DNA of 64,000 nucleotides. It comes from Physcomitrium patens (Eukaryota; Streptophyta; Bryopsida; Funariales; Funariaceae). Numbering within the stretch: position 1 is the stretch's first letter; each line of letters opens with the position of its first letter. The stretch covers positions 1,824,636 through 1,888,635 of the forward strand of contig NC_037275.1 in the NCBI RefSeq assembly GCF_000002425.4. The letters run 5' to 3'. The translations under genes were made by a program, and so were the position numbers. The notes beneath the pieces were generated by a model, which saw only the letters and a list, made by a program, of their open reading frames with translations, ran no database searches and was not told where the DNA came from. Shown one piece after another: positions 1 to 64,000 of the stretch.

Positions 1-2651
1 TTTACTCTTATTATATCTTTTTAATCTTCTTGAATTTGACAATAGCTATTTTAATTTAATATATTATCATCTTTGAGTAATTATCTAGTCTTTTTGAATG
101 ATATAAGAGTGTATTAAATTTCAATAAAAAGCATCAATCTTCTTAGTTGTATTTATAAGATTCTTGATTGGCTTCCATGTGTATTTGTTAATATCATATT
201 TTAATCAATGAAAAAGATATTTCAACATATTTTGGCTCAACTTTGAGTCACAGACATCTTGAATCTCAAACACCTAATTATTATTTATTTCTATAGAAAG
301 AAGTAGTATTTGTCTTTTTTTATATATCTATTATCTAGTATGTTTTGAAAAGAGATAGATAGAACATAAGATAAATCTTCATAGATTTTAGTAGGTACAA
401 TCAATAAGAAATTCAATTGATATATTCACAAATAGAAAATGATCAAAGTTTATGATAATTCAACTTGTCACAAAGGTAAATAGTCTTAATATTATAACAA
501 AGTAATTATATCTCATTATCAATGCAGAATTGAAGTTATTCCTCATGATAGGCATCCATCTTGATTTTTTGTCATGCTTAAATTTCTTTTAGTTGTGCCT
601 TTAGTATAGCATGTAGTTCTAATAAATGATTTTTCAAATTTTTTTTTGTAGGATTATTAACTTTTAAGAAGTCAAAAATATTAAATTATAGATAATAACC
701 ATGATTAATTAAAAAATATATATTTATTAGATAGATAAATATATCATATTATTATAAGCAAATTTTATCAATGGCAAAAGAATTGTCCTATCATCTTACT
801 AATAGTTGATAATATACCTCAAATATTGCATGAAAACTTATTTTGACTACTTTAAAGATGGCAAGTGAAAGATAGCTTTATATCCACTTTTATAATTTTA
901 AAAAAAAAATTATAAAATCTTAATATAATTGAGTGTCTTTAATTAATATAATATTCCTTGGTAATTTATGACAACGCTAAATATTATCAAAAAAAAACTT
1001 AACTATTTCTATATATGTAATAAATTTTGTATATGGTACAAAATGTGTCATTTGGGAAGAACGAACTACTATCACAAATCAAGTCATAAGAATCTAAGAA
1101 TAGAAGATCTATAATAAAATTTATAGAAACAAAAGACTATATTTTGAAATAGGTAATAGCTAAAAAAGATCATAAGATCAATAACAAGAATTTTTTTATT
1201 TTAAAAAAAACATCACATAATTGTACAAAGTTTTTAATTACCTTCTATATTTGAAGTGACCAAAAATCTTTAGGTATTAGCTCCAAAGTCTTATTGTATC
1301 TAAAATGTCCTATAATTTAGAAGTTGTGATAAGCTAAAAGAACACATAATCATATTTTATCTTTAGAATGTATAATTGTTTTTTAAAATAAAATAAATTA
1401 TTTTTAAATTTAAACTTAAAATTATCATGAGACTTAGAAGAATTATTTTTAATATTATAATCAAAAATATTAAATATTTTAATTGATTAAATTTGATTAA
1501 AAAAGCTTAAATCAACATTCAATATTGATTTAGTTGTTCAAAGATAAAAATCCTCTAGCTTCAAAAAAATTATTTTTTATTGATTAAAAGTTATATTTTT
1601 TTATATATAAGATAAAAACGTCTAGAATTTGCATCTAATAAATCTTTTTATTTCCATAACTAATAATTGATCTTGAAATCAAATCTTGATAAAGACATAT
1701 TATAGAGGACTTAGAAAGGATTCAAAATATGTATTAATATGAAATACTTAAGGTTCTTGTGATTCATATATATAATGATTGGATTGGAAGTGCCTTCTAA
1801 ATTATAATCCTATTCTTGAAATAAATCCATAATAATAAGAAGTTCTTTGTTGTGGATTTTGTTATTAATCTCAATTGGTGAAAAAAAAATTGGAATAGAA
1901 AGCTACCAAATGGAGTTTGTCATTTTTTCCATTTGGGACAATATAGTACCAAAAGAAAAGTTTGATGCATTTATATATATAAAAAAATTCCTTAGAAAAT
2001 ACTAAAACATAAGATTGATACAAAAATAAAAGTTACCTTCAAAGTAGTAAAATATACTTCACCTTCTTTATTTCACTCAAGTTTGTATTTATATGTTAAA
2101 AGTGTAAGAAGAACCACATCTTAAAAAAAATACTTATTAAAGATCCAATAGTAATTAAAAAATTCTAAAAATCATTACATATCTTCTTCTTTTTTTAAAA
2201 CCTTCTAATCAAAAATAATTTGAACCTTTATAAGATCTATTATAAAGCTATCATTTAGAATGATATATTCTAAAAAGTTTTAAATCATCAAATCAACTCA
2301 CAAGTGATTTTAGAATAAAAAAATATAATTAGAATATCAGTATAATTATTAAATAAAAGATTAGGTAAAAAAAAGCTAGATATAAAAAAAATATGATTAA
2401 TATAGAAAATCTAATACAAATTTCTAAATAAAAAGCATCTTAAAAAATATTAATTAGATATCTTTTTAGTATGTTAAGAGTATCTAAAAAGAATATAGAA
2501 TATTAAAAATTATAGTATTATATAATCATATATAATATAAATATGGCTTGAATATGTACAAAATATGGTAGTAGATTTTATACAAGTATGAATATACATA
2601 CAACATATTATAATATTGATAAAATATTCTTACAATATTAAATAAGGTATA
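1..2651. repeat. AT-rich decayed Ty3/gypsy sequence
   Basis: There is no intact gene here. The stretch is extremely AT-rich. The first 130 bases resemble 55180-55280 (shared text such as 'atctttgag' and 'tttttgaatga'), so it is dispersed repeat DNA. A minus-strand integrase relic lies near 985-1080. The whole block is probably one or more old chromovirus-like elements that have lost most of their C and G. Confidence 0.6.
985..1080 (-). pseudogene. Ty3/gypsy integrase core relic
   Basis: The minus strand reads FVIVVRSSQMTHFVPYTK, which matches the integrase-core segment around 'DRFSKMAHFIP' of Ty3/gypsy elements. The next codons fit the usual 'YRYHGLPRDIVSDRG' segment poorly and with stops. 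The same segment, better kept, is on the plus strand at 63114-63308. It is a broken fragment with no coding capacity. Confidence 0.5.
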
Positions 2652-3418
2652 TGTAATTGTCGTTTTATTTATTCTACAAATTCCTTTCATAATAAACTTA
2701 TATAGGAGAATTCGAATACAAGGAAAGACTAAGCGCATGAGCTTTACTTATTAGGGTCACACGATTAACTATATTCCGAACCACTAAAACACCAAGAAAT
2801 ATTACAATGCTTCCTCCCAGTAATAATACTCCTTCATCAACTAATAACAGTGTGCAACTTTGCACTCTTAAAAGATTGCTCAAAATTCATAAATTCCATC
2901 CAACACCAAGAATAACAAACTTCACTCCAACCAATCTGGATTCACAAAATTTCTTTAATCACAGACTTCCTCTGTCAAAACACACACACAACTCTCAATA
3001 AACAATAATCATAATCTTCCATCCATAATCAATCTTCCAATAACTTCTCATATAATTCAATCATATAATACTCCAATTACATAATCAATAACTCATAAAT
3101 CAATCTCTGATTTATTCCACAAACTCACTTCTCAATATTCAAAAACTATCTATTATTCTTCAACAACAAAGAAAACAAAGAAACAAAGAGGTAGAACCAA
3201 GCTTAATCCCAACTCATGACTATCACAATCTGGTACCCCAACAAACTTCTACAACTCTTATATAATTACTACTGATTTCCAGATCCTAACCATAATCCTG
3301 TAATTAACCACTTTTAATAACTAAATCAACCATTGGTCTTCCTAAACTGACTATTCTATGGACTATTAATCTATTTTAGCAATATCTTATAAAAATGAAC
3401 TATTATATTTATTCTATA
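2652..3418 (-). repeat. 3' LTR of element A
   Basis: This 767-bp repeat matches 20150-20476 joined to 35066-35506 (768 bp) along its length. The plus strand starts TGTAATTGTC; the other end reads ATTCTATA where the partner LTR has ATTCTACA, so the terminal CA has mutated. A polypurine-like stretch (AGGAGTGGGGCTA on the minus strand) lies directly outside at 3419-3432, as expected upstream of a 3' LTR. Confidence 0.88.
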
Positions 3419-3699
3419 TAGCCCCACTCCTATCTATGCAACGTCCTTATAAACACAAAATTGATTCCTATCTAAAAACTACTTAACAAAATTTTACAAA
3501 TTTACTATTTCCTCTGGTGCATCCAATTAATCATTTTCTGCATTATTGAATATAGGTTTCACCGATTCTGGTTCTAAATTCAAATTTTTTTTCCTCCTCC
3601 AATCCATCCATTGACTTCTTCCTCAACTGGTTTGATAGATCTTCATTATATTCACCCAATACACGGAGTTGAGCCTCTAGTTTCAAGATCTGGGCATCC

Positions 3700-5311
3700 C
3701 GAAGTTCCAATTGATGCTCCTGCTAACTCATCCATTCTGGAACATCTTCAATTGATGCTTGTGACCGGCTCCTCCTTGTTAACTCTTCCATCAATTTTGC
3801 CACCTCAGCTTGTAAAACTTCAATTTTGGACCTCAACTTTTCTATTTTGTATGTGGATTGGTCACTCAATGTCTCTTTCTCTTTCATCAATAACTCTGTC
3901 TTATCTCCTTCGCCTACAACTGCCATTTGAGTTTTTCTCATTCCAAATCCCATGTCTTGTAATTTTGGATCAATTCATCCCGTTGTCCTTTCACAATCTG
4001 TAAGATGTGTTCTTTTTTTTTCGTCTAAGACTCATATTGGTGAACCCATTTCTGCTCCAATACCGGCTTGGATTCCTCAATTTTTATTATCATCCATTCT
4101 TACTCTTCAATTCTTTGATATTTCTCTGATATCACCTTCTTACTGTCTTCTAAATCTCGTTTGCTACTGCCTTCTACATCCAATGCTTGCACCATACAAT
4201 ATATTTGTGAAATGTGCTTCAATAAAGCATTTGTAAGAGGTATTCCTTCGGCAATCGACCTTGTGGAAATGCTAACTGATTAATATCCATTGAAATTGGG
4301 GTTTCATTCTCCTCCTCCACCGCTAAATAAATTGGAACCCGTTCTGATTCAATAACTGGAACAACCTCTTGTGCCACTATACAACTTGACTCCCCAATTT
4401 CGTGTATTACATCTACTGTATTGACATTCTGTGCCAATGAATTTCATTCTCTCTGCAGAGACACTAGCACTGGTACACGACTTTCTTCTATTAGTGGTGT
4501 TTGATGCAATGTATGTATAATCACAGCATACACATAATTGGGACAAAGCAAATACGTAAATTTTTCCAATTTCCACTTGACTCCTATCTTCGTATGAATA
4601 CGAGTAGCTACATAAGGTGTCCAATTGAACACCATACCTTCAAGTACCCCTATCGCTGCATACAGTAACCATTTTGACATATATGCAGGGTGTCGATACA
4701 ATCCTAACCGCTTCACCACAAAACAAAATCATTCTACGAGTTCTGGTGAAATTACCTTAGTAGCCCACTAACCTTGGCTCCTCTCAAAGGTCGACATATC
4801 TCCCTTGAAATATCTTCCTGGATTGAAGTCGTTTGAGTCGTCATCTCCTACGGCAATCTCTCCAATGGAAAGAAACAACACCTTTTTCAAGATTGTTCCA
4901 TCAATTTTGATAATTTACCCTTGTAGCACACTCGATCCATCCTCCAAGTCGTAGTTTGCGATATATTCCTCCACTAATGACACATTAATTGATGATAAGT
5001 GATCTGACAAAAGGCAAAAACTTGAACAATTACACATTCCAAAAGTCTTTTATTCTTTATGGCGTCCAATAAATCTCTAACTTCATCGGCTCCATATTGG
5101 TAATGATTATCACAGAAGATGGTTTTGATGCATATCTAACTCTCATATTTTGTCCACTGTCTTCTTTGTCTGCAGCTCGCTTTGCACTATCAATTGCCAT
5201 GATGCTCCCTCTCTCAAATGCTTCACTGGAACTACTACGCTCAAAAACGTAAGGAATACAAGAAATGGCAATCTCAAAAAAACAACCAAAAACGACAACA
5301 CAAAATGACAT
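3700..5311 (-). pseudogene. Post-integrase extra coding region of element A
   Basis: About 1.6 kb lies between integrase and the 3' LTR, more than a minimal gypsy element needs. Open stretches are 5311-5057, 4719-4219 (in two frames) and 3953-3723. The 4719-4444 piece reads RHPAYMSKWLLYAAIGVLEG and is not a domain I can name. The 3953-3723 piece is rich in K, E, L and Q and looks like a coiled coil ending EDVPEWMS; element B keeps a copy (17396-17584). Tat/Athila-type elements carry an additional ORF in this position, but I see no signal peptide or clear envelope-like protein. The region is broken by stops and frameshifts. Confidence 0.45.
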
Positions 5312-5687
5312 CTAACTGGTGCCCCACTCCTATTCTTTTTACTATGTAGTGATAATGACAACATGTTATCTATACTGTCTGTTTCTCACCTCTATCCCAT
5401 TTGACGCATTGATAATTACTATCTATCTTTTCAGCCGCCTCTACATCCTAATGTACTTATACCATACTTAAGTCTACCCTGTGTCCATTCGAAGTCACCT
5501 CTCCAAAAAAAATGAAAACTCGTCTTAGATTTTATGTATTATATAATCATAATCGGTTCCCATTAATATGGGTGCTGAATCGATGGCCGATGAAATCCTC
5601 CAATAGAATAGACCCATTGGAAAAACCCTTAATCACTCAATACGGCCCATGCCAGCGAACTTGAAATTTTTTCAAAAAATAATTAAA

Positions 5688-6428
5688 CTAGCTATCATAC
5701 AGTAATACCAAATCATTGGACATAAAAATCTTAAGACGCAGTTTACTATCATAGTAAATCTTCTTCCATTTTTGAGTTGCTTCCATGTGGAAAAGAGATG
5801 TAGCCCGTATTTCATCCAATTCCTCCAATTTTGCCAACCGAGAGTGTAATGATTCGTTGTCACTGAGATGTTCATCCAAGGCAATCTGTAAACTTTGAAC
5901 CTCCAACTCAATAGATAACATTACTTCTTGATTGTAAACTAGTTGAAACGGAGTAGAGTAGGTAGTTACTTTATATGCTCTACGATACGCCCACAAAGTC
6001 GCAAATAGTTTGATCTCCCAATTAGTATCCACCCCCAAAATTATCTTAGCCAAGACCTTGCACAAAATTATATTGATCTTTTCTGTTTGTCTATTAGCAC
6101 GAGGATGATATAGAGTGGTTTTCCGACGCTTAATCTCATATGTGTTCATCAAGGCTGCTATGGTAGCTTTGAGGAAATGGGTGCCGCAATCACTAATCAA
6201 TTCTTTTGGACACCCAAATCGAGTTATAATATTCTCATATAGAAAAGTAGCCACTGTCCTGGCTTTATCATGGCGGGTAGCAATAGCCTCTGTCCATTTT
6301 GTTACATAGTCCGTGGTGACTAAAATATATCGCTTATAGCCAGGTTTTAACACTAGTGCGATAGGACCGACAAAATCAATATCCCACTTTTCAAACGGTG
6401 CTTGTGCCAAGATTGGTACTAACGGCAT
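5688..6428 (-). pseudogene. Integrase catalytic core (element A)
   Basis: This 246-codon open stretch holds the retroviral-type integrase core, which inserts element cDNA into the genome. The catalytic triad is intact: D18 in WDIDFVGP, D80 in ELISDCGTHF and E116 in YHPRANRQTEKIN, with 35 residues between D80 and E116 (DD35E). After the core comes the segment with LWAYRRAYK and TPFQLVYNQE, typical of plant gypsy integrases. The N-terminal zinc domain lies upstream in a broken frame (6430-6863). No chromodomain is visible at the C-terminus. It is the best-preserved part of element A, but it belongs to a broken polyprotein. Confidence 0.9.
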
Positions 6429-6429
6429 G

Positions 6430-6863
6430 GCTAAAGTGCCCGTGGGTTGATCAATTCATTGACAGGGATTACAATGACAAATAAATTGGTGTGCATCAGA
6501 AAACATTGTGGACCACCAATATCCGACCATTAAAGTCTTGCAAGCAGTACTATCTCCCGTAAAATGACCACCACAATTATCCAAATAGCAACCTTCTAGG
6601 ATCGATTGTACTTCACTTCGAAAGATACAATGTCATAAAATGCCATCTTTGCCTTGTTTATACAAAGCATCGCAAATCATCATATACGAGGCACTCTTTA
6701 AAATGAGTCGCTTCTTAAGCTTCTCGATGAAAGTTGACGGAAAGGTGTAGAAGGTCAAAAAGTGAATGATTTCACTATATTCAGAGGAATTCACATTGAC
6801 TATAAATAATTCGGCATCAGGAAGAGCATCCAAGCTAGGCATATTGCCGAGAATATTAGACAA
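6430..6863 (-). pseudogene. RNase H-integrase linker and integrase N-terminus (A)
   Basis: The stretch 6863-6633 is open (76 codons, MSNILGNMPSLDALPDAELF) and matches the poorly conserved tether between RNase H and integrase, including SYMMICDALYKQGKDGIL, which resembles the usual 'YYWDDPYLFKKGADGIL' stretch ahead of the zinc domain. The HHCC zinc domain that should follow (6632-6430) is disrupted by stops and cannot be read in one frame. Confidence 0.6.
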
Positions 6864-6947
6864 CTGGGATAAATGATTAGCATTGGCATATTTCTTCCTA
6901 GGTCATACGACAATCATAAAATTAAACTCTTGTAAGAATAAGATCCA

Positions 6948-7307
6948 TCAAGCAATGTGTCCCCTCCATTGAGGCTTATTAAAAATGTATTTGAGTGCAT
7001 CATGATCTACATAAAAAATAAATGGATACCCAAGTAAATAGTGCCAAATTTTTTGAACCGAGTATATCATATCCAACGCTTCTCGTTCAGTAGTAGTATA
7101 ATTACATTTGGCAGCCACCAATTGCCAACTAGCATAATAGATAGGATGATCCAGACCTTTGTCATCCTTCTGACTTAGAATTGATCCAATAGCCACATTG
7201 GATGCATCAACGTATACATAAAAAGGCTCTGTCCAATGAAGAGCCACCAAGATTGGGGCAGAGACCAATTTTGACTTCAACGCTTCAAAGGCCACAGTGC
7301 ACTCCAT
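6948..7307 (-). pseudogene. RNase H domain (element A)
   Basis: This domain degrades the RNA strand of the RNA/DNA hybrid during reverse transcription. Visible landmarks are the first acidic residue in VYVDASNVAIGSILSQ, the second in TEREALDMIYSVQKIWHYLL and the third in YVDHDALKYIFNKP. These are the usual three blocks of gypsy RNase H, in order. The frame abuts the reverse transcriptase fragment upstream (7712-7311) after a stop, so the polyprotein is broken here. Confidence 0.88.
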
Positions 7308-7310
7308 GGT

Positions 7311-8222
7311 CTAGATGGGACTAGTCCCATTTGATGGACGTTTCTTCAATAGGTTCGTTAAAAATTGACAAATAACTATGAACGAACAAATGAATCTTTG
7401 ATAATAACTGACATGGCCCACAAACCTACGAACACTTGAGACCATCTCTGATCTGGGCAAGTTCATTATATGCTGCACTTTGTCAGAATCCGTAGCAATA
7501 CCACGGCTAGAGATGATATGTTCCAATAATTTACTAGGCGGAACACCAAATTGACACTTCTCCAAGTTCAATGATATTCCAAACTTAACGCACCAAGCCA
7601 AACATTTGCCCAGACAATTAAAATAATCATATTTTGTACTGAATGTATAAAATTCATCTAAAAAGATCTCCATAAACAGCCGGAGATAGTTTGGGAAGGC
7701 CTGAGTCATCACTCTCTAAAACGTGGCTGGGACATTGCATAACCCAAAAGGCATCACGCGATAAGCAAATGTGCCTCAATCCATAATAAAGATCGTCTTA
7801 AGCTGGTCTTTCATTGCAATTTGAACTTGATTATATCCAAAAAATCCATCGAAGAATGAATAATATTCGTGACTAGCTATAGTGTCCAATATACTATCTG
7901 TGAAAGGTACCGAAAAGTAATCCTTTTTAGTAGCCACATTAAGTTTTCAAAAATTCTGAAAAATGTAGATTTTTCCATTCTTTTTTGGTACCATGACAGT
8001 TGAAGAAACTCACTTACTATTCGATACTAGATAAATAAAACCAATTGTAAGAAGCTTGTCTAATTCCTCCTTCACCATGAAGAAATATTTAGGATTAAGG
8101 CAATGTTGCCTTTGCCGTACCGGTTTAGCATTCTCCTCTAAAATGATATGATCCTCACAGACATCAGCAGGAATATCCTTTAAATGAGCATAAGTCCAAG
8201 CAAAAGCGGACTTATGATGCAA
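7311..8222 (-). pseudogene. Reverse transcriptase (element A), broken
   Basis: The start (8222-8010) reads HKSAFAWTYAHLKDIPADV, then RQRQHCLNPKYF, the N-terminal landmarks of Tat/Athila-type reverse transcriptases. The fingers region (8009-7713) has stops, although KKNGKIYIFQNF and KDYFSVPF can be recognised. The palm box at 7712-7650 reads FLDEF where active enzymes have F(M/V)DDF, so the second catalytic Asp is Glu. The thumb and connection (ISLNLEKCQFGV, VRRFVGHVSYYQRFI) follow. The enzyme is dead from stops and the altered active site. Confidence 0.87.
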
Positions 8223-8315
8223 GAAAAATTATGCCCAACATGTCAACTTCTGGTCCTTAATACCTTCGTAGACCTTAATTTTCCGAGGCTCTATTGTGGT
8301 CGCCAAGTTAATAGT

Positions 8316-8636
8316 TTAACATAAAGGTGCAACGGCGATGTTCTGTTTCAACCTCCACATTAGTTCAAAATCAGTCGGTAAGTCTAACATGTATGAAGTA
8401 CTGAATCTTGTGTCCAGGGTACTAACATGGTATACATCATACTTGGTCATCCAATCAATACTAACATAATCAGAGCTTTCCAAATCCATCCGGTATATCA
8501 AGTACTCCCCCAGACCTCCACATTGGTACACCACTCTAGGATGTTGCGCTACCTCCATGAGCACCTCCGTAATCGGTGCGATAGTATCACCATTAGAGCT
8601 AAGCTCATCATCCGACGTCAATTCACATGCTGGCAA
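8316..8636 (-). pseudogene. Protease-RT spacer of element A
   Basis: This 106-codon open stretch lies between protease and reverse transcriptase. It has acidic segments (SDDELSSNGD) and a run YISIDWMTKYD-like text (YVSIDWMTKYDVYHVSTLD). I recognise no domain; spacers here are poorly conserved in this branch. Element B holds a different, partial remnant of the same spacer (16617-16880). Confidence 0.4.
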
Positions 8637-8714
8637 TTGAAACTCTCCATGATAGTGTATTGGGTATATTTATAATACCATTTTGTCGTCACCCTTGCCA
8701 ATTGTCAAAGTACC

Positions 8715-9059
8715 TCAATCCCAATTATTCTTGGCCTTCGCCTGATAAAGCCAGGGTTGTTCCAATAAAATTGGATATAATAGAATCGAACATTGTAGCC
8801 AAAAGATAATATAGTCAATTTCATATGGAATACTAGCAATTATAGTTTGAACACTCCGTAAAATATCCATTGATTTAACTCGGCTATGATCTCCCATTCT
8901 TAACACCAATGTTGTGGATACTAAGTATTTCAAATCTAAAGCATCCATTGTATCAATGTTCATTAAATTGATACTGGAACCACCATCCACCTGAACACTA
9001 GAGATCATGATACTGTCAATCGAAACATCGATGGTTGGTGCACTTGGATCAGGGTTCAA
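8715..9059 (-). pseudogene. Aspartic protease (element A)
   Basis: The retropepsin domain would cut the polyprotein. The active-site block reads SSVQVDGGSSINLMNIDTM; plant Tat/Ogre-type proteases use DGG(S/A) where retroviruses have D(T/S)G. The C-terminal block reads LLEQPWLYQAKA, matching the usual ILGRPWL motif with substitutions. The homologue in element B (16040-16400) has the same VDGGSS and RPWLYQAKA blocks, confirming the assignment. Confidence 0.75.
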
Positions 9060-9095
9060 ACTAACTTCACATACTTCCTTATTACATTGTCGATG

Positions 9096-9548
9096 TCATG
9101 TTAGCGATGAATTCAATGTAGAACGATACTCTGGTGTGACCGTTAGAAGTTGCTTCATAAAAATAGAAGGCCGAATAGCATCCAAATCCTTCAATATGTC
9201 ATAGGGTTTCATATTTAGGATAATGCCCAATATCCTCTTTCTTTTCATTGGTTGGAGTTTAACTTCGTGAAATAAGATATTCTTCCACCCTAGACTTAGA
9301 ATTGAAATAGCAGATAGAGCTTTCTTAAAATTCATGCCTCTTAGAGGATCTTTCAATGGATAGGATATTTCTCGAAACTGTATAGAGAACGAAACAGCTT
9401 GAAATGGAATCAAAGACTCTGTAATCGAGACCTCATTGGATTGCCCAACTGAGTCAGGTCTCATACTGGATAAGAGGCCCATAACAGGACCTGAATTAGA
9501 TGTCCCCATAATTGGGTCAAATTGGCCCTTCGCATCATGCTCACTCAA
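9096..9548 (-). pseudogene. gag-protease spacer of element A
   Basis: This 150-codon open stretch lies between the zinc knuckles and the protease. It has no recognised domain. Element B has the same stretch at about 15600-16000 with several stops, sharing SLGWKNIL and KLKPMKRKR-like text, so the stretch is genuine retrotransposon coding sequence. Confidence 0.45.
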
Positions 9549-9716
9549 ATGCTGAATTGGTCATTTCTCCTTGTGTTGACTCTTGATAAGAATGGCTTGG
9601 ACACATTCCATCTGATTTATCGGAGAATCTTAAAGATCTTGATTTATCTCCTCTATTTTTCCTCGATTATGGATCTATTGATCCCGATTATTGAAATTGA
9701 ACAGAGCATTACATTA

Positions 9717-10279
9717 CTAATAAATATGCCCCGACTGCTTGCAATTTTCACACACTAGCGCATAATCGTCACTGGCTCTAGGATTAGGGCATTTATTCGC
9801 ACAATGACCAATCTGTCTGTAACGAAAATAACAAAGTAGTCTTCTTGCACCTCCATCAGGCATATTGGATGTCTCCATCGATATATACCTACTAGGCTTG
9901 TTCCATGTAGGGTTCAAAAATAATCCTGGTTGTCCCGTAGGAATGGAGGGAACTTGGTTCGATGACGTCGGAAGAGCATATTGCTGATATCTCTACTGCT
10001 CCTTCCTATAGTACTGGAAATTTGATACAGATCCCTAATTAAAATTGAAACTTTAAAAGTTATTGAATGCTTGATTTTATCGATTAGATCGCTTTCCATT
10101 CCATCCAAACGTATTTCTCAATTGAACTTGATTGACATCCGAGTGAGTTGGTGGAATCATGATCTGATTACTAAATTATTGTTGTCTTTGCAAATTCCAA
10201 CAATTAGCTGTTAAGTGCTTTCCTCCGTAAAATGTACATTGACCCATCATTTCTGAGAGTGAAGGGCATTCTATTACTA
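9717..10279 (-). pseudogene. gag C-terminus with zinc knuckles (element A)
   Basis: The nucleocapsid part of gag binds the element's RNA. The stretch 9917-9717 carries two knuckles: CYFRYRQIGHCANKC, where a metal ligand is lost (Tyr for Cys), and CENCKQSGHIY, which ends at a stop before its last Cys. Upstream sequence 9918-10279 is broken coding sequence matching 14880-15220 of element B. Element B inserted just beyond, at 10280, and A's gag resumes at 18525. Confidence 0.7.
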
Positions 10280-11774
10280 TGTAGAATAGATATTAATTTG
10301 TTTTTGAAAGATATTGGTAAAATATATTAATAGTCTATATAATAGGAAATTCAAGAAGATGAATGAGTGATTTAGTTCTTAAAAGTGGTTAATTATAGAA
10401 TTACAGTTAGAATCTGGAGAATCAGGAGAAAGTATAAAGGAGTTATAGAAGATAATTAAGGTGTCAGACTATGATAGTCATGAGTCGAGGGCCATCGCTG
10501 TGATAGTGTGAGCCGGGATAAGCTTGGTGCTACCTCTTTTCTTTTATTTGTTATTTTCTTTGAATAAGAGGATTGAGAGTTTTTGAATATTGTGAAGTGA
10601 ATTATGGAATGGAAATGTGATTGGTATTATTCGAGAAGAAGAAAGATTGAATGCTGAAATCTGATTGTAGTTCAGTAGAGAAAATGAGTCTGTGTTTATG
10701 TGAAACACTGTAATATGAATGGCAGTTCTGTTTAAAGAATTCCAATGATTGGAATGAGGATAATTGTGATTGTCGTTTTACTTACTCTAACTAATCTAAT
10801 CAGAGTAAACCTGTATAGGAGAATTTGAACACAGGGAAAGAATACCGCATGAGCTTACACATTAGGGTCACACAATTAACTATATTCCGCACTACTTAAA
10901 ACATCCAGGAAACACTACAATGCTTTCCACTTCCTAATAATACTCTACCATCACTGATAACAACAACGTGTAATCCTGCACTATCCTAAATGACAGGACA
11001 TAATCATATTATAATCCAAACTCTGGATTTCTTCACCATTAACTACCTTCACATTACAGTATTTCACACAAACACAGACTCATTCTCTCTATTGAACTAC
11101 AATCAGATTTCAGCATTCAATCTTTCTTCTTCCCATTTAATAACAATCATACTTCCATTCCATAATTCACTTTCACAATATTCAGAAACTCTTAATCTTC
11201 TTATTCAAAGAAAATAACAAACAAAAGAAAAGAGGTAGCACCAAGCTTACCTCGACTCACACTATCACATTCTGGCCCTTACTTCCTCTCTTCCATCCTC
11301 CTTATGCTACGACGAGATACCAACTGCTACATCTCTAATGAAAACTGCTTTTCCTAACTATTCATCCATTTTACCTACTGAACTATCTTTTCAACAGTCA
11401 TCTATCCCTGTTTACATTATAAACTAAGTATCTACAATTTAGCAAATAACTACTTATTCTACAATAATTGTGTCCTAAAAGCTGTGAGGGTGTATAATTA
11501 CAATTGGAGATTATGAGGGTGAATATATTGGTGGAAATAGCAGTTCTTGGTATGATTGAATTGGTGTAAGGAAGAGACCGATAAGGTGAAGGAGGAGATT
11601 ATAGTTTCCTTGTGTGTTTAGATATTAAAAATAGAGATGATACATTCAGAAGGTAATTGATTGTATGACCGTAACATGAACGCTTAAGCAACTAGTCATT
11701 CACTGCGTTCGAATCCTCTTATACGGGTTTATTCCCATTAGATTAATTTGAAATAAGTAAAACGAGCAATCACA
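10280..11774 (+). repeat. 5' LTR of element B, interrupted
   Basis: It begins TGTAGAATAG and ends GAGCAATCACA, matching 17734-18524 on either side of a solo LTR inserted at 10765-11463. The primer site follows directly at 11775. Confidence 0.9.
10765..11463 (-). mobile_element. Solo LTR of the A/B family in B's 5' LTR
   Basis: This 699-bp piece starts TGTGATTGTC and ends TTATTCTACA on the plus strand and resembles element A's LTRs in the same orientation. A perfect 5-bp target duplication ATAAT flanks it (10760-10764 and 11464-11468). With no internal region, it is most simply a solo LTR left by recombination between two LTRs. Its insertion must be younger than element B. Confidence 0.9.
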
Positions 11775-11794
11775 TTTTGGTGCCGCTATCGGGG
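11775..11794 (+). other. Primer-binding site of element B
   Basis: The sequence TTTTGGTGCCGCTATCGGGG directly follows the 5' LTR. It resembles the TGGCGCCGTTGCCGGGG stretch found after the 5' LTR in many plant Ty3 elements, probably matching a tRNA 3' end (tRNA-Asp type). Confidence 0.75.
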
Positions 11795-12280
11795 AGTGAT
11801 AATAGCTTTGAGTGTTAGGAATTAATTACCAAACGTGTGAGAAAATTGGCAATAGAAGACGATTTCAGTAGTATTTGAAGCAAGATTATGGCTAATAACA
11901 ACGAGAGCATTGCATCGAGGAAAATAAATCAGTTGAGAGAAAGACAAGAAAGAGCACAAGGAAGGAACTTGCTTAGAGAGGAGTAAGAATGTAATCTTAA
12001 AAAGAAGCATCAACAAAATTGGATTAAACCATGGTTGCAAGCTTATCGGTGCATCCAAACATATCAAAAATCGAACAAACTGTTAATTCTGCAGTTGTAG
12101 GTATTATTAGAAAAACTGCCAAGAACACTCACGAAAAATTTTGTTAATATTCCAGTGGAAATCTTGAGGCCGTTAACTGAAAGAGAAGGAGGAGTAGAAG
12201 AATTTGGTACTCCATTGGATATTTTTTCAGTATGAGATACCGCTGAAACGAGCAATAGTGGCTCTTCAGTTTGGTACAAA
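11795..12280 (+). other. Leader of element B upstream of gag
   Basis: This is the stretch between primer site and first long open frame. It includes sequence rich in GAGAGAAAGACAAGAAAG that has a counterpart in element A near 19930-20010. Stops interrupt it, so it is leader or a decayed gag N-terminus. Confidence 0.4.
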
Positions 12281-12980
12281 TTGATTGCCAATAAAGATAA
12301 TTATATTGTATTTCAAAATCTGACGTTTTCAATTGTAATTCAACCAATAAAAGTAATTGTGGAAAATAACAGTAAATCGAGGAGCATTGAGAGCTCAAAA
12401 ATTAGAATAATGGAAAGTAGAGATTATTTTAAAACAAAGTTTAGCGAAACAAGAAATTCAATGGCGTCAAGAAGACCAGCCATTTCGATTGCAGTACAAA
12501 TGGATGCAGTAGGCGATCGTACGACTAATATCGCACCACTATCTACTTTTTGGGGATTTTTGGGTGCGAATCCTGATCAACATTTATCTCAATTTCTTAC
12601 AGCATGTGTAGCTAATAATGACAGAACTGAAGATATTTGGTTGCGATGGCTGCCAACGACCTTAAAAGATATGACGTTTGAATGGTACAACCGCAAATTA
12701 GTGGGTCAATTCCCAAATTGGGAAGCATTGAAGAATACATTTTTATCTCATTTTCGGTCAATTGGTTTTGAAGACCGCCTTCGAGAGAGGTTAATGAACA
12801 CCAAAATAATCCTAGGGGAGGCGGTGGAATCATACTATGGCCGAGTGGCTGATATACTCAATAAGTGGCCGAATCACCAAATGCTAGAGGCATTTATCTT
12901 ATCCATATTAATCAATAGTTTGCACCCACCAGAGTTAAAAATGTTTGTAAAAGAAGCTCAAACCGTTATGATGGTTGCGT
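12281..12980 (+). pseudogene. gag capsid region (element B), interrupted
   Basis: The Retrotrans_gag-type capsid domain packages the element RNA. Landmarks are DIWLRWLPTTLKDMTFEWYN and NWEALKNTFLSHF followed by RLRERLMNTK and ESYYGRVADIL, the standard capsid pattern. Element A's copy is at 18900-19400, minus strand. The frame would run on into 14381, but a 1,396-bp insertion after position 12980 cuts it; the codons to 13039 belong to the insertion. Confidence 0.82.
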
Positions 12981-14376
12981 TGTCGTATTACGTGCTTTCC
13001 TGCTCGAGAACGCACCGGGCGTCTCGTTGTAGAAGGTAGTATGGAGATTCACCGATAGTCAAGCAGTCTATCAGTTTTTGACTGCTGGAATATAAACGAC
13101 TGCAACAATGTACCGTAAATCTATACGGGTGCTCTTCGACTGCTTGTCGAAGTCCTTTTTGCCCAGCCGGTAGGTCTCTAGACGTTACAGAGAACCCCGT
13201 ACAACCCAAACTGTTAACCTTCAATACTGCTTTGTACTTACGATCTTGTATCCACTGACTGTTTTGTTAGATTAACCCAATAAATTTCATTCACTCCGCA
13301 TACTCAATCCTATAGACACCCTTTTAATCCTTCAATCACAGACGTAACTCGATTTCACAAAACAGTCAAGAGTATTCAAACCCACTTCATTTAAAAATCT
13401 TGATTCACCATTACAACATTGACTTCAGCAGCGATTGCCTCAGTCTTCCCCAAAACTCTACGAAGAAGAAAAATCCAAATTCTATGTCTTTCCTTCCCCG
13501 ACCCGAAGCATGAAGCTCCTCTCTCTAATTCCCTTGATCTTCAAAAAAACCACCAATGAAAACCGAACTGGTAACCTTGCAGAAGCTTGAAAACTCGCTG
13601 CCCCCCCCGATTTCCCTCAAAAAAAACCACCCCCAAAATTATATCCCACCTAACCTTATCCTCTGAATTTCTTCAATCTTCCGTCTTAGATCCGGAATTG
13701 GCTCCCACCTCAAGCTTGGATCCGAAATTGGCTCTCGCCGTCAAGCTTTCTCCTCCGTTTTTGTCTTTAAGAAATCCATTTACCGAAAACAACGTTCCCT
13801 GAGACGGCACAGAGAACAGGACAGCCTGAAACAGAATCGAACCCCGTAATCGGGACCACATTGAGTCGCCCGACCAATTCAGGTCCTATATTGGGAAAGA
13901 TGCCCGTAGTAACCTGGATGTTCCCGTAATTGGGTCAAATTGGTCCTCGCGTCAGATTGGCTAAGACCCGTAGTAAGACCTGGATTTCCCGTAACTGGGT
14001 CAAATTGGTCCTCGCATCAGATTGGCTAAGACCCGTAGTAAGACCTGGATTTTCCGTAACTAGACTGCATTGGGTTGCCCCACCAATACAGGTCTCATAT
14101 TGGGTAAGAGGACCCGGATTGGATTATCGAAATTGGATCCAATTGGCTCCTCGAACCCATCGTGTGAATTGGTCCTTCTCTTCCTGCTGACTCCCGTTAT
14201 TGGAATCGAACGGGGCATTTCAGTATGCCCCGGCTGACTGTAACGGAGTCACTGAACCTGACCACTCAGTATTTGTACTGGAGTTGGTCGATGCTCCCAA
14301 TATTCGAGGTAACTGAATATTAATAAAATTCTCCTTTCTTTTTATTTTCACTGTATACTCGTGTTACAACACGACA
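12981..14376. mobile_element. 1,396-bp insertion with TG...CA ends in B's gag
   Basis: Comparison with element A fixes the edges. A reads gtgtctgcatcccttaatag without interruption, while B has ATGGTTGCGT, the insert, then GCGTCCCTTAATAG. GCGT is duplicated (12977-12980 and 14377-14380). The insert begins TGTCGTATTACG and ends AACACGACA, so it has LTR-like TG...CA ends. It is much less AT-rich than its surroundings, has no coding region I can support, and contains a 65-bp tandem repeat. A solo LTR of an unrelated family or a small non-autonomous element would both fit. Confidence 0.75.
13925..14065 (+). repeat. 65-bp tandem repeat inside the 12981-14376 insertion
   Basis: Two and a bit copies of a 65-bp unit, each with TGGGTCAAATTGGTCCTCGC and GACCCGTAGTAAGACCTGG, begin at 13931 and 13996. 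Short related pieces (CAGGTC, ATTGGGTAAGA) recur on both sides to about 14120. Confidence 0.75.
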
Positions 14377-14380
14377 GCGT

Positions 14381-14990
14381 CCCTTAATAGAACCAAGGTT
14401 TGAAAGAAATGCTATTATGATTAATTTTTAACTACTGGAACCACAATGATTCCAGTTCAAGGTAGATATCAAAATCCGACTTGGAACAAATAAGTGGGTA
14501 ATAATCCACGGATGTTAGAAACAGGGGCCAATTCCAATACCAATATTCACGGGCCAGTTAATGTCACCCCATTGCAAGCTATACCACCGAACGTGATAAC
14601 AACATATGCTCCATATTTTTCGTATCAACAACAAGCATTAACTACGGCAAAGATACCAATAATGCCAGTCCTAAAAGATTCTAATGAAACCTTATTATTG
14701 AATTTGACGAAAAAAATGGAAGAAATGGCCGTCAATATGGCCAAAGATAAGGAGAAGATGTAAAAGCCTACCAATACTAAGACTAATGTATGGTGCAGTA
14801 ATTGTAAGGGCCACGACCATTCTATAACAGAATGCCCTTCACCCTCACAAATAATGGGTCAATGTACATTTTAGAGAGGAAAGCACCTAACAGCAAATTG
14901 TTGGAATTGGCAAAGACAACAACAACAATTTAGTAATCAAACCATGATTCCACCAACCCAGTGGGACGTCAATCAAGTACAATCAAAAAA
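14381..14990 (+). pseudogene. gag middle region (element B)
   Basis: Sequence after the insertion matches A's 18525-18920. The clearest open part, 14494-14763, has the run ATKIP-like proline/threonine text and ends LNLTKKMEEMAVNMAKDKEK, a short charged helix shared with element A (KKMDKMAINMAKDKEK). It joins capsid and nucleocapsid. Stops at both ends show decay. Confidence 0.6.
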
Positions 14991-15225
14991 TACGTTTGGA
15001 TGGAATGAAAATCGATTTAATCGACAAAATTGAGCATTCAATAACTTTTAAAGTTCTAATTTTAATCAGAGATCTGCATCGAACCTCCAGAACTATGATA
15101 AGGAGCAGCAGAGGTATCAGCAATTTGCTCCACCAACATCATCAAACCAAATTCCCTCAATATCAACGAAACAACTAAGATCATTTTCTAACCCTACATG
15201 GAACAAGCCTAGTAGGTATATATCG

Positions 15226-15474
15226 ATGGAGGCACCCAATATGCGTGATGGAGGTGCAAGAAGACCACTTCGTTATTTTCGTTGCAGACAAATTGGTCAT
15301 TATGCCAATGAATGTTCCAATCCCAGAGCCAGTGATGATTATGCACCAATTTGTGGGAATTGCAAGCAGTCGGGGCATACGTATCAACAATGTAATGCTC
15401 CGTTCAATTTCAATAATCGGGATCAGCAAATCCAAAGCCAAGGAAAAATTGAGGAGATAAATCGAGGTCCTTAA
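15226..15474 (+). pseudogene. gag zinc knuckles (element B)
   Basis: Two CCHC knuckles are visible. The first, YFRCRQIGHYANEC, has Tyr in place of the first Cys. The second, CGNCKQSGHTYQQC, has perfect C-x2-C-x4-H-x4-C spacing. They bind genomic RNA in the particle. Sequence just before (14991-15180) matches the broken 9918-10140 stretch of A. Confidence 0.78.
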
Positions 15475-16616
15475 GATTCTCTAGTAAATTGGGTGGAATG
15501 TGTTCAAGCCGTTCTTACCGAGAATCAATGAAAGGAAAAAGGACCAATTCAACATTTGGGTAATACCAATGCAAAAGATCAATTTGATTAATTAGAAGAC
15601 CATCCAATCCAGGTCCTATTACTGGCTTCGTACCCTGTATGAGACGTGACTCAGTGGCACAATCCAATGAAGTTCCAATTATGGAGGCTTTGGGTCCATT
15701 TCAAGCAGTTTCGATCTCTACGTAGTTCCAAAAAATATCCTATCCATTAAAAGATCCTCTCGAGGGTAAGAATTCCAAGGAAGCCCCGGCTGTTGTTCCA
15801 ATTCCGAGTCTAGGGTGGAAGAATATTTTACCTCACGAAGTTAAACTCAAACCAATGAAAAGAAAGAGAGCATTGGGAATTATTCTCAATATAGAACCCT
15901 TCGACATTCTGAAGGATTTGGATGCTATTCAGCCTTCAATTACAATGAAGCAACTTTTGGCTATAGCACCAAAATGTCGATCTACATTGAATTCAGCATG
16001 AATATGACAAAGATTCTACACTAAAGAAATTCATGAAGTTAGCTTAAACCTAGATCCGGGAGCACCAACAATCAATGTATCAATCGATGGCATTTTAAGT
16101 CCAGGGGTACAAGTAGATGGTGGCTCCAGTGTGAATTTAATGAACACGTATACAATAGAGGACTTGGATCTAAAGCAATTGCTACCTACGACATTGGTCT
16201 TACAAATGGCAAATCATAGTCGAGTAAAATCAATGAGAATCTTATGAAATATTGCCACTATAATCACGGAATTGACATACAAAATCAATTATCTTATATT
16301 TTGATTACAGAGTTCTACGTTATCGTATCCCATTTTATTTGGCAGACCTTGGCTTTATCAAGCCAAAGCTAAGAATAATTGGGATCGGGGTACTATGACA
16401 ATTAGAAAAGGCCGTGATCAGATTGTTCTACAGATGTATCTGGTATAATATCATGGAGAATCTCAATTGCCAGAATCAGAGTTTACATCGGACAATGAGA
16501 GTCAATTGATTGAGGAAGATGCTGATGCTATAGGTTCACTATAATTTGGGATAGGACAAAATACTTCAACAGCAAAGGCAAGAGTCTACCAATGTAGAAG
16601 TTTCGAAGAATATTTA
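15475..16616 (+). pseudogene. Spacer and aspartic protease (element B)
   Basis: Broken coding sequence. Positions 15560-16005 match A's 150-codon spacer. The protease lies at about 16040-16400: GVQVDGGSSVNLMNT near 16107-16150 and RPWLYQAKAKNN near 16342-16380. Several in-frame stops interrupt it. Confidence 0.65.
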
Positions 16617-16880
16617 TTGCATCAAGAGGATGCGACTAACTTGGATCATGCTATTGCCGAATGGATGAACAATTCCGTAGTCAATAGAGTCAAGATATTG
16701 GAACCAGATTTGGATGGTTCTCATATGTCGAATAATACAAGCTATTCAGAACAAGAAAAGACAATTAAATCAGAGGTTGTTGAAGACCCTGTGTATCAAT
16801 CCATTAACTTGGGCACCAACGAAATGCCACAGCTAATTAAAATATATGTCGATATTATAGGTACAAAATTGTATGCTTAG
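16617..16880 (+). pseudogene. Protease-RT spacer (element B)
   Basis: This 87-codon stretch between protease and reverse transcriptase has no named domain. It ends TEMPQLIKIYVDIIGTKLYA and is followed by coding text for HHKCTFAWSYVDLKGIP across a stop, the start of reverse transcriptase. Confidence 0.45.
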
Positions 16881-16925
16881 AAATAGTTTTTTGTCCATCA
16901 CAAATGTACCTTTGCGTGGTCGTAT

Positions 16926-17279
16926 GTGGATTTGAAAGGAATTCCAGTTGACGTGTGTAAGCACCAGATTATTTTGGAAGAGGATGTTATGCCAGTTCGT
17001 CAAAGACAACACCAGCTTAACCCAAAATATTTCCTTTTAGTGAAAGAGGAATTGGATAAACTTCTCGACATGGATTTTATTTATCCTATTCCGCATAGTG
17101 CATGGGTGTCACCAATCGTGATGGTATCAAAAAAGAATGGAAAAATCCAAATTTGTCAGGATTTTTGGAAACTTAATGCGGCCACCAAGAAAGATTACTT
17201 CTCATTATCTTTTATCAACAGTATAGATAACATGTTGTCATTATCACCAAGTAGTAAAAGAATAGGAGTGGGGCACTAG
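16926..17279 (+). pseudogene. Reverse transcriptase start, cut by deletion (element B)
   Basis: The N-terminal fingers are intact: DLKGIPVDVCKHQIILEE, RQRQHQLNPKYFLLVKEEL, SAWVSPIVMVSKKNGKIQ and KDYFSLSF. After about position 17225 the sequence jumps to DNA that in element A lies beyond integrase (A's 5376 downward). The last codons (SLSPSSKRIGVGH) are therefore out of context. Palm, thumb, RNase H and integrase are all missing. Confidence 0.85.
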
Positions 17280-17395
17280 TTAAAGTCATTCTGTGGTGTT
17301 GTTTTGGATTGGCTGGAGTGCCATTTTCTTGTATTTCTTGTATTTTTGAGAATAGTAGTTCCAAATAAAAGTTAACAGTGAAGAGCTAGTCACAA

Positions 17396-17584
17396 GTGTT
17401 GATTGAAGATATTCCAGAATGGATGAGTCAACAGCAACAACAATTGGAACTTCGGGATGTCCAAATCTTGAAATTAGAAGCTCAAGTCCATGTACTAGGT
17501 GAGTATAATGAAGATCTTTCAAATCAGTTGAGGAAAGAGTCGATGGACTGGAGAAAAAAGAAGAAGATTTGCAATTGGAACTAG
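17396..17584 (+). pseudogene. Coiled-coil fragment of the post-integrase region (element B)
   Basis: It matches 3953-3723 of element A, sharing IEDVPEWMS / IEDIPEWMS. The 62-codon stretch is rich in Q, L, E and K with heptad-like spacing (LELRDVQILKLEAQVHVLGE). The sequence between it and 17360 carries a second deletion relative to A. Confidence 0.5.
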
Positions 17585-17733
17585 ATTTGGTCGAACCTAC
17601 ATTCAATAATGCAGCAAATGATTTATTAGATGGGCCAAAGGAATTAGTAACTTTGTGGAGATTTATTAAGTATTTTTTAGATAGGAATCAATTGAGTGTT
17701 TGTGAGGATGCTACATAGATAGGAGTGGAGCTA

Positions 17734-18524
17734 TGTAGAATAGATATTAATTCATTTTTGAAAGATATTAATAAAATATATTAATAGTCCATATAATAGG
17801 AAATTCACGACGATGGATGAGTGATTTAATTCTTAAAAGTGATTAATTATAGAATTATGATTAGAATCTAGAGAATCAGGGGAAAGTATATAGAAGTTGT
17901 AGAAGATAATTAAGGTGCCAGACTGTGATAGTCATGGACCGAGGACCATCGTTGTGATAGTGTGAGCCGAGATAAGCTTGGTGCTACCTCTTTTCTTTTA
18001 TTTGTTATTTTCTTTGAATAAGAGGATTGAGAGTTTTTGAATATTGTGAAGTGAATTATGGAATGGAAATGTGATTGGTATTATTCGAGAAGAAGAAAGA
18101 TTGAATGCTGAAATCTGATTGTAGTTCAGTAGAGAAAATGAGTCTGTGTTTATGTGAAACACTGTAATATGAATGGCAGTTCTGTGTGAAGAATTGCAGT
18201 GATTGGAATGAAGGTAATTGTGTGTTGAAAGTTGTGAGGGCTCAGTATTACAGTTGGAGATTATGAAGGTGAATATATTAGTGGAAATAGCAATTATTGG
18301 TATGACTGAATTACTGTAAAGAAGAGACCGATAAGGTGAAGGAAGAGATTATAGTTTCCTTGTGTGTTCAGATATTAGAAATAGAGACGATACATTCAGG
18401 AAGTAATTGATTATGTGACCCTAACGTGAACGCTTAAGCAACTAGTCATTCTCCGTGTTCGAATCCTCCTATACGGGTTTATTTCCATTAGATTAATTTG
18501 GAATAAGTAAAATGAACAATCACA
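17734..18524 (+). repeat. 3' LTR of element B
   Basis: It runs 791 bp from TGTAGAATAG to GAACAATCACA and matches both parts of the 5' LTR. A polypurine-like stretch, GATAGGAGTGGAGCTA, precedes it directly. Confidence 0.92.
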
Positions 18525-19893
18525 TACTGCCCCAAACATTGGTCCTAGTATTGGTAGGCTTTTGTCTCTTCTCCTTATCCTTAGCCATATTGATGGCCAT
18601 TTTGTCCATTTTCTTCTTCAAGTTCAACAACAAGGCTTCATTGGAATCTTTTGGGGCTAGTATTATTGGTAACTCTATTACAGTTAATGCCTCTTGTTGA
18701 TACGAAAAATAGAGAGCATACGTTGTTGTCACGTTCAATGGTATAGCTTGCAATGGAGTGATATTAATTGGCCCCTGAATATTAGCACTAGAATTGGCCA
18801 TTGTTTCTAACCTCCATAGATAACTACCTATTGATCCGTTCCAAGTCGGATTTTGATAACTGCCTTGAACTGGAATCATCATAGCTCCCGCAATTAAAAA
18901 CTAATCATAATGGCATTCCTCCCAAACCTTGGCTCTATTAAGGGATGCAGACACTATAACGGGTTGAGCTTCCTTCACAAAAAATTTTAACTCTTGTGGT
19001 TACAAACCATTGATTAATATGGATAAGATAAATACCTCTGATATTTGGTGATTTGGCCACTTACTGAGTATATCAGGCACCTGACCATAATATGATTCCA
19101 TCGCCTTTCCTAGAATCATTTTGCTGTTCATTAACCTCTCTCAAAGATGATTCTCAAAATCTATTAGCCAAAAATGGATTAAAAATGTATTCTTCAATGC
19201 TTCTCAATTTGAAAATTGATCCATTGGTTGGCAGTTGTACCATTCAAATGCTGTATCTTTTAAGGTTGCTAATAACCATTGTAACCAAATATCTTCGGTT
19301 CTTCCATTATTGCCTACACATGCTATCAGAAACTAAGACAAATGTTGGTCGGGATCCGTATCCAAAAAGCCCCTAAAAGTAGGTAATGGAGCCACACTCG
19401 TTGTGCGATCGCTCACAACACCTATTTGTACTGCTATTCAAATTACTGGACCACCCATTGCCATTGAAGAGGACAATGTGCTCCTTAATCTCTTATTAAA
19501 ATTACCATTGCCTTTCCCAATTATCTTTTTCAGACTTTCTAACCTCCTTAATTTACTATTATTATTCCTAAATAAGTTTATTAGTTGAATTGGAGGTAAA
19601 AATGATGGATTTTGAAGTACGCTAAATTGGCCCTTATTAGCAAGCAATTTATGCCATTCTACAGAATCAATTTTTATAGACTCAGTAGTTTCCACTATTG
19701 AGAAGGTACCGAACAGAGTACCCAATTCTTCTGTGTTTCCTCCACTTACAATTAACGAGCTTAAGAGATACGTTGGATTGTTGACAAAATTTCTTGCGAG
19801 TGCTCCTAGCAATTTTTTTAATGGTATATATGTCTGAAATATTAGAGATTGATCAGCTTCTGGATATGCTTGGATATGCAGACACGCATGCAA
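18525..19893 (-). pseudogene. gag (element A), N-terminal and capsid parts
   Basis: Minus-strand gag of element A. The open stretch 19893-19438 (151 codons) is the N-terminal part. The capsid domain at about 19400-18900 reads EDIWLQWLLATLKD, TAFEWYN and NWEALKNTFL but has stops. The stretch 18882-18525 gives PVQGSYQNPTWN to NMAKDKEKRQKP, the proline-rich linker shared with B. The frame stops at the edge of element B and gag continues at 10279. Confidence 0.8.
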
Positions 19894-20129
19894 CCATGAC
19901 TTAATCCAACTTTATTGATGCTTCTTTTTTAACTTGCGTTCTTCCTCATTTAGCAACGATTCTCTTGCTTGCACTTTCTCTTGTCTTTCTTTCAACTGGT
20001 GTGTTTTTTTTATTGCAATGTTCTCATTCTTAATAAACATAATCTTTCATTATATACTACTGAATTTGCTTCCTATTTTCCATCTACTCATCTGGCAGTT
20101 AATTCCTAACACTCAATGCTATTGTCAAT

Positions 20130-20149
20130 TCCCGGCAGCGGTGCCAAAA
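20130..20149 (-). other. Primer-binding site of element A
   Basis: On the minus strand TTTTGGCACCGCTGCCGGGA directly follows the 5' LTR. It differs from element B's primer site at a few positions and fits the same tRNA type. Confidence 0.78.
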
Positions 20150-20476
20150 TGTAATTGTCATTTTACTTATTCTACAAATTCCTTTCAAAATAAACTTGTA
20201 TAGGGGAATTCGAACATAGGAAAAGACTAAGCTCATGAGCTGTAATTGTTAGGGTCACACGATTAATTATATTCCGAACCACTAAAATACCAAGAAACAC
20301 TATAATGCTTTCTCCCAATAACAATACTTCTTCATCAACTGATAACAATAGTGTGTAACTTTGCACTCTTAAAAGACTGCTCAAAACTCATAAATTCCAT
20401 CCAACACCAAGAATAACAAACTTCACTCCAACCAATCTGGATTCACAAAATTTCTTTAATCACAGACTTCCTCTAT
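20150..20476 (-). repeat. 5' LTR of element A, part next to the primer site
   Basis: It matches 2652-2970 and then stops abruptly in the middle of the LTR where the DNA transposon begins. The last four bases, CTAT, are repeated at 35062-35065 on the far side of the transposon. Confidence 0.92.
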
Positions 20477-20500
20477 AACCCAATATTCATTATTTTGAGA
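20477..20500 (+). repeat. Left terminal inverted repeat of the DNA transposon
   Basis: It starts AACCCAATATTCATTATT and ends TTGAGA. It pairs with 35038-35061 at 23 of 24 positions; the difference is the fourth base (C here, A there). Confidence 0.92.
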
Positions 20501-21044
20501 AAATTTCAGTGAATTGAGAGTGTTGAGGAGGTTTAAAAACCAAAAGCATGAAGTAGAGGTCCTTCTGGAACATTGAAAATTGATGGAGTACAATGAATTC
20601 AAATTAAAATGTAGAGAATTTTATTTCAAATAATCACCAAATATACATGTCGTGAGTGTAGAACTTACTAAATAATTTGCAAACTTAGAAAACCTCATCT
20701 ACAACCTCAGAAATAATCAACTATCAGCCATGCAATGTACACTTCAGAGTTGTAATGGCTTATCGCAGTTGTACTCAGCGATTACACCCCATTGAAATTT
20801 ATTGAAATTTGTATCAGTAGTCAAGTTGCTGTGCTCTACAAGATTTGAGCACAATAGCATTGCACAATGAATTGGAGTAGTTATTTCTACAACAATGTCA
20901 TGGCTCACATTTCCTTTTCAAATATTACAATGTAGAAAGGGCTTTATGTCTTGTTGTGCTGATGTAGACTTTGCTGCATTACGAAGTATCTCATGGTTGT
21001 CATCTCAAAGATAATCCGATACTTTCGGCAATACTTTGTCATAA
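20501..21044. other. Left subterminal region of the DNA transposon
   Basis: No gene and no copy of the 23-bp palindrome are seen here. Base composition is ordinary. Transposase often binds subterminal sequence, but I see no repeated short motif. Confidence 0.4.
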
Positions 21045-21966
21045 TTAGCATCTCCATATACTTTTTTTTTGCATCAATCTTACAATAGTTAATAGGGACA
21101 TGGTCGGAGCCTCAACTTCCGTTGCACGTAGTGTAGAGGGCCTGTCCAGGTCAAACAACTGCACTTTCTTTTCCAAAGGACTATCCACCACCCCATCGTC
21201 AACAAGCTTCTTAGAGAAGTCCATAGTCGAATTGATAGAAGGAGCAGAGCAAAGGAAGTTTCCTATGTTGAGAAGAACGTTCTGGCCGTAGTCCATGATG
21301 GAATCTGCAGACACTTCGCATTGCAATCGACGGACCTGTTTCAATCCATCAAAAATTTCAGATCAATACAATTTGAAACGAAAAATCCGATTACCTATCC
21401 ATACAAACACTTGTACTTGTCATCCACAACATTCTCGATCATAGTGGACGACAGTCCTTTGAAGCACATCAAGAACTGGAGGATTGGATACCTGCTAAGA
21501 CAAACGGCCCACGAAGGAGCCAATCATGCCTTTCACTAACTACAAATGACCGCGACGATACCAAAATGCACCATACAATTACATGCCATAGACAAAGAAG
21601 CGCACCGTGGAAGACACACATACCAGAGGAGCCTAGAACACGAGATAATGAAACACACCTTTTGCTTTGAAGAGGCGAATGATTCGGATCGACTGTCAGA
21701 GATCACGGTCCGCGACTCAGGCAACGACTTGGCAGAAACAACGAATGCCACCGAGGTGGGATAAAACAGCGGAGAAGGAGAAGCAGAAGGAGCTGACAAA
21801 GTTGTAAGGATTTCTTCACCTGTGATTCAATGTAGAAGCAAATGAGCCCTTCAAGTATTTGAAACTCATCGACTGAGTAAAAATATACAAAATTCATATC
21901 AAAAGTATTGAGCTCCCTGGTTGGTTCCATTAGGAACTCCGTATCAAAAATAATTTGCCTATTCAA
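21045..21966 (-). pseudogene. Broken multi-exon coding sequence at the transposon's left end
   Basis: Several minus-strand stretches look like exons. 21966-21820 reads MNRQIIFDTEFLMEPTRELN and ends at ESQ before a GTGAAG donor. 21491-21395 reads YPILQFLMCFKGLSSTMIEN after a CTTAGCAG acceptor and ends in TAG before GTAATC. 21335-21045 starts VRRLQCEVSADSIMDYGQN after a GAAACAG acceptor and ends KKSIWRC. The TAG at 21397-21395 would be CAG if one C had become T, giving phase-0 joining to the last exon. I do not recognise the family. It may be a third gene of the transposon or the end of a captured gene. Confidence 0.4.
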
Positions 21967-23188
21967 CTATACTCTAGACGCACTAGCCAATAACACAAAA
22001 CACCTCAAGTCGAGCTAAAAAAAATTGACAGCGAGTGATTATGTGTCAAAACCTGCATCTGGATCCGGAAAGGCTAATTGATCACTGCCAACCGCTATCT
22101 CTAGAGTATCGTCCTCTAGATTTGTGGGGCGCTCCATGGAATGTGGTTCTACTGACACTGCCTCCACTCTGGAAACTTCACCGATTGAAAAATTGATTGA
22201 CGGAGACGTCGGACTGTGTTGTTGAGATGTAGTAGGAGCCACTTCGCCCGAGACATTGAGAGCACTTGAATGCGGAAGATTGGCGGCTTCCGCATGTCCA
22301 CTACTGGATCCGCTCATGACAGATCGAGATGGCGCATTCCCAAGCATCAGCGACGAAGGCTGGGAAGGAGGGGCGAAAAGGGCGTCTGGCAGTTGGGGAT
22401 TAAGCCTCACGAATGCAGAGAGGAGAAGATTTGTCTGATGCTGCTGCTGCAGTATCATCCAGGATGTGTCTTCGTGCATCCTCCGAGACTCCTCGAACAA
22501 TCTCATGCTCTCGACACGATTACGATCTTGTCGAGCGTTGATTTCTGCAATCTGCTGCTCGTGCCTCCGCTGGCTGTCTGCCAGAATCGCCGAAATGGAC
22601 TCCATGACGGTAGCCACAGAGTCCATGTCCTTCCTCTTCCTCCTCCGCCCCCCAGAAGATGACGCACCAGGAGTTCCACTGGAAGGTGGATTATCAGATG
22701 CTTGTGCTGACTGCGGAATAACCCGAGATCGCCGCTCAGGTAGTGTGGCGTTGGACTGAATGGGATCCAACTCTTGAAGGTCGTCGTCGTCGATTTTGAC
22801 CTTCTCGTCGACTTCCTTCTCCTCGTCCGGGTCATAGTCGTGGTCGTCCCCTTTGTTGTCATCTTCATCAGATATAACGAGGACGTCGTCAACTGGTGTT
22901 GTCCTCCGCTTCTTTGATGGAGAAGACTCGAAGCGGTCACTGAGCCGTGCTCCAACTCTTGACCGTGTTGGCGTGGTGGCCATATACTTGTATATCGCAC
23001 TCACCTTGTATCCACTGGGAAGGAAGTCATCTCTGTCGAGAGTGAGTGCTTTCCTAGAGATCTCTTCCCACCGATCCGACTCTCCGGTCCCTCCGACCGC
23101 AAAGACATCCACGGAACTCATCTGCATGAAATGGCACGCGGACAGCTTAGTGGATATGAAAAAAAGAAATGAATGTGATTGAGAAGCA

Positions 23189-23459
23189 AATCAGATCGAC
23201 TCGAGCTGATTGAGAAGCAAATCAGCTCGACTCGAGCTAATTGAAAAGTAAATCAGCTCGACTCGAGCTGATTTAAAAGTAAATCAGCTCGATTAGAGCT
23301 GATTCAGAAGAAAATCAGCTTGACTCCAGCTGATTCAGAAGCAAATCAACTCGACTCGAGCTCATTGAGAAGAAAATCAGCTCGACTCAAGCTGATTGAA
23401 AAGCAAATCAGATCCACTCGAGCTGATTGAGAAGCAAATCAGCTCGACTCGAGCTAATT
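23189..23459. repeat. Palindrome array, nine units, 31-bp period (intron 4)
   Basis: The 23-bp core is AATCAGCTCGA, one base, then TCGAGCTGATT. Cores start at 23189, 23220, 23251, 23282, 23313, 23344, 23375, 23406 and 23437, exactly 31 bp apart, with an 8-base spacer like GAGAAGCA. Some cores have single-arm changes (CAGATCGA, CTTGACTC). The array lies wholly within intron 4 of the ParB-like gene. Confidence 0.95.
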
Positions 23460-24895
23460 GAGTACCTACTATTGCCGCGCAAGTGATCTTGCCTCCCCCC
23501 CATAGTGAAAAAATGGACCCCCCTGGACGGCAGAACTTCCGCACTAGCCAGAGATAGAACTCCATTCGTAGTTCGGTGTTGTATACTCGAAACTCCAACT
23601 CGTTGTAGCCGTGAGGCTTGGTAAACATTGGTGTGTCGGGAGAAAGAAATTCCGATCGGATCTCGACACGGTCATGGGCGTCTACATCTTACAAGAAAGT
23701 GAGGATCACCTTCCTTGGCGCTCGTCCAACTGAGGAATCTCCAAGACGTTCGAACTTTGCAAGAATGTAGTCTGCAAAGTCGATGTGCAGGCCTTTGAAG
23801 GCCCCGTGTGAGTTGATGAAGTCCATTGTCTGCAGTCTATGGCTCTCGCAGCCGGATATGAAGAGCCACCTCTTTCAATCTGCGAAGTATGGACTTCTAT
23901 TCTTTTCCAGAGCAGCAAGAACTTGATGGAAATAAGAGATGGTGTTTTGTTCTATAAGATCATCCTCCATCCCCGAAAGCTCTCGGAGGTCGATGATTCC
24001 AAGCTCGATATCACGAGCGCTCTCGTTATTCCATGCGTTGTCTTTCCACTTACTGAAGGTGTTCGTCCTCATATCATAAGTCTTGTAATAGGCACACGCG
24101 TATGGCACCTAGAACCCGTTCTTATGATTCAAGAAAACTTTCAAGAACTCTGCTGCGGCCGGAGAAATCTGCGCGCAGGTCTTGTTCTTGGACTTCAGTT
24201 GCTTCGCTTCAATAAAGTAGGATTCTCCAGGCCGCTCAAGGAGGACATTTATTGACGCACTCGTGATATTACGAGCCGTCTTGAACGCCTTCCAATTCTC
24301 ATGAATGAGGTCGCCCTCTGCGTTGATTAATCCCAAGCTTGGGTCTATGTTGTCGAGCTCTTTCTTCACTAGCTGCTTCCTCTTCCTCCTCTCCACCCGG
24401 TCCTTCGTGCTATAGCAGCTCTCAAGCACAGACGAGATTGATTTAATCGTCACCTTTGGATAGGGGAACTTTCGCTTCTCCCCAGATTGGTTAAGAGGGT
24501 ATTTCGTGAGCCTCTCCAGATCATTCAGGCTCAAGTTGCCGAGCCACTTGAAGTACTCGCGGCTGAGCATGCAACTCTCCTGCTTCCAGTTCTCTTTCTC
24601 GTTGAACTTCGCAAAGGTGTCGGGGTTGTAGAGCTCCCCGTGGGCAGCACTGGAAATAACCTCACTACAGAGGTTGTAGATGGGCTCCGGGGCAGTGATG
24701 ATCTTTAGCTCATTGACGAGCTTAAGCTTCTCCTCTGCACCCTTCGTGCGAGAAATTCTCAATGACTTGTTGACGTAAATCAATGAGAACCTCAAAGTCA
24801 TTGCTTTCTCGAATGCCTACGAGCAAATAGAAGAAGTTAAATATTTATTTTCTGAAACATAGCAAAGAATTCAATTCAAAAGAGGGAGAATAGCA

Positions 24896-25089
24896 AATCA
24901 GATCGAGTCGAGCTGATATCCTCTGAACAAGCCTTCATAATATCAGACTATTAAGTCATTCGAGAAATGTCGTCACATCAAAAATAATTCGATTGTGATG
25001 GAAAGTACAACCGTTCAGATCAGATCGAGTCGATCTGATCCCAAGTCAAGATATTCACATAATACAAATCAGATCGACTCGATCTGATT
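24896..25089. repeat. Three separate palindromes in intron 3
   Basis: Cores lie at 24896-24918 (mixed arms), 25018-25040 and 25067-25089. The last two use CAGATCGA in the left arm and TCGATCTG in the right, so both arms changed together. All lie in intron 3 (25096-24817); the third starts 7 bases inside its donor. Confidence 0.9.
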
Positions 25090-26676
25090 CTCTTACCTTG
25101 AATCCCTTCGTTCTGCATTGAATGTCCGAAGCTCTTCTCCCAGCTGTCGTGCCGGCGGCTGTGATCTGGAAAGGATTCTCTGGGCATCCCATACTCACCC
25201 AAACCGATCGTGCTCCGAGGATGTTGGTCGCCCATGACGGCTGCATCATCTGAAAGTGATTGATCTGATTGTAGTATGCTGATATGAACCTCAGTATCTC
25301 CGGAACGCTCGACCATACAATAAAGCAACTCCAGACGCGGAAGTCGCTCTTCACATCGTCATCAACCACGTTACTCTCGTCGGTTATGACCCTGCTGGCT
25401 GCAACACTGTGCTGCCCGTTGATGACAAAAAACTCTCCGTCTTTGATCTCCTCCCACGTTGTCGGCTTTGAGGTTCTATTCGTGGACATTATGCATAACG
25501 TTTGCCGGGCCTTTTGATAGGGCAGGTTCATGAGATACACCACCATTGCATCAACGAGCTTGTCCTCTTTCGATCGAATATTGAACTCCGTAGGTGCATC
25601 AATGAGTTTATCTATGGAGATGCCCTTCTTTGTATTGACCCCGAAGATGTATGCATCTTCGCACTCTGACCAGAACTTCTTGTACACTGCGGTGATGTGC
25701 TTGAAGTCGGGCTTACTCTGGGGTTCATACGATGACGGAACATCGGTCATCGCATCAGTAAAGGTCGGATGTTGAACCTCCGACACCTGGGAGCTGCCCG
25801 AAGCCGCTCGGCGATCTCCAGAAGGTGCAATGGGGCTACTTCTTGTCGATCCTCGCCCTGCAGAGCTGGACCGTAGCTTCGCTTTTTCCCGGCTGCTTGA
25901 AGGCGCAGGAGCTACTGTATCGACCGAAGCTTGACTTCCACCTACTGCTCGAACTTCTCTCCGGACAGACCGCGGGGCAGCTAATAGTTTCTGCGCCTCT
26001 AGTTTACCTTTGATGACGGAGAAATCTTGCAGAAGTGAATTTATCTTGGTGCAGAGCCGCTTGCCAAAAGCTGAGGACCCGTCCTTCTCGTTGTAGTCCC
26101 CCCTGTCGATTTTTGCCTCGAGTTGCTTCACCTCTCCTCTGTATTCAGTGGGCTCGAGGCTTTCGAGGAAGGGAGACATTATGAAGGGGATCCGCTTCGA
26201 GGGTATGAGAACTGTGAAGTGATATTCATCTGTGGGATCTATCAAAACTTCGGTAGTTACGCACTTCACCAGGATCATGTCGCCGTCTAAGTACTCGACA
26301 TCTTTTACCCGCTCTGCTGTCGTGAGCTTCAAGAATGCTTGACTTTTCTTGAATTTGATCAAAAACTGGATGTCGTGCGTGAATGGAATCATAGCTAGAC
26401 TCCATGCCTCGAGCTCCTCTGGGTCAAAAAACTTCCACGAGGTTCCATAAATCAACCGCGGGTGGGTCTCGTCATCGTCATCGGCACGCCGGTCGAGCTT
26501 ATCCAAGTACATGGACAATGATGCCTTGATGTCCTCCATCTGCAACAGACGTAGAAGCAAACATGTCAGATTATGTCCCGTCGACTTAATGACACAGTTA
26601 CTCCAATGAACCTTTTAAACTCTTCTTACTATATCAAATGTATTATTGGACACAAGAATAATAATCTTATATATGA

Positions 26677-26893
26677 AATCAGATCGACTCGAGCTGATTT
26701 ATGGTCCTCGTATTGCGTAGTGTGTTCTATGTAGGCCAATGTTAGTATTTTGGAAAACAACAATTACGAATACGAATTTATGATTTTAGTTAGGTTTTCC
26801 AATTGTATGATTCATCTTAATGTGTTTTTAATGCCGAAACATGGAAATCTACTATATATTCTTCACGTCAAATCAGATCGACTCGATCTGATT
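26677..26893. repeat. Two separate palindromes in intron 2
   Basis: Cores at 26677-26699 (CAGATCGACTCGAGCTG, mixed arms) and 26871-26893 (both arms in the GATCGA form). They stand apart from the 44-bp array in the same intron. Confidence 0.9.
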
Positions 26894-27225
26894 CTTTGGT
26901 GTTATGCGTAGTAATTTTGTAAAGGATTCTGTACCGGAGGAAAGAGTGAACTCGAGGTACATGGAGTTTATGCGTCAATGATGACGCTAGAATTATAAGT
27001 TTTCTACATTAGATTTAATTAAAATGGTGTCATTTTTTATACTAATATTATGGTTCATTTTATATTCCTATGTGAATGTAGCAATGGATATGCATTCAGT
27101 AATTTTTAAGAGAAGATAACTTAATTTGTTTGGATTATGACTAATTATTCTGGCCTAAATAATATTTTGGTGCGTAAACTAAATCAGAATATTTGAAGGA
27201 GAATGTAGCTTCATGCGATTGAACG

Positions 27226-27675
27226 AATCAGCTCGAATGGAGCTGATCATATTCGAAGACTGAATTCCTCCTTTTACGCGCTCATTGAAATGAAGCTCGT
27301 GGATCAGTTCGATTCGAGCTGATAGTATGTCGAAGCTATCGTAAGAATCAGCTCGAATCGAGTTGATGACATGTCGGGGCTATCGCAAGATATAGTTAGA
27401 GTTTAGCTAATGGTAGGTCGAACGATTGCAATATTCAGAGTTCATGCAGCTGATGGCTGGTAAGAGAGATTGCATGAATCAGCTCGAGTCGAGCTGATGG
27501 CAGGTAAAGGAGATTATATGAATCAGCTCGAGTCGAGCTGATTGCAGGTAAAGGAGATTGCATGAATCAGCTCGAGTTGAGCTGATGGCAAGTCAGGGAG
27601 ATTGCATGAATCAGCTCGAGTCGAGCTGATGGCAGGTCAGGGCGATCGAACGAATCAGCCCGAGTCGAGCTGATC
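27226..27675. repeat. Palindrome array, 44-bp period (intron 2)
   Basis: Five cores start at 27477, 27521, 27565, 27609 and 27653, exactly 44 bp apart, with a spacer like GGCAGGTAAAGGAGATTGCATG. Three looser copies precede them at 27226, 27301 and 27346. The spacer is unrelated to those in the 31-bp and 69-bp arrays. All are within intron 2 of the ParB-like gene. Confidence 0.95.
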
Positions 27676-28138
27676 TTCGTCCACGTCAGAGTTTCTATTA
27701 CCATGTGTATGGTAATAAGAAAATCTTGAAGTTGCTCGGCTCGAATGGAATGACACTGATTTTATAGAGAATTACCTGTGGGAACTGGATCTGCGAGATA
27801 CTGATGACGTAAGGACGCAACTGTGATTCCTCACGCGATGTACGCCTGGCCGCGGACGTCCTCCTGTTCTGCCCTATTCGTTATCGTACGAATACAAAAA
27901 TCGTGCACCGTGACACTACAGATCCAAGACGACACCAGGCAGTAAAGGAGATCAATTTCACAACCAATAAATGAAATGCAACGTCAAACACAAATGTGAT
28001 TGAAAACGAAGAGGAAGAGACCCAAGAATTTGACACCGTAGACAAATACAAGTCGGCACTTACAGGAACGTAGGGAGCGTCACGCACAGGGGAATCAAAA
28101 CAGCTCTCTGTGGCGTCAAAAGCTCCTGCCCTCATCAC

Positions 28139-30379
28139 CTGGAATTGACAATGCAATAAAATAGCTGGAACAGCAAAGGAGAAGTGAGGAACAGCAAACA
28201 AGAAGTGAGGAACAGCAAAGCAGAGGAGAGAAGCGAGGGTCACGACAACGTGACGAAGCACAGAGAAAATGCGCCAGGAGCGATGTGCGCAACAAAAAAG
28301 AGAAAGAGGAGAAATTTGTGGGCGAAAATGTTGTTTAACCCCCACCCTGAGCATATGCGTTCACGTGCCCCGGCCGTGTTCCCTTGCGCGATTTCGGCGG
28401 AAACTCGTCGGGAGCTTCGACGTCGTTTTCACGGGAACTCATCGGGAACTGCTGGGGAACAGGATGGGAAATGTTGGAGAGAAACGACGTTCTTTTCTAT
28501 AAAATCTCACTTTCAAATCATTCCTATAATGTGTGTACAGAAAGTGTATAATGACTGTTTTCTGACATTTCACAACAAAATTCAAATGATTGAAAACAAA
28601 ACATGCCTTTAAATAAAACCAATTCTTTACACTAGCAGGTCGAACTAATACAATCAGTGGATTGCATTTGGTTGTATATGTAAAGTTTTTTAAAAAGGAT
28701 AATTTTAATTTACATGATTATTTTAAATTTCCCAACCTTTTTCATCTACTCCAATTTCTTAATCAAAAAACCATTCATGTCATTGCAAATATTACCTTTT
28801 CTTCCATTTCATTCTCAAGACTTGAATCAATGTGAATAAAAAAATACTAATTAATTACTCAAGTATCACATTCAATACATTCATTCATTTTGAACGTCTA
28901 ATGAATAGTTTACTTTTAGTACATGAATAAAATAAGGAATTTTCAAGTTCCCAAATCAAATGTGACTAATGTGACTAATGTGACTAACCCCACGACAACG
29001 GATTACTTATACTACTCACATTAACCTACAAACTTCAAAATTCCATAATATATTCATATCATGTTTATAAATTATTCTTTATTATTTTCAATTATCCTTT
29101 CTTTTTATAAATTAATCTCAAGTCGAGGATAACTTTTCCATCTATAATAAAAATTTTAATTAAAAATATAAGATCAATCAAAAAATCAATTATAGATATA
29201 AGATCAGTATTAAATTAAGACTATGAAAAGACTCAATTTAACGAATGTTGATATTATTGACATGCGCAATAATTTATACAAGATATGCATAATACAAGGA
29301 CTATTAATTAATATGTTTTATTTTAGTTTTTCTTTTACCACATAATCATATAAATATAGTCAATACTATGCATTTAAGATGATTACATATCGACACATAA
29401 AATATCTGAATCATATTTACTTTTAGAGGTATGCACACATTTGCAATGAAGGATTAAACAAATAAGTAATTCACTTGTCCTTCTTTCATATAATCATTTT
29501 ATCACTTATCAAAGAATAAAATGTCATAGCAAGATAATTGATATATGAAGTAGCATACAAAATTGAACTTGAAATATGAACATTTTAGAAATCCGCATCC
29601 CACATCCCGATTGATGTCCTGTCAGCATCAATTCTCCATGGAGTCCTGCCCTACAGCCCCATACCCTCGACACCCAAGTATCGAACCGTGCTTGGATCCT
29701 TGGCGTTGCCCCTATCTATTGCGATGGATGGTTCAGATCTACTGTGGAGGATCGACGGTGGATAACGTCGTGCCCAGGGTAGGTGGGCTGCGTTGACTGC
29801 ATTCCCGCAAAGTCAGTTCTGCCGATGTCAATCCTGTGTTTTGTATTCCTCTTTGCTCGCACACTAGCTACGTTCTTCGATTTGGCGGCTTAGTCGACCT
29901 CCAGTGTCCAAGTGGTATGCCCTTCGAATGTCCCTTCATTTGTCTACTTACAATTCATAACGCACGAGCGCTAGAATTAATTTTGCTCTCATTCTCTGTT
30001 CTTGCAATTTCCAATTTTTAGGTGAGCTTCCATGTCTGAATTGAAGCGGGTTCCGATGTTGCCCATTGTGTTGGTTTTCTTCTTATGTTTTGTATGTCTT
30101 CATGTCCAGCCGTTTGGGCTGTTGCGGTCATCTCCCAGCAAGAGTAATGTATGGATTAGTCTTCTCTTTGTGCTCTCGTTTATTACATTTTCGGCGAGTG
30201 AGGTCTTGCAATGACCTAATGATGCGGAGGGGCATTTTTTTTCAATATAGTACTATTCATCCAGAATTCGGTACAATCTTGTCCTGCTACAGTAACACGT
30301 ACCCATACAATTCCACAATAGTGCAGATGACTCGCTTTATAACTGTGTCTCTCTGATAATTTATAATATGTGCTATGGA
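28139..30379. other. Intergenic region between the two transposon genes, palindrome-free part
   Basis: The stretch lies between the divergent genes. 28140-28500 is GC-richer and may hold a promoter and 5' exon of the ParB-like gene; exon 1 is preceded by an AATTCCAG acceptor-like site. 28510-29560 is AT-rich with nothing recognisable. 29563-30230 is a GC-richer island with short open frames. No palindromes occur here. Confidence 0.45.
30032..30214 (+). CDS. Possible 60-residue membrane peptide
   Basis: A short ATG frame within the GC-richer island has two hydrophobic stretches (LPIVLVFFLCFVCLHV and VWISLLFVLSFITF). Nothing else supports it and I do not recognise it. Chance is a real possibility. 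Confidence 0.15.
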   Translation: MSELKRVPMLPIVLVFFLCFVCLHVQPFGLLRSSPSKSNVWISLLFVLSFITFSASEVLQ

Positions 30380-31691
30380 AATCAGCTCGACTCGAGCTGA
30401 TTTTCTGAAAGGTCCAATACGTCCTCGTTGTTCAAAACTATTGTCAAGAATCAATTGGAGTAGAGCTGATTTTATGAAAGGTCCACTGCGTCATTGTTAT
30501 TGAATACAATCACCTAAAATCAGCTCGAGTCGAGCTGATTCTCTGAGACGTCCAGTAAGTCTTCATTCAAAGGTATTAATGTCAACAATCAGCTCGAGTC
30601 GAGCTGATTCTCTGAGAGGTGTATTACGTCGTCGATATTGAAAACAAACGTTCAGAATCAGATCGAGTCGAGCTGATTCTATGAGAGGTCCAGAATTTTT
30701 GATTGGTCCAATACGTCTTTGTTATTGAAAACTGTTGTCTAGAATGAGCTCGAGTCGAGCTGATTCTCTGAGACGTCGAGTGCGTCTTCATTTAATAGTA
30801 TTAAGGTCAACAATCAGCTCGAGTCAAGCTGATTCTTTGAGAGGTAATTTACGTCCTCGGTACTAAAAATAATCGTTCAGAATCAGATCGAGCCGAGCTG
30901 ATTCTTTAAGAGGTCCATATTTTCTGAAAGGTCCCATGCATCCTTGTTATTAAATTTTTTTGTATAGAATGAGCTCAAGTTGAGATGATTCTATGAATGG
31001 TCCAGTTCGTCATTTTTATTATTTTCAAAAATCTAAAATCAGCTCGAGTCGAGCTGATTCTCTGAGACGTCTATAATGTCTTCATTCAAAAGTATTAATG
31101 TCAACAATCAGCTCGAGTCGAGCTGATTGTCTAAGAGGTGTATTACGTCGTCGATACTGAAAACAAACGTTTAGAATCAGATCGAGTCGAGTTGATTCTC
31201 TAAGAGGTCCAGAACATCCTCGTTAAAGAAAACTAATAGCTAGAATCAGCTTCATTCGAGCTGATTCAATGACAGGTCCAATTCGTCCTCGTTATTGAAG
31301 ACCAGTATCCAGAATCAAGTCGAATCGAGCTGATTCTGTGTCAGGTCCAGTTCGTCCTCCTTTAAATAACTGACAATCTGAATCAGCTCAAGTCGAGCTG
31401 ATTTTCTGAGTGCTCTATTATGCCCTCGTATTGGAGAACCAATGTCTATAATCAACTTCAGTTGAGCTGGTTCAATTAGACGTCCGGTACGTCCTTGTGA
31501 GTGAATTCTAACATCCAACATCCATTATCAGCTCGACTCGAGCTGATGTACGTGTCACGTATTCTTATCAGTGCGGAGATGTGCGCTGCCATTCGGAAAT
31601 TGGCATTCACTGAAATGTGGTTCATCGTTTTGCTTTGTACAATTTTTTCTCATCCATACATGTCCGCTAATCAGATCGACTCGATCTGATA
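30380..31691. repeat. Palindrome array, 69-bp period, upstream of the transposase gene
   Basis: About 18 cores start at 30380, 30449, 30518, 30587, 30656, 30742, 30812, 30881, 30968, 31037, 31106, 31175, 31244, 31313, 31381, 31450, about 31528 and 31669. Most steps are 69 bp; two steps of 86-87 bp carry an extra short piece. The spacer contains GAGAGGTCCA, TACGTC and CTCGTTATTGAAAAC. Higher-order pattern: the run 30518-30656 and the run 31037-31175 have the same order of spacer variants, as if three-unit blocks were copied. The last core, with both arms in the GATCGA form, is 78 bp before the transposase frame. Confidence 0.95.
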
Positions 31692-31746
31692 AGTATGAAT
31701 ACTGCCTCTTGTCTCTAGATGTTGGCGTAAGGTTTCTTTCATCGTT

Positions 31747-34626
31747 TTGATGAAGTGGTTGTTTTTATCCAGAGGACTCGTAAACGCTTCGGAATATAAA
31801 GTGTACATGGCTCATTCATCAGGGGATGATTTTGAGGACGCTGAATCCATCAATCCTGTAGTTCCCGAGTGCGAAGGACTTCCTCGGCGTCTGTGGATTA
31901 CGAAGTGTGTGACCCTCTATAATGCACATGGAAAATTGGTAGGCGAGGGTACATGCCATAGTGTTAATTCTGATCTTATGCTTGGCGCTAATGGTCCTCT
32001 TGGTGACACTCAGGTCGCAGTCCACATTTGCAAAACTCATTCCCAAGATGACATCCCCCAAGATCTTCTGTACGCACTTGTGGCGTGGCTTACAAAGCTA
32101 GTCCATTGCCATGGTGCTAGTCTCCACGACCACGAGGCTAAGGATAACTTCAATCAATTGCAAGCAGCTCGGGCAAACTCGGCGCTCTCAAAGTCCAAAA
32201 GGCCATATATGAATGGTATCCGAAATCCCTCTCAAGAGTCACCTCTAAAGTACAAAAAACTCCTCAGCGAAGAGTCTATCAACTTGGTGTCAAGTAAAGT
32301 GTGCTGTATGAGGAATTGCGTGTAGCCTTTTCCAAGAGAGAAGATTAAATCATTCCGCGAGCGAATGTATAATGGATCTACATTCCAGTTCAGAGCCCAT
32401 ATGAAGTTAGATGTGCATAGGGCGGTTCACAGAGATGCAAGCGGGCGGAAGATGGTGACAGTGGAGGGGTTCACCGTGTGCTTGCGTGCATGGATGCATA
32501 TTTCTGGGGTATCAGAAGCAACATTCTACCGCTACCAAGCATATGTAAAAGCTAATCGGGAGGCGAGGAACCATGGCAACACTGGATTACCGAAGCCAAG
32601 GAAGCACACTAAACAAGCGACAGCTACGTTGAAGTGTATCCTCGAGAAGGAGGCAGATCACATGCCACATCGTACTCGCAGTACAAAATCTGGGGAGAAG
32701 ATGGTTTCGATGATTCTCCCAGCTACCTTTCAATGGAAAGATCAAATTCCAAAAATCAACAAAGTTAATACTGCTTTTGGATTGACGGAGGTCTCTTCTT
32801 CAAACTTGAGCAAGATCAGAGCATCTAGGTTTCCAAAATTCGATGTCAAAAGACCCGGAGATAATTTTGCACGATGTGGTACCTGCGACAAGTACAAAGA
32901 GCTAAGGAAGGGTGCCATTGGAGGATCTGAACAGGCTATGAAGTGGACAAGGAAGTTGGAGAAACATCTTAGTATTGCTCGTGCTCATAGGGAGTACTAT
33001 TATGCTAAGCGATACTACTCGCAAACTTATCCCGATGAGTGCATGACAATCATGCATGACAAGATGGATCATGCCAAAACTGCATCTCCGGTATTTTCAC
33101 ATAAGAACAAAGAATTGGATGCTTTGGTGAAGCTACCTGTATCTGTGACAGGCATGATTGCTCATGGACACGGTGACGTGCGTTATGCTCATTATGGATT
33201 GGATAACTTTCCCCATGATTCAAATTATACTATTGGATCGATGACAAAGTTGTTGCGTGATTTGGAGGAACCTCCAAAATCATCTTCCCAAGAATTATTT
33301 TTGGGCTCTAGATCGACAGCTCTATTTCGTAGCATTCTCAAGGGTGCAGAGATGTGCAAAACATCACTAGATCCACAACCTGAGAGATTAGTAGGAGCAA
33401 CACCGTTGCCACCCATTTTGAATGTGCAAATGGATAATGCCACAGGGGAGAACAAAAATAGATATATTTTTGCTTTTTGGTCCCTACTTGTGGCAAAGCG
33501 GATCTTTCGCAAAGTGTATGTAAATTTCATGATAGTAGGACATACACATGACGACATCGACGCCTTATTTGGAAAATGGAGCATGCTTCTGAAGAAAGAG
33601 AACTTCCCTACTATCCCTGCACTTATGAAGTCGTTCATGGACGTGGAATCTATTCCCACTATCCCTCATCTTATCGAAGAGGTGCCGGATTTTAAAAATT
33701 TTATACTTGGATCTATTTTAGATAAAAGTGAAGTTCTTGTAGGTCACACAAAACCACAACAAGTCAAATTTTACTTGGATGCAACAGGGTGTCCAAAAAT
33801 GAAATACAAATTGTTTTGTACGGATGTAGAGTGGCTAGGAGAGGAAGGAGCACGCATTAAAATTTGGAAAGAGGATGCACAGGGATGTAGTTTGTGGCCT
33901 CGTGGTGAGCCATCGCCTGTTCCACAATGTACAATGAGAGGTGTGGAGGATATTGAGAAAGGAATATCAGGGTTCGTGAAATATTGGGAGAATTTGTGCA
34001 ATGCTGATGTCACTGGAGAGTATTGAAGACGGTATGAGCATTTGGTGGTGTATTGGCATAACGTGAAGGATGCATTGCATGAACCAATCATTCCTTATAA
34101 TATTCTGAGAGAAGGTCTTTGGCCAATTATCCGTGTGAGAGAAAATCTTGCAGATCAATTATCAGATGATGGCGAGGATCATAAGGAATTTGGAGAAGAT
34201 GATCCATATGTTGGTCCTCTGAGAGGTCGCCAACAACCATCTTTTAGAGTAGGTCGAGATGTTCGAGAAGGATATTTTGTTGCAATTCGACCTGCAGAAG
34301 GTGAAATACAACCAGTGTGGATAGCTAGGGCTTTGTCGAACCCAGATTGTAATCCTGAGAAACCAAACTGCATTCTCATTCAATATTTTCATCCGACCTT
34401 AAGAAGTGTGGATGTACAACAGTTCTATACAGGTTGGGATAGCGAGAGAGGTTTGCATTGAAAGATCGAAGAGAATGAACCTCCTGTTTCGAAAGAAACG
34501 AATGCTCTTATGACAGCGTGGTCACCACGAATCAGAAAGGACACAAGTGAATGAGTGATCAAAATTCCGGCTCCACAAATTGAAATAATCAAGCAGAGTC
34601 TTGCATCGTATATTAAAAATGTATGA
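31747..34626 (+). pseudogene. Transposase-like protein, DUF7869-like, with premature stops
   Basis: A single frame runs about 960 codons without a frameshift, broken by TAG at 32323 and TGA at 34024, 34459 and 34552. N-terminal part (to 32322): CVTLYNAHGKLVGEGTC, LGDTQVAVHI, like an accessory domain of plant En/Spm-type proteins. Next NCV-stop-PFPREKIKSFRERMY, a helix-turn-helix-like segment (ISGVSEATFYRYQAYVKA), and FARCGTCDKYKEL. The RNase H-like core has acids in TIMHDKMDHAK (33058, 33067), NVQMDNATGENKN (33433) and VGHTHDDIDALFGKW (33550-33559), matching the DUF7869 group. The C-terminus (GYFVAIRPAEGEIQPVWIAR) is a BAH-like tail. Start could be 31747 or 31807. It would cut and join the element at its TIRs. 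Confidence 0.75.
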
Positions 34627-35037
34627 ATGAAATATACAAATTTTTCATTGTGATTTGAATATTCATATTTTGGTAACATAGTTTTTAAAATTTTATAGTA
34701 TTGTGACAAAGGTAGTAGAACTCGTAGTGTATAATAAGTGGTTTTAGTTTGATTTAGTTTTATAGATAACTATTGTAGATATTCCTTAACTATAGTTTTA
34801 TATGTACACAAAAATTACTTGTATAAAGTTATATCAAAATATTTGATTAAGTTAGAACATTGTTATTTTCAATCACATCTGTATTTGACACCTTACAAAT
34901 CAATAAAAACTCTCATTTTAAAGGAAATTACTTATCACAAGTACTGAATTGCTACCTCATTGACCTTATTTGACTATACATATAATCCAATTTTTGTTAC
35001 TTCTATTTGATTGTTTTATTTTGAGAGACACCAAACC
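34627..35037. other. Right subterminal region of the DNA transposon
   Basis: AT-rich, without genes or palindromes. It probably holds the 3' end of the transposase transcript. Confidence 0.4.
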
Positions 35038-35061
35038 TCTCAAAATAATGAATATTGTGTT
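35038..35061 (-). repeat. Right terminal inverted repeat of the DNA transposon
   Basis: It starts TCTCAAAATAATGAATAT and ends TGTGTT on the plus strand, the reverse complement of 20477-20500 with one mismatch. CTAT (35062-35065) follows as the target duplication. Confidence 0.92.
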
Positions 35062-35065
35062 CTAT

Positions 35066-35506
35066 CAAAACACACATACAACTCTCAATAAACAACAATC
35101 ATAATCTTCCATCCATAATCAATCTTCCAATAACTTCTCATATGATTCAATCATATAATACTCCAATTACATAATCAATAACTCATAAATCAATCTCTGA
35201 TTTATTCCACAGACTCTTTTCTCAATATTCAAAAACTATCCATTACTCTTCAATAACAAAGAAAACAAAGAAACAAAGAGGTAGCATCAAGCTTAATCCC
35301 AACTCATGACTATCACAGTCTGGCACCCCAACAAACTTCTACAACTTCTATATAATTTCTATTGATTTTTAGATCCTAACTGTAATCTTGTAATTAACCG
35401 CTTTTAATAACTAAATCAACCATCTGTCCTCCTAAACTGACTATTCTATAGAATATTAATCTATTTTAGCAATATCTTATAAAAATGAACTAATATGTAT
35501 TCTACA
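35066..35506 (-). repeat. 5' LTR of element A, outer part
   Basis: It matches 2975-3418 and ends TATTCTACA. Together with 20150-20476 it rebuilds a 768-bp LTR. It marks the outer end of element A. Confidence 0.92.
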
Positions 35507-38500
35507 ATATACAAAATATAAAATATAATATAATATATAATAAAAGATATAGTAAAATATGTCATATAATAAGGTATAGAGGCAATTATGTATAAATATT
35601 ATTGAAATATGATCGAAGTAAGATTGATGTACTATATCAAGTTTGGATAGTTATGTATTAAATAATAGTTATATATTAGTGGCCAGATAATATGGATTTT
35701 TAATTGGAATTTTGAACCAAATATAAGAGATTCTACCATTGTCAAGGTGGCTAGCGTAAAGAATCACCTGCTCAATCAAAGTTCCTTTCTTTTGTTCATT
35801 TTTCTGAATTTTTTTCACATTTGGACTTTTTGCTTTAGAGACTTTTCTCATGTTCTATGCTTTCTTCTATATTATAGCTATAGCACACTATGCTAAAAAA
35901 AAATATTTGTGTTGGCTATTTTTTTTTTTTTCTTTGATGTGGATTGATGTTGTAGAATAGAAAATGGGCATTGGTTTTTTTTTTTCTTTGCTACAATCAG
36001 CAATAGATTGTGGTATGTATTCTATGTTGCAATATAACAATTACTTAAGCATGTAGTATTATTATATTTATTATATAATTGAAGGCGGTTGCTTAAGCAA
36101 TTGAATAGTCGTGTCACTTGCTAGATTGATGCAATGACATTCATAGTGGAGGAAGTTGTGATCCATCGAGTAGCTTTGATATGCTAAGATTTTATTCTTC
36201 TTGTGATTTATTTTATTTTTATTGGATTTTTGTAGCAAGTATATATAAGGTAGAGTTACAATCAAGCAATGAAGCTATTGTCCTTGTTGTTGATTTTACA
36301 AGAATTATTTAATGAATCTAAGGACAACAATATACATGATCAATTTGTGGAAGTCAAAAGAACTTAATTACTTGAATTTTTATGACTTAAATTTTAGAGT
36401 ATGTTGTTGCTAATTTTCTTTATGAACTAGATCAATTATTCATTCATCTATCAAATTTTTATTTTGGTGATAAGAGTTGGTATCATCAATGGTTGTGAAC
36501 CATTGAAACAAGTGAATTAAAGTTGATATTTATTTCTACATGTATGACAAATCATGTTATTAACTGGTGGTCTAATGGAATGAAGTAGATTCTGCCATGT
36601 CATAGTTGAGCTATAGAATGTATCCTCTATATAAATAAATATAGAATAGAAAGGAAGTGAGACTTAATTAATCATAATTCTCTTGTCAAGCTTATTACAT
36701 TATACGCCTATAAACTTATTACAAAATTAAATTGAGTAATTGTTGTCATAAGTTAGATATATTTTTTTGGTTTTTTATAAAGTTGTCAAGTTGTTGCAAG
36801 TATTATAAAAGAGAAGGTTATGAGCTTGCCACATTGTCATATTGTATAGTAATTGATATTGTTGTTGAGCCAGATTGGATAGGTGTTTTAATTTGAGGGT
36901 TGAATATATTATTTGATAATCTCTTGAAAGCAACTCTTAAGAAAATCAAGCTCAATAACTTGTGTGATTTTCATAAAAGAGGCATTTGCATAAACTTCAA
37001 GATCAAAGAAATTGGATGAAAATTGTAACTTTTATATTTTATTATACATGTCTTATATATGATTTTAGCTTCTAAATTAGAGGATGTACTTACAAATTGT
37101 AACAGTCTTCTAGCTATAATGAAAAGAGGTAGAGATCAAAGCCAAATGTTACTAAAATTCTAGCTAGAAGCAAGTTTTTCTTTTCAAATTTATAGTCGCA
37201 AAACTTGCTCCAATTTGAAGAGGATCAATCGTCATTTAAGAATCTAGTTAGGCCATTTGTATCACAAGAACTTGTTGAATTAGAGTTAATATTAGCAAAC
37301 AAAAAGATAGTAGGAAGTCTAATCAAAAGTCATAAGAAGATCTCAAAGTTTTGCTAGGAAATTGTATTGTAAAATTTATAATTAGAATAATTATTTGAAG
37401 AGTTTAAGTAAAAGTTTTATATCCTAATCCCAATGCTGTAAGTTGAAGAGTAAGCACAATTCAAGAAATTTTCTAGATAGAGGTATTATTGTAATATGGA
37501 TTTTCTACAACTACTACTAGGAGTACATGAAATGAGGATTGATATTAAAGCCTAGAATTGTTGAATTTCAAGAAATCAAGAATAACTTTGAAAGTAGGCA
37601 AATCATAAATTGAATTCTTTCTTGAAGATCAATTGAACAATCATACAAACAATACTCTAAAAGATATTTGTATTCTTCTTCTCAAAAATATCTTAATAAT
37701 CTTAGTATTGATTTAGAATAGTACTTCTAGTCTTTCTACTATCAAAAATAGGTGTAGTATATTTATTAAAAAAATTTTTTTTTTTATAGAATATATAAAA
37801 GCTCTTGTATCTATCAATAAAGTTTTAATTAACCAAGCTTTTTACTTAAACAACTAAATTTTGAATTAAACTATAAAAAAAATTGAGATTAAAAAAATCT
37901 AAACTATATGGAGATTATTTTTTTTTAGCCACAATAATCTTAAGATAATTGAATCAAAAAGAGATCTAATTATATTAAATATTACTAAGCTATTAAGACC
38001 ATTAACTATTATATCTAAAAGAATAATTTAATAGATAAGATCTCTAAAAGATAATAAATAATCATTTATTATTTCTACATGTACATATTTGATTTTCTTC
38101 ATTAAGTATATTTCATGTTTTTTGACAAAATCTTTATTTACAAAACAAACTAAGGTTCTTGAATTTAATAAGGCAAAGACTTTGTAATTTTTTGATCCTA
38201 AACAAACTTCTATTGTAAAACTAAGGGATCTAATAAGAAAATAATACTTTTACTAGGTGTTGTACAAGATTTCAATTATATGGTCCCTATCATAAATACA
38301 AAAACTTGTTTTTTGACAAATCAACCTCTTTGGCAACCATACTCTTCATTGTGTGATTACGTTGTTTCTTTGGATACTATTAAGCAATGTACTTAGATTC
38401 TCCACAACATAAGTACAAACCTTCTTAACAACATCAAATCTTTTCTTGCTTAGTAAGAGGTTTGAAATATATTGTATTAATTTGCATAAATTTTCACCTT

Positions 38501-38809
38501 AATGAATAAGCTTTTGAAAACTTAGAAGTTGTTACCATAACTTGACTTATACCTCTTAAACCAAATCTTTATTCTTTGCAACTTTCAAAAAACCATTCTA
38601 ATTCTAATACTATATTACTTAAATTGAATTATTTTGCTTCAAAATAATTTAAAAAATAAACATCAAATTTGCATCAAGAATTTATTTTTGGTATAGAAAT
38701 ATCATATAATTTGCCACTCACAACAATGCCAAGTTCACCTTTAGTACTCAAAATTAGCCAGTGAGAGATATTGGGATACAATTTGTTATCCTTATAATCT
38801 CCTATTCAA
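35507..38809. repeat. AT-rich decayed retrotransposon sequence
   Basis: No intact gene. At about 38260-37900 the minus strand reads, with stops, FVNKDFVKKHEI, then VEIINDYLLSF and LRLLWLKKNN. These correspond to the '...NFIS..FAKKLGL', 'VEVIDG..L.SG' and 'LG.PWLKKYNP' blocks of Ty3/gypsy proteases. The catalytic block itself is degraded (ALLNSRTLV for ALVDSGATH). The rest shows no clear match. Confidence 0.5.
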
Positions 38810-38990
38810 TATGCCTTACATTACATCAATCCCATGTCTCAACTTAGCCATGAATAAAACAATGCTCAATCTCAAGCATTTTAAAATGGAATACACATGA
38901 CAAAATTTCAAGAGGCTATAATACAATTTACATTGAAGGCCCTCATTCTTAAAGGTGTTGCCATAAATACAATATCCACCAAACCACTGC
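38810..38990 (-). pseudogene. Stray copy of cyclophilin exons 3-4
   Basis: The stretch matches 39738-39930: TATCCACCA, CCATAAATAC and CTTAAAGGTGTTGCC against CTTAAAGGTATTGCC. It includes a mutated copy of exon 3 (near 38935-38989) and the start of exon 4, with the intron between. It lies about 930 bp downstream of the originals and looks like a partial tandem duplication that has decayed. Confidence 0.75.
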
Positions 38991-39206
38991 AATTAATAAG
39001 TGACAAGGAATTGTTTTAAGAAATTGAAGTTGGTGAATGCACTTAGACAAAGGGCATAATGTAGAGCTCCAACAGCTTAATGGTTATTACTGTAGCAGAT
39101 GTTAACCTTCACTACAACAAAAAGAACATACAACAAAGCTGCTTCACGTTGGCAGTGGAATCACGCTGAAGCAAACTCTTTAAGCACCACTAAAACTTTG
39201 TGTAAT

Positions 39207-40685
39207 CTACAATTCACCACTCTCAACAATAACACACTTCTTCATGGGTCTATCGTTAGGGTCAACATCTTGCCCTTCAATTGCCTTCACTACATCCATA
39301 CCTTCAATCACTTGTCCAAATACAACATGACGGCCATCTAGCCATGAGGTCTGCAAAAGTCCAACATTGATCCATTAGTATATAAAATGTGATTTCTTGT
39401 GCTGGGTATCTTCAATAGAAATCCAAGTACTCGTAGGGTACTGTCAAACTTGACCAGAGTGACTTTAAATTCATCTAAAGTCCAAACAATCAAGAACCTT
39501 GACTTCAAATTTCACTCTTGAAATGCTACAATATTCAAAAGCAACTGTTAATGTTGCCAATTCTCTGTTGTAATTTACTACAACTTTTCCCACACTTTTA
39601 AACGCACTGTAAACAAAATTGTACAATTGCAAGGTGTGAAACAGAAGCAATGGACCCTTGGCATACCTCTGCAGTACAGATGAAAAACTGGCTTCCATTA
39701 GTATCAGGCCCACGATTTGCCATGCTCAAAACTCCCTCTCCAGTATGCCTCACTTAGCATCAATACCGTATCTCATGTCAGCCATCAATAGAATAATGCA
39801 CACTTCCGAGCAGTTTGAAATGAAATGCACGAGGCAAATATGGGGAAAATATCAGTGGGTTGTAACACTACTTACATTTGAAGTTCTCATCCTTAAAGGT
39901 ATTGCCGTAAATACTATATCCACCAGTGCCCTGCAATTAGAATCTTCAAAACGGTTAGACTTATGGAAAAACTTGTAATTTGAAGTAATGCTACTGCTCA
40001 TGAGGTAAAGATCTACATTAAAAAAATTAAACACACATGATCAACGAAGGATAGAAACGCACATTGCCTTGGTCAAAATCACCACCCTGGATCATAAAGT
40101 CTTTGATTACACGGTGGAACGCCGATCCCTTGTAACCAAAACGCCTCTCACCTATCCAACTCATAAGCAATAGTCGACCTTCAGATATTTAATAGCAGTA
40201 TCACGTAGGATTATTTCCCAGGTGGATTAATTTCAGAGCGTACCAACTGATTGCGCAATGTCAGGGTCATAACACGCAATTGCTCATCCCTCTCATTCAA
40301 GGGAATTCTTCAACCCACACGCTTACCATCATCAGAACAGGGTGGAACATAGAGTGAATTGTCGTAATTCGCATTCACTTTTGGAACTGCAAGACGAGCA
40401 GACTTTCGAAACGCATGCTCGACAAACTGTTACTTGCATCAACCGACAAATGCAGCAAACGATGAAACTGGAAACGATGCTGAAGACGCCAAAAATGTAG
40501 CAATACAGGTGGGATGAAGTAGAAAAAAGGAGAGGATATCCCTGACCTGTGCAAAGACAACGGAAGTTTTCGACGGTATCAGGGACTGTGTCACCGAAGA
40601 GCCCAAAAATGATGCGACCACACGGCTTGTCGTCAATTTCGATGTCGAAAAAGCATTTCTTAGTCACCTTATCTTGAGTCGTCAC
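39207..40685 (-). CDS. Cyclophilin-type peptidyl-prolyl cis-trans isomerase
   Basis: Five exons: 40685-40547, 40151-40063, 39930-39876, 39752-39667 and 39350-39207, all with GT-AG introns. Together they give 170 residues and a TAG stop, the usual length of a single-domain cytosolic cyclophilin. The protein speeds cis-trans turning of bonds before proline and aids folding and signalling. Landmarks run in order: [40 protein letters not shown] with the catalytic Arg, [20 protein letters not shown] and [13 protein letters not shown] with the Trp that binds cyclosporin. No transit or signal peptide is seen. Reading frames join exactly (phases 1, 0, 1, 0). This is an intact and probably active gene. 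The exon 1 start [10 protein letters not shown] is the only plausible ATG. Confidence 0.93.
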
Positions 40686-40807
40686 TTCTGAGGGCTGCCA
40701 TGTCCAGACACCATAGCAGTTTAAATCTTACTGTGGAAGAATGAAGGTAGGAAATAAAAATATTAATAACAATAACAATATTAAAACCATTACCAGTGCT
40801 ACTAGGT

Positions 40808-41113
40808 CTACCAGACACTACTATGCACAATGCTTTGACATAGACACCACGAATCCCAGAAAAGTTCCATCAGAAGACGAGAACGGCAACTGACCACCTG
40901 TGCCGCCCTGACGTTGACCTGATTCCTGCACATATTTGATGCCGAATGTGTGCACGATTGCTGGAAGGTGGCTCCGAAGCCACTGTGTGACAATCCTAAG
41001 GTCGCATGTCTCCTGCCACGTATAACCACAGGGCTCACAGAGCTCGCACTCGTTTCCACACTGGTCCTTAGAGAAGAAACTTGCGACACCACATTGCTCT
41101 GCAAAGCCGCCAC
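40808..41113 (-). pseudogene. Possible transit-peptide exon fragment
   Basis: The frame reads VAALQSNVVSQVSSLRTSVE, with many Ser, Val and Arg and few acids, like a plastid transit peptide. It begins with GTG directly after a stop, as if an ATG had become GTG. No following exon is found before the cyclophilin gene begins at 40685. It could be a broken exon of a plastid protein or a chance frame. Confidence 0.25.
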
Positions 41114-42770
41114 TCAAACTCGACATCAGCAAAATCGCAAAAGGAAGATATTTGAGTGTCCCCAAATCAATCAATAACGCAACCCTCACAGCAAATTCCT
41201 TATCAATACCGAATCATATAACCCAGTGCCGCAAGTGATTACAGACCGGGGCTCCTAACGAATCAGGAACGAGAAGATTCATACAAATACTTGTTGGCAG
41301 GCGGCCATGGCTGAATCTGAAGCAGGTAAATGTGTCCACTATCTCACTGATACGAAGTGGACACAACTTGAGCAGCTGGAAGAGGAGCTTGCACGCACCA
41401 GATGAATGAGGATGAATCGGGGCTTCACAGATCTCTTTGATTTCTCCTCCATCTTTTTCCATACTTCTTCACTGATACGAAAGGGGAATGTTAAATAGAC
41501 TCATGCTTTTACTAAATACATGGCAGCCTCAATGAATGTGGTTGCTTTTTATTGGTTGCAAATCTAATAATGGAGAAATAAATCCAGAAATCATTATTTT
41601 TTTCATGATGGTTAGAATAGGTGGATAAATTTAGTAAAATTTGGGTCTATTTAACATTCTCACACATATATATATATATATATATATTTGCATATATATC
41701 TATTAAAACATAAATAGACTAATCCAAAAAGATTAAAAATTAAATATTGAAAAGCATTAGTGAAGGATACAAAGTACCTTATTTTATCTCTGAATGTAGT
41801 CTTCATGAAACAACTTAGAATTGTATATATAATCTCTATCAAAAAAAATTAAGTCATTAAATTATCAAGACATTCTATTTATCATGTTTTGAAGTATTTA
41901 CACATTTTGAACATTCAAACCATTAAGAATTGGATATTCAATATAATTGGAGTACCATCACAATGTATTAATAAAGCTAGTTTGTATATTCACAACTATC
42001 TAAGTGAACATTTGATAGAATTTGTGCTTTTGAAAGGCTATTGCCCAATTTGTTTTTATGAGGGTTTTCATGATACACAGAAACATGTGGGAATGTACTT
42101 TTAATATGTTACAATACTATATTGTCTATGAAAAGCAAATGTTCATAAAGTCTAGATGCATGGAGAACTTTTTACATTTATTTTTATTTTTATTTTTTCA
42201 TACATTCCTTTATCTCCACAATAATTTCATTCTTAATACAAGAATTTATCAAACAATTGTCTTTCAAAAATAAATTTTGCTACTTTATTTTATTACATTA
42301 TTTTATTTTCAAGTTTCTTCATTGTCTTATTTCTAATTCTATTTTGAACTGCTAATAACTTGATGGAATTTTTAAGAAAAATCATGTATATTTACATTTA
42401 TATAAGATATTCTTATGTACTTTCTCCTTTGTTGATGTGATTTGATGCATAGTCAGCATCTTACATATTGCTCATAAATATAAAAATCTTAAGCTGTATA
42501 AGAAGATATTAAATAGATACTTTAGTCAAACCAAAGACTTTATCAAACCAAATTAAAGCAAGTCATTAATCACAAATATTTCATTTCAATTATTAGCTAT
42601 AGTAATATTTCATTTCACAAATTGATATTTAAACCAAAATGTATTTTATCTTGAATTTTCAACAATGGAAATTCTCACCATCAAACTTGTCAACAATGAT
42701 GATACTATTATCTTCATATAATGTCAATATTAATATAAGCTTAGTTTTCAAGTATACCATAAGATATATA

Positions 42771-42820
<50 letters not shown>

Positions 42821-43484
42821 TAAACAACATACATTTAAGACTATGTATAAAAAATAAAAATAAAATTAAGTAGATATTGCATAATTAAGATAGTTGATCC
42901 ATTGTCAATTGGCCCCTCCAATGTATAGGGTGTACTATTTTTGTTAGTCAAGCTACTAGATCTAACATCAAATAAAAAAAAATCTATTTCTATTGATTGT
43001 AAATAAGTCGTGGACTGGTTAAAACAATGTTAAACCATGAGCAATAAATAAAATTCATTGTACTCAGAATGGATTAGCATGAACTATCAATAAACAGAAG
43101 TTGTTGATTGATTTGAGTAGAATAATAATATAACTAGGTGCCACACTTCTCTTAATAGCATTAATAGGTGCCAAAAGTTAGATTTTTAGTTTTGTAACCC
43201 ACCACTAGTTGGAATTAGGTAGGCTTTTATGTCCACAATGGATTAAAACATTTATATAAAATCCATTTATGGGCCAAATTGTGTGAAAACACTTGGAATC
43301 CTCTTGATTTCTATTTCACTACATGGAGATTTTTTTATTTTTGTATTTTTTTATTTTTTCAATTTTTACACCTACTGAATATATGCTGAAATGCTTAAGT
43401 TATCAAAAATGTGTTCTATACCTTAGACAAAGAGTAAACATAAAAATGAACATGAAAAAATGCAGAACCTAAAACCGCCTTTCC
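41114..43484. other. Intergenic sequence between cyclophilin and USP genes
   Basis: 41114-41470 is GC-richer, with short frames on both strands (for example MAESEAGKCVHYLTDTKW at 41307 plus, 32 codons) that I cannot assign. 41480-43440 is AT-rich with microsatellites and no gene I can support. Confidence 0.4.
42765..42818. repeat. TG/TA microsatellite
   Basis: A run of TGTGTGTG followed by about 18 TA units. A shorter TA run is at 41666-41691. Confidence 0.9.
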
Positions 43485-44829
43485 TTAGCTAGGTGGCAGT
43501 ATGACAATGGTGAAAGGACAGGGCACGTTATTCGAGACGTAGTTGCTGACACTCCCCATGATGCTCCTGCCAAAGGAAACCGTGACACAGCTCAGAATTG
43601 GCATGAACAATTTCGACAGCGAAAAGAGCGTTGTTGTTGTTGCGGATTTTTCACCTTCTAGAGACAGAGACAGCAAGAGGGAGAGAGAGAGAGACTTCCA
43701 GAAATGACCCACGACATCAGGATTGGATGTGGAACCCCACGCAATTGTTACTCTGGAAATGAAGATGGCGTGACAAACCACCTTTTTTCAGAAGGAAAGA
43801 CAGACCACGAAGTGATGGGACATCATTGGAGGCAAGAGGGCAATTGTAATACCTTTTGAGCTTGCTGTGGCCTCGGCATCCCTTAATGAGGTGATCGAGC
43901 GGGACATCGACAATAGCATTGCAAATCATCTCCTTCGGGTCTACCCAGTATAGCTTAGAGACCACGACGATCTGCAAGGCGTGACCCTAGTCTGTTAGCT
44001 TCCCAGTGATAAACCAGACATGCTGTGAGAAACGATGTTAGATTTGGTAGGAGTGAGGGTCGGGCGGACAGTGGTCACCTTCTTTGCTTCTGCTTCATGT
44101 AGCGTCTTTGTTACTTCCTCATCAATCTTCAGGTGGTATGCGTGTTGATTGTGTGGGCTCTCTGCAGCGGCTAATGGGATGAAACCTGCAAAAGCAAAAA
44201 TGAAATATGAACAAATTACCTGATTCATCTCAAGGGACAAACTAGTACAGTTGATAAAACATAAAGATGAACCGCTTTGAGTAAGGCTCACTTTTTGCTG
44301 CAAGCTACCAACAGCTAGACTTGAGAGTAATGGCTACATTTCAACCAGCTAATCGTGGCTCTATGGCAGACTTGAAGTTTGCGGAACTCAAAATGTGAAT
44401 TTTTACAAAGATTCGCCACAGATCATCATTTGATGTGGAAAGTTGAACCTGGGACTATCCCAGAAAAATTGGTGAAATCAAATAGAATTATGTTAATGGA
44501 GATGTCAGGGAGTTTCATCCAAGGTTGTCCTGAGGATCGAATCCGAATCAAGTACTTCAGAGAGCCTTTTCAAAACCAGGTAGGGAGCTAAATTTTTAGG
44601 AATTCTCCACTACAATGTTGGGTTTCTGGAAGAAAAGGGCAAGAGGATTCTTACGAGTGCCAGAAGCTTCCCAAAGAGCTGCTGGACCAGCTTCGAGTCC
44701 ATCCTTGTTCACAACCACATCAATGAGGTGATCGTTTCCCCGAAGGGTGTTATCCACAGCCCACTGCAGAGCGTACCTGCCTCTTGGTGAGTAATCCAGC
44801 GCTACTCCGACATACCTCTCTCCGTTCAT
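43485..44829 (-). CDS. Universal stress protein, ATP-binding type
   Basis: Four exons: 44829-44655, 44185-44079, 43971-43853 and 43566-43485, with GT-AG introns and matching phases (1, 0, 2). They give 160 residues ending CPFTIVILPPS, the usual length of a plant single-domain USP. Landmarks are MNGERYVGVALDYSPRGR, ALQWAVDNTL, DHLIDVVV, ALWEASGT, IVVVSKLYWVDPKEMI and DHLIKGCRGHSKLKRS. The nucleotide-binding signature G-x2-G-x9-G-S is exact (GCRG...MGS, then VSNYV). Such proteins are cytosolic or nuclear dimers induced by stress. An in-frame ATG at 44907 exists, but 44829 fits the family start. A (GA)n run (43660-43700) lies in intron 3. The gene looks intact. Confidence 0.92.
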
Positions 44830-44929
44830 TTTCACAAGCTCCAGAAGCTGGCTTCTGGAAAGCTTAACCTTTCCTGCAAGAGAAGATATTTTGAAGTCAA
44901 GAATCATTTACCACTCAACTCAAGAATGG

Positions 44930-47900
44930 CTAATGATGATGATGATGAAAATCACAGCAGAACGGCGACTTGAGACCCCTAGTAAAGCCTTTCAGTAATG
45001 TCCAGTTCTCAACTAATTTTTCCTGGGTACAGCCAGCATACAAGAATTGAGCAGCGGAGAGCCACACAGCAAAATGTCTTCCATAGGACGCAGTGCAGGT
45101 TTGTGGGGAGGGGGGTTTTAGCTGTTTTTAAGCCCTTTGAGTTGTTGCTAATCCTGGAGTAGAAGCAGCTGCGTTGCAATCAGTCCTCATCGGACCTCAC
45201 ACATCTGAGCTTCAAAATTGGCAGCCAGGTCTGTGACGCTGCCACTCACACAACTCTCGGCGTTGGCATGCTAATGCGACTCCTCGACCTACTGTCGGCG
45301 TGATAGGGTGGACCCTCTCAGTCAGGAAGTATTCACGGGATACATTCTCTTGTTTCGTGCTCCCACCAACATTTGACCACAATTCTCAATTCTTCTCATA
45401 CAATTTTCATACACTGTCGTTTTGACTTAAAACTAGCGGAAATCAGTGCATTTGTGCATAGAAACGTTGCACACTAACTGGAGGTCGTTTTGCAGGTTAT
45501 TCAGGGCTTTTTGCTAGTTGAAGATTCCTTTTATTTTGATCAATGAGAAGGTTTCTTTGTCTTATATCTAAGTTTCTTTGTTATATAGATTGGGTAATGG
45601 ATGGACTTGATTGCCTATGCATACATCTACCTCTCTTGCAATGTTTTTAATTGGTTTTAATAAATAAACATGTAAATATTTTTATAATCTAAGTAGTTTT
45701 AGATTTTTTACATTATTTGATTTTTTTTTATTAAATAATGCAAGTATCAACAAGTGATTTCTATCCTTTGCACTATTTTAGATAATTAAGAATAAAAATA
45801 CTTGTTGCCCTAGTTACTAGTAATCAAGAATAAATCATTATTATTATTATTATTCTCTAAAATAGCCTATATTTTAAATTATATAGTTGATAGAAGAATA
45901 AAATTTATTCTAGGTTTTTTTGTTTTTAAATCTTGTTATTTCTTATATTGTACTTAGTAGATTGGCAATTGCTCTTATTTTATGATATGAACTTAAATAC
46001 TTAGAGTTTTATTAGTTTTATGGTTACTTAATTGTACATCTTTATTATTATTATTATTATTATTATATATTATTTAGATGTTTCTAAATTACAAATAGAT
46101 ATGTATTTAAATCAAATAAATTCCTGATTAGGATTAAATTTTTACGAAGAGCCAATTCAAATAAAAATCGACTTTTAGTTTATTTTGGAGTTTACATATA
46201 CTTTTAATTTTTTCAATAATTCTATACAAACTCTTTTTTTAAATTATCATTAAATTTGATCATTTTTATATTTTAAAAAAACATACATAAAAAATGTTCA
46301 ATTTTGCATAGAAAATTAAAATAAAAGCACTTGTAAAAAGATTCTTTACTACATAACATGCTATTAACTAATTGCATGTGTGAATATGTGTATGTAGGAT
46401 TGTTAATATTTCTTGCATCATATGCATTTACCACTATTTGAAAACTGAATGATCATATTGATACCATAATTACTTTTTGTTATAAGATTTTTTCTCAAAT
46501 TTTATAAATATTTTCTATAATTATTTCATAAAGTTTGATCTTGTTAATTAAACTCTTAAGGCTCTCTTGATAGTCTGTTACATATTTTCTTTTTTTTATT
46601 ATTATTATTAAGTATATAAAATTCAAATGGTGGCAAAATTGTTTTATACCTGATAATCAAGTATTATCTTTTTTATTTTCTTCAAAAATATATGTGAAAT
46701 TTAAAAAGATTGTTATAGTTACTTTATTTTAGAATAAATCTGAGACTTGAACATGATTCAGTATATCATATCAACAACTGAAACAACATATATACACACA
46801 TATATACTCAAAAAAAAATGTTAAAAGTAGTGAATTTGAATTTTTAAAATAAATATGATCTATTTTAATATAATATTTATAATTGGTATTAATATTATAA
46901 TTATTTAACATATGATTTTGAATGAGTATGTATTATTCATTATTAATATTCATGTTTTGTATTATATTGCATTGTCTATATACTATATATGTAGATATGC
47001 ATAAGTATTCTAGTATCACTAAATCATGTTACAGCCGTACCGTTTAAAAAATCTTATAAAAAATGTATGAAGACACAAAGTTAAGTATATCAGGTTGAAA
47101 TTTTACATAATCATCTGATGATATTTTAAAATTTTAGATTTATTAATTACAATAAGAATTTTATTATGATTGTTTTCAAGTTATTCTCATCATGTAATTA
47201 GCATGAAAAAAATATCCGAGTTCTTGTTAGAAATTTTACTCATAAAATAATCAAATTAATAATTTATTTAGATTATCAAAACCATTAATAATATAATACC
47301 AATTTTAAAACTAAACATTCTTAAGATTAAAATATTTTTTGTTTGATAAATAATAATATAAATTACATAATATTACAAATTTAAAAATTCTTTTGAAATT
47401 TGATAAGTTAGTAACAAATAAGCATTAAAGATACTATTTTTTTTAGTTTTATTTTAAATTTTAGTTATAAAATATCTAAAAAAAGAAAATAAATTGATAT
47501 TTTTTTCTTCCTCTACACATCATATTTTAATTGATATGAAAGATCTATCAAATACCTTTGCACAAAATATAAATTAGATATTTTTGTAAATAAATTTTAG
47601 TATAATTGATTTTTTTTTTAGCTTTTAACTAAATTAAAATATGCTTTTCATATATAGAATTTTCTTCAATAAGAGCCAATAACTACACAAAAATCTAAAT
47701 TATTTAAATGAAAAAAAAATAAAAAAAATTAAATAAAACGAACTAAAAATATGTAGAGTTAATAATGTTTTCTTCAAAAAATTTGTGGCAGCTTTCTTAT
47801 ATATAAATTGATTCTACAACTATCATAGGATATATCACGTGACCATATGAATATTAATGTTAACAACTTTTGTGACTAAAACATTATTTCAAAGGCATCT

Positions 47901-48259
47901 TATTACTTTAAAATTATTCTTTTAAAGTATTTTGATCTTGAAAAAGTTTCCACATTTTTTTTGGTTAATTAGTATATAGTAACAATGTAAAGATATTCTT
48001 CATTCTTTGTAACATGTTATCCATGAAAGTAGCAATAAACAAGAACAAAAGAAGAACAACACAAAACAAATGAAAGAAGTGTAATCAAGCATTTGCAAGT
48101 GAAACAACACTAAGTTATTTTGATGGGCAAAGTTTTTATTTATTTTTTATTTTAAATAAAATAAAATAATTTATACTCTGTGCACTTCAAATCCAATCTA
48201 TGAAAGCCTTCTTCATGAGAATGTAAATTGAAACCATTGTTGATGGAAGCTTTCAATTA
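44930..48259. other. Mostly AT-rich intergenic sequence
   Basis: 44930-45440, upstream of the USP gene, has ordinary composition and probably holds its promoter and 5' UTR; a GATGAT run lies at 44935-44948. From 45540 on the DNA is AT-rich with ATT microsatellites (45840-45856, 46046-46068) and long A or T runs. No gene or clear element is seen. Confidence 0.45.
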
Positions 48260-49430
48260 TTGATTGTAGAATGTTCATTTGTTACATTAACATGCCCATT
48301 TTTTTTAAATAATAATGAAATTCCCTTTTTTACCTTACATACAAATAAAAACTGCAGTCTTTTGCTCACCACGCTATTTTATCATCCTTCTTTACTACAG
48401 TGGCTTTTGTCTCACTTCATTCATATATATGTATACATGCATACATTCAAGCTTGTGAGGGCTACAATTGGATCCCACTCCATCATCTGGTACACACACT
48501 CACACACACACACACACACACTCTCTCTCGGAGCGTTTCGAATTAGTTATGCTATATGTGCAGGCGTCTTTGTCTTCTTCGATGAGGCCTGGCATGTGAA
48601 ACGGCCTCAGCAGGCCAGTCTCCCGCTCCCACCAGTCTGGTGGCGTGCTTTTCAGGGACCCAGGTCAGGGAGGATGCTTTATGCCGAGGTGTGGGTCCAC
48701 GGTTGGTCTTCATGGTACTGATCTGTGTTAGTTCGCCACCTGGTGTTCGGACTTGGAGGAGCCCAGTTCAAGCTCACGATCATGTGGTGAGGTACTTTTT
48801 GCCGTTTGAGGTTTCCCAGTTCCGAGAGGCTTGCATTCCAGCTTGTTTCGTTGTAGGCGGATCGCTAGTCTAAGCCGTATTTGATAGCTCGAGAAGTGAG
48901 TTCCGGGCTTGTGAAGATTCTCTTCATGAAATTGATTTTTTAGTGGAACGCAACACGAAACGTAAAAACACGGCTGCTATTATGGTAATGGTGGTGGTAG
49001 TTTTCACCACTGGCAACAAATGCAAGTTTATTCATAGCACTGACAATGTGTAGTTCGCGAGATCAGATAAATGCGATGATGTTTGGAACTAGACAATATT
49101 GCACAAGAGAACCACATCCTTAATTATGGATACCTCATTGAACATAATTTGACCTACAAAACTGTGTGAACTTTTAAATCTCGTGGCTCCAGCCGCAACC
49201 AGAGCCATCACCCACACTTGTGACCGAGCTGGTTACACTCGGAAACCAATGCTGACATGACCATACATCACTGAGGCTTTTCTTCTACATGCTGCAGATC
49301 CCAAACATTTACCTAGCCTCACTACCGTGCTCGTATATCCCCATCAAGGCTGAATTGCAAATGCAAGCTCTTCAGATCACGTGTCGAGTAGCTGATCGCC
49401 TTCTTCTAGTCCTCCACGGCCTTCAAAAAA
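48260..49430. other. GC-richer island without a recognised gene
   Basis: 48480-48530 is a CA then CT microsatellite. 48530-48900 and 49180-49420 have near-balanced composition, unlike the AT-rich flanks, and could be UTR, exon remnants or a non-coding transcript. A 153-codon plus-strand frame (48260-48721) crosses the microsatellite and looks like chance. I can name nothing here. Confidence 0.35.
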
Positions 49431-52400
49431 TTAAGTAAATATTAAGAAATCAAGAGTTTTAGCCTCATTAAAGATCATAAGTAGTCTATATAGATGTTCT
49501 AAAGTGGCCATGAAGCTTTTGTCTTGTCCGCCTATGTACATCCAAGGTGCTACAATTAATATGAGACTTGTACATCTTGGACCATTACCTACATCTTTAA
49601 TTTTTTCTTGAATAATTTAATTTAATTCAATTCCACAAACTTTGGTGATTTTTGAAGTATCCATAGACATTTCATCTTCTTTAGGTTGTGCTTAGTTTGT
49701 TAATCTTTTGCCATTTATGCTTCTAATTATAAGTAAAGAAGGTAAATATAAATTTTTTAGAAAGATCTTCTTGCTATTCAGTTGTAACATACTAGATTGA
49801 AGAAGTAGTAAATTTGATATAAAAGGTACATGAGGGTGAGCTAATATATGTCTAATCTCTTAAGAAGTTGGTAGTTATTGGTTTTGATTTTGGTTTTGAT
49901 TATATATTAAAAATCCTTGTATTTTTCTTTAATTGGTTTGAACTATCATTGAATGGTAATAATTTTCACCATTTCTTGAAATGTTATAATATATTTTTAA
50001 TGGATAATTTATAATAATAAAAATTTTAAACCTAATTCTTTCCATATTTTCTTCAACTTACTTGTTATAGTCTTTTGAAGAAAAAATTGAAAAAAATGAC
50101 TTAGTTAGATCTTCTAAAAAAACTTATAGACTAAGATTTTCTATAATTAGAACAAATAATTTTATTCTCAATCCAACATTAACATGCTTGATGTGGCTTT
50201 TTGCAAGTAAGAAAAGGTGTCATTTTATTCTTTTGATTTAAAGAAAAATTTGGACCTACTTATTTTAATTAATGTAAAAGCTTATAAAGTTGAAATTATT
50301 TTCTTTTATAAATGGTTGTTGTAGAAATTATAGACAAAATTTTTCTCAATAGTTTACTTGTCAAAAATTTATGCATTACAATCTAAAGGTATAAATTTTT
50401 AATTCAAGGTATCTAGACTTCATCCTTGGAGTTTGATTTTTGATGAAGTAAGAAAATTTTTTATTAATAGTCTTTTTAATATTTATTATTATATTTTTAT
50501 ATACATCATTAATTTTTTTTAATTTACTTTTAAATTTATCTAATCTAATATTATTGATGATCTTAGTTTGAATATGATTGTGTAAAACTTATATAACTAA
50601 ATGTATTGGATTGCTAGTTAGAAATGAAAAGGTAGAAGGTTTTGAATAGCTTAAAGTTAGATATTGATAGAATTATGTAGATCAATATTATAAGAATATA
50701 AAGGCAGATATTGATTCTTTTGCTTTTCTAAGCATATGATCATTTTTCTTGTTAAAAATTTATATATCTAATGCAACTTAAATGGATCTATTTGAATTCT
50801 TAAGTTTCTTATTTATAATATTTCAAATTGTAGAAGGTATATCAAAACCTTGGATAAAGTAGTACCTTATGGTATCTTTATTTTAATAATTATTAATATA
50901 TCACATACACACAATATGAAATTGCCTCACATAAGAGGTAATGTCTTTTAAGGAATCTTCTCTAATGTTTGTTAAAGCTAAAAGCTCTTATTGTTAGCCA
51001 ATTATGGATCTAAACCAACAAAAGAAATAAGTTCAAAGTTATTTTTATGTAATAAGTTATTCTTCTATATAAGACTTATATCATATACATGCAAAGTCCA
51101 TCAAGGTTGTTGAAAACCATATAAAGTAATATCCATAATTTCTTACTAAACTAATAAATAATGCCTCTGCAAATCTTACATTGTGAGTTTTGGATCTTCA
51201 TTGACAAATCTATTAAATCTTAGAAAATTTAATGGAATTGAAAACCTTTACAATTTTAAAGATATTACAATTATTAATCACCTAAAAAATATTATTAAAT
51301 AAATTTGGATGTAATTGGTCCACTAAATATTCCATTAAAAGCTACCACACAAGATATTATCAAATATACTTACATCTACTTATTTCTATCTAATTCCTTT
51401 AATTTAGAAAAATATAAATATTTTTTTTTACAATAAAAATATATAGTAAAAGTTAAAAATATAAGATTTATTATAAGAAATCTCAATAAAAATATATAAT
51501 AAAAAAATATATATTTATAAAAGATTGGGAAGTAATAAAAAATTTGATGTTTATGTTAATTTTTATATAGAAGGCTTCTATTTACTTTGTATAGCCTTAA
51601 ATAAGGCAAAATAAAGTATAATAGAAAATTAAATAGTATAGACATCTTTAAAAGAGAAGTAATTATAATTTATAGAAAAAATTATCTTAAGAAACTAAGA
51701 AATACTACCCAAATAAGACCAATTGTGATCCAAGATGGAAATCAAACCTTAAGACCTAAAACCGTAGTCTTATAAAATATTTGGAGTTTTTTGGCTAATC
51801 AAAGAACAAGTTTTGAGAGCAAGCTTTAAGAGGGTTGTTTAGAATTAGTTTCAAGTCTTTTGAAAGTATATTGATTTTTTGAGAGCATTTCAAAGTGAAA
51901 GATGTATTCAAAGACTTTAAGTTTTGATAAATAAAAAAGGTCTTACATATTTGAAAAATTTATGGATATTATAGTAAATTTATAAATAAAAATTTGAATA
52001 TTTATTAATGTGCTTATCTTTATTATATTCAAAAAATTTAAAGTCAATTAAACAGTTAGATTAAAGAATATGTTGATTTTACTAGATTAGAATCTTAAAT
52101 ATTTGGATTTTAGGATTAGTAAACTTTTTTTGTAACCTTGAAAATTCTACAAGTTTGATTGAAACAAAAATTTGTGAGAGTATTTTAGATTTGAGTATCT
52201 ATAATTTTGCTAATTTAGATAGCAATTAAAGGATTTCACAAGGAGTAAGTACTATGTAAAGATCAATATTCAAGTTGGAGAATGAAGATGGTCAACATCC
52301 AAACTTTTTAGGAGCTTATTCTTTTAATTGATAATTTTAATTTTTTTCCAAGTTTGTATGCTTGTTGCTTTTTTTAAAATTAAAATATAAACAAAATATT

Positions 52401-52439
52401 TAGTTAAAATCGATAACTAAATTTATCTCTATTAGGTTT

Positions 52440-52860
52440 TTAAAAAAACTATAGAAAATTCATAAGGATTTATTTGGAATTTATTTAAGATTTCTTTAGA
52501 ATTTCAGTGGAATTTATTAAGTATTTTTATTGAAGCTTTATTAAAATTTAACTAGAATTTTTTAAATATTTTTTTAGAATTATATTAGAATTTGATTAGA
52601 ATTTATTTAATATTTATTCAAGATTTTTATTTTTAGTATTTTTTAGGATTCTTTTTTATTTATTTTTATTTTTATTTTAATATTTCTTAATATTTATTTA
52701 TCATTTATTTAATTTTTCTTTATTATTTTTTGAGAGATTTAATTAATTTTTTTATATTTCTTTTATAATTTTTTTAAGCTTTCTTTTGGATTTAATTAAG
52801 ATTTGATTATAATTGTTAAAGTTTATATGGAATTTATTTAAGATTCTATTTGAGCTGTTT
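52440..52860. repeat. Degenerate AATTTATTTAAGATTT-like tandem repeat
   Basis: Short units such as AATTTATTTAAGATTTCTT, TAGAATTTATTTAATATTT and GGAATTTATTTAAGATTCT recur many times with drift. It looks like an old minisatellite or simple-sequence expansion. Confidence 0.55.
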
Positions 52861-55800
52861 GGACCTTGTTGCAATTTCTAATTCACCTTCTACAACCAAG
52901 TACTAGATGTATTCTCAAACAAGAATTTAAGTAATAAAATATTATAAAATTATTGCCTATTCTTGAGACAAATTCTACAAGAAATAGTGATTACATGTTT
53001 ACAAAGTCCAAGGTACAAAAAATTATATTTGCCACATACTTTGACCTTAGTTTCTCTTAAAGGTAGTTGATAGGTCTTCTTTGCCATTGGTATTATATTA
53101 TATACATGGAAGAAGTTCATTTTATTACTTAATCATTATTAAAAACTTCATAACTTCTTTTAAATATAACATTTAAAATTCTATTAGAGGTAGTTTCTAT
53201 CTCTAATAATACTATTAAACATTGAAAGTTTCTTCTAAAATTGTGATGCTAAATACATTATATCTCACTACCTAATTCAAGAAGAGTATGTTATTTTTGA
53301 GGATCTTCATTTCTATTACATTATTTTGAAGGTTTTATAATCTCAATGCTTTGTTTGATAATTAAGCAAAGAATAATTCTTGAGCTAAATATATTGGTTG
53401 TTGATTTTCTATCTCTTTATAAAAATTATATAAAAATTTTAAACAAATTTAAAAGATAGAATGCAATATTTATTAAACTTTTTTTTTCTTTATAATATAT
53501 TATGCACATTCATATTTATCTAAATAAGAAGTATTAGGTAAAAAATAAATTTAAATATATTTGATATTATCTTGTAGCAATGATTCTTATAAGCTTTATA
53601 GATATATATTTGACTTAATATATATTTATAGTTGTTTAGTAGGTTAGAAACTTGGCCAACAAATTAGCCATATATAATACAAGTGGATAGCTTATAGTAC
53701 AAGCTAATAATATAACATGCATATAAGAAACTTGCCTTGCAAGTTAAGATACATGTCTTGTAAATTGAATATGTCTTGGAGATCCCATAGAACGTTATTA
53801 TTGTAGAGAGAATTGCCTCAAGAAAGTGTTTCGTCTCTGGCTCCCATTAATCACTCAAACAAGTTGCAACATTATAAAATACAAATATGATTTATTGCTT
53901 ATCTTCAAGAAGACAAATACAACAAATATAAAAGACTAGGATACACAAGAATACCCAAGATGTGACTAGATATCCTAAATTCACTTCTGTTCCTATAGAG
54001 ATTTCTTTTGTATATGTATCATTTAATAACTTCCAATCTAATTTTTTGGTTGGATTTAAAATTCTCCACAATTTAACTTATATTTTAGACTACTTCTATA
54101 TAAAAATTCAACCATAAATTCATTAGAAGTCTTTGGATATTACCTAATCTCTAGTAGGTACTAAACATGTCAAATTTCTAGACACTAGCACACTAATTCC
54201 TTTATATCTCAAAAATTCAATGCTAAAATATCATGAATTTTTCATGTATAAATTTTTAAAATAGTCATCTATATTTGTAGAAATTTTTAGCTGAAAATTC
54301 GTCCAAAAACTCTCAATATGGAAAAAACTAGAACCTCCACTAAAAACAACTTACTTACAAATTCCAATATTTAACAATAACTTTCAATATCTCTTTCTCT
54401 TTTGTTTTAGATAGAAATGTATTGATGTTATTATATAAAATGTAGCTCTTTAAGCCAATTTTCAAGTCTCTTTTTTTGATTCTTCAAAAATTTCCTTTAA
54501 CTCTCTATATACTTAAAGAATAACATTGTGTACTAAAATCACACCTTAACTTCAAATAACCATAACTTTCTCATTACAATTTCAAATCATCCATTTTTTG
54601 AAATTTTAGTCCAAAATAAAAAATAAATAATTAAATAAACAAATAAAATTGAATCCAATCTCAAACTTTGAATGCCTTGCCTTTCCTTGAATGATCTCCT
54701 TGCCTCAAATAGGTTGCCCTAAAGTGGTGTCAAACTCTAGTGTGGTCCTAGATAGCATCTTAAAGCCCATTGGGCATAACTTTTAACCAATAGAAATGAA
54801 GTCCTCTGTCACTTATCTTATCTATCCATATGAGATGGTTTAGAAGTCAAAATATTATATTTTTGATTTCAAAGCCTTTCTAAATTTTTTTTCTAATAAA
54901 TTTTACAACTTCTATCTTTAATTACAAAACTTAAACTAAAAACTTAAAAAAAATAGATAAACATTTTATTATATTTATTTTTTATTTTTATACTATTTTA
55001 TTTTATTTTTAATTATATTTCAAACTTTCATAAAATTTCACATTATTTTTACATATTATGCTACTTTTTAGTATGACAACATCACCATGTAGCTCCTAAT
55101 TAGATAGTATATATGGGTGCAAGAGTAAAGCCTTCTTCATTCTTTTCAATGTCTATTTAATCCTTAATCTTGTTCCAAAACTTTCTAGTCTTCTTATCTT
55201 TGGCAATAGCCAATTTAATTTAATATTATATTATCTTTGAGTGATTAACTAGTTTTTTTGAATGACACAAGAATTTATTAATCTTTTAGTTTTTTGACAT
55301 TTATGTCCTTGACATAGCAAAGAATTATTTAATACTTCATCTTGATTCAGATTATTGTCATCATTGAAAAACATTAAACCTTTTATATTATATTTGTACA
55401 AATTTATATAATATCCTTGCCTATTTTTGTAATATCTTGAATCTAAATCTTCTTTGACCTCAAATTTTTAATGATTATCTACTTCTAAAGAGATAAGTGG
55501 TATTTATCTTCTTCATGGTATATCTACTATCTACTACATATAAAGTCAAATCCACATCTTTAAAGCTTCTAAGAAGATATTGCATAAGATATAATTAAAT
55601 TTACTTACTTCTACTTCTATCTAATTCTTTTAATATAGGCAAGTATGTATGTTTGTAACAATTGCACCCCCTTTGATTCCTCTAAAATTGTGTTAGGTAT
55701 TAATTAAAGATATAATATTAATAATTCTCTAGAAATATTATTGAACTTTGAGTGTTCTATTAAAAAAAATATACATGCATTACTTATAAAAAATAACTAA

Positions 55801-56775
55801 TTAATTAACTAATTTTTATTTGAAATAATACATGTATTTATCTATTAATAAATAAATATTTATTTTTCTTTGTAAAAAATATATTTTATATAATATTTAT
55901 TAATTATATATAATATATTTATTTTATATAATATTTATTTTTAAAACTAAAAAAAGATTTAAAAGAAATATATATTATTTGTTATAATTGGAGAGTATAA
56001 AAATCAAATCCGAAAATTCTTACACAACATTGGTTTAAAAACTACTTTAGATGGTCTTATTTATAATTTGAAAAAAAAATAAAGATTTAAAAATATCAAT
56101 AAATTTCTTTAAAATAATTTTTTATTAATCAAGTTATATTTTTTAAAAATATAAATTTAATGAGTTAATTTTAATGTAATATTTTTTATAAATAATTAAA
56201 ATAATTAAACTGAAATTTTTTGTTATTATTTTTAATAATTATAAATATTAATAAATTAATATTTTTAATTTTGAATAAATAGTCTTGCTTGTAATCAACA
56301 ATGCTTATTCTTTATCATGATTCTAAGTATATTCGTTTAAATAACTTAAATTAAAGATTTGACTTAAAAAAATTCTTAATTCAAGTTTATATATAATCTT
56401 ATTTTAATTACGACTATGATATTTTTTTTCTTATTAAATAGTATAAGAAATGGGTGTAGTTCATATGTTATTTTTTCATTCTATTTTCTCTTCTTTCTTT
56501 TCTATTGCAAGGTTTGATTAATTTCTTCAATCTTTAAGCTTTTTCAGTTATTGCTCTTCTTAGCATTTTTTAGTGAAAATAAAAACACAAAAACCCTCCA
56601 AGTGTTAATTTTCTATAAAAATTTATTTAATATTGTATTTGAATAATCTTTATTTTTTTTCTGCATAGCTCTATATTTGGTATTTTCTGTTAATTTTAAG
56701 TAAGGTCAGTCTTACAATATAATTAATTAAGTTTGATCAAAATTCTAATTCTCTTATAAAAGATAGAGTAAAAAA

Positions 56776-56777
<2 letters not shown>

Positions 56778-56819
<42 letters not shown>
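56778..56819. repeat. AT microsatellite
   Basis: About 20 uninterrupted AT units. Confidence 0.95.
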
Positions 56820-56822
<3 letters not shown>

Positions 56823-57670
56823 CTTGTATTAAATTATTATATAATTAATTATTTTGTATTATTATTATTTATAAAATAAATAAATAATTCATAATTTAAA
56901 AAAATTAGAAAGATTGGTTTGATTTTAAAATCAATGTGCTTCAAGTAGGAGACACTACATTTAGGATTTTATTTTATGAAATATTTAGTAGAAGAGAAAT
57001 AATGGCAAGTCATGCAATTGATACACAATTAGCACCAACATAATGAAATCTTATTGAGCATGCTCAAAACTTGACCATTTTGTTTTTTTGTTTTTTTATT
57101 GTGTATGATTTTTCAATGTTTCTTTACATGTTTTAATTACATTCTGTAACATATATTTTTTCGGCTGTTTTTTGATAATTCAATATTCTATTTTAATCTT
57201 TAAAGTTTATAGTACGACAAAAAAACTCTTTTAAAGCCTAAATAAATCTTTTTTTTCATTGTGTACTTAAGTTCATCTGTTAAGACCAAATTCTACTTCA
57301 AAAGATTCATAAAAATGTATTATTAGTACACACGATGCTTTGTTAGGCCTGTAGTTCTAAATTCGATCTCTTCATGTTTGAATTAATTTCCATTAAAATA
57401 AATTATTTTATAATTTAGATTTTTTTTTTCTTTAATTCTATAAAAATCCTTAAATTTATAGTACCATAAGTCAAAATACCACAATCTTTATTTAAGAATC
57501 TAAAAAAAGCTATAGCTTATATTAATGGTAAGCCTACACAAAATAAATTTAAAAAAATCAAAAATCAAAATGAATTTCTTGGTGATAATAATTTAGTATA
57601 GAAAACAGAAAATAGTTACATTCTCTTCCAATAAGTTGTATATTATCTAAAAAATAAATATAAAAAGCAT

Positions 57671-57900
57671 AGATCACGTATCTCCCCAGTCAAAAGCCTG
57701 ATTTGCCTGGTTGACATCTAATCTTGAAAACTTTGGGTCTAATTGAAGCTTTTGGTGTGCACACGTCAACCATTCGGAAGTGGATTGGACAAACATTGGC
57801 GAGCATTCTCCATTGCTGGGTTTCATGTTCGTGGAGCAAGTCCTGTCACCGACGCTTTCGAATAGCTGAAAGATGGGACTCAATGAATCCGGCAAGAGAA
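57671..57900 (-). CDS. Possible 3' exon of an unidentified protein
   Basis: The minus strand is open to a TGA, ending NQANQAFDWGDT. The stretch is GC-balanced amid AT-rich DNA and reads like real protein (LSPIFQLFESVGDRTC, FVQSTSEWLTCAHQKL). Upstream exons are not found. I do not recognise the family. Confidence 0.3.
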
Positions 57901-57909
57901 TGGACGGTG

Positions 57910-58943
57910 ATAGAATGAGTGAATGATGCTGTGGTTGTTGGAGTCCACGAGCGAGTGTCAGCTTTTTGTATTTAGTAGCGATGCTTTCCCGGAGAATGAG
58001 GCACAGGCTCTGCTATAGCATGTCGTTCGGAAACGGCGAAACGCCAGCACAAAGACTATTGGATTCGTGTAGATACACAGCTGGATTCGAGCTACTCAGG
58101 ATCAAAATTGAATTTTTATTGGCGTATTGAACTGACGAGCTCTATCTGTGAGTCGAGAGCAAGTTGGGCACAAAGCACTTCGATTCTGCACAGAGCATTC
58201 AGTCACGTTTTTTGTACATGTCACATGCTTGCTCCGGGAATTAAAAACAGAAAAAGGAAGGTCAGAGCGTGGGATGCGCGAGTTTACATCGCATCATGAC
58301 TTCCACTCTAACAACAATTTAGTGAACGGTGATTGAGTTTGTATGCCTGACCTTTACAAAAACAAAAATAATGGGTGAAAATCGAGCCAATTTCAAAGAA
58401 TCGACGTCGTGTATCAGGTCAAGTTAAATAATCAGGTGAATAATTTTCACAGGAAAAAGTCTCAGAACAATTTTGATTCCACGAAACGGAGAAGGATCAG
58501 AAGACTAGCCGTTTATTGTGAAAGGAACAATCAGGATAGCAGACGACAGGCAACGCTACCTGTTCAAGTATATAGGCTTGGTGATGTTCATAGTACGGTG
58601 TTTATACTTTCCCTTGCGTATTGAATATTTGGAGGGTGGTTTAAATTGTAGATTTCCAACCTCTGGCTTCTCCTCACTGACCTGCAGCGAGAAATCAACG
58701 CAATCCGAAGCAAGTGCACCTCGATGGAAGGAGTGGTCGCCGGTTAGTTGCCTTCCTCCAGCTGCTAAACTTCTGACGATGCATGGCTCAATATCCTATC
58801 AACGTTGCACCTTATGCACAAAGTTTGTAGAATCATTCTTGTTGTCAACGTTTTTTTCGTGCAGAAAGGTCAGTTCTTACTGCTAATACCTCCCTCTCTT
58901 TCGTTTGGGCCGTATCGACGTGTTCTTAGTGTTGAATTTACCT
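57910..58943. other. GC-richer DNA between the 57.7-kb frame and the START-like gene
   Basis: Composition suggests unique sequence or UTR and promoter. Short frames on the plus strand (for example 58518-58886) have no recognisable features. Confidence 0.35.
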
Positions 58944-59778
58944 ATGGAGATACTAGCCGGTGAAAATTGCGCTATTATTTTGCTGCGCTTGTATGTGCTT
59001 CTGATTGCCACGGTTGTCAAATTCGAACAGATAACCCTTTGGAACCTTCTCATATTACGTCTGAAGGCAAATGGGCCGGCAGCCTCAACGAGTTTCCGTT
59101 GGATTGCACTCTATACGCTGCATGGGATCTCTTCTCGGACTGGTCACATTGGGATAGATTTCGCTCTGGCAAAATCGTTGCTGAGCTGCGTGAAGGGGAG
59201 AACAGAAAGCCAGGCGCTGTCCGCTTCCATGATTACCCAGACGACGGATTCTGGATCACAGAGCGCTTATTGACAATCGACGAAGATGAACACACTTTGT
59301 CGTTCAACATCGAGAATCATACATTCCTCGGAGGCGCAATGACAGGCTACAACGGATGGGTTAAGGTGAAATCTGAAACAGCGACCTTCCTTGTTATTCA
59401 CTAAACTGATACAATCTCTGATCACGCTTCAAGCACAGAACACGAACTGGCTCGATCCCACGCGCCATCATGAGTTAGTTACTTGCTCTGACGTGCAGAA
59501 TCTGAAAACTCTAGGGTATATTGGCCCTAAATCGCGATGCCTGTGTTGTGCAGTTCAGAGAAACGGAGGACAAGAAGGCTATGCTGGAGTACTGGAGGTA
59601 TGAAGTGAACCCAATTCAGATGGAGAACCAGTCTCCGGAGATATTCCATGCCACTGTGATGGGCCTATACAAGAGCTTCCTCGCCGATCTCGTGAAAGCA
59701 GGCCAAAAACTACCTGAACCTGATGCGGTGCCCACCGCTGAAGCTACCGCGGTGCCCACTGCTAAACCTGCTTGCTAG
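58944..59778 (+). CDS. START/Bet v 1-fold (polyketide cyclase-like) protein
   Basis: A three-exon model fits: 58944-58959 (MEILA plus one base), 59031-59365 and 59554-59778, giving 191 residues and a TAG stop. Exon 2 reads SEGKWAGSLNEFPLDCTLYA, AWDLFSDWSHWDRF, GFWITERLLTIDEDEHTLSF and NIENHTFLGGAMTGYNGWVK, the pattern of small SRPBCC proteins of the plant lachrymatory-factor-synthase-like/PYR-like group. Exon 3 gives EYWRYEVNPIQ and a long C-terminal helix, then a Pro/Ala/Val tail with a repeat of AVPTA. Such proteins bind hydrophobic ligands; the ligand here is unknown. Exon 2 is secure. Exon 1 and the exon 3 acceptor (GTGTTGTGCAG) are my best guess, supported by matching phases. Confidence 0.65.
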
Positions 59779-59938
59779 CCTGGCATTGCAACAGGGGGAC
59801 CGTTGAACTCACGCTCTGCAGAAATGGCTTCTTAACTACGCACTCACTCACTCACTTCGAAGCCCCGCAGGCACTTCGGCGCTAGAAACGTCGGTGCTAG
59901 AGTCAGAGCGTTGATATTAATATTGTGAAAATTCCATC

Positions 59939-59944
59939 AATAAA
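59939..59944 (+). terminator. Polyadenylation signal
   Basis: AATAAA lies 161 bases after the stop of the START-like gene. Confidence 0.5.
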
Positions 59945-60699
59945 CTGAAACTTTTTTGCGATCATATCCACTCTATGTTGTTGACACTATGTTGTCTGTA
60001 CTTGCTATCCTTTGACAAAAAATTCATGAGTTTTGCAAGGATGTGACAGGGCGTTTTGATAATTGAGAATGGATTGGAGAAAAATGGGTAGTAAATAATG
60101 CGGTGAGTATGCTGTGTGTGAGAACATCGAAGAACACAACATGTTGCGGTGAAGTGGGTGTCGGTTTTCTTGAAACTAAAGTTGGCATCTTTTCTTAGGG
60201 AGTGATCAATTCTAAAATCCTGCAACGACAATTTTTAAGGATTAAATCATGAGGGGGATACGGAGTGTTAAAAACGGGTGTAAAAAAATGATAAAATTAT
60301 TTTGAAAAATTTGAACTGTAAGTCTGACTTTTTGGAATATTTTAAATTTTCAGTTCATGCCTCTCTTTTGACATTTCGACGATAATTTAATAAATGCGAT
60401 ATACAAAACTTCAATGAAAGCTGTACAATAAAGTCAAACTGCATTAACAACTCATTTTGGAGTTGCAACAAAAAGGACTAATCCATACAAAAAAATTAAA
60501 TAAATCGTAGCGTGAAAGGGAATAAAAACATGAACGGTAAAAAGCAATTGACATACTGTTCCAAAACATACTCATAGAGTAAATGTTATTAATAAAATAA
60601 TGTATGTACTTAGTCAATATGAAATTCTTTTGAAGGTATAAGTTTTTATTTTTGGCTTTGGTAATCAATCAATTTCATCCATTCACTGCCCCATATATT

Positions 60700-60920
60700 A
60701 TGTGATTCCTTACCCCAAACAGTGCGTCCTTAGATGCAATACACTTTGCTAGAAGGTGGAATTTATATTTTTGGTATGGTCTTCCAGTCAATATTGTCTG
60801 CAAATGATACTATACGTCATGTAATTCCAAATATTATGTAATTCAATTATCACGTAATTCCAAATATAATGTGATTCCATGTATTCTGTGATTCCTATAG
60901 AATGTGATTCCGTCTTTGAA
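60700..60920. repeat. Short repeats of ATGTGATTCC / ATGTAATTCC
   Basis: Seven copies or near-copies: near 60699, 60819, 60836, 60853, 60870, 60885 and 60901. Those from 60819 on are about 15-17 bp apart. Confidence 0.7.
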
Positions 60921-60972
60921 GGCATATTCTTTAGAACACCGTCTATTGTAATATGCTAAACAACTCATGATT

Positions 60973-61050
60973 GTTCATGGTTTAGCAACTTTCAAAAGTT
61001 GTTCAATAGTTTCTTTTGAAAGTTGCAGTTCCAAAAGAAACCCATGAACA
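60973..61050. repeat. Compound fold-back
   Basis: Outer arms TGTTCATGGTTT and AAACCCATGAACA enclose two inner hairpins: CAACTTT/AAAGTTG (2-base loop) and GTTTCTTTTG/CAAAAGAAAC. Transcribed RNA would form a cloverleaf-like structure. Confidence 0.65.
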
Positions 61051-61198
61051 ACTTTTAAAATTGGATTAGCCAAACCAAAACATTACCAAAATACTTTTAA
61101 ACATGTACCAAACTTTAAATTCATTTCTTTGTCTGAAGTTCATACCAATATTACAAGAGTAATTTATTTTGAAGTATTTTCTTTTCAGAAAATTAGAA

Positions 61199-61310
61199 GA
61201 AGAAAAAAAGGATTGGAAAAAAAAACAAAACAAAAACAAACAAACAAACAAACAGAACAAAACAAAACAAAACAAAACAACAAGAGAGAAAAAAAAGAAA
61301 AGAAGAAGAA
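61199..61310. repeat. A-rich low-complexity run
   Basis: GAAGAAG, then CAAA and CAAAA tandem units, then GAAGAAGAAA. The 126-codon frame across it is low-complexity, not a gene. Confidence 0.85.
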
Positions 61311-61996
61311 AAAAAAACCTTCTTGGTCTATTTTATATATTAATTTGAAATCTTCAATATTTCATCTTTTTAAAACATTTAATAAACATACCTTATTTTT
61401 TTCTTCACATTGTCACCAAAATTTAGATGCAATAATTCAAAATCCATTATTATCTCAACAAAAAAATTTCGAAGTATCACAAAAACTAAATTCTGAAATT
61501 AAATTTTAATAAATATCTAATTTTTTTCAAAAAATATCTAAGGTTCAAGATGTATAAGATGTTATACTAGAAAAAAATTTAAATATGATATTAAAAATAA
61601 AGAAATACTAAAAAAAATTAAAACATATATTAAAAATATTAAATATCTTTTTAAAAATTAGAAACTATAAATATGGCTATTTTTATTATAAAAAAAGATA
61701 TTTTAAAATTTAATTAAAATTTAAAATTAATTTTTTAAAAAAATTTATAAATTTTAAAGAATTCACATGATTTCAAAATAGCTCGAAAATAATCCTAAAA
61801 GCTTTTAGAAGTCTAAAATAGATATTTAAAAACTTTAAAGAGACATTAAAAGGTTTTATGAGATTTTAGAGAATTTACAGAAATAATTATAAAAATAATC
61901 AAAATTCTTTAGAATTTTCTACAAAACACTTAAAATTTTAGTTTATTTTATATTCTTAGTAACACTTCTTATTTTTAAAATTAAATATTATAATTT

Positions 61997-61999
61997 TAG

Positions 62000-62030
<31 letters not shown>

Positions 62031-62061
62031 TATGTGTGTGTGTGTGTGTGTATGTGTGTGT
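61997..62061. repeat. TA then TG microsatellite
   Basis: About 12 TA units followed by interrupted TG units. Confidence 0.9.
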
Positions 62062-63113
62062 GCCTAAAATACATATGACCAACTTCTTGAAGCATAAAAA
62101 AGCTTTAGAATAATCTTAAAGATTTTTTTATCTCAAAGTTAATTGTAATAAGACTCATATTTATTAATTCATATTTGAAAGAATATACTTAAGCTTAAAA
62201 TTAATTAAATAATAGAAAAATACTAAAACAATGGTTTTTATTGATATAATAATTGCAACAAATCAAATTAAGTTTGAAGATTTAAAGTTCCATTATGTTT
62301 TCACTTGATGTATCAATATTATAAAGAGAAGAAAAAGAAGCTTAAAATTTTAATACAAATATACACATAAAAATATTTTTTGACTTGTAATTATTATTAA
62401 AATAAAAATTTAATTTTATAAAAAAAATATTAAAGATATTTTATAAAAAATATTTATATAAAAATAAACTTTGAATTTTAAATACATTAAATATATAATT
62501 TATAAAAATATTATTAATATAATTAAATTATTTATATTAAGATCTTGATAAATTTTAATAAATTGTATTAAAAAATTAAAATAATATCATATATTAACTA
62601 TTAAATTAATCTAAAAATCTGTTCATAAATCAAATTTTAAGATTTTGATAATTAAATATTTGAAATATTTTTTAATTAAAATTAATTTATTTAGTATCTT
62701 TATACTTTAAATTTTATGAATTATAAAAATAATAATGTGCACAATATATTTATATAATATTCTTAAAAAAAACCATATCAGTAAAAATCATATACTCTAT
62801 CCTTAATGGATGCTTATATGTTTTGGAAGCTAAGGCACAACTATGTACTCTTCAAGCTTATCATGACTTTACAATTATATCACATATTAACTACATGATA
62901 TTTAATATAATATAATTAATATCATGATATTTAAGATATAATAAGATATTGGAATTAATCTCAAGAAAATTTTGGTGGCCTAAAATATGGAAGAAAGTCA
63001 AACACTTTGTATAATCATGTAATATTTATTCAAGAGAAAAAACTCTTTGATATCAGTCTTAAAAATATTTAAAATCATAATTAATACTGGAATAGCAATA
63101 ATCTTCTATTTCT

Positions 63114-63308
63114 ATGCAATTTATCAAAAATCTCTTTGTGTCAAGTTATTACAATTCTATATTTGTGATAGTAGATTGTTTCACTAAAATAGCTCATTTT
63201 GTACCATATATAAAATCAATCACATGTAAAGAAATAGCTAAAATAATTTTCAATATTTATTGCTATTATGGATTTCTAAGAGATATTATATTTGATAGAC
63301 GAACATAA
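63114..63308 (+). pseudogene. Ty3/gypsy integrase core relic
   Basis: The stretch reads SIFVIVDCFTKIAHFVPYIK, then YCYYGFLRDIIFDRRT and a stop. This matches the 'VVVDRLTKMAHFIP...' and 'YRYHGLPKDIVSDRGTQF' segments of chromovirus-type integrases, with most C and G replaced by T and A. 63310-63420 holds further degraded text. It is the same segment as the relic at 985-1080 on the other strand. Confidence 0.7.
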
Positions 63309-63451
63309 TTTGTATCAAGGTTTTGAAAAATTCATTTTAAGATTTTGAAAGTAAAAATAAAATTATCTTTGGTGTTTCATCTTCAAATTGATAGATAAAT
63401 AAAACTTATTATTGTGTTATAATACATCCATAAGGTCAAAAAAGAAAAAAT

Positions 63452-63488
<37 letters not shown>

Positions 63489-64000
63489 TATAGAAGAGCT
63501 TAAATGCAAATATTTTAGCAAATTATCTTAGAAATATAGATAATAGACAAGAATGTAGTAAAAATTAATAAGTGCTAATGTTATCTTTTGTACAAAAAGA
63601 CTTCTATTTACTCTACAAAATTATAAATGAGATGGATCAAAGTAAATAAAAAAAATAATTAATAGAAGAATTTTTAGAAATAATAAGAATATTTTGTAAT
63701 AAAAATTATCTTAAGAAACTAAAAATTGATACCCAAAAAAAAGTAGCTATGAATCAAAATAAAAATTAGTACAAAAAAAACCACTTACAATAATTTAGGA
63801 ATTTTTTGGTTATTTAAATTGTAGGTTATAAGAGCAAACTAGAAACAAGTTCTTTGATTATTAATTTTGAGTGATTTGAATTTGTATTAACTTATTAAAG
63901 ACTTTATAAAATTAGGATTGTTTTAGGATCACTTTGGGCTTTGAAAAATATAAAGAATTTTTATTTTAGAGAATTTTATAAGATTGATAAATAATCTATA
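63309..64000. repeat. Continuation of the decayed gypsy element
   Basis: AT-rich, with an AT microsatellite at 63455-63486. 63590-63860 resembles 51560-51860, probably the region beyond integrase in the same family. It runs off the end of the window. Confidence 0.5.

Follow-up and report, generated by a model that had tools for sequence, protein, structure and literature searches.

A palindrome of 19-23 letters, with the form TCAGCTCGA-S-TCGAGCTGA, recurs throughout the non-coding parts of a DNA transposon of the moss Physcomitrium patens, and is probably the site of a dimeric protein that the element itself encodes and that acts on the element's own genes or chromatin. In the window, by which we mean the whole 64,000-nucleotide stretch of DNA analysed, 36 near-perfect cores were found at 23189-31691 with up to three mismatches, as against none in 100 shuffles, and allowing up to five mismatches brought the number to 40. 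None of these 40 cores, which form nine clusters, lies inside the coding intervals as we set them (6619 of 14584 bp); they are placed in introns and upstream regions (Table 1), 28 of them between two divergent genes.

The host transposon and its genes

The element has inverted ends (AACCCAATATTCATTATTTTGAGA.. and ..CTCAAAATAATGAATATTGTGTT), and is flanked in the window by a 4-bp target duplication, CTAT, at 20473-20476 and 35062-35065. All 34 matches to the end sequences with at most one mismatch fall at element copies, the right end is present at 16 of 20 loci, and 19 of the 20 close copies yielded a transposase match. With the same tolerance for the ends, no end-bearing derivative below 8.3 kb was seen, the shortest end pair (C19) spanning 8.3 kb. 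Element ends were also searched for in the C3 relative, and were not found there.

The transposase-like frame is broken by two in-frame stops in the window copy and runs stop-free over 975 amino acids in the C11 copy; exon B of the accessory gene, likewise interrupted in the window, is open in five full-length copies. The accessory protein is 100% identical to A0A2K1IHY2 of P. patens and three scans of viral contigs returned no relative; a viral or prokaryotic origin was accordingly rejected. Exon A gave no convincing Pfam, PHROG or PDB match. A ParB reading, based on a likeness around INGQHS noted by eye and from recall, was dropped: none of 33 members searched for ParB/Srx matched a ParB Pfam family, the PHROG matches at E 0.05 were limited to two nameless families, and there was no PDB match. 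The same applies to a DNA-methyltransferase reading, which rested on motifs seen by eye and on N6_N4_Mtase in one of 53 members (E 0.029). Neither DUF1985 nor DUF287, the domains that mark VANC proteins, was matched in the accessory homologues with Pfam at E 0.05 (33 + 53 scanned), and no DNA-binding domain was recognised in any scanned element protein.

Table 1. Coordinates of the transposon, its genes and the palindromic cores in the window.
Feature	Position	Strand	Remark
DNA transposon copy, 14.6 kb	20477..35061	.	from comparison with the C1, C5 and C6 copies
Further accessory-gene coding part	22039..23139	-	coiled-coil-like stretch, by eye
31-bp array, nine cores	23189..23459	.	within intron of minus-strand gene
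Accessory gene exon B	23463..24816	-	in-frame stops in window copy
Three cores	24896..25089	.	exon A/exon B intron; junction matches gene model A0A2K1IHY2
Accessory gene exon A	25098..26539	-	motif INGQHS seen by eye
Two single cores	26677..26893	.	upstream of minus-strand gene
Single core (27226) and 44-bp array, seven cores	27226..27675	.	upstream of minus-strand gene
69-bp array, 16 cores, and two cores (31526, 31669)	30380..31691	.	
Transposase-like frame	31747..34461	+	DUF7869 (PF25273, E 1.2e-44) in 32326-34026

One core in three arrays

The first-pass annotation had described a single palindrome in arrays with periods of 31, 44 and 69 bp, each with its own spacer, and had argued that something must have kept or re-seeded the core, in what looked like an array of protein-binding sites. 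The 36 matches bear out the periods, the spacers are unlike between the three arrays, and the core is indeed retained in another genome amid unrelated flanks (see below). The 44-bp period (27302-27675) is interrupted by one 131-bp gap among its cores, and the 69-bp period (30380-31472) by two 87-bp steps and one 68-bp step, which produce a 225-bp higher-order repeat. Since the cores at 24896, 25018, 25067, 26677, 26871, 27226, 31526 and 31669 lie off any regular step, the arrays make up only part of the core set. The final core stops 55 bp short of the ORF listed at 31747, and the window copy has a core beginning 6-7 bases past the splice donor in both intron 1 and intron 2. The 31-bp array holds nine cores in the window copy and in C5, 10 in C1 and 12 in C6.

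Core position 7 is C in 24 of the 36 sites and A in 10; at 30 of them the central base is either C or G. One-sided A-G mismatches at positions 7/17, present at seven of the 36 sites, fit a reading of the bases better than hairpin pairing.

Cores vary less than their surroundings. Unit-to-unit identities of cores and spacers were 0.898 versus 0.701, 0.903 versus 0.531 and 0.906 versus 0.609 in the three arrays, as calculated on 9/9, 7/8 and 11/17 cores of the respective clusters, with end units that include sequence beyond the array; gene conversion may partly lie behind this likeness. A comparison of spacers between copies, as proposed in the first-pass annotation, gave a difference of 0.0442 for spacers and 0.0288 for cores (19 rows, one-sided p = 0.004, leaving aside L031, whose sequence begins inside the array and forms the second half of the C27 copy). 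Given a value of 0.0306 for coding sequence, the cores vary as little as coding.

Confinement to the element and changed palindromes in relatives

Two observations had been proposed that would speak against a private site: scatter of the core outside the transposon, and relatives of the transposon lacking it. No scatter was seen among the fully listed sites, all 64 of which, for one core variant in the genome, are within element copies; a broader pattern gave 372 sites, of which the first 50 were listed. The exact sites of the C3 motif are also within the element (4/4), and eight of the 10 exact sites of a third motif lie in the two loci that were read, the other two having the same 109-bp spacing. 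As to relatives, among 12 distant P. patens loci, each read in part and many decayed, five carry the core, a worn form of it or a different palindrome, and at the other seven no such palindrome was seen.

Two contigs of another genome (L040 and L041), regarded as contaminants, encode homologues with 29-30% identity to exon A and 40-41% to exon B, and contain the core at eight and nine sites, 12 of the 17 being exact. These cores occupy the same introns and the region between genes, their flanks are mostly unrelated, and no transposase is present on the contigs. In homologue proteins from other genomes the core is spelled out in translated stretches of 24 of 262 (26 matches, with none in a reversed control), and almost all of the matches are in the tails that follow exon A or B.

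Palindromes of different sequence, likewise with an odd centre, occur in other P. patens relatives (L048/L047 and L035): TTAACTCGA-N-TCGAGTTAA and TATCGGCGG-N-CCGCCGATA. The half-sites across relatives read TCAGMTCGA, TTAACTCGA and TATCGGCGG; a further putative half-site, TTAGCTCGA, was read from the translated tails. Core variation among the C19 relatives looks like CpG decay, and CHG decay may partly account for the shift from TCAGCTCGA to TTAACTCGA, though its CpGs are mostly kept.

A probable site for an element-encoded protein

From these sequence patterns we infer that a protein binds the palindrome. The protein would bind DNA as a homodimer with sequence specificity, and would be encoded by the transposon itself, most likely by the accessory minus-strand gene. 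Every site-bearing copy would be occupied at many places in its introns and promoter regions. Such occupancy would allow the genes of the element to stay transcribable, the likeliest means being opposition to host silencing, in a role like that of VANC, or direct activation. With sites of its own in each subfamily, each protein would serve its own kin, and tandem duplication of single sites would have produced arrays of different periods and a higher site density. This proposal is supported by the 36 sites against none by chance, their absence from coding sequence, their confinement and lower variation, the same core in L040/L041, the different palindromes in relatives, and the likeness to VANC21/VANC6. 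It is weakened by the lack of a recognised DNA-binding domain, the seven of 12 distant loci without a palindrome, the decay-like core variation and the possible part of gene conversion in array likeness. The assignment of protein to site is further weakened by the contaminant contigs without transposase and by the C3 element, in which no accessory exon was recognised.

The sites could alternatively be bound by the transposase, either for assembly of a transposition complex or for repression of its own promoter, and the subterminal sites bound by TnpA or Ac transposase offer a parallel. The biggest array immediately precedes the transposase frame, and nearly all close copies retain a transposase match. 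However, the cores are not subterminal: the C1, C5 and C6 copies have their first core 1.16 kb inside the left end, and in each of the four copies read about 3.4 kb separate the last core from the right end. The element ends are without core, and the contaminant contigs keep the core in accessory-gene introns, which makes this role unlikely.

Hairpins formed in RNA, close to splice donors and within leaders, and steering splicing or export, would fit the cores 6-7 bases behind a donor in two introns, and palindromes also occur in homologues from other genomes. Nevertheless, we consider such hairpins improbable: substitutions in the window set are mostly one-sided (at position 5 from the centre, 10 are one-sided and four on both sides), the changes are often A-G, non-pairing on either strand, and most cores fall in the stretch that separates the two divergent genes. 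Further than 11 bases from the centre, symmetry was not significantly above re-pairing controls (smallest p = 0.059) in a window set of 40, which includes a weak match at 21998 and omits a weak core at 31450, and an L040+L041 set of 17, which includes one weak L040 match and omits a weak L041 core at 1433; extension of the hairpin beyond the core was rejected. The capture of host transcription factor sites by the transposon would account for a core common to the genomes of different hosts, yet it predicts sites elsewhere, against the confinement of the fully listed sites to element copies, and relatives within the same host bear other palindromes, so we hold it to be quite improbable. Functionless, passive tandem duplication agrees with the varying array lengths and is very hard to reconcile with single cores whose flanks are unrelated, the recurrence of the core in another genome, and cores that vary less than spacers and are missing from coding sequence.

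Comparison with known systems

How transposons escape silencing is an open question. If an element-encoded protein does bind the palindrome, it would represent a new sequence-specific DNA-binding family. With changed sites present among relatives that share a genome, it is directly testable how a selfish protein and its sites co-evolve, and the P. patens genome is easy to edit. More speculatively, sequence-specific anti-silencing of transposons may have been invented a second time, independently, in mosses. A DUF7869 transposon would then encode a dimeric factor of unrecognised fold that loads on palindromes throughout the non-coding DNA of its kin and holds these relatives open, subfamilies splitting by re-specifying protein and site together, and the half-sites TCAGCTCGA, TTAACTCGA, TATCGGCGG and TTAGCTCGA would be stages of motif change to compare; we regard this as a possibility that has the odds somewhat against it.

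Sola1 elements have 4-bp TSDs. A table in PMC9033089 lists Sola1 DNA transposons for Physcomitrella. Like these, the moss element is an inverted-end transposon of P. patens, and any kinship with DUF7869 is putative.

En/Spm elements of the CACTA type have CACTA ends, 3-bp TSDs and subterminal sites, and their TnpA is an element-encoded protein that has many short sites in its own element and counters promoter methylation. Our reading of the moss element shares with En/Spm the element-encoded protein and the many short sites. In contrast, the moss element has AACCC...GTGTT ends with 4-bp TSDs in four copies, and its sites are internal: in the copies read, the first 1.1 kb at the left end and the last 3.3 kb at the right are free of cores.

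To our knowledge, VANC in Arabidopsis is the sole well-studied private, motif-guided anti-silencing system. The VANDAL transposase, VANA, is a MULE transposase, whereas that of the moss belongs to DUF7869, and the VANC/VANDAL motif has eight or nine bases read one way, against the 19-23 bp palindrome of the moss. For the Arabidopsis VANC/VANDAL system of anti-silencing (Hosaka et al., 2017, PMC5735166; Sasaki et al., 2023, PMC10398659), work on VANC21 and VANC6 with ChIP and EMSA showed motifs in introns and upstream regions, in tandem repeats of variable copy number, and a motif that differs between related elements (PMC5735166). The moss element has in common with this system a family-specific motif that occurs many times over in the introns and intergenic stretches of a DNA transposon, frequently in tandem and with repeat numbers that change from copy to copy. 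Also shared are motifs that differ between related elements, and extra genes beside the transposase. The moss family joins VANC-like sequence signs to other proteins and a long, dimer-type site, and its anti-silencing, with binding and methylation loss as putative steps, would be akin to that of VANC through unrelated proteins.

Palindromic cores in the non-coding parts of a DNA transposon

A scan for the palindrome AATCAGCTCGA-N-TCGAGCTGATT at up to three mismatches finds 36 copies at 23189-31691, against none in 100 shuffles, in agreement with the 35-40 copies estimated in the first-pass annotation, whose array periods of 31, 44 and 69 bp were likewise borne out. Two 87-bp steps and one 68-bp step in the 69-bp array indicate a 225-bp higher-order repeat. 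At up to five mismatches the element holds 40 cores, those outside the three arrays being solitary. Within the arrays, unit-to-unit identity was higher among cores than among spacers: 0.898 vs 0.701 (31 bp, column permutation p 0.015, 9/9 cores of the cluster compared), 0.903 vs 0.531 (44 bp, p 5e-5, 7/8 cores) and 0.906 vs 0.609 (69 bp, p 5e-5, 11/17 cores).

The 40 cores form nine clusters, and none overlaps coding sequence, which occupies 6619 of the 14584 bp of the element (our own intervals, drawn from gene model P0001 together with ORFs and splice signals). Three occupy the intron that separates exons A and B of the minus-strand accessory gene, nine, constituting the 31-bp array, in the next intron, and 28 between this gene and the divergent plus-strand DUF7869 frame. 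This layout is common to the four copies read, which carry 40 to 45 cores, with arrays of varying length; the copies on contigs C1, C5 and C6 contain two additional cores in their left part.

Features of the element and its surroundings
Feature	Position	Remarks
DNA transposon	20477-35061	Inverted ends AACCCAATATTC.. / ..GAATATTGTGTT; compared with three further copies
Accessory ORF	25055-26614	100% identity to a Physcomitrium patens protein
NLI-interacting-factor-like (FCP1-type) phosphatase ORF	element ~1243-2043 in C1 and C6 copies	Absent from the window copy between 21437 and 21473
Inverted repeat pair	17874-17936 / 35305-35367	Outside element ends
Flanks	12000-20400; beyond 35100	Old LTR-retrotransposon-like sequence, by eye

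The transposon and its copies

The four copies are flanked by 4-bp target duplications (CTAT, TTAG, ATAA, ATTT); three measure 14.6-15.7 kb, and the C5 copy, with an insertion, 24.0 kb. About 1.1 kb of the other three copies is missing from the window copy, including nearly all of the phosphatase-like ORF (PF03031, E 1.5e-16 in the C1 copy), relatives of which are present in loci L040, L047 and L048. The plus-strand frame contains DUF7869; in the window copy, two stops interrupt this frame. A transposase search gave 44 matches, of which 21 rows at ≥92% identity correspond to 19 close copies, the window's included, the others being pieces of close copies or relatives at 26-48%. A 20th close copy (C15, ~6.31-6.33 Mb) has the accessory exon and one end, without a transposase match. 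All 34 matches to the end sequence at ≤1 mismatch lie at the close copies; no short end-bearing derivatives were seen among them, and even the closest two ends are separated by 8.3 kb. Of the 16 loci in which the right end was found, six have NTAG directly after it, possibly an insertion preference.

The first-pass annotation asked whether the core occurs only in relatives of this transposon. All 64 sites of one fully listed variant could be assigned to element copies: 45 are bracketed by two ends, another 13 have one end no more than 25 kb away, and for the remaining six a transposase or accessory match lies no farther off than 16 kb. In 470 Mb of genome, TCAGMTCGANTCGAKCTGA is matched at 372 sites, the first 50 of them listed, and since the four copies read carry 18 to 23 each, this number is consistent with about 20 copies.

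Nineteen copies (19 rows) were aligned over the last 11 cores and the sequence around them. Mean pairwise difference was lowest in cores (0.0288), followed by coding sequence (0.0306), spacers (0.0442) and the leader (0.0616); cores differed less than spacers at one-sided p 0.004, by a column permutation that ignores kinship and gene conversion. Raw C-to-T/G-to-A change at CpG came to 0.025 in cores (34 sides) and to a higher 0.047 in spacers (48 sides).

Relatives with the same, another or no palindrome

Two intron-bearing relatives, L040 and L041 (CADCWO010000243.1 and CADCWO010000269.1; exon A 29-30%, exon B 40-41%, phosphatase 44% identity), are filed under an uncultured Synechococcales cyanobacterium (bin AVDCRST_MAG81), and are likely eukaryotic contamination of that record, because their transposon genes are intron-bearing and eukaryote-like. 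They carry TCAGCTCGA-N-TCGAGCTGA at eight and nine sites respectively (12/17 exact, one weak), in the two corresponding introns (as judged by match boundaries) as well as upstream and between genes; they form no regular arrays, and one intron-2 site has similar flanks in both contigs. Some palindromes here (L040 3007-3037, 3125-3153; L041 1373-1401, 4386-4416) reach ~29-31 bases, their outer bases varying from site to site. The core is also spelled in the translation of 24 of 262 homologues, a homologue listing behind this set covering 120 of 330 hits. Of the 26 core matches, two are close to the N-terminus and almost all the rest fall in tails that follow exon A/B; two of the 24 proteins originate from the L040/L041 contigs, and a reversed-protein control gave 0 matches.

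The expectation that relatives keep such a site held for part of the 12 distant P. patens loci, each read in part only: a repeated odd-centred palindrome was found in five and none in seven. L034 and L038 (C19, 46-47%) have worn versions of the first core. L047 (C21; exon B 40%) and L048 (C13; exon B 33-45%, exon A 30%) carry TTAACTCGA-N-TCGAGTTAA three and eight times (≤2 mismatches). The L047 sites are in intron 2 and downstream; those of L048 occupy introns 1 and 2 as well as upstream and downstream positions. The ten exact genome sites of TTARCTCGANTCGAGYTAA lie on C13 (5), C21 (3) and C17 (2), the C17 pair at the 109-bp spacing of these relatives. L035 (C3; transposase 34-40%) has TATCGGCGG-N-CCGCCGATA 15 times, 16 with its flank, part of them at periods of 49 and 72 bp, and contains all four exact genome sites of TRTCGGCGGNCCGCCGAYA. 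Its palindromes may lie in introns and between divergent genes, but several fall inside open frames that may be coding. A tblastn search picked out no accessory exon in this locus, although ORF 7405-7929 has a similar GQH motif, by eye. No comparable site was found in the parts read of L036, L037, L039, L044, L045, L046 and L049; other imperfect palindromes above shuffles in L036, L046 and L049 fall within telomere-like or tandem repeats. GTCGA-rich units and 26-bp and 121-bp tandem repeats (L046 196-466, 1508-1626; L049 309-640) lie near distant DUF7869 or accessory fragments.

Candidate binders of the palindrome

In a site this long, two 9-base halves spaced by about one helical turn would suit binding by a dimer. 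The best candidate for the binder would be the accessory gene product, since this gene accompanies the sites in L040, L041, L047 and L048; domain and structure-database scans recognised no domain in its protein. Binding by the transposase is less likely, because the sites are internal and fill introns. A host factor is unlikely, because the sites listed in full occur in element copies alone and other palindromes are used by relatives within the same host. Finally, substitutions in the window cores are mostly one-sided and often non-pairing, which speaks against a hairpin and favours reading of the bases.

Comparison with VANC/VANDAL

No published account of this moss system was recognised among the titles and abstracts listed, mostly the best-matching ones, in a literature coverage that mostly leaves out subscription journals. 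In Arabidopsis, VANC21 binds YAGTATTAY in non-coding parts of VANDAL21, namely introns, intergenic stretches and terminal regions (PMC5735166), VANC6 has other motifs, and VANC targets expand as tandem repeats that vary among copies. The moss element is alike in the layout and evolution of its sites, whereas its proteins are, so far as tested, unrelated to those of VANC/VANDAL. We keep the moss system apart from VANC/VANDAL membership, and any anti-silencing role for it is putative.
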